DNA of 64,000 bases from Loxodes magnus (lineage: Eukaryota; Ciliophora; Karyorelictea; Loxodida; Loxodidae). Position numbers and translations under genes: made by a program. The DNA lies in NCBI GenBank assembly GCA_946699065.1, contig CAMPDV010000307.1, positions 124,001 through 188,000 of the forward strand, given 5' to 3'. Of this stretch, positions 1 through 64,000 are shown in pieces. The notes below the pieces were generated by a model. That model worked only from the letters and a program-made list of their open reading frames with translations. It was not told the DNA's origin and did no database searches. Each line of letters starts with the position of its first letter. The stretch's first letter is position 1.

Positions 1-524
1 AAGATATTTTGTAATTGATTTGCACTGCTACAATGTTTATAGGAATCAGGCATATAATAATTAGCAAGACAATCCTAGTAAATTGTTTGAAAAGTATATT
101 CTCTTCTAAGCTTTGGAAAAGGAATTGCTGGCGTTTTTAAAGTATTTAGTAAATAATCTTGCATTATTTTAGCTTCATTTTCCGTCCAAATATTTCCTTC
201 AAGTTGTTTTCACTAGATTTAAGATCCTCTCTTATATAATAGTTTCCAATTAACTTTGACAATTTCTTTAATCACTTATAAGTCTCTTTCCTTTTATTAT
301 TTTACTTTATTAGATAAGGTTTCCAAATTAAACCAATTGTTTTCTCTAATTCATTTCTTCTTGCATAGCATGAATCATATTTCATTGCTATCATTTATTA
401 TATTATTAGTTCTTTTGCACAGCAGCATTACTTTAAAAAGATCATTTATATCTAAAAATGCTGCTATCTTGGTCAGTGTATTTTTCATCAAAAACTTCTT
501 TTATAAGCTTGGACTTTCCTACAT
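1..524 (-). CDS. F-box protein, 5' part (runs off the left edge)
   Basis: Read with TAA/TAG as Gln, a minus-strand frame opens at an ATG at 524 and is still open at base 1. Residues about 17-56 look like an F-box (ITKIAAFLDINDLF-like core, then VMLLCKRTNNIINDSNEI), the module that binds Skp1 in SCF ubiquitin ligases. The part after it (LEGNIWTENEAK, then a Cys-containing stretch near the edge) is not recognised. In-frame TGA codons occur at codon 50 (375-377), codon 58 and near 220. The first sits exactly where F-boxes have their conserved C-terminal Trp; three TGG codons are also present. No frameshift is seen over 174 codons. A long plus-strand frame in 256-540 is the antisense shadow of this gene. 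Family call moderate; whether it is a gene or a pseudogene is open. Confidence 0.55.
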
Positions 525-2605
525 CTTTATTATTATCTAAAAACTAATTCTTTTATATCAATATTTTTTAACAGTAAAAATCATTTATGCTATTATTTTA
601 TATCTATTTAAGAATCTTTAAAAATGTAAAGCCAACAATTTTCTTTAGTATTCCTATATAAATTAAAATGTAAAAATTAATTATAAGATACTTAAATTTG
701 ATAAGGATAATTTTATTTGGTTTAATTCATTTTTATATTATAAGACTCTTAGTATTTTTAACTTATTTTTATTATAAGTTTTAAAGTATATGGATCTTAA
801 GTTACCTATCTCTATTAATTTATTCTTACTATTTTATTTTTATTTATTATGATATTTTCTTTTGCTACTATGCTTACTTGTTATAAAATTAATAAATTAA
901 GATTCACCCTAAAATTTAGGGATAATGCTGGTTACTTTTTAAATTAACTCAAAATAGCATATTTGGATTATTGTACTTAGATATAGGATATTTTCTTGTC
1001 GATCTTGAACAATTATATGATATCTCAAATACATCCAATGAAATTTAAAATCTTCTTAAATTAAATTGATAATAATTATTGTTGCAAAATAAATGGAATT
1101 TTGTCTTTTTAGCGAAGAATATGGTTTATAAAAGTGGTAATTTATTAGCGAACTTTTATTATTTTATATATTTCTTTGAAAATTCTAATAAACTTTTTTT
1201 ATCTTTATTCAATAACTTATCATCTTCTGAATGCTTATATTAATCCTCTTTACTTTTTCTCTTACAATTACATCTCTATTTTCTGCTAAAATTATTAAGG
1301 TTATATAACTAAATATTCCTTTTTAGTAAAATTTTCTTTAAAAGTTGTTATTAAAATAATTAATCTTTGATATCTCAAAACTCTGAGATGCAACTTCTAA
1401 TTATGATGTTAGATTAATTTGGGGATTAAATATGTTTAGAAAGTTTGCAGAGTCTTTTGTTTGCAATTTCTTTGATACTATTAAGATTCTTTTTTAAACA
1501 TCTTATTAACAATAAATTTTGTCTCTTCCTTTTAAAGGCACTCTCAGCTAGTTTCTGTTTTATTTTATCATATTATTATTTTAATTTTTCTTAAACAATT
1601 ACTAAGTTATTTTAATCATTGACCTCTGTTCTCTTGGATTTTATGGTTTTTCTTGAAGATAAAAATGTTTAATTAAAGACAATAATATAAGAAATATTTC
1701 CTTTATCGGTCTTTGAAATGCTTCTAGTTCTTTATTTTCGTAACTAAATTTAAGATTTTTTATTCATAAAAATAGTTTTTTACTTGCAATCTATTCCATT
1801 ACTAGCAGAATCATCTAGCTAGCTAAGATGTCTATTTTATAATTAAGTCTATTTCGAATCTCGATCTTCGCTACTAATTATTTTATCATCTCTATTTATT
1901 TAAAAAGCTAACTATTAGAATAATAGAAGTCGAAATCAAGATTTTAAACAAGTTACTTTAAAGAAAAAGTCTATTATTTTATACTTAAGAATTGGTAAAT
2001 TCCTCAGGATAGAAATTTACTAGGCATTTATATCCTAAAATCTTCCAGACAATAATTAGACCAAAAGCAAGAGAACAGTAAAATTTAGCTTTATGACAGT
2101 GAAATTTTTATAATGGTTGAATTTCTTATTCTTTAGCACCAATAATTAGCGATTCTCTTTAATATTAACTAAGATGTGATATATTTGGATTAATATTTGA
2201 ATATTTGCTTAATAATATAAAGGTAACATTTAAATATCACATAAAGTTTTAAAACTAATAACGAAGAATTGAAAAACTCTGCTTAAATTTCTATTTTTAA
2301 TTAAAGCTATTATATCTAAATAAATAAATTTAATGGTAATATAAATACTAAAAATAAAAAGATTTTTAATCAAAACTTAATTGAAAACTTTTAATTTTTT
2401 AATTAAGAAATCATTATACTTATCTGTTCATTTTAATATTATATTCTTTTGCTGATATTTTTTCAAGAATTAATACCTTTTATTTTACTCATAAATAACT
2501 AATTTAAAAATTGAAGATATTGTAAAATAAATAGAAAAGAAATAATAATTTTCCTCATACTATCAATATATGGTTATTGTAGAGTTTAGACTATTAATTT
2601 ATTCT
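525..2605. other. A+T-rich spacer with a weak minus-strand reading
   Basis: No recognised gene. On the minus strand a frame between about 1990 and 880 reads as Lys/Asn/Ile-rich protein when TAA/TAG are Gln (for example EDDKLLNKDKKSLLEF near 1230), but it holds about five TGA codons in 370, close to chance for this base composition. I do not call it a gene. Confidence 0.3.
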
Positions 2606-3468
2606 TTATTTTTCTACTATTAAATTAAATTAAAAATTTTATGGATAATGGAATGTTTCCTTAATATGTCCATAACCCCCTGCGTTACCTTTTACAGGGT
2701 CTCGGACTTGCTGGTGTCTCCACCCAAGTTCATTTCCGAGCTTTCCGAATGGTCTTGGAGTTATCTTTTTTCTTCAAAGCTAACCATCCGAGGAAGGATA
2801 AAAATTTGTAAGTTCTTTCCAAATATTTTTTATTGTTTACCAATTCCTCCTACACTTTTTTCATAAGTGAAATAAACTGTCGCATATATAACATTTTTTC
2901 TTGAAAATTTTTTCTAACGTCATAGGTTATTCTTCTATCACCATTGGATTATTATTTCTTTTTAGGCCTTATTCCTCTAATTTCCCTAGTCTCTTTTTTA
3001 TGTCCGTTATTTATTAAAATGCGTTTTCATACTTTAAGAAATCTGTTCCCATTTATTCATCAATTCTTACTATATCGCATTCTATTTCTTAATATCTGTT
3101 GTTAATGTCCTCTTTGGTCACAAATTCATTATGCGGTCTCTCGTCCTCGACATGATCTTATAAGTCTTATTGTAAACTCAAGACGTAATATTCGAGGTTC
3201 TCTACCTTATAAATGTAATCAAAAATGGTTTAAGCAAGAGACTTTTTATCTAAGTTCATAAGTTGTTCGAAGGTGTAACTTTTTTTTAAAATCTTGGAAG
3301 GAAATTATTTTTCTTCTGAGATTTTACAATATTATTTATTTTTTGTCTTTGTTGGAGTTTGTTAGAGTTGAAAAGATTGATCTAAGGAGCTACAAGAAGC
3401 CTTTTAGTCGAGAAAGTCTTTGTTCCATTCCGCCATCTTTTTTTTCTAATATATTATTTTTCTACTAT
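2606..3468 (-). mobile_element. ORF1-only retroposon, copy A, with 15-bp target duplication
   Basis: An 833-bp body (2621-3453) lies between perfect 15-bp direct repeats TTATTTTTCTACTAT at 2606-2620 and 3454-3468. On the minus strand the body starts 17 nt before the ATG of one coiled-coil/zinc-knuckle ORF and ends in TTTAA repeats (2621-2640). It is clearly more GC-rich (2650-2780) than its surroundings. Target duplications plus a simple-repeat 3' tail are signs of target-primed reverse transcription (established for non-LTR elements). There is no reverse transcriptase in the body, so it must have been moved in trans. Confidence 0.8.
2640..3436 (-). CDS. ORF1/Gag-like protein of copy A: coiled coil and CCHC zinc knuckle
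   Basis: ATG at 3436; the frame is open to a TGA at 2774-2776 (220 codons) and stays protein-like beyond it to about 2640. The N-terminal third is Gln/Ser/Lys-rich, the middle (LSLQQDLQDHVEDE, then DIKKRLGKLEEQ) is predicted coiled coil, and 2852-2893 encodes a C-x2-C-x4-H-x4-C knuckle (CYICDSLFHL-TGA-KKC). One in-frame TGA lies inside the knuckle at 2861-2863. The TGA at 2774 falls at the aromatic position of a motif shared with the other copies (SDGQL-TGA-RKKITPRP here, SDGSIYKIKMEPR at 40.65 kb), so the original protein read through it. CCHC knuckles bind nucleic acid in retroelement ORF1/Gag proteins. No frameshift is seen, so this is the best-preserved ORF1 in the window. Confidence 0.7.
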
Positions 3469-3899
3469 ACTATTATTTTAAAATTAGTAAATCCAAATAT
3501 TTAATTTATTAGCAAACACTAAAAATATAATATTTTAAAAGTATATATGTTTATCAAATTTCTAATTAAAATACTAAAAATTAATTCAAAAAATCTAAAT
3601 TTAAAATGTAAAGGCTAAAACTACCGAAAATATATTAGAGAATTATTTTAATCTATTTGTTTGCCTTTATTTACATATAATCAATTAAATCAATATAAAT
3701 CAAAGTATAAATCAAATTATTAATATATCAAAAATATTAAATCAAATACTCTTCAATTTTCACCTATAATGAGTTAACTTATTTATTTATTCTCCTCCTT
3801 ATCACTTTTCATTCAAAGTGGACTCATTTTTTATACGTCTAAGCCGTAATATAAGAATGATATCCTCTAGTGATCATCAAACTGACCTAATTAGAATTT
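3469..3899. other. A+T-rich spacer
   Basis: Mostly low-complexity A+T sequence; no gene or RNA recognised. Confidence 0.5.
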
Positions 3900-4433
3900 T
3901 TGGGCATTAAATAAGTATCCATGTTCTGATAAAATTCCCATTCTGAAAATAAAGAAAGAAAGGCATTTGAGTCTCTACAGTTTAGCTGTGCTGCAAGAGC
4001 TTCCATTTAATACAAGCGATTAAACTAATAAATCTCAAGAGAAAACCTTAGGAAATTGTATTAAGCACAGTAGATTGATATTCCATTGAAATTTCCTTTA
4101 AACATGCTGGAAAATCTTATTGCGTTCAAGATCCAAAATCCTAGCCTTCTATTTTTAATATAATATATAATAAAAAATATTTAAATGAAGGTTTCCAAAT
4201 TTTTGCCTTCTTAGCTTTAGTAGGTGGAACCTCTGAAGGTAATTAAGCCATCAATCAAGGGATGAAGAAAGGATAGCTTCATCAGAGTTGGGAAATTAAG
4301 TACCTATAATAAACTTTTTTTCACTGAATTAATTTATCCTTGAAACCTGGAAAGAAATAACCTTTGCTTGTGGCGCTGTTTGACCTTGAAGTAAGTGATA
4401 TGTGATCACAGCTTTAGTAGTTTCAAGAGACAT
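3900..4433 (-). pseudogene. Broken gene of unknown family
   Basis: GC is higher here than in the flanks. From an ATG at 4433 the minus strand reads MSLETTKAVITYHLL, then QGQTAPQAKVISF. After that the frame can be followed only in pieces: PGTQFPNSDEAILSSSL and DGLITFRGSTYQSQEGKN lie in different frames near 4260-4220, and KEISMEYQSTVLNTIS lies near 4090. A 44-nt GT...AG stretch between the first two pieces could be an intron, but later shifts look like indels. I do not recognise the family. It ends close to the start of the 6.2-kb tandem duplication. Confidence 0.35.
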
Positions 4434-4774
4434 TCTTAATTTTTCAAGATTTATCCCATTTAATCGTGATAAATCTAATAATAGTGAAACCGCGTTAATT
4501 TAATTAATTAATATAAAAAATATAACAATTAAAATATACATGCTTTATTTAAAGGTGAAAGTAAATATTTAAAAATTAAAAATAATTAGAAATTAAAGCT
4601 AAAATATTATTAAATAGACTTTTAATTTTTTATTATAATTCATCTTATAGATTTTTATTGATATGCTATTGTATTTTAGAAAATTTAAAAACCTTAGTAT
4701 CAATAATTATATAAAATAAATATGATAAAACTCAAATTTTAAAATTATTATAATAATTAAAAAGATCTTTAAAT

Positions 4775-5800
4775 TCAATATTTTAAAGTAATTAGTTTAA
4801 AGTTTTATTGCTGCTCAAAAAATATTTTTCTCACTTCTTTAGAGATTCTTAACTTATTTAAATTCTTTAATAACTCCTCAAATATTTCATTCACTAATTT
4901 GTTATTTTCTTCATATGGAAGGTTTTAATCCATTAATTATTGCACTTTTAAATGTAAGCTAGTTTGTATTTTTCCTTGCTTCTACAACTAAATTAATACT
5001 TTTTATAAATTATCTTCGTATTTTATCTGAGTAACTATTATTTATTCTATCCCATATCCTTATTAAAGTAAAGCGATTATAATCTCACTATTAATTGTCG
5101 CTAAATTTTTTATTTTTATTATTATATTTATCATGTTTTATAGATTCATTTCTATAGGGTCTTATTATAGATTATAAATAGGGCTTATTTACTAGTAATC
5201 TTAATGAAGCTTTGATATTTCGTTCTAAACTTGTTCATTTAGGTCGTCATTTATCATGTCTAAAGTAGGAATTCCTATAAGTTACAAACTTTATTTGGAA
5301 GCTTATGTTTTTATTATTTGGCTAATAGTGTACTTGTTACTTTCAGTCAACATTCTCCTAACTATACAACAATTTTAATGTCCAATATTTTCTAGATCTT
5401 GCTTAATGATATGAAAAGCAAATAAATAAAAATTGCTGCTTTATTAAAACTGATTAACTGCTTCTTTGATGGAACTTTTTATTTATGCGTTATATTTATA
5501 TAATTCTCCTATTTTCTCATTCTAATGCTTATCAATATCAAAAAGTCAAGCAATTCCCATTTTTTTCAAATGTCTTTCATATCCATATAATGTAGAGCGT
5601 GATTCTCCTTTTTATTCGCAAATAGAATTCTTTACTTTAAGTAAATTTTTCTTTGTTTAGGTTTTACCCTGCTATAGATTATAATCCTTCATTAACACAA
5701 TTATTTCATAAATAAATCTTGAATCTTTTCTGCTTCTTTTCTTCTCACTTGATTGTTCAACTAGATCACCTTTTACTTCTTAAAATGGTTAAATCTTCAT
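4775..5800 (-). CDS. Unrecognised 341-residue protein, copy 1
   Basis: ATG at 5800 to TGA at 4775-4777 gives 342 codons with no frameshift and a single internal TGA at codon 85 (5546-5548). So few TGA codons at this base composition (chance would give about six) supports real coding. The N-terminus is basic (SSEKKRSRKDSRF), followed by a Gln/Lys-rich segment and STLYGYERHLKKMGIA, which could be a helix-turn-helix-like DNA-binding region (inference). The C-terminal 150 residues are helical and Asn/Gln-rich (MINDDLNEQVQNEI, VNEIFEELLKNLNKL). There is no signal peptide or membrane segment. An identical-looking copy lies at 10977-12002. I do not recognise the family. Confidence 0.65.
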
Positions 5801-8800
5801 ATTAAATAAAGAATAATTGAAAATAATAAAGATAAACTTAGTTATAGTACAAATTATTTATTATCTTATAAATTAATTTCTTTATAAACTTAATATATTA
5901 GGAACTTTTCCAGTAATTGAAGTGGTGAAAAAATATATAATAACAATGACTTTATATAATAAATTAAAAAGTCATTTGATTATAAAATAATAATTTATGT
6001 ACTTTTTGTTATAACTTTATAATACAAATTTTCTATTCGTTTGCTTTATAAAATTTGTATCTTTCTAAAGAAATTAAAAGCTTTAATTAAGTTGTCTTTG
6101 TGTTATAAGTTTATTATAAGTAATTTATAGCTTTATCTTTATATTTTACTAATTTACTCTTTTTATTAATATTTATTTCAAGCTTGGTTAAGTATGCTTG
6201 TATTTCTTCTATATGTAAGTTAGGATGTTATATAGTCTTTTACGCTTCATTGTTTAATTTAAATTTTTTTAAGTTTTATATATCTAAAATAGTTTGTGGA
6301 AGATTGAAATTTAATCTTAAAACTATTTACAATAATTTTTATAATTTTTATTGTTGGAGAAGAGATATAAAGCTTACAAGGTATATTAAAATATTGGATT
6401 TTTAGATTATATTTATACAGATTAATTTTTACTTTATTCATTAAGTTAAGATAAGCTAGCTAAAGCTAATTTAAATTTTTGGATATCCTTTATAAAAGGT
6501 ATCTTAAAGTATGTTTAAACTGAGTAAAGAATTACAATTAATATATTTCTAAATAAAGCAACAGAAATAATTAAGAAAAGTATAACTAAAAATAAATTAT
6601 TAAATGGATTAATAATTTCTTTTGTAAATTATTAAAGGTTATATTATAAATCCTTTAGATTTCATAAATTATTAAAGAAATTAAAGCTTTATAGCTATTC
6701 TTTTTATCTTTTTTCTAATTTAAAGTTTTCTATTATTGAAGGAAAAATAGCTAGTTTTATCTAAATTTTATTTATTCTTTTGCTTATATAAAGAAGCATT
6801 CAGTTCAGCTATTATTTTTTTGCTCTTTATTTAAGGAAATGGTATCTATGTAATAATAAGCTCAATAATACCAGTTAATTATTGATTAAAAGATATATAG
6901 TTGTTTAGAAAAGAACTTATGAATAAGCTTTTGCTACTTAAAAGCTAAGATAAATATTGTTAATTATACTAATTCTTAGTCTAGCTAAGACCTTTGCTGA
7001 TATGATAAGGTTTATAAAATTAAATTTAACCTATTATTGCTTACTTAATTTTCAGTTAAGAATTTTAAAGCAAGGTAGAATGTTAATGAAATATATAAAG
7101 GGATCTTTTGGAATAAAATAAGAAATTTATTATTTAATCTAAAAAGGAAATTTTATCAGGTTAAATGATAAAGTACTCTAAATAGTTAATTTAGAAGTTA
7201 ATCTTCCATCTACAAGAAAGTATCAATACTCTTAAAAGGTATTCCAATATTTTTTTATTAGTTGTTTTCTCTCCAATAATCAAGGATTTTTAGTTTAAAG
7301 TTCTAAATATAAATAATAGATATATTTCTTATTGCTAATTTCTAATAAATTAGATAAAGTTCTTATGATTTATATGAGATATATGAAGTTATCTAAAACT
7401 TGATAAATAAAGATATTATTAATTAAATTTAAATCAATAAGTGTATAAGTATATTTATTAAGTTTTTATCATTAGTTGTTAAAAATAGAAAATTTCATAT
7501 TGAAGATATATATTTCTCAAATATCATATATAAATAAAGCAATATTGGTCTTCTTTTAAAGTATAATAAATTCTAGTGCATACCTACCAACATTATATTT
7601 ACCATAATATTTCAATAGTTAATCAACATTAAATATTTTATTCTTCGCTTTTCTTCTACTTATATATAAGCTACTAAAGAAATAATTTTAGCTTTTTTGT
7701 ATGTAACTCTGTATTAAAGAAGCATTTCGAATTTTTTTAAATAAAATAAAACTGATTATTTATAATTCCTTATGTTCAAGTTTTTTATTTTAAAATTTCT
7801 TATCTCTTGATTATTTTGGCAATAATTCACTCCATTTAAGATAGATATTAATTATTTATAATCAATCTCATCTGTTAAAACGTACAAATATTATAGTATA
7901 ATTTTAGGATTTAATAATTCGGTTTTATTCTTTATTTTTGAACTTATTATAAAATAAAATTATTTCAATCAAATTTTTCTTTTAACCAAATTGATTTCAA
8001 TGTGAACAGTCAAGTTTAAATTTATATCTCATTGTTTTTTCGCTCAATTTTGATATTTCTTTAAAAGTTATTTTAGAAATATGGATTTAAATAAAATTAT
8101 TCTACTAAATCTTTCATTTATTTTTATTGCATCTATCCTTTTATTTTTTCCTTCAAAAAGACTCTTTTATTATAATTTTTTTTAATACAAAGGTAAAATT
8201 CAATCATTACCAAAGAATCTACATTTTGAGTTTATAGTAAAGTTGATATATATGTGTTTTACTTAGAGAAATAGCATTAATTTAATAATTAGTATCCATA
8301 AAAATTAAAAAGCATCAAGTTTCACTATATTTAGTCTAAATCATAAAACTAATTTAAAGTAGTTCATTTATCTTTAATGATAACTTAATTTTATCTATTA
8401 AGCTATCTTTCTGAATGTTAATTATACTATTAAATTCTAAACAATTAGCTTATTTCAGAAAGCTTTTATGAAATTATTCTTTTTATTAAATAAATAAAAA
8501 GTTTGGATAAATAGTTTATAGATATAGCTATTATTTTAAGATAGTAAATGAAGTAGATAAAAATTTAATATTTTAACTTAAAAAGGAAATAGTAATAATA
8601 AAGGAATTTGAAAGTTTTATGTTTGATAAATGATAAAAGCCTAAATATAAGCTAGAACATTGTTAAGTATACTATTAATTTATTTAGAACTTTAGATATA
8701 TACAATAATTTATTTATGAGTTTATGTAGATTTAATATCTTTAGATTGGTTATAGTTAGGATTGTTTATTTAATTAAATATAGATAAAGATTTCAGAAAA

Positions 8801-9551
8801 ACTAATTATAAAATACTAATATTTTATTTACTTATAATATTCCTTTTTTTTAAATCTTACGAAGCTTCTATTTCTTTATAACCTTTTTTAAAGTAGGCAA
8901 TTATATGGATGTATAAAAATACAATAAATATAAACATTTAAAGGCTGAATTAGTTTATTTTCTTTAAGCTAAAGTACCTGTATTTATAAAAGTTCAACCT
9001 ACTTTTTTTAATGTAAGTGCATTCATTAGTTATTAAATTTCCCTAGAATAGATTTAATACAATAAACTTAATTTAAGAGTTAGTGCTTTCCTTAAGTCAA
9101 AATTATAAATTAATATATCTAGCTGCTATTTATTAGCAATCAGAATCATTATATAAGAGTATATTCTTATCTAAAGCAAAAATTATAAACTTTTTCATAT
9201 GTATTAAATTTATTTCGTTATGGTGCTTACTCTTATGGAAACAGAAATAGAAGTAAATGTAATTATTAAACTAATATGCAAGCTTTTCAAGAGTATATTT
9301 AATTATAAATTTAAATATACCTTATGAAATATCTAGAAGTTAAATAATAAAGTTCATTAAAATGTATATAAAACACATAAGATATTAAAGTAGAAATTAA
9401 AGCCAAATTAATAGCTACTATTTTTATTTATTCTAGTTTATTAATATAACTTAATACATTTCTTTATTTTATTTAAGCTTATTTAGAAATAACTAATGTG
9501 AGTAGAATTAAAATAATCTTATTTATGATGTTTGTTGTTATGCAAATCTGC
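5801..9551. other. A+T-rich block inside duplication unit 1, no recognised gene
   Basis: Short frames here (for example 6184-6405 plus and 6259-6441 minus) overlap on opposite strands and are of low complexity; I do not accept them. No RNA gene or transposon signature was seen. Confidence 0.4.
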
Positions 9552-10460
9552 TCATTTAAATAGAGGAAGATAATAATCAAAATGAGATTTGAAGATTCTT
9601 AATCCTTTATCAAGTTGCTTTAGCTCTTACATATCACTTTGCTCTAAGTTTATTTAGACTGATTTTAAGTTTTCTACTAATCTATTTTAATTACTAGTTT
9701 TAGGAATTACTGCTATATCTCTTTGGAGCTAGTAAGCAATCATAGTTTATGCTAATGTAGCATTGTATTTTTAAGCGATTTTCTTTATAACTTAATCTTC
9801 AAAAACGTTAAAATTTCTTCCCTTTTAATCCTACAAAGAATTAGAACCTAATGGAGCGTAAGCAACTGGCATTACATCATACTTTAAGCAGAACTCTACA
9901 AGCTCAGGTTGCTAGTTGTACATATGAATTTCGACTTAATTACAAATAGGCTTTATTTTAGCATATGATAGCAAATCGTATACTAAAATTGTATTATAAT
10001 TACTAACTCCTATATGCTTTACTAATCCTTCTTCAACTAAGCTTTCAAACTACGCCCAAACAAAATGTCTAGGAATGAAATCAATATCTCTAACTCCATT
10101 TTTATCTTCTTTAAAGCAATAAGGTCAATGAACTAGCAAGCAATCAAAATAATCAAATCCAATATTTTTAAGTGATTATACACAAGTTTCTCTTATTTTT
10201 CTCTACTCATTCATCCAAACTTTACTAGTAACAAACAAATCCTCTCTTCTAACCAGTCCTTTCTAGAAAACATTCTAAAAAGCTTTGTTCAACTCAGCAA
10301 AATTAAAATAGAAACTAGCAGTGTCAAAATGTCTTATTCCCTATCTAACTGCTGTTTCAACTATACTTGTAAAAACATTAGGATCTATTTAATAAGTACC
10401 AAGTCCTAATCTCTAAAATTAAGTTCCTGAAGTGAGAATTTTATAAGGAATCTTAAACAT
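9552..10460 (-). CDS. Aldo/keto reductase family protein, copy 1, with TGA at the HWP tryptophan
   Basis: ATG at 10460 to TGA at 9552-9554, 302 residues, in the usual size range of NADPH-dependent aldo/keto reductases, which are single (beta/alpha)8 barrels in the cytosol. Family marks: RHFDTASFYFN with catalytic Asp46 and Tyr51, FVTSKVW with Lys80, LLVH with His111, KHIGVSNY, PICNQVEIHMYNQQPELVEF, VMPVAYAPLGS, and near the C-terminus the cofactor-loop motif AVIPKTSNQNRLVENL. All four catalytic residues are kept. The single oddity is TGA at codon 112 (10125-10127), exactly the near-invariant Trp of the family's HWP motif. Two other Trp codons (KVW, FVWA) are TGG. The gene is intact otherwise and is repeated at 15745-16653. 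Substrate cannot be inferred. Confidence 0.85.
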
Positions 10461-10976
10461 ATAATATATAAAAATTAACTAAATAAGCTAGCAATTTAAT
10501 AATTTATCTACCTAATTATAACTCTTAAGTTAAAACTTCTAATAAGCTAAGTATTTAATTAGCTATATATCTTTATAAAAATAATTATTAGGCAATCTAT
10601 TTATCTTATTTATAAACAGTTCCCTTAGAATTTTGCTTTTTTTTTAGATTATAGTTACTTTTAAAAAATATTTAAAATCTAATAATAGTGAAACCGCGTT
10701 AATTTAATTAATTAATATAAAAAATATAACAATTAAAATATACATGCTTTATTTAAAGGTGAAAGTAAATATTTAAAAATTAAAAATAATTAGAAATTAA
10801 AGCTAAAATATTATTAAATAGACTTTTAATTTTATTATAATTCATCTTATAGATTTTTATTGATATGCTATTGTATTTTAGAAAATTTAAAAACCTTAGT
10901 ATCAATAATTATATAAAATAAATATGATAAAACTCAAATTTTAAAATTATTATAATAATTAAAAAGATCTTTAAAT

Positions 10977-12002
10977 TCAATATTTTAAAGTAATTAGTTT
11001 AAAGTTTTATTGCTGCTCAAAAAATATTTTTCTCACTTCTTTAGAGATTCTTAACTTATTTAAATTCTTTAATAACTCCTCAAATATTTCATTCACTAAT
11101 TTGTTATTTTCTTCATATGGAAGGTTTTAATCCATTAATTATTGCACTTTTAAATGTAAGCTAGTTTGTATTTTTCCTTGCTTCTACAACTAAATTAATA
11201 CTTTTTATAAATTATCTTCGTATTTTATCTGAGTAACTATTATTTATTCTATCCCATATCCTTATTAAAGTAAAGCGATTATAATCTCACTATTAATTGT
11301 CGCTAAATTTTTTATTTTTATTATTATATTTATCATGTTTTATAGATTCATTTCTATAGGGTCTTATTATAGATTATAAATAGGGCTTATTTACTAGTAA
11401 TCTTAATGAAGCTTTGATATTTCGTTCTAAACTTGTTCATTTAGGTCGTCATTTATCATGTCTAAAGTAGGAATTCCTATAAGTTACAAACTTTATTTGG
11501 AAGCTTATGTTTTTATTATTTGGCTAATAGTGTACTTGTTACTTTCAGTCAACATTCTCCTAACTATACAACAATTTTAATGTCCAATATTTTCTAGATC
11601 TTGCTTAATGATATGAAAAGCAAATAAATAAAAATTGCTGCTTTATTAAAACTGATTAACTGCTTCTTTGATGGAACTTTTTATTTATGCGTTATATTTA
11701 TATAATTCTCCTATTTTCTCATTCTAATGCTTATCAATATCAAAAAGTCAAGCAATTCCCATTTTTTTCAAATGTCTTTCATATCCATATAATGTAGAGC
11801 GTGATTCTCCTTTTTATTCGCAAATAGAATTCTTTACTTTAAGTAAATTTTTCTTTGTTTAGGTTTTACCCTGCTATAGATTATAATCCTTCATTAACAC
11901 AATTATTTCATAAATAAATCTTGAATCTTTTCTGCTTCTTTTCTTCTCACTTGATTGTTCAACTAGATCACCTTTTACTTCTTAAAATGGTTAAATCTTC
12001 AT
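10977..12002 (-). CDS. Unrecognised 341-residue protein, copy 2
   Basis: Same length, start context and reading as the gene at 4775-5800, including the internal TGA at codon 85 (11748-11750). See that entry for the description. Confidence 0.65.
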
Positions 12003-15000
12003 ATTAAATAAAGAATAATTGAAAATAATAAAGATAAACTTAGTTATAGTACAAATTATTTATTATCTTATAAATTAATTTCTTTATAAACTTAATATAT
12101 TAGGAACTTTTCCAGTAATTGAAGTGGTGAAAAAATATATAATAACAATGACTTTATATAATAAATTAAAAAGTCATTTGATTATAAAATAATAATTTAT
12201 GTACTTTTTGTTATAACTTTATAATACAAATTTTCTATTCGTTTGCTTTATAAAATTTGTATCTTTCTAAAGAAATTAAAAGCTTTAATTAAGTTGTCTT
12301 TGTGTTATAAGTTTATTATAAGTAATTTATAGCTTTATCTTTATATTTTACTAATTTACTCTTTTTATTAATATTTATTTCAAGCTTGGTTAAGTATGCT
12401 TGTATTTCTTCTATATGTAAGTTAGGATGTTATATAGTCTTTTACGCTTCATTGTTTAATTTAAATTTTTTTAAGTTTTATATATCTAAAATAGTTTGTG
12501 GAAGATTGAAATTTAATCTTAAAACTATTTACAATAATTTTTATAATTTTTATTGTTGGAGAAGAGATATAAAGCTTACAAGGTATATTAAAATATTGGA
12601 TTTTTAGATTGTATTTATACAGATTAATTTTTACTTTATTCATTAAGTTAAGATAAGCTAGCTAAAGCTAATTTAAATTTTTGGATATCCTTTATAAAAG
12701 GTATCTTAAAGTATGTTTAAACTGAGTAAAGAATTACAATTAATATATTTCTAAATAAAGCAACAGAAATAATTAAGAAAAGTATAACTAAAAATAAATT
12801 ATTAAATGGATTAATAATTTCTTTTGTAAATTATTAAAGGTTATATTATAAATCCTTTAGATTTCATAAATTATTAAAGAAATTAAAGCTTTATAGCTAT
12901 TCTTTTTATCTTTTTTCTAATTTAAAATTTTCTATTATTGAAGGAAAAATAGCTAGTTTTATCTAAATTTTATTTATTCTTTTGCTTATATAAAGAAGCA
13001 TTCAGTTCAGCTATTATTTTTTTGCTCTTTATTTAAGGAAATGGTATCTATGTAATAATAAGCTCAATAATACCAGTTAATTATTGATTAAAAGATATAT
13101 AGTTGTTTAGAAAAGAACTTATGAATAAGCTTTTGCTACTTAAAAGCTAAGATAAATATTGTTAATTATACTAATTCTTAGTCTAGCTAAGACCTTTGCT
13201 GATATGATAAGGTTTATAAAATTAAATTTAACCTATTATTGCTTACTTAATTTTCAGTTAAGAATTTTAAAGCAAGGTAGAATGTTAATGAAATATATAA
13301 AGGGATCTTTTGGAATAAAATAAGAAATTTATTATTTAATCTAAAAAGGAAATTTTATCAGGTTAAATGATAAAGTACTCTAAATAGTTAATTTAGAAGT
13401 TAATCTTCCATCTACAAGAAAGTATCAATACTCTTAAAAGGTATTCCAATATTTTTTTATTAGTTGTTTTCTCTCCAATAATCAAGGATTTTTAGTTTAA
13501 AGCTCTAAATATAAATAATAGATACATTTCTTATTGCTAATTTCTAATAAATTAGATAAAGTTCTTATGATTTATATGAGATATATGAAGTTATCTAAAA
13601 CTTGATAAATAAAGATATTATTAATTAAATTTAAATCAATAAGTGTATAAGTATATTTATTAAGTTTTTATCATTAGTTGTTAAAAATAGAAAATTTCAT
13701 ATTGAAGATATATATTTCTCAAATATCATATATAAATAAAGCAATATTGGTCTTCTTTTAAAGTATAATAAATTCTAGTGCATACCTACCAACATTATAT
13801 TTACCATAATATTTCAATAGTTAATCAACATTAAATATTTTATTCTTCGCTTTTCTTCTACTTATATATAAGCTACTAAAGAAATAATTTTAGCTTTTTT
13901 GTATGTAACTCTGTATTAAAGAAGCATTTCGAATTTTTTTAAATAAAATAAACTGACTATTTATAATTCCTTATGTTCAAGTTTTTTATTTTAAAATTTC
14001 TTATCTCTTGATTATTTTGGCAATAATTAACTCCATTTAAGATTGATATTAAATATTTATAATCAATCTCATCTGTTAAAACGAAAAATATTATAAATAA
14101 TTTTAGGATTTAATAATTCGGTTTTATTCTTTATTTTTGAACTTATTATAAAATAAAATTATTTCAATCAAATTTTTCTTTTAACCAAATTGATTTCAAT
14201 GTGAACAGTCAAGTTTAAATTTATATCTCATTGTTTTTTCACTCAATTTTGATATTTCTTTAAAAGTTATTTTAGAAATATGGATTTAAATAAAATTATT
14301 CTACTTTCATTTATTTTTATTGCATCTATCCTTTTATTTTTTCCTTCAAAAAGACTCTTTTATTATAATTTTTTTTAATACAAAGGTAAAATTCAATCAT
14401 TACCAAAGAATCTACATTTTGAGTTTATAGTAAAGTTGATATATATATGTTTTACTTAGAGAAAGAGCATTAATTTAATAATTAGTATCCATAAAAATTA
14501 AAAAGCATCAAGTTTCACTATATTTAGTCTAAATCATAAAACTAATTTAAAGTAGTTCATTTATCTTTAATGATAACTTAATTTTATCTATTAAGCTATC
14601 TTTCTGAATGTTAATTATACTATTAAATTCTAAACAATTAGCTTATTTCAGAAAGCTTTTATGAAATTATTCTTTTTATTAAATAAATAAAAAGTTTGGA
14701 TAAATAGTTTATAGATAAAGCTATTATTTTAAGATAGTAAATGAAGTAGATAAAAATTTAATATTTTAACTTAAAAAGGAAATAGTAATAATAAAGGAAT
14801 TTGAAAGTTTTATGTTTGATAAATGATAAAAGCCTAAATATAAGCTAGAACATTGTTAAGTATACTATTAATTTATTTAGAACTTTAGATATATACAATA
14901 ATTTATTTATGAGTTTATGTAGATTTAATATCTTTAGATTGGTTATAGTTAGGATTGTTTATTTAATTAAATATAGATAAAGATTTCAGAAAAATTAATT

Positions 15001-15744
15001 ATAAAATACTAATATTTTATTTACTTATAATATTCCTTTTTTTTAAATCTTACGAAGCTTCTATTTCTTTATAACCTTTTTTAAAGTAGGCAATTATATG
15101 GATGTATAAAAATACAATAAATATAAACATTTAAAGGCTGAATTAGTTTATTTTCTTTAAGCTAAACTACCTGTATTTATAAAAGTTCAACCTACTTTTT
15201 TTAATGTAAGTGCATTCATTAATTATTAAATTTCCCTAGAATAGATTTAATACAATAAACTTAATTTAAGAGTTAGTGCTTTCCTTAAGTCAAAATTATA
15301 GATTCATATATCTAGCTGCTATTTATTAGCAATCAGAATCATTATATAAGAGTATATTCTTATCTAAAGCAAAAATTATAAACTTTTTCATATGTATTAA
15401 ATTTATTTCGTTATGGTGCTTACTCTTATGGAAACAGAAATAGAAGTAAATGTAATTATTAAACTAATATGCAAGCTTTTCAAGAGTATATTTAATTATA
15501 AATTTAAATATACCTTATGAAATATCTAGAAGTTAAATAATAAAGTTCATTAAAATGTATATAAAACACATAAGATATTAAAGTAGAAATTAAAGCCAAA
15601 TTAATAGCTACTATTTTTATTTATTCTAGTTTATTAATATAACTTAATACATTTCTTTATTTTATTTAAGCTTATTTAGAAATAACTAATGTGAGTAGAA
15701 TTAAAATAATCTTATTTATGATGTTTGTTGTTATGCAAATCTGC
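12003..15744. other. A+T-rich block inside duplication unit 2, no recognised gene
   Basis: Counterpart of 5801-9551 with small indels and substitutions. Nothing recognised beyond the repeat. Confidence 0.4.
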
Positions 15745-16653
15745 TCATTTAAATAGAGGAAGATAATAATCAAAATGAGATTTGAAGATTCTTAATCCTT
15801 TATCAAGTTGCTTTAGCTCTTACATATCACTTTGCTCTAAGTTTATTTAGACTGATTTTAAGTTTTCTACTAATCTATTTTAATTACTAGTTTTAGGAAT
15901 TACTGCTATATCTCTTTGGAGCTAGTAAGCAATCATAGTTTATGCTAATGTAGCATTGTATTTTTAAGCGATTTTCTTTATAACTTAATCTTCAAAAACG
16001 TTAAAATTTCTTCCCTTTTAATCCTACAAAGAATTAGAACCTAATGGAGCGTAAGCAACTGGCATTACATCATACTTTAAGCAGAACTCTACAAGCTCAG
16101 GTTGCTAGTTGTACATATGAATTTCGACTTAATTACAAATAGGCTTTATTTTAGCATATGATAGCAAATCGTATACTAAAATTGTATTATAATTACTAAC
16201 TCCTATATGCTTTACTAATCCTTCTTCAACTAAGCTTTCAAACTACGCCCAAACAAAATGTCTAGGAATGAAATCAATATCTCTAACTCCATTTTTATCT
16301 TCTTTAAAGCAATAAGGTCAATGAACTAGCAAGCAATCAAAATAATCAAATCCAATATTTTTAAGTGATTATACACAAGTTTCTCTTATTTTTCTCTACT
16401 CATTCATCCAAACTTTACTAGTAACAAACAAATCCTCTCTTCTAACCAGTCCTTTCTAGAAAACATTCTAAAAAGCTTTGTTCAACTCAGCAAAATTAAA
16501 ATAGAAACTAGCAGTGTCAAAATGTCTTATTCCCTATCTAACTGCTGTTTCAACTATACTTGTAAAAACATTAGGATCTATTTAATAAGTACCAAGTCCT
16601 AATCTCTAAAATTAAGTTCCTGAAGTGAGAATTTTATAAGGAATCTTAAACAT
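15745..16653 (-). CDS. Aldo/keto reductase family protein, copy 2
   Basis: Second copy of the reductase gene, 302 residues from ATG at 16653 to TGA at 15745-15747, with the same catalytic Asp, Tyr, Lys and His and the same TGA in the HWP motif (16318-16320). Confidence 0.85.
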
Positions 16654-16871
16654 ATAATATATAAAAATTAACTAAATAAGCTAGCAATTTAATAATTTAT
16701 CTACCTAATTATAACTCTTAAGTTAAAACTTCTAATAAGCTAAGTATTTAATTAGCTATATATCTTTATAAAAATAATTATTAGGCAATCTATTTATCTT
16801 ATTTATAAACAGTTCCCTTAGAATTTTGCTTTTTTTTTAGATTATAGTTACTTTTAAAAAATATTTAAAAT

Positions 16872-17803
16872 ATAATTATTTTAGAAATTTCTTTTTTTAG
16901 AATTTGTAGATATTAATGTTGATGCTTTTATTAAAATAGCAAAATAAAGTTTTATAATTATTTTAAGTCATATAATAATAGAAATTTTTAATTTTCTATT
17001 CAATTATTTTTGGATTAAGTGTGTAGCTCAATTATAGCAACATTAATTTATTTAAAAAGTATTTAAATGTACATAACTATTAAATCTAATAATTGTAATT
17101 GTATATCTTTATGAAGTTTACTAGAATCAAATATTATAAATATTTTGGAACTTTCTACCTATTTTATAATTAAATTTAGCTTAAATTTATAAAGATAATA
17201 TATTTGTAAAATGCTATATTTCTAAAACTTATTTAAAAGATCATACTTTATATTCTATTACCTAAAACCTTATCCTTACAAGACTCATCTAATATTATTG
17301 ATATGCTAATACATAAAGAATTAAATGATAATTATATTTATTGTTTTTGCTTTATTTTAAATAGAATAACTTCATAAAATCAAAGAGTATTAATACACCT
17401 TTTATCTCTTTAGTTAATTTTATAAATTAATAGAGTCATGAGAAGCATTACTCTACTCTTTTAAATTAATAAGAAATATCAAAATTTCAATGAAAAATTA
17501 TAAAAAGAGACATCTATAAAACTCCCAAGTAAATAAAGCCAAAATTAATAAACTCTCACATTAGTTAATTAGTTTCATTATATAAGCAGTCCTACCTACA
17601 TTTAAAGTTACAATATAAAATATTAGATTTATAGTTATTTAGTTAAAGCAATTTTAAATTAAAATATTATATTTCTATTTGTTCCTCATATAAATCTCAT
17701 AATTTTATAATTTAATGCTTAATTAACTTCATCATAATTTAATAGTTTTCTTTTTGCTTTATTCAGATTTTAATATTTGAACTAGAACAAAATTTATTAT
17801 AAA
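16872..17803. other. A+T-rich spacer
   Basis: No gene, RNA or repeat recognised. Confidence 0.4.
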
Positions 17804-18993
17804 ATGATGAATTAAATAGAAATTTAAGTTGTTATTGAAGAAGATTAGGAAGATTTACTTGTAGTTCCTCTAAGTAATATAGATAAAGATGAGGTGGAAG
17901 TACTAAAGTAGATTAATAAATAGTTCTACTAACTCAAAGGAAAGAAGTTATTTATAAAAGAGCAAGGAAAAAAGAATCTTTATTATTTTGGACCAATTCC
18001 TACTTAAACTAAGTTTAATATCAGAATACAAGATATTTGGAAATATACAATTATCATTCAAAAAAGTTTTTCATCAGGGAAAGTTAAAACTCAAGAGTAA
18101 AGAGCTAAAAGACATTAAGTGAATTTGAAAAATGTATATAGAAAATAGAAGAAGATACAGAAAATTAAGATTAAATTTCACTAGTTTATCGTTTCAAAAA
18201 TTCATCCTTTTTTCAAAATTAATCAGAGAAAACTGTTCGGTAATTTAAGAGAGAATTAGAATTTGCATTGACATTTTATTACAATTCCTAGTTTCATAAA
18301 ATAGACACTATAGAAAATTTATTAGAATATAATCAATAAATTTATGGATTCATTAGTAGCATATTTCAAATCTAGTATTACGATTTATAAAAATCAGGAC
18401 TGCTTTTTTAATAGTTATAGTAAAAATTGAAATTTACGCATCCAAATTGTTGCTTGAACTAGTCTGATTTACTTATTGATGAAAAAAAATTTATGGAACA
18501 AATTTAAAAGGCTATTCAAAATAAAGAAATAAGGAAGATGCTTATTAGGCCATAAAACTAATAAAATAAATCTGAGAAATATTAATTTTCTTCGTTAGAC
18601 TAGTGAGAAAATTCAAATTCCTCCAATTTTTTTGCGCTTCAAAAGCAAAACTTTCTACACACTTCAAATATTTCCAATCAAAATCTTAAAAGTAAAGAAA
18701 GTTCATAGAATTTATCGCTTAATGATCTACAGACGGAAGAGACAACTGATTTTCTTATTAAAAAGAAAGAAAGATCAAAAAATTTCCTTGATGATTTTCA
18801 ACTTAATAAAAAAGATTCAAATCTTAATGAAAATTAAATGGAAAGAACAAAAAAGCGGTTTAAAATGTAAAAGTAAAACTTTCCTTTGCTTAATAATTTT
18901 ATCTTTTAATTTTTCAACTTAGTTGAAGTGCATTATTAACTTTATATTTATTTTATAAAAAGAAACAAATTTTAAAATTTATATCATCTTTGA
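17804..18993 (+). pseudogene. Unknown protein gene with one frameshift
   Basis: ATG at 17804 (a second ATG follows directly). The first 65 codons read as an acidic N-terminus (IEEDQEDLLVVPLSNIDKDE) and KKNLYYFGPIPT. Between about 17995 and 18030 the coding frame changes by +2. From there it runs to TGA at 18991-18993 with one internal TGA at 18604-18606. Recognisable stretches in the second frame are YLEIYNYHSKKFFIRES, LSEFEKCIQKIEED, FTHPNCCLNQSDLLIDEKKF and a Ser/Asn/Gln-rich tail (SLNDLQTEETTDFLIKKK). A 96-residue standard-code ORF at 18632-18922 is a shadow. I do not recognise the family. The long low-TGA frames argue for a once-functional gene of about 390 residues. Confidence 0.5.
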
Positions 18994-19897
18994 AATTAAT
19001 ATTTAGTGTATAATATCATTTACTTTTAGTAGGTAAATTCTTAAATTTAGTTAAATTTAGAGGAATTATTACGATTCTTTCTTATTTAGATATATCTTTA
19101 AATTGTATTTTACTATTATTTTTTTAATTCATTTTTTTTGAAAAAAAGTTATTTGGTTAATTATTTATTGAATACTGATTTTATTGCTATATGATCTAAA
19201 TAGCTATTTTTATAGTTATAAATTAATAAATATAAATTAATATTTTCTTTAAAGTAAGCTTTTTATTCTAATGATTTAATAACAACGCTTAGTTACTTAC
19301 TTTAAAATTTCTAAGATAAATTTTTTTATTTATGTTTAGAGCAAGATGAAATATTTTTTAACTTTCTATTTCTAAATGTTAAAAAATCCTTTAAAATAAA
19401 AAATATATAAACTGTGTAGTGATGATCTATTACATTTTAATATGAAAACTACTTAGAATCTAAGATTAAGAAAATTTAAGCAATTTTTTAATAGAGTAGT
19501 TTTTTAGTCAATCTAATTTCTTTCAAAAGCACCTTGAAATCTAAAATAGTTCTACGACATTCTTAAATTTTCGCCTTAAATATTTTAAAAGTGCTTGCCT
19601 TTAACTGTATAAGCCTACATTATTATCTATTAGTTATAAATTGAAAATTACAATTTTCCCCATAAATTTCTTCAATTTTCATAATTTCGTCTATAATGAT
19701 TTTTATTTATTAAAATGATTAAGTATAAATTTATTTTATATTACTTTATTATTAAGAATTTTATAATGCTTAGTAATTTTTATTTTTAATTTAAGTATTA
19801 ATTTCATTTCTCCTAGTTAAATTATGCTTTCTTTATTAAATTAAATTGATTTACAAAATTATTTATCAAATCATTAAAAAGTTAAATTATTGCTTTA
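18994..19897. other. A+T-rich spacer
   Basis: No gene recognised. The stretch 19500-19620 is slightly richer in GC but gives no convincing frame. Confidence 0.35.
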
Positions 19898-20825
19898 TAA
19901 TTGATTCTTCATATTAAAAAATGGAAGGCTTAGAGAAAGGTTTCTACACCACCTCCAGGAAATAGGAGAGGAATCCAGAAGCCACTCTTAATCAGTCGTC
20001 TTACACTTAACCCTAATCTTCTTCTTAATAAGACTAAACTCCGGTGAAGTAATTTTAATCTTCCTTACCCAGGGAAGAATACCCAATTGCTAGGACAAGC
20101 CATGAACTCACTCGTCAACGCAGGAAAAGCCAAGGAAGCAGCCTAAGTCGGCTCTACATTAGGAGGTGTCGGAAGTCTATCCATCCGGGTAGTTGAGCAT
20201 AAAAAAACTAATCAAGGTAATCATAAACCTATAGGAAGAGGTTAAGAAGCTCAAGAGGGAAAATACGAAGCTAATGGATTTAATTGAGCAACAGGACTCA
20301 AGAGAGCTTCGAATGGCAAATTGGGAAAGGGAGCTTGACACTCTCTGGAAGTATTATTAGGAAGAGTTGAAACATATGAGCGCCTCAATAAAGACGGTAC
20401 AAGATTAGAATAAGGAAATAATACTAAGTTAGAGACAAGAAATTCCTAAGATCGACAAAATGGAAATAGAAGAAGAGCAGGTAATCAAGATGGAGCCGGC
20501 TAGAAAAATAAAGAAGAAATGTTACTTTTGTAAAAGCTAGAATCATCTGTACAGAAGATGTAAGAAATTCTAGAAATTCTAGAAATTCAAGAAAGAATAC
20601 TGAATTAAAGAAGAAAAGGAAAGGAAGAAACTGTATTGCAATAAAGACGGACAAATATACAAGAAAAAATAAAAACAATCAAGAACTTCAAGAATTGAGA
20701 AGATGAGAATTGAGACAAGAGAGAATCAAGAAGAAAACCACCAAGATTAAAAAACTTTTATTTTATGCGGTGGCTTGAAGCTACTGCAGAACATTTAAAT
20801 TGAATTGAATTGTTAATTGATTCTT
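19898..20825 (+). mobile_element. ORF1-only retroposon, copy F, with 12-bp target duplication
   Basis: A 904-bp body (19910-20813) lies between perfect direct repeats TAATTGATTCTT at 19898-19909 and 20814-20825. The body begins 11 nt before the ATG at 19921 and ends in ATTGA repeats (about 20796-20812). It is about 40% GC within 20% GC flanks. Confidence 0.8.
19921..20800 (+). pseudogene. ORF1/Gag-like protein of copy F
   Basis: The N-terminal part (Ser/Pro/Gln-rich) is frameshifted. From about 20125 the frame reads KPRKQPKSALHQEVSE, a long coiled coil (LQEEVKKLKRENTKLMDLI), and a CCHC knuckle at 20520-20561 (CYFCKSQNHLYRRC). After it come KKEY-TGA-IKEEKERKK and CNKDGQIYKKK. The TGA at 20601-20603 aligns with TGG in copy H (NYWIKEQQKKK). 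Related to the ORF at 39.9-40.8 kb over its whole length. Confidence 0.65.
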
Positions 20826-21812
20826 AAGAAGTTTCTATTCGTTAATAATTAAAATTTCATAAGAGGTAGTATACTATGTTTATACTCTAATGTTTTATCT
20901 TTCTATTTATATACTCACATTATGTATATTACTAAATCAAATATCAATACTTAAGATTAAAATTAAAAAACTTGTTTACAATTAGATTAATTTTAACTAT
21001 TCTAATTACTTTTAAAATAAGTGCATAGCTTATTAAAAATGAATCTAATTATTAGTATTAACTTTCTTATTTTTATCTAACTATTTTAATAGAAACAATT
21101 TTTAGTTATGCTTTCAATTTTAGATAACTATGATTCCACTTTCCAATTAAATTATTAAGGAAATTTAATATAAATTTAAGTTTACTTTAAAAATTATTAT
21201 AGATCTTTTTAATTTTTATACTCTTAATTTACTTTTTTTAATTTATGTTAAAAGATATACAAACATATTTTAGATATGCGAATAATTATAGGGTATGAAA
21301 TTATAACTAAAAAGATTGAAAGTCATAAATTAAAATCATGGTAGATTAAATTTATTTATCCATTTTTATTTTTGGAATATAAATATGAATAATTATTTTA
21401 ATAATTTTTATCAAGCATAATATCATTTGGTATGCAAAGAAGAAAAATAAGCTTATATAAAATGCATACTAAATAGCATTGATGTTTAAAATTATAACAA
21501 ATATTTTGATTTTTAACTATTTAGTATGAGTATTATAATTATTATTTTTTTTATTTTTTTTTTATTTAGTTAATAATATAAAATTTAATTATTTTACTCT
21601 TTTTATTTTTGCATACCCATAAAATTTATTACAGAGTTGTAAACTTATATAAATAATAAAAGCTTTTAATTTAATTGAAAACAGGGAAAATAATATGATA
21701 AGTATATACTTTTTTGAATTTAATTTTTTCACTTAAATTTTTTTATTAGAAATTTGAAGAATATTCTTAAAATTTTATTTAATTGCATAAATGAAAGTTA
21801 TTATAAAAGTAC
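20826..21812. other. A+T-rich spacer
   Basis: Very low GC; no gene or RNA recognised. Confidence 0.45.
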
Positions 21813-22643
21813 TCAGCTCATCAGTATCTCAATGAATCTTTTTTCGTGTTCTTTTACCCACTTTTCAGTTAGTTCCGATGCTTCGCTTAAAGAAGCTGAT
21901 TTACTTCAATTTTTAACTTAAGCTATTAGAAATTAATTTGGAGCGTATATTTCTACATTTATCCAATTTGTTAGCAAATTCCTTCAGGCTTCATAAATTA
22001 CTACATAAACAGGCATACAACGAACTTAGTCATAAAAATATTCTTCATAGCACTTATGATTATTTAGACATTCTGGATGGAATTCTTAATTGTAAAGAAG
22101 ATTCAAAGGAGGCATATCTTATTTAAAAGGAGATGAAGAATTTTAGTATAAGTCATGCAATAGTCAGAATAATTCAGAAATGTTAGTACTTTCATAAAGT
22201 AAATTTGTATAGTTCTCAAAATAATCGCAGATTTATATGCAGTTATTATACAAAATTCCTTTTTGTATTTAACTAGAATTAACTATTGAATTAGGTATAA
22301 CTAAAGGAGATTATTTGTTACTTTAGATTACAAAATTATTTTATCTTTAATTTTCTAATTATTAGCTTTCATTTACTACACGAAATAGTTCTCCTTCTTA
22401 GAAAATTTGCTTTTCAAGAGCTGAGTCTTAATATATAAAATAAATATTTTGATTCTTTTAAGATCATAAGTCATATAAAGCAAATGAAATAGATATTAAT
22501 AAAGCTACTAATATTATAATTATTATAATCAAACATTTTTCTTTGCTTTTTCCTTACTTTTCAATACGTTTTTTAGGTTCATCAACATTAAAAGATTTGA
22601 AAAATGTAGTTTTTTGTTCTTCTTCAATTTCATTTTATTTCAT
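21813..22643 (-). CDS. Single-pass membrane protein with Cys-rich C-terminal part (paralog of 56.3 kb)
   Basis: ATG at 22643 to TGA at 21813-21815, 277 codons in one frame. The N-terminus is charged (EIEEEQKTT, then VDEPKKRIEKQGKSKEK), then comes a hydrophobic segment at residues 37-57 (six Ile in a row), which predicts a signal anchor with the C-terminus outside or lumenal. The outer part is Asn/Gln/Ser-rich and then holds CLNNHKCYEEYFYDQVRCMPV and TNWINVEIYAPNQFLIAQ. The gene at 56.3 kb keeps the same elements. Four internal TGA codons occur (codon 60 and after ELF, YEA and VKN) without any frameshift. The TGA after F in ELF is shared with the paralog. That TGA count is near chance, so the coding claim rests on the paralogy. 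Family not recognised. Confidence 0.5.
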
Positions 22644-22936
22644 TTTATTTTTTATATTTATTGAAATTTTTTTTAATTGTTTAATAAATAATAAAATAAC
22701 TTTAGTGAAAGTAGCTTAGTAGACTAATTTAAAAATAGCTACCGAAATTTAATGATAAATAGATTTAAAAAAAATAATAAAAAATTTTCACTTTTAGAAT
22801 TAAAATTTAGGGAAAATTAAGTGATAAGTTAGACTTTTTTAGTAACCATTTTAATACTAACTTTTATTCTAATTTTATAAAAAGTTTATTTTCAAATTTT
22901 TAATAAATTTGTATTTTTCTCTTTTTTTCTTGCTTA
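22644..22936. other. Spacer
   Basis: A+T-rich sequence between the membrane protein start and retroposon copy B. Nothing recognised. Confidence 0.3.
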
Positions 22937-23803
22937 AAAACATATTATTAATAATAATAATAATATACTTAAAGTTATTAAGGTTTTGCATTTCCTGGAA
23001 TTTTGACCAGTTCCTGCGGAAATTTTTTTAAACATGGGTGTGTTCCACGACCTTTTTTGAAAGTGGGAGGTTACCACTATAGACTTCCAAGTGGTCTTGC
23101 GAAGATTTTTTATTTATAAATCCCAGTTTGCGTTATCCATAGTTTGTTAAATTGTCTTCATGTTCTTTTCTGCTCTTATTCGTTTATTCTCTTTCATTAT
23201 CAGCAGTTTCTTAATGAATGATTATTTTATTTGCAATATCAGCACAGTTTATTTTCTCGTTTTTATTTCGTTCTTTTTATCGATAGTTTATTTTCTATTT
23301 TTTCTAATCTTTAAATGAAGTTCATATCGATCATTTCTTTTCCTGTTTTTATTCTACTTTTGAGTATATTGGTGTTTTTTCTTTTTCCATTTTCGTGTCA
23401 TATTTAAAGTTTAATTGTGACTAAGTTCAAAGTTGTTCTTCCGTTATCAAATTGCTTTGAATGAGTTGTCTTCTGAGTATTAATAATCTGTTGTTTTAAT
23501 CCTCTATGCTATTCATTAATTCCCTTATCTTTTCTCCTTAGTTATAAGCTGCTTCTTCATACTTTGAAATTAATTTTTACATTTTATCTAATTAAATTTA
23601 AAGTTTTTGATCAGCTTCGTTCTTAGGTTATCTTATCTCTATAGGTCCTACCATAACTTTACCTCCTGATGACGAACTTGGCTCCTCTCGTTGCTATTGT
23701 TTTTTCCAAATTTCATTTGCCGCTATTCTCTTTAAGTTTTTAAGTTAATTCCTTGAGAATCGAAGAGATTAATCCATTTTTTTTATTTAAAACATATTAT
23801 TAA
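22937..23803 (-). mobile_element. ORF1-only retroposon, copy B, with 15-bp target duplication
   Basis: An 837-bp body (22952-23788) lies between perfect repeats AAAACATATTATTAA at 22937-22951 and 23789-23803. The minus-strand 3' end is a TAA/TTA microsatellite (22950-22968). The 5' end lies 11 nt before the ATG at 23777. Same family as copies C, D and E. Confidence 0.8.
22960..23777 (-). pseudogene. ORF1/Gag-like protein of copy B
   Basis: Starts MDQSLRFSRNQLKNLKR, then a Ser-rich stretch, a coiled coil (KLISKYEEAAYNQGEKI, SIEDQNNRLLILRRQL) and TEEQL-TGA-TQSQ. One frameshift lies near 23370-23330. The knuckle is at 23203-23244 (C-TGA-YCKQNNHSLRNC). Downstream NC-TGA-Q-TGA-KRINEQEQK is followed by KLWITQTGIYKQKIFARPLG and FKKGRGTHPC. 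TGA occurs at least five times. Sister copies have TGG at two of these places (see findings). Confidence 0.6.
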
Positions 23804-26350
23804 AAGTATGGATTTTAAATTTAGATAAAACAATTTAAAGAAATTAAATTTATCACATTTTATTAACTAATAAAAATATAAATATAATTTGTTAATTAAT
23901 GTATGCATTTTTTAAAATCTCATATCCAAATTTTATTTTATTTTATTAAATTGCTAAATTGAAATTTTATTAAGATTATAAATAAAAGAAAGCAAAACAT
24001 TCTAATTAAATAATTTTTAAATTTGGTAAAATTTTGATGTTTAATCTTTTAAATCAAGTATCTAATTTAAAATAGGCAATTTATTAATTAAAATGCAAAA
24101 ATATTTTTTAATTAGTTTTCTTTCATTTAATTTTTTTATAGTATGATAAATGAATAATAAAATTAAAGAAAATTAAAAATTTAAATTTATTTAAAAATCA
24201 TTAAAATTATGAGATATAAACTAATATAGTTATTTTATAAAGCTTTAACAAAATAAATACTAATCTCATAATGTATATTTATTCATCTTAATAAATTAGT
24301 ATATTGAAAATATTCTTAAACTATATCGTAGAAAATTTTAAAATTTTTTAAATAATTTATATTTTATTTAAGATGCATTTATGATATAAAAAATATTTTT
24401 ATGATGTTTTACTTTAATATTACACTATAATTTTCTTTAAAAATAATAAAGTTAAATAAAACTCTTTTCTAATCTAACTTATAAATTTTAGATGTCTTAA
24501 TATAATTTAATAAATTTTGATGGATTAGCTTAACATTTATATTGAATAAAATACAAATTTAAAATGTAAATTTAAAATAAATTTAGGATATTTTTAAGTA
24601 ACTTGGTTTGATTTTAATATAATTTTTATATGTTTTGAGAAAAAATCAGTTTAATTTAAAATGAAATACTTTAATTTAATTTTCATGATATATGTTATAC
24701 TTTTTAATGCTAATAAAAACAAAAAAATAGCCACTTTTTTAAATTTTTCAAAATAATTTATGAGAATTAACAAAATTTTAATCTTTATTTTTATTAAAAA
24801 AATAAAAATATCTTTAATTTAAATAATTTTTGAAAAAAATGTTATAAAGGTTTTATTTGGAATTAAAGTATATAAAATAATTTAGAAATTGTGTGTAATT
24901 TTATTTTTATAATTTTATTTTTATAATTTTATAGGCAAGTTATTTAAGAAAAAAACTTATTAAAAAAGACAAAATTAAAAAAAATAAAACACAAACTATA
25001 ATATAAAATTTAATTTAAAATAATAGTTTATTTTTTTATATATAAATAAAAATTTACAATTTTATAATTAACGGAAATAGGTGAAAATTAAAAAAAAATA
25101 ATAAAGCTGTAATCATAATTTTTATTCATAATTAGTTTAAAAGATTAAAAATATAAATAAATAAGGAACTTAAGCCTTATTTGATTTTATATTAAAAATT
25201 GGAAGAGTTTAATTAGAATAAGCTTATACCACTGAGGTAGATAAATTATATAATAGATATTAAAAAAACATATATATAACAAAAAATATAGTTGATCTTA
25301 TATTTTAAATAAATATAATATTTATGAAATTAATATAGAATTTAATTTCCACCTTAAAATATTACTTTTTTCACTTTTTAATAATAAATTTTAAAGCTTT
25401 TTCTCAATAATTTATATTTGAGAATTATTAATTTTATTTTTATTTTAGGATTGTTATATAAAAAAAATTTTGATAATTTTAGAATATTGAAAATAGAAAA
25501 AAATGTAAACTTATTTTTCATTTTAATGCTCAAAAAAGTCAAATTTAATTAATTTTAATTGTTAATTAAATTAGAATTCAAAAAATTAGCATCACTTTTT
25601 CTCGTATCTTTTTCTTTTATTTCTTAGTTTATTATAACTTTTTATAACTATAAATAAACATTTTTATGACTGTGTATGATTAAATCTAAGTAAATTTCAT
25701 AATACTAAATTAAATTAAAAATAATAAATACATTAAAAATAATATTTATACTATTAATGGAATTATTTAAAATTTATTCTTAAAAATATATAAAATTTAG
25801 CTCATCAAATAGTCAAATTATATTTACAATTTGCATTTAGCCAATTATTACTATAAAAAGAAAAAGAAAATTGCTTATAATGATTATTATATTTTAAATT
25901 GAATAAAATTTTAAAATCTTCTAAATTATATTCATTTCAAAGTTATCATTAATAAGTTATTTTATATTTATATTTTAGAGTAAATATAAAAATAGCTATA
26001 AAAATTAAAATAAATATTAAAAATATTAAAATAGAGTAATTGAACAAGTATATATGCATTAAATAAAAAAGTTTTGATATTAGTAATAATTTAAATAAGA
26101 ATGAAATTTAAAAATTATATTTAACAGCAAAAAAAAGTATAAACTTTAAATAATTTTAAAACTAAAAATATTAAAAAATGTATTGAAATTGTTAAAATAA
26201 AGTAAAAATTAATAAAATAATCGCAAACTTTTTTATTATAATAATAAAAAATTATATTATTCATTTTCGTTAAAAATAATTAAATAACAAAAATAATATA
26301 TTTTAATTATTTTCTAAATTAAAAAGTAATTATTATGATTAAGATATAAA
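23804..26350. other. Long A+T desert
   Basis: About 2.5 kb of very A+T-rich sequence with short homopolymer runs and small direct repeats (for example the ATTTTATTTTTATA pattern at 24898-24935). No gene, RNA or element edge seen. Confidence 0.45.
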
Positions 26351-27073
26351 ATGGCTTCTAAGAAATAACAGAACTTTGAACAAAACATTTAAACAGGAAA
26401 ATTCTCTAAAAAATAAAAAAACGAAATAATTACAATGAGTGAAAATGAGAAATATGATTGATATGACGAACATTAACCACTTGGAAATCCAGAACTAAAA
26501 AAACTTCCGACACAAACTCAAATAGAAATATTATCTAAGTCTTAAAAGAGTTTATGTTTAAAAATAGATACCTCACTGATAAAGTAGAAAAATTATAAAA
26601 ACTAATAACGTCTTTACTTGAGAAACAATATTAATCATCATAAGAAATAGAAGACAAACTGGAACAAAGAATTCTTTAAATTTAATAATAAATTCAGGTT
26701 ACGCCATTTTCGATTTAACAGAATTAATCAGATCCTATGGAAATAGAAAATGAAGCTTCAAATTAAAATAAACAGCAAACGTTTATTTAAAATAAGTAGT
26801 AAATTTAAATTAAATAAATGTTACTGGAATAATAGTTTAAAAGAAGAATAAAATGCTACGTGTGCAATAAATAACACCAATGAAAATACTGCTACTAACT
26901 AAGCGAAATTTAAAGAAAGAATAAATAAGATATTTTTAGAAAACTATTTAGGATATATCCAACATAAAGCGGAAAAATTTATAGAATTTTTTTTTAAAAT
27001 TCAAATCTTAATCCTTGGAGAAATAATTAGGAACGCTACATGCAAGATGAAAACTATTCAGAATATTAAATGA
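26351..27073 (+). pseudogene. ORF1/Gag-like protein of copy G
   Basis: MASKKQQNFEQNIQTGKF start, then MSENEKYD-TGA-YDEHQPLGNPE, a coiled coil and Gln-rich middle, a compact knuckle at 26854-26892 (CYVCNKQHQ-TGA-KYC, C-x2-C-x3-H-x4-C) and a basic tail ending at TGA 27071-27073. A base missing near 26545 relative to copy I shifts the frame in the coiled coil. Both internal TGA codons are also present in copy I. Confidence 0.55.
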
Positions 27074-27215
27074 TGGTGCGCTAATGAAGTGGTACACCGC
27101 CTAACTAAGCCTAGTAGAAATTCAAGACAAACTAATGGAGACAAGCTGATGGAATAGGTCAGATGGCTGACTACTATAAGGCTTTAACAAAGCTTTTTAA
27201 CTTTAACTTTAACTA
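26351..27215 (+). mobile_element. ORF1-only retroposon, copy G
   Basis: Closely matches copy I at 45843-46715 from the ATG onward and not upstream of it, so the 5' end lies within a few bases of the ATG. The 3' end is a GC-richer trailer (27060-27190) finishing in AACTTT repeats (27196-27215) that vary between the two copies. I could not define a convincing target duplication; an 8-9 bp ATATAAAA-like match exists at both ends. Confidence 0.65.
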
Positions 27216-27475
27216 TATAAAATATCAAAAATATCAGTAATTTATATAAAATTTAAATAAAGAATATTTATTTTATATATATATGTTTAAAAATGAACCT
27301 TTAATTAGCACTTTAAATTAAATAGATATAAAATTAATCATAAATATATAATTTAAATTTTTTTTATAATTATGATAAACTGCTACAAATTACTTAAAAA
27401 ATTATTTTCATTTTATACATTGCAAGAATTTTTATTTATGTAATAAGCAATTTTAGATAAATTATAATTTAATAG

Positions 27476-28160
27476 AAATAATAATATAAACTTAAAGTTA
27501 GTAAATTTTGCATTCCCTGGGATTTCAACCAGTTCCTGAGTATGGATTTTTAGCGTGACCGCATACCACGACCTTTTTTGAAAGTGAGTGGCTACCACTA
27601 TTTATTTTCATGAGGACGTACAGGAATTTTTTGCTTGTAAATGCCTGTCTATGCTATCCATAATTTAATAACTTTCATATTCTTCTCTACTCTTTTTAAT
27701 TTAAATTCTTTAATTTTAAGCAGTTTCATAATAGATGTTGAGGAGATTGGTAAAGTCGAAATTTTTTTAATAGTTATTATTTCAGATTTTTTTAAGAATA
27801 ATTTTTTTCTATTTTTTCTAATCTTTGAATGATATTGTTTTCAATTATTTGAATTTCTTTTGATCTAATTTCTAAATTTGTGATAAAGTCTTTTCTATGC
27901 CAATTTTCGAGTTTAAATTAAAGCTCTATTTAGATTAAAACCAAAGTTGCTCTTCTGTTACAAGTTAATTCTCAATAAGCCAAATTTTTAAGGATTTCCA
28001 TTTCTTTGTTCTACACATATATATTTACTTCCAGTTCTCGTATTTACATACTTTGATTAAAATAGTATCTTCTTACCTGAATTTACTTTTTTCATTTCTT
28101 AAATCATTTTTTAGACCTCTTCAGGAATTTAATTCTTAGATTCCTCAGTTAAGATCTTTT
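27476..28160 (-). mobile_element. Retroposon copy C, 5'-truncated, decayed
   Basis: Matches copies B, D and E along the 3' half: TAA tail near 27480-27492, KLWIAQTGIYKQKIPVRP and LTFKKGRGMR from 27540-27670, and TEEQLWFQSKQS near 27940. The zinc knuckle is ruined and the 5' end is missing or too diverged to follow. No target duplication found. Where B and D have TGA after TEEQL this copy has TGG (27941-27943). Where D and E have TGA before IT/IA it also has TGG (27658-27660). Short ORFs at 27413-27598 and 27641-27832 are shadows. Confidence 0.6.
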
Positions 28161-28444
28161 CGATCATTATAAAGATTAAATAAGATTATAGTAAAAGATT
28201 CAACCAGATAATTATTTTTAAATCTTAATGCATTTTAAAATTTTATTTCTATATTTTATTTTATATCTATTTTAATTTGAGATAAAAGGCAGAGTTTCAA
28301 AATTTATTTTAGCTTTTATTAATTACAAAAATTATAAGAAATTGTAAATTTAGTTAAATGAATAAATTAAAGATAAATTTTAAAAGCTAAATTTTTTTTG
28401 TTGTTGAAATCATTCAAAATAATTTGAAGATAGATGATCAAAAT
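28161..28444. other. Spacer
   Basis: A+T-rich; nothing recognised. Confidence 0.3.
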
Positions 28445-29203
28445 ATGACATAATCGTTCTATCAATCATCAAAATATAGAAAAATCGTTTAAAATAACTT
28501 TACTTTATTTGACTCTTGAAAAAATTTTATTTCTAAATCTCAAAGAAATCCTGCCTCGATATGTTGCTATTCTGGTCGAGAATTAGAAAAACCTTAAGTC
28601 ATTACTGAAATCATAAATAATTTTTTATTTAGAATAATTTAACAGTATTATTTGATATAATAATTGAATTATCCTCTAACTTCTTCTAACTCTATCCTTC
28701 GGACTGACTCACAAGATATTGAGAAAGAAGATGATCAATTTTGATTTTAATACGGTAAAAATAAGAAAATATGAACAAAGAGACAGGTGAAGCTAGAGCA
28801 TTACTAGACTTTTATTAAGAATAAAATTTGGTTTCTTTTATTTATCTTGGTGAAATCAATAAAGGTGGAACTACGTTAATTAATGAATTTATTTGTTTAA
28901 TTATTAAGATAATAATTAAAATAAGAAAAAAGTTAAGATAATATTAAATTTATACATTAAAAATATATATTTATTAAAAAAAGCATAATTATAAAGTTTA
29001 ATATACCTTATTAAAGTAGTAAAATATTGAAATGTAAACACTATTTTAAATCTTAAATAATTATAATTGCTTAATATAATAAAAATATATAATATATAAA
29101 GAAAAATAAATTTATTTAAGATTAAAATGAAAAAATACAAAGTAAATTCTATAGAAAGAAGTAGAGCTAAATATAATTAATAAAATGTGTATTTTAATAT
29201 TGA
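28445..29203 (+). CDS. Small unknown protein gene
   Basis: ATG at 28445; the frame runs to TGA at 29201-29203, but base composition becomes low-complexity after about 28870, so the true end may lie near there. Protein-like stretches: SSKYRKIVQNNFTLFDS-TGA-KNF, NPASICCYSGRELEKPQ, SNSILRTDSQDIEKEDD, then QF-TGA-FQYGKNKKI-TGA-TKRQVKLEHY and KNKIWFLLF. Three internal TGA codons all stand in contexts where an aromatic residue would be natural; one TGG is present. GC is raised over 28540-28830. I do not recognise the family. It could be a remnant of a longer gene. Confidence 0.4.
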
Positions 29204-30429
29204 TAATTATAATTATAAGAACGTTAATTTAGAAGAATACCTTATATTAAAATGAATAAATTTAAAGCAAATTTTGCAAAAAATAAATTTTTTAATAGTT
29301 GGAATATAGGTAATATTAAAAGTAAATTCTATAAAAAGATATATTAAATTAAATTAAATTAAATTAAAAATACTAAAATGGAAATAAAAAACTAAATATA
29401 ATTTAGCAAATAGTATGAAATTATTAAAAATAAAATAAAGAAAGTTTAAATTGATAATTTAAGAAAAATTTATTAAAAATTCTTCAAAAATAAAAATATT
29501 TTATTAGAAATAAAAAGATTTAATATATCTACCTAAATAATTTATATTTATAAAAAAAAATTAATTTAATTCAAGCAAAAGTAATTTATTTTCTGTATAT
29601 TTTATAATATAAAATTTATTTATGAATCAATAGAAGAGAAATATAAGCTTAATTATCTGTTTTTATAGATTATGTATTTAAAAATAAAAATAGAAGGTAT
29701 TTAAGATGAAATAAAATAAAATCACTTAGATGTAAAATCAATTTGTGAAACTCTTTCTGTCAGTTTAAAATTATGAAATAAATATTCAATTTTAACAAAT
29801 ACTTATACTGTTAATTATAATTATATTTAAATCAAATATAAAATCTTCATTACTTTAATTTATTTAAGAGATTATTTATAAAATATTGTAAACTAAAATA
29901 AAAAAATGCATTGTAATTACCCAATCCGTTTATAAAATAAGTATATAACCAAAAAATATTATACAAACAATGGGAAAAGACAGTTATTAAAATTTTTTGA
30001 CAATTTTATTCTATTAAATATTATTTTCTTAATTACTCTTGCTTATTCATATAATAAATTTTATCTAAATAAATTTAAATCCAATTTATAAGGAATAATT
30101 TCAAAAAAAGTTTTGAATAAAGCATCTTATAATTTTTATTAAAATAAATTAAAATAAGTAAATTTAAGGGTATTTTTTAAATTATATATAAAGAAAAATA
30201 TGAAAAATAAAGTAGAAATATTTAAAATTTTAGTTTAAATAGTTTTTTATTTAAAGAAGAGAATATGTTTAATTTTAATTTAATCATAAATTTAATTTAA
30301 TTTAAAGTTCAGAAGTTCTCATCTCTAGTTTTACTGCATCAGCTACTTCTCAAAACTTTATAATCTTTTTTTAGAATTTTCTAATACTTATTAGTAATGT
30401 TCAGATCCTATTGCCCAACTAACCTCTTT
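29204..30429. other. A+T-rich spacer with a short AAATT microsatellite
   Basis: No gene seen. A run of AAATT units lies at about 29345-29370. The last 130 bases read as a continuation of the gene at 30430 if its TGA is read through. Confidence 0.4.
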
Positions 30430-30432
30430 TCA
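30295..30432 (-). other. Possible read-through extension of the otubain-RING gene
   Basis: Past the TGA at 30430 the same frame reads KEVSWAIGSEHYQQVLENS and KKRLQSFEKQLMQQNQR before the next TGA near 30320. It is charged, helical and unlike the flanking low-complexity DNA. If TGA is Trp the protein would be about 38 residues longer. Confidence 0.35.
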
Positions 30433-32625
30433 TTGTAAAATTTTTAAACAGAACTAACATGTAATATACCCTCCATATTCGTTTTCGTTTAAAACAAATA
30501 AACCGTTTGTATATGTTTCTATAAATTTGAACAAACAAACTTTACAGGTGACCTCTTGGCAATGAAGAACTAATTTCTCAGTACACTATCCATCACATCC
30601 TTAAAAACCACAAACATAATTATCTAAATCTATTTTATTCTAACTTTATTATTATTCCAATCTTTTATTTGATTCTTATAATTTTTGCTCAAACAACTCG
30701 TTTCCCAAAATTTACTTTACTTTCTTAAGCTCAATTTCAGTATTACAAATAGTACAATTAAGTTCTTTATTTCCTTTCTCATTTTCTAAAGTGATGATTA
30801 ATCCATTTGTCTTTTCATTCAGTAAATTAGTAATGCAAAATCTACAAAAAATATGATTGCAAGTTAATTCTATGGTGTCTTAGAATTGAATGTTTTTATT
30901 ACAAATTTAACATTATAATCTTAAACTTACATTTTATAACTCTTAATTTAAAAAATAATCACCTTCAATCTAAAATTATTACTCATTTTCGGGCTTTTTA
31001 TCATTATTTTATCCTAATTAAACTTGAATTTCACTTTAATTTTTTTAATTTGCTTTTTTATTTTCCTCTACTTTAATATTTTGAAGAATTTGATTATTTA
31101 AGTTTAAGTTTTCTTCTTTATGTATCTATTTTTCTTACTATGGATAGTTCTTCTAATCTACTTGAAATTCTTGTTAAAATTGAATGATTTCAATCTTAGG
31201 AAATATTTATTGCTAAATCTCATTTAAAGTATAAAAAGGAAATTGAGGAATTATATTTTTGCTAATCTATATTTATTTCATGCTAGTTCATAAATCCAGT
31301 TGAGAGTCAAATCCATCAGTTTACGAAATTATCTTTTTATAGATAAGATTATAACTTCCATTCTTGTATAAAACTTAAATATTAGCACAAAACCCTTAAG
31401 TCTTCATTTTACTTATATCATATGGTAAATTCTGGTTAGCATCTAGTTATATAATTTCAATATTCAAACTCAAAACTATTTACAGAATACCTAGACAAAT
31501 TCCTTCTGCTTCATATCCTACTTAAAGTGTATTTTGGAGTAATTTCTAAAAAGGAATTTAGGAATAAGTTTGGAAGATCACTTTATGTGCTTCTAAATAA
31601 TTAGCTGTAAGAGTTCTCATTTCCCATACAACAACATCATCAGTTTAATTAATATTTTCTTAAATTTATTATTCTATAAATTAGTAAATTTGAGTGCTTT
31701 CTTATAGCTTTTATTCTTTTAGAGAATATAATAAACTTATAAATTTTTATCTTAATCTAATATTTCCATTTCCTTTTCTAACTTAGTAATATCCTTGAGC
31801 TTTCTCAAATTTTTCTATAAAGAAAAGAAAATCTTAACTAGGAGTTGAAGGTCTTATTAAATGTTCTAAATATGAGAGTCCAATAACTCTATAAAAACTG
31901 TTTCCATCATTTTTTGCCGTTCTAAAGGCATCGTAATCTCTTTGAAGTTTGTTCTTTGATTCGGAAGATAAAAATTATTAGTTCTACTATATTAGTATAT
32001 TTAAATAGATTCTTTTACTAATTCTTTAGTCATTTACTATTTCTAAGTTTTGCAAACGTATTTAAACTTACTATTCTTCAAATTAATTTTGTTTATTTTA
32101 TTATCTTTCAAGTTACTAAGCTTGATAATTCATTTGTTAGAAATTAGAATGCTAAGAAATTAAGGAATTTTATGAGGAAATATCTTTGATGAGAGCTTAA
32201 TTATTTGAAGAATGACTTAAGTATTATTAGGGAGTTTTTTATAACTAATTGAAAGATTAATCTTAGTTTTGCTCCTTAAACATTTCCATTTGACTAATTA
32301 CTTATTGAACTGAAACAGAACGTTTTGGTTAAACAATGCTAGCTGTAAATTCGAAATTAATGTTTTCTTATCTAAAAGCAGTAGCTTGATTTTAATTATC
32401 TGCTTTCTATTAATATATTTAATTTTGCGGATATCTAAAATTATTTATGCTTAATTACGTTTGCTCATTTTCCGGTAAAAGTTTATAAATTGAATTATCT
32501 TTTAGCTTATCTTAAGATTTTTTTTCTTCTTAATCTTTTTGAGTGCTTTCAATTTTCGAATTTTCTGATTTAAATATACTATTAAATTTCGATATTTAGC
32601 TCTGTAATTATTAATTTTACACCAT
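30430..32625 (-). CDS. Pseudo-otubain domain fused to RING and IBR-like zinc domains
   Basis: ATG at 32625 to TGA at 30430-30432: 732 codons in one frame with a single internal TGA (codon 446, 31288-31290), about twelve fewer than chance. Residues 1-220 are Gln/Asn/Ser-rich. Residues about 225-430 match the otubain (peptidase C65) deubiquitinase fold: AKNDGNSFYRVIGLSYLEHL, a helical insert, VVVWEMRTLTANYLEAH, and NGSYNLIYKK. The catalytic Cys of DGNC is Ser243, and the catalytic His of the GHYDILYK-type motif is Ser424, so it should be inactive as a protease. Residues 572-627 form a RING (C572, C575, C589, H591, C594, C597, C624, C627). Residues 672-726 carry further paired Cys (C672, C677, C681, H688, C689, C694, C697, C723, C726), IBR-like. 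An RBR-type E3 ligase role is inferred. Confidence 0.8.
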
Positions 32626-32702
32626 GCTTTATTCTAATTAAAACTAAATTTATTTATATTAAAATTATTAATTTTAAACCTCTAGTTCAAGTTAATTTAT
32701 AT

Positions 32703-33131
32703 AAGCTTTCTACTTTTGGACTTCTGAATCTAATAGCTATCTTTAATTTTCTAAGACTTATTTTTCCTCTTTAATATAATTTTACTACTCTTATATTTTT
32801 TACTATTTTTGTGAATTTATTTCTATGTTTTTTCCTTTTAGTTCTTATTAGAGCAATTAATATTAATTTAATAAGCTATTATTTCTCTCTTCCTTTTCTT
32901 ATATATGGGTTTTTAGCTATAGGTATTATTATTCTAGCTGCTTTATCTGAAATTCTAACTAATTTATTTTATTTTCTTATTACTAATTTTATTATTTTAA
33001 CTATTAGTTTTCGTTTTTTAGCTTATTGTTTAAAACTTAATGTAGGTTATTTTCTTGTAATCAATCCTATTGAATTTATATTAAATCAACAAGTACTTTA
33101 TTCTAATATTATTGAACTTACTCTTTATTAA
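32703..33131 (+). pseudogene. Hydrophobic frame with organelle-like codon use (possible mitochondrial insertion)
   Basis: A plus-strand frame from about 32703 to TAA at 33129-33131 is open in the standard code except for one TAA at about 32769. It encodes almost continuous membrane segments (LIYGFLAIGIIILAALSEI, NLFYFLITNFIILTISF, VGYFLVINPIEFILNQQ). Codons end in T or A with TTA, TTT and ATT dominating, and Gln is CAA, unlike the TAA/TAG-rich nuclear genes around it. Just downstream, 33154-33300 holds further membrane-like pieces in shifted frames, with tandem TGA readable as Trp. This fits a decayed piece of mitochondrial DNA, but I cannot name the subunit. It lies head to head with the otubain-RING gene. 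Confidence 0.35.
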
Positions 33132-33300
33132 ATTGTTGGCAAATTTAAAATGGGGCTTTGGTTTAACTGATGATTCTTAGGTATATTTTCTTTAGTTATT
33201 TGCTACTAATCTTTCATATTTTACTGACTCTGGAAACTTTGCATCCTCTTGTCCTAATCTATTTATGGCCAGACCTGGTATTATTACTGTTATTCTTTTA

Positions 33301-34869
33301 TAAAATTTTGATTAAAAGTATTTTAATTTGTAGTCTCTAGATAGGTAAATACTTTGGAAGGATCATTTTGATTTATCTAAAATAAAAAGTTACTGCTTAT
33401 GATTATTAACTCTTGTCTTTTTCAGTTCAAATTTTTAAAGCAAATTATAAATTTTAGTCAGTTAGTATATTTAAATTAATACAAGACTTAACTGGGCATT
33501 TGAAAAATTATTCTATAGGCTTTTTATCCAATTTAGGCTTAAACTGCTAAGAAAGTAAGGAGTTGAATATGCACTCATCACATAATTAATGTATGCAAGT
33601 GAGAATAAATTCAGAGTTTTTGGGAAATTTCTTGCAATTATTGCAATTAGCTTATTACTAGTACATAGGACGTATTTATTATTATTAAGCTTTTTTAATG
33701 CTTAAATATGTGAAAATAAATTAGTTATTTTATAATTATTAACTAAAGAATTTATTTAATTATAACTTTACTATCTTATATCTTTTTTACTTTATAAGAA
33801 AGGTTTGTTTAATAAGAAATATTCTATGTATTTATTCTAAAATAAATTTAGATACTCCTTTTTCATTTCTTAGAAATTTATTCTATTAGAATGTAAGAAA
33901 ATTATTGAAAATCACGTTTTTTCGTTAAATTAAAATGGAAAATTAAGGAAAATATTTTTCATATTAACATAAATTTCTTAAATTTTGAGTTTTATTTTTG
34001 AAAATAATTTTTTTAATTCTTTTATGAAAATTAATAAAGGGAAATTATATTAATATAGTATAAATTAGGTTAAATATGAACCTTTGATATGAGAAAAATT
34101 ATGCTTATATTTTATTATTTTAACTTAAAAATTTTGAACTAGTTTAAAAGTACCTTTTGTCAGTTAGTAATTTTTATGTAATAAACTGAAGAAGAGAGAA
34201 TGCTGATTTGCTTTTTTAAGACTAGAAATTCTCGCAATTAAAGATGTCTTTAAAGTCTTTAAGTTAAAATTAATTAATTAATATTTTAAACATTCAAAAG
34301 AAAAATTTAAATTTAAATTTTTTTTCTTATATTAATGATTATTTTCATTCTAACTATTTATTTATTTTTTATTAAACAAATTTAATTTTTAATTTTTAAA
34401 TTTGTATTTAAATATTTTTACTTTAATTTATTCATGTAAAATAAAAGATTTATACTTAAAAGGTATAATCTGGTAATCTTTTGTTTTATCTATTTCAATT
34501 GCACGAAATTAATGTTAGAAATCTTAACACCAGTTAACTTTAATTTCAAAATACAATTATTTCTTGTTCCTTTAAGTATTTTTATTTTACATTGAAACTT
34601 TCAGATCTTAAATTAAAAAAATTTTAACTATTTAACCATAACTATTACTTCAAAATGCTTTTACTATATAAAACTATTTAAATTTTAATTTTTAATAAGC
34701 AAGATCATTAATGAAAGTCAAATTATTTATATAGTTATTAATTTTTTTAATTTTTAAATATCAAAAACAAAATGAAAGTAACCTTTAAATTTTAGAATTT
34801 TTAATTTTATTAAAAAAGTATAAAATTAAATAATGTTTATGATTATAATTAACTAAGATTCTAATTTTT
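33301..34869. other. A+T-rich spacer
   Basis: No gene recognised. The part up to about 33670 is slightly richer in GC and may belong to the same inserted piece as 32703-33300. Confidence 0.3.
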
Positions 34870-34886
34870 ATATTAATTATTAATCA

Positions 34887-35035
34887 TTAAAATAAATGTT
34901 CGCCTTCTGGCTTAATTGAAGTTTTAAATGTATAATATCTCCTTTCTTGCATGTTCGTTCCTTGCATTGTTCTTTTTCCTTGATTTCTCTCTTTTGAATA
35001 ATCTGAGTTTTGAAATTTTTTCCAAATTTACCCAT
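34887..35035 (-). pseudogene. Short basic coding remnant
   Basis: From an ATG at 35035 the minus strand reads MGKFGKNFKTQIIQKREI, KEKEQCKERTCKKGDII and HLKLQLSQKANIY, then falls into low-complexity DNA. Only this stretch is GC-enriched. The Cys pair and basic character recall the tails of the ORF1 proteins, but there is no knuckle. Unknown. Confidence 0.25.
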
Positions 35036-35899
35036 TTTCGATGGGATGTAATTTTTATATTAGAAGATAAATTTACTTTATTTACTTAAAATTTTATTTT
35101 TATATTAATTTTTATTTAATTATGTATATTTTCTTCTTTTAAGCAATTAAATATTTTATAGATACAAGTATATATTTTAGCATTTAAATCCATGAAATAA
35201 ACTTTAAATTTTGTTTGATTTTTTTGCTAATATTTTGCTTTTCTTTTTTATTAATAAAATGAATGAAAATAATTTTAATATTTATATTAATTATATTGAA
35301 ATCGTATGATAAATTAATGAGAATATAAAAGTTTCAATATTTTAATATTTCTAGATATATCTGCAATATATCTATAATATCTATAATCTAAGCTATAAAT
35401 ATTACAAGAATTCTCAATATAAAAGTTTATTATCGTCTATCAACCAATTAAATAAATTATCAAAATAAATTAATTACAGTTATACTAAAATTTACCTTCA
35501 ATATAATTTTAATTATTTAAAATTAATATATTCAATTAATATATTTATATTTGCTATTTTTATTATACACATCTTTAATTATTGATCTTTACATTCTAAA
35601 TCATTTTAAACTATATTTAAATTAACTAAGGTTTAATTATTAAAAAAGAATAATTAATTCATTTTATTTAAAAGATTATTTAATTTAAATTAGAATATAA
35701 TTTTAATGATTTTTCAATATTTTTAATTTTTATTTATTTTTTAATAATTTTAATATTTCATCTTAAATTTTTCTTATTACTTATTGATATAATTTTTTTT
35801 CATAACATAATATAGCATAATTTATTATAGTGGTTTAACCTTTTTTTTATCACTTATTAGTTTGTTAGTATATTGTTTAAGAATAATTATTCACTTAAA
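35036..35899. other. A+T-rich spacer
   Basis: No gene or RNA recognised. Confidence 0.4.
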
Positions 35900-36570
35900 A
35901 TTTACTCGGATCTGCACTGACATGTTTCTTGATAATTTTAAGATTATTTTCCTTTATTTTTCGATATTTCAAATCTTAATCATTTTTATTGGAATCATTT
36001 ACTGTCTTTAAGGTATAATTAACTTCTTTTTCTAGTTGGAGTATTTATTTCCGATAAAGTAAGCCTTCATTTGTTCAGCATATCTTAATATTTATTATCA
36101 TTTATTTTATATTAATCTATTTTATTTTTATAAACATTGGTAGCAATTTCTTACTTTATGACCTGAACGCTTCCAATAACAGCATATCGTTATTTTCCTA
36201 TAGGGACTATATCTTGTTTCATATTGTTATTCTATTTCCGTTGGGATATTTTGTATTTAGGATTATTCTGGTTTACATATTTTCGAATTTTAAATTTCTC
36301 TTGCTATTTGTTCTATCTGTAAAATTTTATCTAAAAATTGTTGCAAGTGCGAGTTTAGAACTAATTCCTATCGTAGTGTTGAATTTTCCAATTAAAAATT
36401 TTTCATAGAGTTTAATAATTAATTAGTTCTTTGATAAAGATTTTTAATAACTTTTGTTAATTCTTAATTCTCTATCTAAAGAAGGTTGAGATAATTGGCT
36501 ACATCCTTCAAAGTGTTATTAAGTTTTAAGTCTGCTATTTCTTAGGAATTATTTAAATTTATATATAATA
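35900..36570 (-). mobile_element. ORF1-like retroposon copy J, no clear ends
   Basis: The minus strand from about 36570 reads as a coiled coil (ADLKLNNTLKDVANYLNLL, VIKNLYQRTNQLLNSM, LQQFLDKILQIEQIAREI), then a knuckle at 36143-36184 reading CCYWKRSGHKVRNC. It keeps C-x2-x-x4-H-x4-C spacing but has TGG (Trp) where the second Cys belongs. Then come CYQC and GNKYSNQKKKLIIPQRQ, which resembles the G-x-x-Y-x-x-K-x-x-P-R tail of the other ORF1 copies. No ATG and no target duplication found, so it is probably 5'-truncated. The 64-residue plus ORF at 36214-36408 is a shadow. Confidence 0.55.
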
Positions 36571-38092
36571 ATATAAGGATGAAAATTAATATTTAAACTT
36601 AATATAAATTATGCAATTTAAAATTTATTTTAATTATAATTTTTTTCCTATAAATAATTTATTATCTTTGCAATTAAAATATTTAAAATTTAATCAAAAT
36701 TATTACCATCAAAATATAATTTAGTTCTTTATATCATATAAATCCTAACTTATCAAAACTAGAAATTTATAGATGTAAAACAACTTTAATCTTATAAGAG
36801 AATCATAAATTTTTTGTATTTGCTTAAAATTATTCCAATTTATACTACTGAGTGTTCTCTTTTTTAAATAAACTTTTTTCTTTCTAATATGCAAAAGAAT
36901 GATAAACTAAAAGCTTATATTTATTTTTTAATAAATATTAGTAAATATTTTTTTAATTAATTTACATTACTTTTTTGATTTTAGTTAAATATTTAAATAT
37001 TTATTTTAAGTAGCTTTATTAATTTGGATTTACATTCCCTCTAAGTTTAAATATCATGCTATAAATATTTATTTTATACTAGCAAACTACAATAATTAAT
37101 AGTTAAATTTATTTATTTTCTTATATATATAATTAATTTATTTGCAGCAAATTAAAAATATAAAGCTCTTATATTCTATTATTTCTTAATATTATTGCAT
37201 TTTAATTAAGTAATATTTGAAAGATAATATCATTATACTTTTTTTAATTTAAAAAATTACTTCTATATCATATTAAAATTATAATTTACTTAATATTTAA
37301 ATTAAAAAAATTTCTAATAATTTCGGAAAAAAATACACAGAAAAATAAAATTTTTTTGAGCTAAAGAAAATTTAAAAATTCTACGTTTCATAATTTCTTT
37401 TTTAGGTTATAAAAATAAAAGCAGTTAATTATTCATAAAATAAATTATAATATAATTTTGTTTTATCATTTATAATAATTTAAAAAATTAAAACTTTAAA
37501 AATAATTTTATTTTTAAACTATAATAGATATTATATGTTTTTTCCAAAAAAAAACATAATAAATTGATCTTTTAAATAAGAAAATATTTTATTATCTTTC
37601 TAAAAAGCTTTTTTTTTAAATATAATATCTTCAGAACTTTAGTTTTCACCAATTAAATTTATTTAGTTTTTAAACTACAAAATAATTATAATTTTTAATG
37701 GTTTTAATTTCTTTTAATTTGAACTATCAATTAAATTTAACTTTTTTAATAATTTTTAAATTTGGATAGTATTTTACATAGTTATACATAAATTATCAAC
37801 TTAGAAAATTAAAAAAAGTTCGTATTACTTAGTTTAGCATAGGTATAATTCAAAGATTTATTCTTAATACTATGAAGATTCATTCTTTTAAAACTATATT
37901 AAATTAAATGGATAAGTTTAGTTTTACGTAATATTCGTAAGTGATTTTTATATTTTTTCGAAATTAAAAATTATTTTTTACTTTTTCGCAAATTAAAAAA
38001 TATGAAATTTCACAATCAAAATCTTTATCAAAAGAAACTTATATTATTGAAAATAGCCATTATCTTCTTAAGGACTTGGTATAAAATCCTGA
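36571..38092. other. A+T-rich spacer
   Basis: No gene recognised. Confidence 0.4.
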
Positions 38093-38175
38093 TTGTTCCC
38101 AAGCGGAGAATCGAATTATGTCTAAATTAATCATAGGCTAATAACCTGAAATTCAGATTCCAATCAATTGAACAA
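38093..38175 (-). tRNA. Degenerate tRNA-like sequence
   Basis: On the minus strand, 5' TTGTTC pairs with 3' GAACAA as an acceptor-like stem. A T-loop-like TTCGATT is followed by CTCCGC, an AGG-TTATTAG-CCT hairpin sits in the anticodon position, and TTTT follows nine bases after the 3' end. The T-stem does not pair and the D-arm is weak, so at best this is a tRNA pseudogene. Confidence 0.25.
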
Positions 38176-38428
38176 CAAGATATTACTCTTAGAATTTAAT
38201 ATTTATCTTTCTTGAAATATTACATTAAAATAAGTGTAAAAATTGGCTATCTAAGGTTGTATTTAATCAATTAATTTTTTAAGATTTTTTCTAATAAGAT
38301 CTAAAACTTTTTTGAGTGCGTTTAAAATTATTATAATTCTAGGCTTTTACTTTCTTTCAAATTTTTAAAGTCAACATAATTAGCTTTAAAATTGTCCTAC
38401 TTAAAATAAAAAACTTAATAATAGTTAA

Positions 38429-39266
38429 TTTAATCTTCATCTTTAATAATAATAATAATATACTTAAAGTTAGTAGAGTTTTGCATTCTCTGGAATTGCA
38501 ACCAGTTCCTGCGGACAGTTTTTTTAACGTGGGTGTGATCCACGACCTTTTTATTAAGTGGAAGGTTACCACTGTAACCGTTCAAGTGGTCTTGCAAAAA
38601 GCTTTTATTTGTAGATCCCTGTTGGAGTTATTCATAGTTTATTGAGTTGTCTCCATGTTCTTTTCTGCTCTTATTCATTTATTTTCTTTCATTATCAACA
38701 GTTTTTAAAATATGTTGATTTGATTTGCAACATCAACAAAGTTTGTATTATTGTCTTTATTTCGTTCTTTTTTATGATAATTTATTTTCTATATTTTATA
38801 ATCTTTTAATGAAACTTGTAGCAATCATTTCTTTTTCTGGATTCAATTCTGTTTTTAATTCTATTGGTATTTTTTCTATTTCCATTTTTGTGTCGTATTT
38901 AAAATTTTATTATGATTAAGTTCAGAGTTATTCTTCCGTTATTAATTTGCTACAAATAAGTTATCTTCTAAGTATTAGTAATTCGTTGTTCTAATCTTCT
39001 ATGTTACTCATTAGTTCCCGTATTTTTTCGCCTAAGTTGTAAGTTGTTTCTTCATAATTTGAGATTACTTTTTACATTTGGTCTAATTAAATTTAAAGTT
39101 TTTGATTAGTTTCGTTTTTAGGTTAACTTATCTCTATTTATCCTACCATAACTTTACCTTCTGAAGAAGAGCTTGACTCCTCCTATTGTTATTATTTTTT
39201 CTAAATTTCTTTTGCCGCTTTTCTCTTTAGGTTTCTAAGTTAATTTTTTTTAATCTTCATCTTTAA
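38429..39266 (-). mobile_element. ORF1-only retroposon, copy D, with 18-bp target duplication
   Basis: Perfect repeats TTTAATCTTCATCTTTAA at 38429-38446 and 39249-39266 bound an 802-bp body. The TAA-type tail is at 38447-38463. The body lacks about 30 bp at its 5' end relative to copies B and E, so the ATG is gone. The ORF1 coiled coil (ELMSNIEDQNNELLILRRQ), TEEQL-TGA-TQSQ and C-terminal parts are readable. One T missing near 38706 breaks the frame in the knuckle. Nearly identical to copy E. Short ORFs at 38357-38572 and 38725-38919 are shadows. Confidence 0.8.
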
Positions 39267-39863
39267 ACAATTAAGATCCAGAAGGATTTAAATCTGAAGA
39301 ATTTATATGAGAAATGTAATTAAAAATCATATTGTAAGAATTTATTTTCCTAAATTTATAACATTAATAAAAACAAATTTACTATTTTCCTTTAAATAAA
39401 GATTCTTTTCATAAAAATTTCATATCTAAAATATTAATTTTATTTCTTATTTTCCTTTGTATAATTACTAAATTTATTATAAAAATTTTAAATAATTTAA
39501 AATAATAGTAAACTCTTTTTAAAAAAATTATTAATATTAATTATTTTAATTTTATCTTTTTATGATTTTTAAAAAAATATTAAGAATATAAATCCATTAT
39601 TAAACATTAATTAATTTTGATTTTTAAATCTCATTTAAAAATATAGTAAAATAATACGATTTAAATAAAATAATAAATTACCTCTTAGCTATATTTAAAT
39701 AAGCATAAAGTTAAATAAAAAAATAAAGTTTTATTAAATATTTTATATTTAATTTAAATTAAAGAAGCTTTACTCTCTTTTATAGTTATTGTTCTCTTTT
39801 ATTATAATATAAATATTTTTTAGTTGAAGAAAAATTAATTCTATCTTTGTTAAATTATAAAGA
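39267..39863. other. A+T-rich spacer between copies D and H
   Basis: Nothing recognised. Confidence 0.4.
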
Positions 39864-40877
39864 AGAAGAGATAAGAATTAATTTAAAAAAAATGGTTGAA
39901 GGTTTCAAATCAGGCTTCTATACCACCTATCCCTAAGCCAAAAAGGAAAGGAGGAAGAAGAAACCAAGTCTTAATAATCTTAACAATCTTCTCTATCTCA
40001 ACCTTAACCAACACTGAACTAACAACTTGGAATCTAACAAAACGAACGAAAGCCAACCTTGAAGAATATACACACGGAAACTCCAACCTCAATCGAGAAA
40101 CCGAGGAAACAGATGAAGTCTGTTCTCCACCAGGAGGTATCAGAGTTCAACCCTTCTGGCCAGATGAGCATGGAGTAGCTCATCAAAGTGGTACTGAACC
40201 TCCAGGAAGAGGTCAAGAGATTGAAGAAGGACAATGATATGCTAATGGCAAACCTAGACCTAGCAGAAGGAATTGAGTCAAGACTTATGTCCTAGGAAAG
40301 AGATCTTAACGCCTTTTGGAATATATCACAAAGTCAGACTAACGAATCCTAAAATTAGCTTTAGAAACAGACTGAACTGGATAACAGACTCGGAAAAGTA
40401 GAAAAGAAATCGTAAACTTTTAAGAAAGAGTAAAGCGAAACTGGAGCTATATAAATGGAAATTGAAGTCTAGAAAGAGTAAAAAAATCAAGGAAAATAAT
40501 TCAAAATAGAAAAGAAATGTTTCTACTGTGGAAGTATATGACATTTTTATCGGAAGTGTTAGAAATTCTAATAGAAATAAAGAAACTATTGGATAAAAGA
40601 ACAACAAAAGAAGAAAAAAGAAGAAGAAGCAAGAATGAAAAGAATGTATTGCAACTCGGATGGTTCAATATACAAGATCAAGATGGAACCAAGGCAAGTT
40701 AAAGGAGGGAAAACTTGGAAAAATCCGAGTTCCCAATCTCGCTAAAATTGGGCGATCCGAACTTTTATATTTAACAGAAGGGAGCATGAACTGCTGTATT
40801 CCTGACGGGGTTGGAAATCCCTAAAACGGAAAAATTAAAATTAATATTATTATTATTATTATTAGAAGAGATAAGAA
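39864..40877 (+). mobile_element. ORF1-only retroposon, copy H, with 14-bp target duplication
   Basis: Perfect repeats AGAAGAGATAAGAA at 39864-39877 and 40864-40877 flank a 986-bp body that begins 14 nt before an ATG (39892) and ends in an ATT microsatellite (40848-40863). GC is about 40%. Confidence 0.85.
39892..40812 (+). pseudogene. ORF1/Gag-like protein of copy H
   Basis: ATG at 39892 is one frame off from the basic N-terminal reading ASIPPIPKPKRKGGRRN. A second shift near 40090 leads into KPRKQMKSVLHQEVSEF, then a coiled coil (LQEEVKRLKKDNDMLM, ELDNRLGKVEKKSQ). The knuckle is at 40518-40559 (CFYCGSI-TGA-HFYRKC), followed by NYWIKEQQKKKKEEE and CNSDGSIYKIKMEPRQ, ending at TGA near 40812. 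The knuckle TGA is at 40539-40541. Related to copy F throughout. Opposite-strand ORFs in 39910-40607 are shadows. Confidence 0.65.
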
Positions 40878-43800
40878 CTATAAATTTAAAAATAAGCTTA
40901 AAAAAATTAAATAATAGATAGAACATTTTTTAAGTTTCTAGAAAAAAAATGTATATTTGAGATTTATCATTTTATGATATAAGATATAATAATACTTGAA
41001 TATAATTTCTTTGAGCTATCTACATTTTATAGATATTGTATTTAAAGATAAAATAAATGAGTTATAATTAAATTTAATATTTAAAAGAAATTTTATATAT
41101 GAAAAATAAAATTTTATTAGTCTAATGTATTATACCCTTTTATAAAATATATGAAACAATACAATAAATAGTTTAATTTTATATGCTAAATTAAATTTTT
41201 ACTAAGAATTTATAAAATTAATTTTCATTTAATCTAAAATTATCAAATTATTTTATTAATAAATCTAAAATTTTAATAAGCTTTATATATCTTTATTTTA
41301 TATAAATGGATATCTAAGTTTTCATTGGAATTTTTGTTGATTAAGAAAATTTTATGATTGAAAAAGAAAATAAATTGACTATGAAAAATTAAACATTTAA
41401 ATATTTAACTTTAGCATAAGAAAACCATATTTAACCATCTATTTATATTTAAAATCTAAATTATTTATAGCTTTCATGTTAGATAAATCCTTTAGAAACA
41501 CTATATTTAAATTAATTAAAAAATATTTCTGTTTAAAGCTTCTTGTGAAAGACTAAAAATTAAACTTGCATTAAATTTTTATATTTTTTGTATTAAAAGT
41601 ATTAAATCATTTGGAAACTTCTCTATATGATTAAAGATTCATTAAATTTAGTATAATTTTAGGATTGTTTTATTTATTATGTTAGAGTAAATGAACTACT
41701 ATTTCAATAATATATTTGTAAAAATTCATTTCGTATATTTAAATTTAGTTAATTGTTGAATGATTCTATGTTATGCATCAGTTTATTAATACTAAAAGAT
41801 ATAAAATTATAAGTTTTTATATGCTTGTAAGGTTTTTATATTATTGAGATTTGATAATAGCCCTTAATTTATTTTTAAAATGAGGATTATATTTAAAAAA
41901 TGAATTTAGTCGAAAAGAAAACGCAAACAAAAATTGTTTTACCAATATCATAAAATTAAAAATTAATTATTTATCTATTATTAAATTTTAGAGTCTTGGC
42001 ATAATAAAAATATTATAAAGAAACATATAAAATTAGTTATATAATAGTTGTTTTAACTTTTCTTAAATTTATTAATTTTAGTTAACTCTATTTGCAATTT
42101 TTTTAAGCAATTATAAATTTGTTAAGACAACAAAATTAAATAAAATTAAATTTTAGTAAAAATAGAAAATAAAATTATAAGGAATCAGCTTTTTAAAAAT
42201 GGATTTAAAAAATAAAAAATGATCTATCAAACAAAGTATTAAACTTATATAGATTATATAAATTTTGTAAGGTAAATTAATAAATAATTTAATCAATTAA
42301 ATAACCAAATAATTTTACATTCAACATAATATGATAAATAACATTTTTTGAATAATTATAAAGTTTATAATATTTAAGGAAGTCGAAATAGATTTTGAAG
42401 ATAAAAAATAGTAAAATATATCTTATAAAATTCAGAATGAACTTGAATATATTAAGATATTTTAATATTAAGTTAAAATTTAAACTATATTTATGTAACT
42501 TAGATCTATAAATTTCATATAAACAAAATCTAATAAATAACTTAAACAATTTTTACCAACAAAAGGAATTTAAATTTTAAAAATTGTGAGTATGAAATTC
42601 ATATAATCTCTATAATTTGCTTATATCATGCTATTAAATCAATAATATTAAAATATAGCATTAAATACAAATCATTAAATGAAGAGTGGCAATGTTGTAA
42701 AAACAAGTAATTTAGAATATAAATAATTATTTTTTATATGAGAGAGTTAAATAAAGTTTATACATATTCTAAATTTATATTAAATTAATAATTTTAAGTA
42801 TTTAAATATAAATATCATTTATGAATTTTCATTTAAAATGAATATAAAACTTAGAAATATTAAATTAATTTATATTTAATAATTTTTATTTAATTTTACA
42901 CATATTTCATTATAATTGTAGAAATCAAATATTTATAATCATTTTTTTAATTGGAAGATTAATAAGATAATATTTTAGTTAATTAGTTTTTAAAATATTT
43001 AGACAAATATTTTGAAAATGTAATATAACTAGATGAAAGTAATATATTTTAAAATTAAATTATAAACTAAAATGATAAAAATAAGTTTTATTTTATAAAT
43101 ATTCTTTTATTATTTAACTAAAATAATATTTTATTTTAAATATTTAACTTAATTTATATTAAACATTATTTATATAATACTCTATTTTTATATAGATATA
43201 ATCAAAATAAAAAAAGAATAGATTTTTTTAAAGATTTAAATAAATTTGTATGATTAAATTAAATTATGATGTTTTATTTTGATTAATAACTTTTTTCTAT
43301 ATCTATAATATATTTTCGAATTTAAGCTACAAAATATTAATTAATTTAACTTAAAGAATAAATATTTAATATAAATAAAAATATTATGAATATAAATAAA
43401 GAAAAATATAATAAAAATTATATTTAAATTTAATTTTTATTAGGATATAAAAAATTATTCTAACCTATCTCCTTTTCTTTTTATTTTTCTAGTCTCATTC
43501 AAATAAACATTTAACTAAGTAAAAAATACTAAATTTAAATTTATTCCTTTAAGTTTTAAATTATGTTTCTTTCTATAAGAATATTTAATATTTTATCATT
43601 AAGTGATATTTAAAATTCCACTACCTGCTTATAATAGAAAAATAAGAAATTTATTTGCATAATCTAAAAATTATAATAGTAAAAGTAAAGGGATAGTTTA
43701 ATCTTTTTCCTAATATTAATAAATTTTTATCTTTATATTTTTATTTAAAGCTTTTCAGCATACAATATCTCTAAATTTAAGAATAGAATTTTAATTTTAA

Positions 43801-44300
43801 TTAAACCTAAAAAGATTTATTAATTTAAATCTTTGCAAATAAAACTAAAGATAAATTATTTAAATTATGAAACAACATGAATTTATTACATTTTAGATTC
43901 ATTATTTAAGTCTCTAGAGTTGGAAAGAGCAATAAAGTTTTTTACTTTACCTATCTATTTGAAAAATTAAAAATAGTTTAAAATAAAGATTATGGTAGTT
44001 AACATAAAAAATAAGGCTAAATGAATGTTAAATTTAATTTTGATGAAACATTTTATATGATAATATTTTTTATCTTATATAAAGTCTTCTTCTTAGTTAA
44101 AGAAAATAAATAATAAAGAACAAAATTATAAAGATTCTATAATTAATTGAACAGGATCATTCATTATATCAAATAAATTTAATTCTTAAATAAACAAATT
44201 ATAAAATATTTATTTATATAATAAGCTTAATATAATAAAGCTTGCTATTTGATATAATTATTAATTAATATTTCTCTATTCAAATTAAACGGCTTTAATT
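40878..44300. other. Long A+T desert
   Basis: 3.4 kb of very A+T-rich, low-complexity DNA. The 86-residue minus ORF at 42289-42549 is Phe/Leu/Tyr/Lys-rich as expected by chance. No gene, RNA or element ends recognised. Confidence 0.45.
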
Positions 44301-45489
44301 ATGGAAATTCCAGAAGATATTTAAACAAATGAGTTACATTAAGAGGATTAATTATAAGAATAACTTGAATTTTTGAAAGACACTTAAAAATTAACTAGTG
44401 AAGATCAAAAGATAAATGGCAAACAGTCTTAAAGTACTAATAATCCTTTATTAGAAGAAATGAATAATAGAATGAAGAAAGCAAACCTAGAAAATTGTTT
44501 TAAAAGCAAAGTACACTGAGAAGTATAAATGCAAAATGAAAATGCTCAAGAGAAAAATTTTATTAATATAATATGTACTAATTGTTGTGAAGTTATTAAC
44601 GAAAAATTTTTGGAGTTTCATGGTAAATAATGCTAGAATAATCCATCAATTTTTTTATCGTACCAAGGATAAGAATATGTTGAGTAAATAGACTTCAAAA
44701 TAGCAAAGTTAATTAATTCCTTACAATAAATTAAAGAAAAACAAATTTTTGTATACTCTCTCAAAATTCTTCAAGAATAGTACTAGGATTTAACATGCCA
44801 TATAAACATTAAAAATATTATTAATAAACTAGAAGGACTTAAGTAGAATCAAACACTTCTTAATTAAGCTTATATTGACAGATTAATTGTTTTAGCTAGA
44901 GTAAGCTTTTATATAGGAAAAAATGTAAGAAGCTTTTGAGTATTAAAAAAATCAGGAAATTGAATTGTAAAAATAAATAATTGAAAGAAAAAAAGAACTA
45001 AATTCCCTTTATTAATAAGTCTAGCAAAAAAACAAAAATTCACTAAAGATAATTAAGAGACGTCCACATAGTAGTTTATTAAATTAGACTCAATTAATTA
45101 GTTATCAATCCTCTACAAACTCCAAAATTTAGAAAGAAAATAAAAATAGTAACTTACATGCTTAGGAATACTAAGAGTTGAATAAATAAATTCAAATTAA
45201 ATTCAATCTGAAAAACTAGCTTTTATCAAATATTTCCCCTTCTTTATCTTTAAGTGAATTGAGTAGTTCAACTAATCCAGAGTATAGGAGAGCAAAAATT
45301 ATTTTAGATTAAAAGGGATATCTAGAAGATATTCCTGAAGAAGAAAGATTGCATTACTTTTATAAGCTATGTTCGAACTAAAAGTTGTAATACAAAAGTC
45401 ATCACTTAGTATAAAAAGTTTAGATAAATCAACTTTATGAAGTAATTTTTAATTCAGAAAGTCAAGGCAAATAATTTACCTCCATCTGA
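44301..45489 (+). pseudogene. C2HC zinc-finger and coiled-coil protein gene, one frameshift
   Basis: ATG at 44301. The N-terminus is acidic and Gln-rich (MEIPEDIQTNELHQED). At residues 92-111 a C-x2-C-x11-H-x3-C finger appears (CTNCCEVINEKFLEFHGKQC), similar in spacing to C2HC fingers of cytoskeletal and ciliary proteins. A helical region follows. Near 44880-44895 the frame shifts by +1 into a long coiled coil (QEKMQEAFEYQKNQEIELQ), a Ser-rich linker and a conserved-looking C-terminus (PEYRRAKIILDQKGYLEDI, PEEERLHYFYKLCSN) ending at TGA 45487-45489. One in-frame TGA is at 44517-44519. About 395 residues. Family unnamed; cytoskeletal function is a guess. It lies 350 bp upstream of retroposon copy I. 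Confidence 0.55.
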
Positions 45490-45842
45490 ATGGAATCAAT
45501 TCATATAAAACGAACTGAGAAGTGAAATTAATAAAATAGAATTAAAAAAATAAAAAATCCAAGCAGATAATAAAATTAATTAAACAGACTATTAATAGTA
45601 AAAGAATAATTAAATTTTTTTACCATTAATTAAAATATTCATTAAGAAAAATTTTCTTTGCATAAAGCATTATTTAGTTTTGCTGCTAAATAACATAATA
45701 AATCCTTTTACCCACATAATAAATTCAATTTTAGCTTTGAAATATACTTTATAATAATAAGGTTTTATTAATTAAATGATATCGTTTTAAAATAAAATTA
45801 GCATATTTAACTAGATCTCCTTAGTTATTATTGATATATGAA
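45490..45842. other. Spacer
   Basis: A+T-rich; nothing recognised. Confidence 0.3.
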
Positions 45843-46564
45843 ATGGCTTCTAAGAAATAACAGAACTTTGAACAAAACATTTAAACAGGAAAATTCTCTA
45901 AAAAATAAAAAACGAAATAATTACAACGAGTGAAAGTGAGAAATATGATTGATATGACGAACATTAACCACTTGGAAATCCAGAATTAAAAAAACTTCTG
46001 ACACAAACTAAAATAGAAATATTATCTAAGTCATTAAAAGAGTTTATGCTTAAAAATAGATACCTCACTGATAAAGTAGAAAAATTAGAAAAAATAATAA
46101 CGTCTTTACTTGAGAAACAATATTAATCATCATAAGAAATAGAAAACAAACTGGAACAAATAATTCTTTAAATTTAATAATAAATTCAGGTTACGCCATT
46201 TTCGATTTAACAGAATTAATCAGATCCTATGGAAATAGAAAATGAAGCTTCAAATTAAAATAAACAGCAAACGTTTATTTAAAATAAGTAGTAAATTTAA
46301 ATTAAATAAATGTTACAGGAATAATAGGTTAAAAGAAGAATAAAATGCTACGTGTGCAATAAATAACACCAATGAAAATACTGCTACTAACTAAGCGAAA
46401 TTAAAAGAAAGAATAAATAAGATATTTTTAGAAAACTATTTAGGATATATCCAACATAAAGCGGAAAAATTGATAGAAAAAAATTCTTTAATTTAAATCT
46501 TAATCCTTGGAGAAATAATTAGGAATGCTAATGCAAGATGAAAACTATTCAGAATATTAAATGA
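45843..46564 (+). pseudogene. ORF1/Gag-like protein of copy I
   Basis: Better preserved than copy G in the middle (SKSLKEFMLKNRYLTDKVEK, ITSLLEKQYQSSQEIENKL, then a Gln-rich stretch), but one A is missing near 45905, so the first 25 codons are out of frame. Knuckle at 46346-46384, CYVCNKQHQ-TGA-KYC. The TGA at 45950-45952 (YD-TGA-YDEH) and the knuckle TGA are both shared with copy G. Confidence 0.55.
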
Positions 46565-46715
46565 TGGTGCGCTAATGAAGTGCTACACCGCCTAACTAAG
46601 CCTAGTAGAAATTCAAGACAAACTAATGGAGACAAGCTGATAGAATAGGTCAGATGGCTGACTACTAAGGCTTTAACAAAGCTTTTTAACTTTTTAACTT
46701 TTAACTTTTATTAAC
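45843..46715 (+). mobile_element. ORF1-only retroposon, copy I
   Basis: Near-identical to copy G (26351-27215) from the ATG to the AACTTTT-type tail (46683-46712), with unrelated sequence upstream of the ATG. No clear target duplication. Confidence 0.65.
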
Positions 46716-47849
46716 ATTTTATCAAAATAAATAAATTTTTATTTTAGTCTATTCTAATTTGTTATAACTATGAAACACTTTAATAATTTAAAAAATTTTA
46801 ACTAATATATTGAATATTAATTTAACAATTTAAAATATTATGAGGGTTAAATAAATTTATATATTCCTAGATATTTATCTTAATCATAAAAATTATAATT
46901 GTAAATTATTTATCTTTTCTTAGAAATAAGCTTATATTATTTAAGTTATTTAAGCTTTTATAAAGATAACTATTATGAGATAAATTAAGAGAGTAAGAAA
47001 TTATATTATATTTATGAAGATTTTTATTTAGAATCTTAATCAATAGCGAATGCTTATAATTTGTTCGTATAAACGCTTAGATGATATATTCTTAAGCCTA
47101 TTTTTTGATTCTACAATACTCAAACATCTTCTTTTAGGTAAACTTAAATAAAAATATTTATTTTCTTAAATTATTTTTAAATATTTAATCATATATTTTA
47201 CTATAATATTATAATTTAAAGAAATATACAATATACAATATATAATACTATAAAAAATAAAAGTATAATAACATTATAAATTTTTAAAATATTAAGTTAA
47301 ATTAAATTAAAAAGGAGTAATTATATAAATTCTTTGATAGTTAATAAATTATTTATTGTATATACAACATTTAAAATTTATTAATAGACAATTAATTTAG
47401 CTTTTATTGTTTAGATTATTTAACTTATTCTATTATTTTTAAATTTGTTAAAAAAGTAAATTATTATTTTATTTTTATAAATTTATCTATAAAGAACTTA
47501 TTAATATTTATATTGCAAATGTAGCTAATAAAAAGAAAAAAGTTTTATGATTTTGTAAGAAAGAATACTGAAACTGTATTCGATTTAACGTTTTTACTAC
47601 TAGATCATTATATTATAAGCTTATAGAATTTTAAAGTGTATAAATCAGCCAATCCATAAGATAATTAAATAATAAAAATCCATTTTAGATTTGCAGAAAC
47701 ATTAAAGCGTAACTTATACTAAGCAATTTTTATATTTTAGAAAATATTAGCTTTTTCCAAAGTAGCAAGAGTAGATACTAATTAAATAATTATTGATATG
47801 AGATTTAAGTTAAAAATATTAGGAGATTTATCATATAAAAAACATTATA
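46716..47849. other. A+T-rich spacer
   Basis: No gene recognised. Confidence 0.4.
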
Positions 47850-48704
47850 ACTATTATTTTTGATAATAATAATAATAATAATAATATACTTAAAGTTAGT
47901 AGAGTTTTGCATTCTCTGGAATTGCAACCAGTTCCTGCGGACAGTTTTTTTAACGTGGGTGTGATCCACGACCTTTTTATTAAGTGAAAGGTTACCACTG
48001 TAACCGTTCAAGTGGTCTTGCAAAAAGCTTTTATTTGTAGATCCCTGTTGGAGTTATTCATAGTTTATTGAGTTGTCTCCATGTTCTTTTCTGCTCTTAT
48101 TCGTTTATTTTCTTTCATTATCAACAGTTTTTTAAAATATGTTGATTTGATTTGCAACATCAACAAAGTTTGTATTATTGTCTTTATTTCGTTCTTTTTT
48201 ATGATAATTTATTTTCTATATTTTCTAATCTTTTAATGAAACTTGTAGCAATCATTTCTTTTTCTGGATTCAATTCTGTTTTTAATTCTATTGGTATTTT
48301 TTCTATTTCCATTTTCGTGTCATATTTAAAGTTTTATTGTGACTAAATTCAGACTTTATATTGCTTTGAATGAGTTGTTTCTGAGTATTAATAATTAGTT
48401 GTTTTAATCCTCTATGCTATTCATTAATTCCCTTATTTTTTCTCCTTAGTTATAAGCTATTTCTTCATACTTTGAAATTAATTTTTACATTTGATCTAGT
48501 TAAATTTAAAGTTTTTGATCAGATTCGTTCTTAGGTTATCTTATCTCTATAAATCCTACCATCACTTTACCTTCTGATGACGAACTTGACTCCTCTCGTT
48601 GCTATTGTTTTTTCTAAATTTCTTTTGCCGCTTTTCTCTTTAGGTTTTTAAGTTAATTCTTTGAGAGTCGAAGAGATTAATCCATTTTTACTATTATTTT
48701 TGAT
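47850..48704 (-). mobile_element. ORF1-only retroposon, copy E, with 15-bp target duplication
   Basis: Perfect repeats ACTATTATTTTTGAT at 47850-47864 and 48690-48704 flank an 825-bp body. The TAA tail is at 47865-47885. The 5' end lies only 4 nt before the ATG at 48685. Same family as B, C and D. Confidence 0.85.
47890..48685 (-). pseudogene. ORF1/Gag-like protein of copy E
   Basis: MDQSLRLSKNQLKNLKRK start, Ser-rich stretch, coiled coil (KLISKYEEIAYNQGEKI). A small deletion near 48345-48365 relative to B and D shifts the frame. Then comes the knuckle C-TGA-CCKSNQHILKNC (about 48124-48165), NC-TGA-Q-TGA-KKINEQEQK, RTWRQLNKL-TGA-ITPTGIYK and ARPLERLQW. TGG at 48079-48081 and TGA at 48058-48060 are reciprocal to copy B. 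Short ORFs at 47805-48023 and 48152-48346 are shadows. Confidence 0.6.
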
Positions 48705-50436
48705 TAAAAATAAATTTAAAGTTAAAAAATGTAAAAAAAGTACTTTAAGCGAAAGAGAATTATAATGTATATATATAAAAAATTATTTTAGAGATTTGAA
48801 CTAAAATATTAAATAGAAATAATAATTTTATTAATATTATTATATTATATAAGCAAATTATTCATAAATTTACATGCTTAGCAAAGAAATAAACTGCATA
48901 AACTCTCATTTATTGAATCTAATCATATTTTTTTAATTTATTTTATATAAAAACTACATTTTTCTTAAAACTCATTTAGATAATTTTTTCAGAAATTATA
49001 TAGTTTTCTATCAGCTAAGATTCTTTTTAATTTTGCAAATGATTAAAATGATTAAAGTTTATAAATAAAGATAAAATAGTTATAGGAATAAAGAAGAGTA
49101 AAGTATGATTATTATATTATTTAAAGTATTAGTTTCGAAGTTTATAAAATTAGATAATTACTTTATAAAAATATTAAAAAGCTAAAAGTTTACAAAGCAA
49201 AAGTATCTTATACTAATTAATTTTATTTATTAATAAAATATATAAATCTTATTTAATATTAAAATAGAAACATTTATTAAAATTTTTAATTCTTTAATAT
49301 ATTTTAGACTGTATAATATTAATATTATAAATTATAAAATAGAAATATAAAATAAATGTTTTTAAATATAATTTAATCAACTCTAATTAAATTATTCATT
49401 TTTTATCATAATTATTTAAATATACTATATTAAATTACTATAAAATTATATCTTTCAAATTGTTTTAAAATTTTTATAAATAAAAGCTTAGTTCTGATAT
49501 TAAGTTAGTAATTTATTTTTATTTTAGTTATGCTTTAAAAATTAAATTTTTATTCAAGCGAAAAATAAAGGAAGATTAAGTAATTAATCACATAAAAACA
49601 TCAAAAAAATTTGATATTTTTATTAGAAAGATTTTTAGAGATGATATTTTACTTTATCTAGAAAAAATACAAATTAAAAGTTAATATTATATTTTGATTT
49701 AAATACAAAGAATAATAGAAAGTTAAATATTAAAATATTAAAAAATTAAATTATTTATAAAATAATAAGGTATTATACATAATTTATTTTATACTTTTAA
49801 TATATTAATTAATAAAATTTAGATTTAATTTAATTTAATTTCATTTAATTCAAATTTTATTTTAAGATTTAGATATTTATGTGAGATACAAAAGCTTGAT
49901 GAAAGATTAAAAAAAAGTAATGTGAATCTTTTTTATGCTGGAATTTCCCATTTTTTATTGCAATATCTATTTGATAATTTTATTCAAGCTAGAAAATCAA
50001 TCATATGAAAGTTAGTAATGAATAAAGCTTTTCTTACATTTTTGAAAGACTTTAACTTAAAATTGAAATTGAAATTTATAAATTAAATCCACCAAAAATA
50101 AATTTGAAATTTATTTTTTCTCTTTTTTTAAGATTTAAATATTGGTTAGATTAGATATGATTATCTCTTTTTTGTTTTAGTCTGCTTTTCCATAAAAGGT
50201 TTTGCAATGCCATAAGTAACTAATTTATTACAAAATTTTAACCCAATTTTTTTCAAAAACATAGGATTAATTAATAAATTTGTAAAATTTAAAAATTATT
50301 TTTTTACCTGTTTGATAAAAATTTTTAATTAAAATAAAAAGAATCTATGATAATTTAAAATTTATTAAAGTCAAATTTACTCCAATTGTCATTAAATGTA
50401 TATTACACTAAAAGTATAAAAATTAAGCATTAATTA
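48705..50436. other. A+T-rich spacer
   Basis: No gene recognised. 49900-50060 is slightly less A+T-rich but gives no convincing frame. Confidence 0.35.
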
Positions 50437-50886
50437 TCATATTTTAGATTCTTAAATTAAAGAAAGATTATTTAAGTTTTAATATTTCAAATTATTTGAT
50501 GTATGAAAAATTTAATAAAAAAGGGTAGTTATTTTTTAAGATAAAAAATAATTAAAGTATGTTTCTTTTAGTGATGTAGTTATCTCATTTTCTAAAACTC
50601 TGCTTCGTCCTTTATATCTTATTATTAAAGTAATATCTCATCATCCTAATTCTTTCAAAGTAACCTTATAAATTTTTATTTTTAGACTTTGAATTTTATA
50701 AGTATCTCAGGATTCTGATAATTTTTAAGTATAACACTTCTTTTGCTTTTTGTTGAATTCAGAAATCTTAAAAACGTATGGTTTGATTTTACTTTCCAAA
50801 ACAAAAACTGATTTTACAATTCTATCATCATGATTCTTAATGAAGCATATGCGGTAATAGTGCTTTTCATTTTAAAAGTTTCTCAT
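50437..50886 (-). CDS. Small unknown protein gene or remnant
   Basis: ATG at 50886 to TGA at 50437-50439, 150 codons. It reads HYYRICFIKNHDDRIVKSVF, VLESKIKPYVFKISEF, CYTQKLSES-TGA-DTYK, KIYKVTLKELG-TGA-TGA-DI and TLIIRYKGRSRVLENEITT. The beta-rich, charged middle looks like a real domain, but I do not recognise it. Three internal TGA codons and no TGG; a tandem TGA pair would be Trp-Trp if sense. GC is raised only over 50560-50890, so the last 40 codons may not be genuine. Confidence 0.4.
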
Positions 50887-52323
50887 ATTGGAACTGCATG
50901 ACTACTTGATATTTCATATATAATTTTAAATTAAAAAATTACTTAATGCTTTTAATATGTAATTTGGAAATAAAAACGAAAACAGCTTTAGGCTTAATAA
51001 CTTTTAACTGCATAAATTTAACTTTTAAGATAAATTTATTAATAAATAATCTTAATTAGGAAAATCTAAGCTCAACTTTAAATTAAAAGTATATTTATAA
51101 TAAAATTTATATTTTTCCTTTAATATTTTTCTATCTGCTATCTTTAGAATTTTATTCATAGATTCGCATAATCTTTAAACACTTTGAACTATTTTAAAAG
51201 TGATAACAATAATTTTATAGATAATAAATATAACATAAAATGATAATAGAACAAAAATCTAATATTCTAAGCTTTAAAAATTAAAATTTATCTATTAAAA
51301 GATTTATTAAAAATATAGAAAATTATAAAAAATTAAAAATTGAAGAAAATAATCTTTTTTTAATAGAAAATTAAAGATTGAAAATATGAAAAAAAATTTA
51401 TTTCTAGTAAATTTTATATTTAAAAATAAAAATTCGCTTAATTATTCAATATCTATCGTTTGGAATTTTTTCAAGTTTTTCAAATTTAAAATTTCAGTTT
51501 TAAAATATTTCACACTAATTAAAATTTACTTTATCGATGCTAGATTAAAATTCATATATATTTATTTTTTAATTTTTTCTAAATAAAATAATTTTACAAT
51601 TATTTATTTATTTTATTTTAAAATTCTTCAATAATCAGATAATTTTATATGATGATTAAAGCAAAAAAAGTTAAAATATTTAATAACATAATAATTTAAA
51701 ATTTTTACCAAAAAAACTCATTCAAAAGATTTTAACTACCTTTTCATTTTAATTTTTTTCTTATTTCCTTTCTAATTTTTTTTATAAATATTTTAATTAA
51801 ATTTGCTTCCATTTTATATATAAATTTTTGATATTTTTCTAAGAATTTTTATTAAGGAAAAAGAATCAAAAATATTTTATTTAATTTATTGAAATATCTG
51901 TTCTTATAATAATAATAGATAATTTTATTGATTTATTAAAAAGAAAAATAGATAAATACCTAATATTTAAAATTTATTATCTTTATAAATTTTTATTACT
52001 AATATAATAAAAATTATGTTTTAACATAAAAAATAGCTTCTTTAATATTAAAATAAATGTTTTATTTTTTGAATTTAAAGTGATATTTAGGTAATTATTA
52101 TAAATTATATTTATTTTTACTATATTTTTATTTTAAGTTATTTATAAAAAAAATTTATCAATTAATTTAAATATTGCTATACCATTTAAAACTATGTTTC
52201 TTTAATTTAAAATTAATATAATTTCTTAATTAAAAAGTAAAATTTTATATATTAATTTGATAAATAAAAAATTTGTTAGGATTTAACTTTTTTATATTTT
52301 AATTATTTTTCTATCTTTTGATT
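50887..52323. other. A+T-rich spacer
   Basis: A 66-codon standard-code ORF at 51386-51586 is Phe/Lys/Asn-rich and not accepted as a gene. Nothing else seen. Confidence 0.4.
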
Positions 52324-52663
52324 ATTTTTTGCTTTAATTTAATTTTAAACTAAAAGAGTTTTGGACTGCAACTTCTTGCAGTTTAACGACCCCAACACTC
52401 CCTTCATGGGATAACGGGGATATCCTGTTGCTTTCGAAAAGCAGCTGCCAGGGAGCTTCATCGCTATGGGCAGCCAGGCTTCAAGCCCCTACCAGGAGTG
52501 GATAATCAAAAGGAAGGTGTTCCCTTGCAAAGGTTGACTTTGACCAGGGACTTTCTCAGCGACAGGAAAGGAACTTGTTCCTAGCCATAAAACCAGAAAA
52601 TATGATTCAGAAGTTCAATCTCAGCTCCCACCATCTTTTTAATTATTATAATTTTTTGCTTTA
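52324..52663 (+). mobile_element. GC-rich SINE-like element, copy 1, with 13-bp target duplication
   Basis: A body of about 314 bp (52337-52650), about 48% GC in its core (52370-52632) within 20% GC DNA, is flanked by direct repeats ATTTTTTGCTTTA at 52324-52336 and 52651-52663. It has no ORF. Near its 3' end AGTTCAATCTC (about 52612-52622) resembles a Pol III B box, and the core ends in CCACCATCTTTTT, a Pol III-type terminator. An inverted copy about 95% alike lies at 54600-54900. A mobile Pol III transcript (SINE) is the simplest reading. I could not match it to tRNA, 7SL or 5S. Confidence 0.65.
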
Positions 52664-54574
52664 GTTCTTAAAGTTTTATATTCTTCTTGATCATTAGCTT
52701 ATTTTAGCTAATTTGATATGAACTAATTTCATTCAGATCCTTTATATTATTTTATTAAGCTTTTTAATTTAAAACTTGCTTCATATAACTTATTTATTTA
52801 GAAACGGTAAACTTAGTGCTTTCTTAATATTATAGCTTTTAGTTCAAGCCTAATTAAAAAAATCTATATATTCTTTCTTCTTCAAAAATTTATTAAGTGA
52901 ATATTTTGTAAGAAGCTGAACTTTGAAATTATTAATAATTAAAATAAGTTCAATATTTTATTAGGACTATATAATAAAAGAGAGAATTTACAGACAAAAA
53001 TGCTTTCAATTTTATTTTAAACTCTGAAATATCTTTTTTATCCATATTAGAATATTTCTTCTCAGTAGATTATTCTCTATCTATTTAATCATTCTCAAAC
53101 TTGATTGAAGCTAGACAATAATATTTTTTTAATCAAAACTTTTGATTTAAGTTACCTAATTATTTAGTTTCGCATTAAATTTAATTTGTTTTAGTTAAAT
53201 TTATAAATTTATTTTTACAAATTTGATATTTATTATTACATTCTATTATTTAATTTTAATATTTATAACCTTCTTTCATTTTTTCTTGCATTAATAGTTT
53301 ACTCTTGCTAAAATTATTAATCTGTCTATATAAGTTTATTATAAAAAGTAGACCTAAATTTTAAGAAATTAAAGCTCTAAAATAATATTTTTAATTATCT
53401 AATGGCATGTCAAATCTTAGAAGTTTATTTGTTAAAAGTTCAGAACTAATTGCCTAATTTAGTTTAAGCATTCTTTTTATAAAAAGTTAATAATTTTAGT
53501 TATTTTAAAGTTAATTTTACCAGAATAACTTAATTCTTCAAGAGTTTATAAATCTTAAGAAATATTTTAGCATATTTTAATGTGAAAAATTCTAAATTTT
53601 CATTTATAAGTTCAAAATAATTAATGCAAAAAGCATTATTAAAGCTAGTTATCCTTAAGAAATTATATCAATTTATTAAATTTATTAAAGTTTCTCCTTT
53701 TTTATTTATATTAGAGATTTTGATTATTTTATCTTTTTTTAACTTTTCTATTATACTAAATAGCTTATTACATCTAACTTTTTGATTTTCTTATCTTTTT
53801 TCATCAATATTAATTATCATTTAGTATCTCTTTAAAAATTATTTTAATCTTTATATTCTTCTGTGGGAATATTCTCTTATATATCCATATTGATGGTTTT
53901 TTAATTAATGATATATTAAAAAATAAAAATAGTTTATAATTTACAAAACAAATAATTAAAATGGGACTTTATATTAATATATTGCTATTTTAAATGTTTA
54001 TTTTTCATTTTTACTATAAAAGACAGATGGCTTTCAGCTTTACTAGGAAATATCATATATTGCTTTTTAAATTAACTTTAGCTTAGTATAAATAAACCTC
54101 AAGTAAATCTATTATGGATTAAGCGAAAAACCAAAAATCTTTAAAAACATAATTTCCTTAAAAATTTCTTTAAATTTAATTTTAAGAAAAAAGATTAAAT
54201 CTTGATATTATAATCAAGCTTTATGATTTAAATTTATTAATTTAAAATTAAAAAAGTTATATAAAATTAATAAGCATATCTAAAATAATCTTAACCAAAT
54301 TAAAAAAAAATTTTAGTGATTTTTAAAGCAATTTTATAATTAAATAAGGGTAGTTCTGATATATTTAGAACGAAAAATTTTGTTTTATTTCTTATTAATC
54401 CATAAATTTTTTTAATGATCTTAATAAATTAAATTATATATATTCTTAAGACTATTATCATTACTTTAAATTTTAAAAAAATAATTTTTTCATTTGTTTT
54501 TCTTAATTGAAATATTTATCAAAATTATGATGTAGTAATTTAAAAATTCTGATAAATAATGAAATCATAATTTC
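52664..54574. other. A+T-rich DNA between the two SINE-like copies
   Basis: 1.9 kb. Some minus-strand stretches (for example 53480-53760) give helical, Leu/Lys-rich readings, but TGA density is at chance. No transposase seen. Confidence 0.35.
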
Positions 54575-54925
54575 AAAATTAAATTTCCAAAGTTTATTAG
54601 ATAATTAAAAAGATGGTGGGAGCTGAGATTGAACTTCTGAATCATACTTTCTGGTTTTATGGCTAGGAACAGGTTTCTTTCCTGTCGCTGAGAAAATCAC
54701 TGGTCAAAGTCAACCTTTGCAAGGGAACACCTTCCTTTTGATTATCCACTCCTGGTAGGGGCTTGAAGCCTGGCTGCCCATAGCGATGAAGCTCCCTGGC
54801 ACCTGCTTTTCGAAAGCAACAGGATATCCCCGTTATCCCATGAAGGGAGTGTTGGGGTCGTTAAACTGCAAGAAGTTGGAGTCCAAAACTCTTTTAGTTT
54901 AAAATTAAATTTCCAAAGTTTATTA
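54575..54925 (-). mobile_element. GC-rich SINE-like element, copy 2 (inverted), with 25-bp direct repeats
   Basis: Body about 54600-54900, reverse complement of the element at 52337-52650. The flanks AAAATTAAATTTCCAAAGTTT... at 54575-54599 and 54901-54925 are identical over 25 bp. The first 10-12 bases of that repeat also match the element's own 5' end in copy 1, so the true target duplication may be nearer 15 bp with microhomology. Confidence 0.65.
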
Positions 54926-56312
54926 ATTATTTTTATAATACTAGGTAATTATAAATTTAGAATTGCAACTAAGTTAATTCTATGAAGAAATTGATTCTAT
55001 TATCTAAATACTTAATTAAAATTAAAGAAATATTAAAAATTAAAAATTCTTAGAATTATATTTATAATTATTTCTATATTTAGAATTAAATATATTTCTA
55101 TTAGTATCACAATATTTAAAAACCTTTAATTATAAAATTTATTATATTTATCTAAGTAACTTTTCATCCTATTTTTAATTATTTTTAGAAAGATTACTCT
55201 AAGATTTGTTGTATAATAACTGGAAAAATAAATGATAAGAATAGTAATAAATTTTGGATTTAAATGATTAATAGCTATGGATATTTGATATTACAATGAT
55301 ATAAATAAATATTAATTTTTTATTTAAAAGTATAGCATTTTTGCTTAGTCTAATATTTTGCTTCATAAGATTTTTGCCTTATATTTTAATTTAAGATAAA
55401 ATAATAAAATTTATCTTATCTTAAAAATCAAAAAATTTGTTTAGATTATTAATATTTGATTTGAAGAATTTTATCTTTTTATTTTAACTAAAGTCATATA
55501 TAATTATGAATGAAAATTTAAAATTAAAATAAGAGTCTGATAAAGTTTAAAATTTATCATATTAAAAGTTTAAAACTGGAAAGAAAATATAGATTTTTAT
55601 AATTATCAACTGATATTTAATAATTGTTTATTATATTTCAAAGAAATATTTTGATAGAAACATTTACAAAAAAGAAATTTACACAATAAATAGTTTTAAT
55701 GTATATAGTATCAACACGAAAAAAAGTTGAATTTAAGATTAGAGAATCTGATTCTTAAATATCAAAAAAATAAAAGAAATAAAAAATTTAAGTTTAATTT
55801 GAACTTTTAATAAGATTAAAAATTTATTTTCTTGAGATACGTTAAAATGTTTATAATTAATCCAATTTAATTTTATAAACAATTTTTTTTGCTGCATATT
55901 AAAAAGTCTGGCATTAAAATTTTAAAAGAAAGCATAAAAAACTTAGATGAACTGAGTAAATTTTCTAATTTGCTAATGAAGTATCTTATTTTAAATTGGC
56001 TAATCAATATAACTTAAAAATGAGAAAAATAAAAATAAGATCATTTAATTTTTATTTTTTTTATTTGCTATAAAAGAAAATTAATTTAAATTAAGTTGAA
56101 ATAAATTCTTTGAATTAATATTCAATTCAAGGAACAAACTTAAATAAGAGAAAAAGTTTATGCATTTTAATTAAAAAAATAATTAAATATACAAAATTAA
56201 TAACAAATAAATAAAGAGAGGCAAATGGGTTTTATATTAATTTTGAAACTTTTTGAAGGAAGCAAAATTTCATATTACTAAGCAAATCTTATTGTTTAAA
56301 AGAATCTGTTTA
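54926..56312. other. A+T-rich spacer
   Basis: No gene recognised. Confidence 0.4.
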
Positions 56313-57105
56313 TCAGTATTGTATTTTATCGAGAATTTCCTTCTGATGATTAGCTATCCATGAAATTGTTATTTATCTAGATATCTCGTAAGCATCATCA
56401 TAACTTTCTTCTTTACCCTAAGCTATCAATTATCCGCTTGGACTATAAACATCAGCATGCCTTCATATCCATAATACTTCTTTTTAGGTACTACACAACA
56501 TTTAAAGAACTGGCATACAACTTATCTCTTTATATAAATATTTTTCGTAGCATTTATCATTTGTATAGCATTCACATGTTTCACTCTAATATCTGGAAGA
56601 TTTGAGTGAGGCTTAATTTTGTTTAAATAGGGAGAGTTGAAGTATAAGTTCTTAATAATTCAAAACTTATCCTCAAGTTAATATTTCTAATAATAAGAAT
56701 CTTTGTACTTTTAGTTATACTCACAAAAAGTAGGGATTCTATTTATTGTATTGATGGTTATATTATTTAATTCATTTTCTGTTTAAATAATTTTTTCTTT
56801 ATTACTCTTCAATAAACTTCTTATCTTTGAATCTTCTCTACTCCTGCTTTATTTTTCTTCTTATGATTAGTAGTTTTCTTTATTTAATCCTTCTTCAATA
56901 TTCTCTTATTATCAAATTTTGTCTTTAGAATTAGGAATATTGTTAATCTAAGGTTTTTCTAAACTAGAGATATTAAAAATAAAAGCGAAGAAATATAAAA
57001 GCAAAAATAAAAATAGGAATACGAAGCAATGACTCTAAATAAAACTATTAAAGCTCCTCTTTTTTTCCTAGTTTAGGAGGTTTGATCAATTTCCAGATAT
57101 TTCAT
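56313..57105 (-). pseudogene. Cys-rich membrane protein gene, paralog of 21.8 kb, frameshifted
   Basis: ATG at 57105: MKYLEIDQTSQTRKKRGAL, then a strongly hydrophobic segment (about residues 19-48, one membrane span). The frame then changes to an Asn/Gln/Lys-rich region (EEKQSRSREDSKIRSLL, RIPTFCEYNQKYKDSYY), QLEDKF-TGA-IIKNLYFNS, and changes again near 56590 to ETCECYTNDKCYEKYLYKE, ISCMPV, VLWI-TGA-RHADVYSPSGQLIAQ and a helical end (WIANHQKEILDKIQY), TGA 56313-56315. The order and spacing match the gene at 21813-22643, including the TGA after F. The Trp of TNWINVEIY in that gene aligns with TGA here. At least two frameshifts. Confidence 0.5.
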
Positions 57106-59529
57106 TAATTTTATATAATAAATCTAAAATTTAATAATATAAACTTTTCAAATCTAAGCCTGATAAACTTATGCTAATTAAATTTATACATTAACTATAT
57201 AAAAAACAAATCTAATGTAGCTAAATATATATAATTTAGGTTTTTATTATTTTTTCATTTTATTTTAGAAATATTTATAAGTTAAAAAGAAATTTTAGAG
57301 TCTTAAACTTATTTAGGATTATTTATTGAATAAATTATTAAAAGTTGTTTGAAAATAATTTTTTATTTTAAAATAATTTATAGTAGCTTTTAGGTTTTAA
57401 GAATCTAGCATTATTTTCCTAAGGAAAATTAAAGCTTAAAGCTTATTGCTAAAATAAATATAATTTATTCTTAGAATTTTTGAAAAATAGAAATGAATAC
57501 ATCAGTTCATTAACTCGCTTTATAACAATATTAGGTAATTTAGAATCTTTTATAATGAATAAAATTTAAGGTTAATAAATTAGGTAGTTAGATTAAAATT
57601 AAGAATTTATAAAAATAACTCATTAAATCTATTTCAAATTTGAGCAAAACTTATAATAGATTAATTATTAGTAATTTTAAATAATTATAAAGTTAATAAT
57701 GCTTATTATTATAACTAAATATCTATCTTCTATATATTTATATCTAAATTAAAATTAAGGATTTTTATTTTCTTACAATAGATATAATTAAAAAAAGATA
57801 AGGGAGCTTAACTTAAATTTTTTATATAGCAATATTTTAATCTCTAAATCTTAGGTTCTTTTTTATTTTTTTAATTTAAAGTTATTCAAATTCAGAAGAA
57901 TTATAAATATCTTGATCAAAATAATAAAAATAAACCTAAACTTAATTATTTTTACATAAATAAATACATTTATTTATTTTTATTGCTTAATTTAAATCTA
58001 AATTTTCTTAATTTATATGAGTTTTACTATTTTCTAACCTTATTTAGAGGAAATATAGCATTTAGGATAAAAATATTTTCCAATTATCCAGAACTTAATT
58101 TAGATTGAATAATATGATTCTAGCTTTATTCAAAAAGTAAATGATTTTTTTTCTTTTTTTGTTGTTTTAAGATTAAAATATGTAAATTATTTAATTTTCT
58201 CACGTTATGTAATGCATAGTTGTTGAATGCTTTATTTTTATTAGCTGAAAATCAAAGATTTATCTATTTTAGTATGCAAATTATTGATGATTTATTTCAA
58301 AGCTTTAAGAGATATACTGAAAGTCTTTAAATTCATTAGTTAAGTGTTTTAAATCATGCTTATAACCTTTTTTTATTTTAAAAGCTCAACAATTAATTAG
58401 TTTAAATTTTTTCACCTTTGATATACTAAACATCAATCAACTGTTTGAACAAATTATAAAAAAAGCTGAAATTAAATTCTTATAAAATAGAGTTAATTTC
58501 TTAAGAAATAGTAGATAAATTATAAATAGAAAAATAAAATTTTTAATATATTTGATATGTTTAAATATATAGAAATATTAGCATATCTAAATAGTATATT
58601 TTTAAATTAGATATCTTCAAATCCTTTCTACATTCCTTCACATTGTTATTAAATTTAAGTAAATTCTTTGACTAAGTTTGTCAATTATTGAGTATAAATT
58701 AATAAAAGCAAGAATAATTATAATAAAATAAGAGTTTAAAGAGATTGGTATAGATAAGCTAGTCCTAATAATTGTATATAAAGATATTTATTAATTTTAT
58801 TATTTTTATTATATTTTTAACTACTAATGTATAATATTAATTTATATATACTTATTAAAATTATAAACAAATCAAACATTGATTCAAGTAATATTAGTCA
58901 TTTTCTATTTAGTAAGATAAACATTTCTTCATTAAGATTTAGTTTACAAGTAACTATTTAAGGTAAAATAAAATATTTTTAGTTCCTTATATTAAGGTTA
59001 AAAGCTTGCAGTTCTTAAATTTTTATTAAGATATATAAGAACTGAGCTATTAATTTAAATTATATATTTTAGAATTATAGGAAATATACTTAAATTAATA
59101 TAAATAAGAACTAAGTTTAAACTAAAGAGAGCAAATATATATCAAACCTCTCAATAATAAAAAAGCTTATATTCTTTATAAATATTTTAAAAAGAAATGA
59201 GAATTCTTATATATTGCTGAAGATTCCTATACTTATTAAATAATAAATAATAAATAATAATTAATAAATATTAGGAAATTTAAAGGAATATTAGAGTATT
59301 AACTCAATAAGCATTAAAATAATTCCTTAATCTAAAAAGTATTATCAAGAAGATTTAGTAGTTAAATCAATAAAGAGTGAAAAAATAGTATAAGTAAATA
59401 TATTATATTATATTAAATCAACTTAAATAGCTAGTTGCTTTATTTTTCTTTTAACTAATTAAAGCAGCAGAAGAGAAACATAATTGAGTTTATGTTAAAA
59501 AAGGATAAAGTAAGCATTAGAATTAATAT
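57106..59529. other. A+T-rich spacer
   Basis: No gene recognised. Simple TAAATAA repeats lie near 59240-59265. Confidence 0.4.
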
Positions 59530-60229
59530 TAATTATTAATTATCTCTTAAAGTTCAAATTAAGTATCAAAAAGGATATAGAACATTCATATTTCGAAATT
59601 ATCAAAATAATTAAGCAATGCTTTACCTCTAATACATTTTACTTGAATTGGAGATTCATATGCTCTTGTTTTACGAAAGAATAAATCAGATTATAAAGTT
59701 TTATACTAAATTTAAGTTGATTAGTATGTATTTAATGCTACTCGATAGTCAATAAGATGGCCTAACTCTGATTTTTTTTAAAAGCTAACGAAGAAGAATG
59801 AAGAGCTAGGATTGAAATTAACTAAAATAATAGAAAAAGGCGTGAGAGGCAAATTATTAAAAGCTAAGGAGATAAAACATTATGAATTATTGATATAAAA
59901 TGATGACATAATAATATGCGGCTCAAATGGATTCTTTGATAATATGTAGAATGAGAATATATTGCAGATAGTAAACAAGCAGAAACAAATACATTTGTAC
60001 AAATTATCTAAAAAGTAATGTAAAAAAGTATGAAATTAAAATTAAAAAGATTTGTGAAAGAGCATACAAGTAATCAAGGAGAAAAATTGGAGGAAAGAAA
60101 GAAGATTTCATAGTGGTAGTGATTAGAAAGAACTAGAAGTTATTGAAGATAATATTATAAATATGTTTATTTCATTTTTTTATTTATATCAGCATTCAAT
60201 TTTTTTAATAGCATCAAATTTAAAATTGA
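59530..60229 (+). pseudogene. PTC7-type PP2C protein phosphatase, decayed
   Basis: Plus-strand readings keep the C-terminal half of PTC7-like metal-dependent phosphatases in order: GDSYALVLRKN (family LGDSG), VDQYVFNATRQ (family Q-x-H-x-F-N-T-P-x-Q), NDDIIICGSNGFFDNM at about 59902-59950 (family GDxIVLGTDGLFDN, with the metal-binding Asp of DG changed to Asn), and IGGKKEDFIVVVIRKN at about 60080-60130 (family GGKxDDITVVVA). A frameshift lies between the last two, near 60050, another near 59640, and TGA codons near 59640, 60030 and 60054. The N-terminal catalytic part (DGVGGW region) is not found upstream. Inactive remnant. Confidence 0.55.
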
Positions 60230-63200
60230 GACAAAGTTATGAAATAATTGAAATGAAAATACAGTCATATATCAATAAAAATTAAAATAAGCTAAGAACT
60301 ACCTTATATAAAACGCAAAATAATTATAATAATTTCTTAATGTTTAATTTTATTTAAAATAAAAATTACTAGGAAGTTTAATTCTAAATAAATAAATTTA
60401 TTTAATGAAATACTAAAACTTCTCTTTCAAATTTTTTACATTTTTAAATATAATAAATATATTTTATTTTTATTTCCTTATTAAACTTATATACATGAAA
60501 TCAAATTAGAAAATAATTTTAAACATAAGAACGAAAAACTTAGAGCTTCCTAGAACAATAAACTTCTGCTTTTAATTAAATGCAAAATTTATAACCCGGA
60601 TTTTTTAACATGATTCATTCTTTTATTAGTTAGTTTCTTGCCGCTAAGGATGAAGAAAAATTTTATGCCTGCAAGTAATTTTAACAAATTTTTTTAATTA
60701 TTTTGGAAAGTTAGAATCTACATTCATTTTTCTGAAATAAAAATAAAGCGTAATTTATTTTAGATATTTTATTTGTCTAATTATTCATTAAAATAACTAA
60801 AATTAAATAAAGTATATCTTTCACTGAAAACAAGGGAAAAACCTATGAAATTTTAGATATGCTAAGATACATATTATTTATAAATAACATCTCTAATATT
60901 ATTGGTTTAGTCTGTTGTTCCTTTGTTAAACTTTGCTATTTTGACAGAATAAAAGATTATTTTACAAAGCATTATTAAATATAGCTTTAGCTTATTAATA
61001 AATGATTGTGTTCTAAAATAGTTTGCTTCGCTAGGAAATACTCCTTTATAAAGCTTTTGAATTACAAAATAAAAGTTAACACTTAGTATATTTGTTGCAG
61101 ATGTATTTAATGATTAAGAATATATATTAATATCTACTAAAATGCAAAGAGAAACTCTTTGAGATATAAATATTTCATGCTTGCATATATGGAATAAGAC
61201 GTTATTTATTTAATTTATTAAAGGATATTTTACTTGCAATAAAGAAAGAAGAATTAAGTTAAATTATAAAATAAAGCTTAGTTAATATACTTTATAGAGT
61301 TTATAATCATCTAAACTTTTTTATATCATATTATCTAACTAATACTGAAGAAAGAGAAACATTTTAAAAATTTGTTTACTTTCTTAGAATTCCCTTAAGT
61401 ATTTTAAAAAATACTATTTTAGATATTATATTAAATTATCATAATTTCATATACTTTTGACTATATTTCTTAGGGATTTATTAAAGATAATATTAACGAA
61501 TATAAGTTATTGTAAGAAAATATTAAATTATATTATTTTATTTTATATCTTTTAAGATAAACTAGTTTATTTTCTTGAAATTAGTTCTTATTAAATCAAA
61601 TTTTAATATGCAAACTAAATATAAGATTATATGCCTATATAAATCCTTTTATTTTATTTAAAAAGATTACTAATTTCATTTTTTATAATTATATCATGGA
61701 CTTAGATCTAAATTATCAATATTTATAGACATAAAATGTTAAATTATATCTCTTCATCTACTACTTTCTTAAAATATTTTATATAAATTTATTAAATTTT
61801 TATTATTTAGTGTCTAGCTTAAAATTAGAAAAATTATTAATTACCTTATTATCTTTTTATGAAGATAGGATATTTCTTTTTATTATCTTAGATTATATTT
61901 ACACTTTAAAAAGCTTAAGGTTTATTACACTAATTTATACTATTATATTTTCCATCTTAATGTTTATGTAAATGTTTATTATCTCTTTTATGAATGTATT
62001 ATGTGAATAATGTTAGTTAGAAATTAAACCATAAATAGCTAACGAAAGTAGAATTTTTGTAATTCTGATTTATTTTATTACTAAAATACTAAAATTTAAG
62101 ATTAAGACTCTTAGTTTAGTTAAAGCTGTAATAAGTCTTTTGAATATGAAGAAGTAATAAAATATTCTAAATTAGACTAATAAAGATGAATAAAGCTTTA
62201 ATTAGTATAAGTTAAGCTAATATAATAAATAAAGGAATAATGGCTCATAATGGAATATATTTCTTTTATATTAGTATAAATGTTTTGTATATATTTAGTA
62301 AACAAAGATATTATTTATAGCTAGCATGTATTTTATATAATTAAAGGATTTTATTATTTATAATATTACTATTTTATATCTAAGCTTTTAGAATCTAATT
62401 CTTTACCTTGCTTACTTTTTAAATAATTGGATTACCAAATTCCTATTGTGAGTTTTATATTAGTGTAATTATATTCTTTAGTAAGGGATTTTCTAAGTTT
62501 TAATCTTATAGCTCAAAAGTTGCTGATATAGATCATATTCATATTAAGTAAATTTCTTAATCTTTTAAATTTCATATTCCTTTTAGAAAGATCAATTAAA
62601 ATTGAGCTACTACTATTTAATCTGACTGCTAGAATATCTCTGTTAATTTTAATATTAAAAGTAAGATAATAAAGAAGAAAAAGCTAAGAGATGTAAATTG
62701 ATGTTTCCTATATTAAGATTTATCAAGTTATAGCAGTTTAGAGTTAATTAATCAGATGGATTATATAATTGGAAGTTGTGAAAATAATTTAAGCCAAGTA
62801 TTACTGAACTAGTTTAACAACATAAGTCAAAGGAATTTTAAAATTATTACTGAGTTAGTTTAAAGTTATTTTCTAATGTCTAAGATAGATTCTTTGAATC
62901 ATTTTCAAACATTTTTGTTTCTTAAAATTTTTTACAAAGTATCGCTTAAAATTATATTAGAATTATCAAAATGCATGTTAAAGGTGACTTTAACGTATAC
63001 CTTAACTTTCTCTATTTCTATCTTTGCTTAAACTAAAAATTAATTAAATAATAAAATAAAAATAATTCTTCTCTACATTTTCACTGTTATAAACTCAATC
63101 AATTATCACTGTTAATATTATAAACATATTACATTCATAAAAATTTAAAACTATGAGGAGATATGAAAACTCTTTAATATTCTAATTAAAATTAAATTAA

Positions 63201-63847
63201 GAAATTAATATTCATATGATTAAGAAGATTATATATAGCTAACCATAATTATAACTTCTCCTAAGTTTATAGAAACTAAGCATTAAAATAGTTATAATAA
63301 AGCTAATATGAGATATTTAGTTTATTTCGTTAATGCTTAACTATTTTTAAATAATTCTCTAATTCATCATTTCTAAGATTTTTATAGTATCATTCAAATT
63401 TATTAATTAGATCACTGCCTAAGATAAGTTCAGACCTTGTATTAAAATATAGAAACTCTGCTTCGGCAAGTTTCAAAAAATATTATTTATAAGAGTAATG
63501 CAGGTATATGAAAATTTCCATCACCATAGTAAAATATACTTTATTGCCATTTAAGTTTAATAATTGAAAGATAGATAAAATAATTTAAGTATTGAGCAGG
63601 GTGGGATTTCTAATTTAATGAAGATATTCATTGCTATTATGCAGTAAGAGCAACTAAGCCTGATATACTAAAATGTTTTATTTCAATTAAAATTTAGATA
63701 TAAGTTAATAGTTCATTTATTATCTATAATAGACATACAATCTTTGCTATATTTATTATTTTTTTATGTAAAAAGTAGATTGAATAAGCATAAACACTTT
63801 AAATAATTATTAACATCAGTTAAATATAATTTGATGTAGTCTATTAC
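60230..63847. other. A+T-rich spacer with one weak coding-like patch
   Basis: A 41-codon plus frame at 60610-60735 (MIHSFISQFLAAKDEEKF) and a patch at 63420-63680 (SSDLVLKYRNSASASFKKY; NEDIHCYYAVRATKP in another frame) are slightly GC-enriched but too short to call. The rest shows nothing. Confidence 0.3.
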
Positions 63848-64000
63848 TCATTCCTTTTATTTTAGTGTTCTTTTAACATATTGCTTGTATTTTTTCGAAT
63901 AACAACTGCAACACATATTTCTTGCGAACACTTTTCTATCACTATGGCCACACTATGCAATTTTGCCTTTCTTCCTTTCACTATGATAACAAACTGAGCA
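63848..64000 (-). CDS. C-terminus of a Cys/His zinc-binding protein (runs off the right edge)
   Basis: The last 51 codons of a minus-strand gene, stop TGA at 63848-63850. They read CSVCYHSERKKGKIAQC, GHSDRKVFARNMCCSCY, SKKYKQYVKRTLKQKE. The C-x2-C, C-x-H and C-x2-C spacing followed by a basic tail is a compact zinc-binding module. A C-x-H-S/T-D-R ... C-x2-C-Y pattern recurs at C-termini of many ciliate and plant proteins (from general knowledge, not searched). Higher GC than the flank and no internal TGA. N-terminal domains lie outside the window. Confidence 0.6.

Follow-up and report, generated by a model that had tools for sequence, protein, structure and literature searches.

Introduction

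Karyorelict ciliates, Loxodes included, use the genetic code listed as NCBI table 27, whose sole stop codon is UGA (PMC11441545). In this code UAA and UAG specify Gln, and UGA itself is read as Trp when a sufficient distance separates it from the poly(A) tail downstream (PMC11441545). The reading of UGA as Trp in Loxodes is real and already known. In another organism, Blastocrithidia, a tRNA-Trp(CCA) whose anticodon stem is shortened to 4 bp is the known UGA-reading form (PMC12153298).

The window analysed here is a stretch of 64,000 nucleotides, bases 124001-188000 of contig C307, in a Loxodes magnus assembly of 705,730,643 bp and 7,843 contigs. A prediction made from the letters of this stretch alone had pointed to TGA codons at conserved Trp positions of an F-box gene and of two aldo/keto reductase genes. 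A comparison with somatic paralogs, proposed with it as a check, is moot since the assembly matches in size the published somatic (MAC) assembly of 706 Mbp (PMC11441545).

Reductase genes of the window

Pfam scans were run on 20 chosen stretches of the window, and in these three families alone rose above their cut-offs: the reductase, an otubain-like peptidase and the F-box. An origin in Tetrahymena germline sequence was also considered and rejected: a scan for the Tetrahymena chromosome-breakage motif returned a single site with two mismatches, which is not above chance, and the 705.7-Mbp size of the assembly is also against it. The reductase genes and the duplication that carries them are located as follows.

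4471..10678, no strand: tandem duplication unit 1, about 6.2 kb, carrying the reductase (matching blocks at offsets of 6193-6204)
10675..16871, no strand: tandem duplication unit 2 (matching blocks at offsets of 6193-6204)
9552..10460, minus strand (frame 10460..9552): copy 1 of the aldo/keto reductase gene, encoding 302 residues and closed by the TGA at 9552-9554; Pfam Aldo_ket_red
10125..10127, minus strand: TGA codon 112 of copy 1, at the Trp of HWP, inside LVH-TGA-P
15745..16653, minus strand (frame 16653..15745): aldo/keto reductase gene, copy 2, CDS identical to copy 1
16318..16320, minus strand: TGA codon 112 of copy 2, inside LVH-TGA-P

The original prediction placed a TGA at the Trp of the HWP motif in both copies, and this is indeed what the frames contain: the TGA is codon 112 of 302-residue frames that are otherwise open, each comprising 303 codons with the terminal TGA. 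The two coding sequences show 0 differences over 909 bases, and each holds 2 TGG, 11 TAA and 9 TAG codons in addition to the terminal TGA. The table-27 translation of copy 1 aligns to Pfam Aldo_ket_red over residues 18-284 and scores 161.5 bits, for a cut-off of 24. The family was aligned from 17 of its 19 matches, the short fragments L026 and L027 being dropped, and was reduced to 12 distinct members by the removal of five near-identical copies. In this alignment Trp is the commonest residue of the codon-112 column (5 of the 11 other distinct members).

The reductase fits positional termination because 190 codons separate the TGA at codon 112 from the terminal one, and because GC content is 0.286 in the coding sequence and 0.185 in the 200 bp 3' of the stop. 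In the published L. magnus data, CDS average 33.5% GC and 3' UTRs 18.6% (PMC11441545). The coding value is lower than the published CDS mean, a point against reading these genes as Loxodes genes written in code 27.

F-box gene and the duplicated block

The F-box gene lies at the very start of the window, with three in-frame TGA codons.

3..524, minus strand: 5' part of the F-box gene, Pfam F-box; extends beyond the window start, with the frame lost at C307:123709
375..377, minus strand: TGA at the F-box Trp in the motif tail; the close siblings all have TGA (6 of 6), and L065, a diverged paralog, has TGG
351..353, minus strand: second in-frame TGA; of the 6 close siblings, 2 have TGG and 4 have TGA, and L065 has TGA
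210..212, minus strand: third in-frame TGA; the close siblings all have TTA (Leu) (6 of 6), and L065 has TGG

The frame scores 22.4 bits against Pfam F-box (cut-off 20.5) and 22.6 bits against F-box-like, which is under the cut-off of 24.3. The TGA at 375-377 was correctly predicted to occupy the Trp of the motif tail, in frame; those at 351-353 and 210-212 had been overlooked. At 210-212, the Leu of the close siblings speaks against a reading as Trp. About 0.3 kb past the window start, at C307:123709, the window copy differs by one base in length from its sibling L061, and from that point onward, outside the window, the two are out of frame with each other. The window copy may be a decayed one, or the difference may be an assembly error; siblings with a longer frame exist. 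The paralogs L061 (contig C657) and L065 (contig C199) share an aligned open frame of about 670 codons with a dN/dS of 0.22. Each of the 7 TGA codons in this pair stands opposite TGG or TGA, the two codons being exchanged in both directions; one TGG of L065 stands opposite Leu.

Both genes belong to a larger set of copies. Near-identical reductases are found on C307 (three, of which two in the window), C584, C657 and C2410; over about 2.06 kb, their identity to the first is 98.1-99.7%. F-box copies occur on the contigs of the reductase copies, about 9-16 kb away from them, as well as on C3484 and at a second place on C307. Since the two genes share contigs in this manner, the multi-copy block represents a segmental duplication, although haplotypes could account for some of the copies, because the published assembly is unphased (PMC11441545). 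The description of these genes as ordinary cellular ones fits, with the qualification that they sit within a segmentally duplicated, multi-copy block and that, outside the window, the frame of the window's F-box copy is lost.

Meaning of TGA across the genome

The meaning of the codon was also read from unrelated genes. The dynein set comprised 30 of the 46 Dynein_C matches, namely those whose loci were cut, and 44 of their 45 TGA codons fell in columns deep enough to be scored. Of these 44, 37 stand in Trp-majority columns and the other 7 do not. Over the 30 stretches, the mean Trp fraction among the other sequences is 0.791 at TGA and 0.814 at TGG, and at most 0.04 for the other codons with at least 20 cells. 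Because the TGA of this genome falls in Trp columns just as TGG does, its presence at Trp positions is not due to chance. In the same stretches, the residue most often found opposite masked TAA (233 codons) and TAG (101 codons) is Gln, with fractions of 0.189 and 0.204; Gln is also the commonest residue opposite CAA and CAG (0.130 and 0.166). Selenocysteine was set aside as a meaning of TGA, the columns being those of Trp. In the smaller reductase family, Trp is the commonest column residue at 5 of 9 TGA codons and is not at the remaining 4. Two of the 5 occupy another conserved Trp position, in the relatives L019 and L023; L019 and L007 are one gene, in which TGG encodes the Trp of HWP.

TGA also closes genes. 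The window reductase and L007, a paralog 48% identical to it, end in TGA at a matching place, and TGA is also the last codon of L079, an eRF1-like gene, for a total of three gene ends read. The depletion of coding UGA over about 20 codons before the stop, a trait of table 27, holds in the reductase, the single gene considered in this respect. It had been proposed that TGA means Trp or stop according to context; this corresponds to table 27 as published for Loxodes (PMC11441545), and it holds in the dyneins and in the F-box paralogs. On the evidence of the sequences, TGA stands for Trp across gene families, and the genes that bear it are, or were, under selection.

Selective constraint and alternative explanations

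Another explanation is that UGA is a stop only, and that the reductase and F-box genes are pseudogenes that suffered nonsense mutations from TGG to TGA before their duplication. Such a change is easy, so dead genes should lean to TGA at Trp positions, and the modelled share of new TGA codons derived from TGG ranges from 0.12 to 0.65 over the settings tried. Also in favor of this explanation, the reductase relative L008 (contig C14) is plainly decayed, with 11 separate one- or two-base indels, and the frame of the window's F-box copy is lost. The proportion observed in the dyneins, 37 of 44 TGA codons in Trp-majority columns, is nevertheless above the modelled range, and L061 and L065 both carry TGA, exchange it with TGG in both directions and keep a low dN/dS. 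The decayed relative is itself informative. L008 shares 797 of 909 coding bases with the window reductase and has the TGA at codon 112, together with another at codon 135, which is TGG in the window. The two differ by 63 amino acids, of which 38 can be assigned to the L008 branch and 7 to the window branch (p = 3e-6), the other 18 not being placeable on either. The TGA common to both and this skew together imply that the window lineage remained constrained once TGA112 was present, unless TGA112 arose twice, in the L008 and window lineages, as could in principle have happened. The six near-identical copies point the same way, with variable sites at 7 of 909 coding positions (4 synonymous, 3 not) and 41 of 1136 flanking positions (p = 1.2e-5); gene conversion could contribute to their likeness. 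The idea of a recent nonsense change preceding the duplication finds no support, in view of the TGA of L008 and of a coding sequence that varies less than its flanks, and decay of TGG into TGA is a very improbable account of these genes.

Alternatively, UGA might generally be a stop that is bypassed by programmed readthrough at chosen sites, giving for example reductase products of 111 and 302 residues. The location of the variable coding sites in the six copies can be quoted in its favor, all 7 of 7 lying 3' of codon 112. The part downstream of this codon nonetheless varies less than the flanks when taken separately (7 of 573 sites vs 41 of 1136, p = 0.005), and a truncated reductase would be deprived of most of the matched Pfam domain. 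Special sites also leave unexplained why, in unrelated genes, many Trp positions have TGA in place of TGG, and this explanation appears extremely unlikely. The window genes are thus almost certainly to be regarded as ordinary nuclear karyorelict genes written in code 27, with UGA predicted to encode Trp internally and to terminate translation near the mRNA end. In the proposed mechanism, an internal UGA would be decoded as Trp and a UGA close to the end of the mRNA would act as the stop, this position-based termination being taken from the literature. As an internal UGA means Trp in code 27, the reductase would be read through codon 112 to yield a predicted enzyme of 302 residues.

tRNA-Trp genes and release factor

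Genes for a tRNA-Trp(CCA) with a 4-bp anticodon stem, caused by a mismatch at 27-43, are found in two tandem arrays. The array of contig C67 comprises at least 48 units spaced by about 187 bp, with an A-C mismatch; that of contig C148 also comprises at least 48 units, spaced by about 241 bp, with a T-C mismatch, and one further unit lies beside it on the other strand. Contig C110 carries tRNA-Trp genes with a normal, full 5-bp anticodon stem. One exact pattern for a tRNA-Trp with a UCA anticodon had 0 matches in the genome, and a looser tRNA-Trp pattern gave CCA in all of the 100 listed among 127 places. An Rfam tRNA search did not reach tRNA-Trp among the 63 candidates scored out of 42,786, most of them at one same score. 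Tentatively, the dosage of the short-stem tRNA-Trp(CCA) might be how Loxodes reads UGA as Trp efficiently enough, for example in the dyneins, a possibility that is regarded as rather doubtful. The L. magnus paper does not use the word tRNA in its main text (PMC11441545), and none of the literature matches listed has a title on short-stem tRNA-Trp tandem arrays in Loxodes. That no mention of the arrays was found in this literature is only a lead.

On the side of the release factor, the best match to the eRF1 family, on contig C2, was rejected as eRF1 because it reads like pelota, and it is presumably a pelota-like protein. Two eRF1-like stretches are present on contig C196.

Comparison with known codes

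These results illustrate that the meaning of a codon can be recovered from raw DNA, a suspicion raised by the letters of one window having led to a published ambiguous code. Compact natural cases for studying how the position of a codon makes it a stop or a sense codon are provided by the reductase and F-box families, with paralogs that swap TGA and TGG and a dead copy beside constrained ones. The tRNA-Trp arrays offer a concrete and testable lead on what supports the reading of UGA.

The closest system is the published code 27 of Loxodes magnus, and the window genes resemble it: TAA and TAG for Gln, TGA for Trp internally and as the stop at the end. No difference was found at the level of sequence. 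Condylostoma magnum, which uses NCBI code 28, is alike in that an internal UGA means Trp and that position decides what is a stop. It is unlike the window in that all three standard stop codons serve as stops too (PMC4967479), whereas the gene ends read in the Loxodes assembly (the reductase, L007 and L079) are all TGA. Blastocrithidia resembles Loxodes by its tRNA-Trp(CCA), in which the top pair of the anticodon stem is unpaired; as for the UCA form, none was found in Loxodes by the one pattern applied. Blastocrithidia differs from Loxodes in being a trypanosomatid in which UAA is the stop and UAR encodes Glu (PMC12153298).

Repeats, GC islands and a peptidase domain

The window holds the following features.

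19951-20550 and 40051-40350: GC islands (GC 0.36-0.44 vs about 0.2 for the window)
22942-23637, 38437-39132 and 47863-48545: repeat family in three copies, identity to the family's reference copies 62-95%
26333-27176 and 45825-46667: two-copy repeat, identity 94-99%
31288-33060, on the minus strand: cysteine peptidase domain of the otubain-like type, scoring 59.7 bits against Pfam PF10275
52336-52646 and 54601-54911: arms of an inverted repeat, 311 nt each, 98% complementary

The frame that holds the otubain-like domain comprises 590 codons and is devoid of internal TGA. The GC islands are perhaps coding; the plus frames of window 19801-21801, at the first island, gave no Pfam match over the cut-off. 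Three-base periodicity is strong in both islands. The inverted repeat, whose arms are separated by 1954 nt, is possibly a mobile element. The copies of the two-copy repeat lie about 19.5 kb apart. A Pfam scan of the minus-strand frames of 22001-24400, a region spanning the first copy of the three-copy family, returned no match.

tRNA-Trp and eRF1-like genes on other contigs

A pattern search of the genome detected at least 48 units, spaced by ~241 bp, in the C148 array of the short-stem tRNA-Trp(CCA), and a tRNA-Trp form with a 5-bp stem on C110. Two eRF1-like genes are carried by contig C196, about 35 kb apart.

C196:19600-21200: L079
C196:54550-55000: L080

The frame of L079 contains no internal TGA, and its terminal TGA is closely followed by two further in-frame TGAs. 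In these eRF1-like genes, RAQ precedes the NIKS motif; the usual residues ahead of NIKS are TAS.
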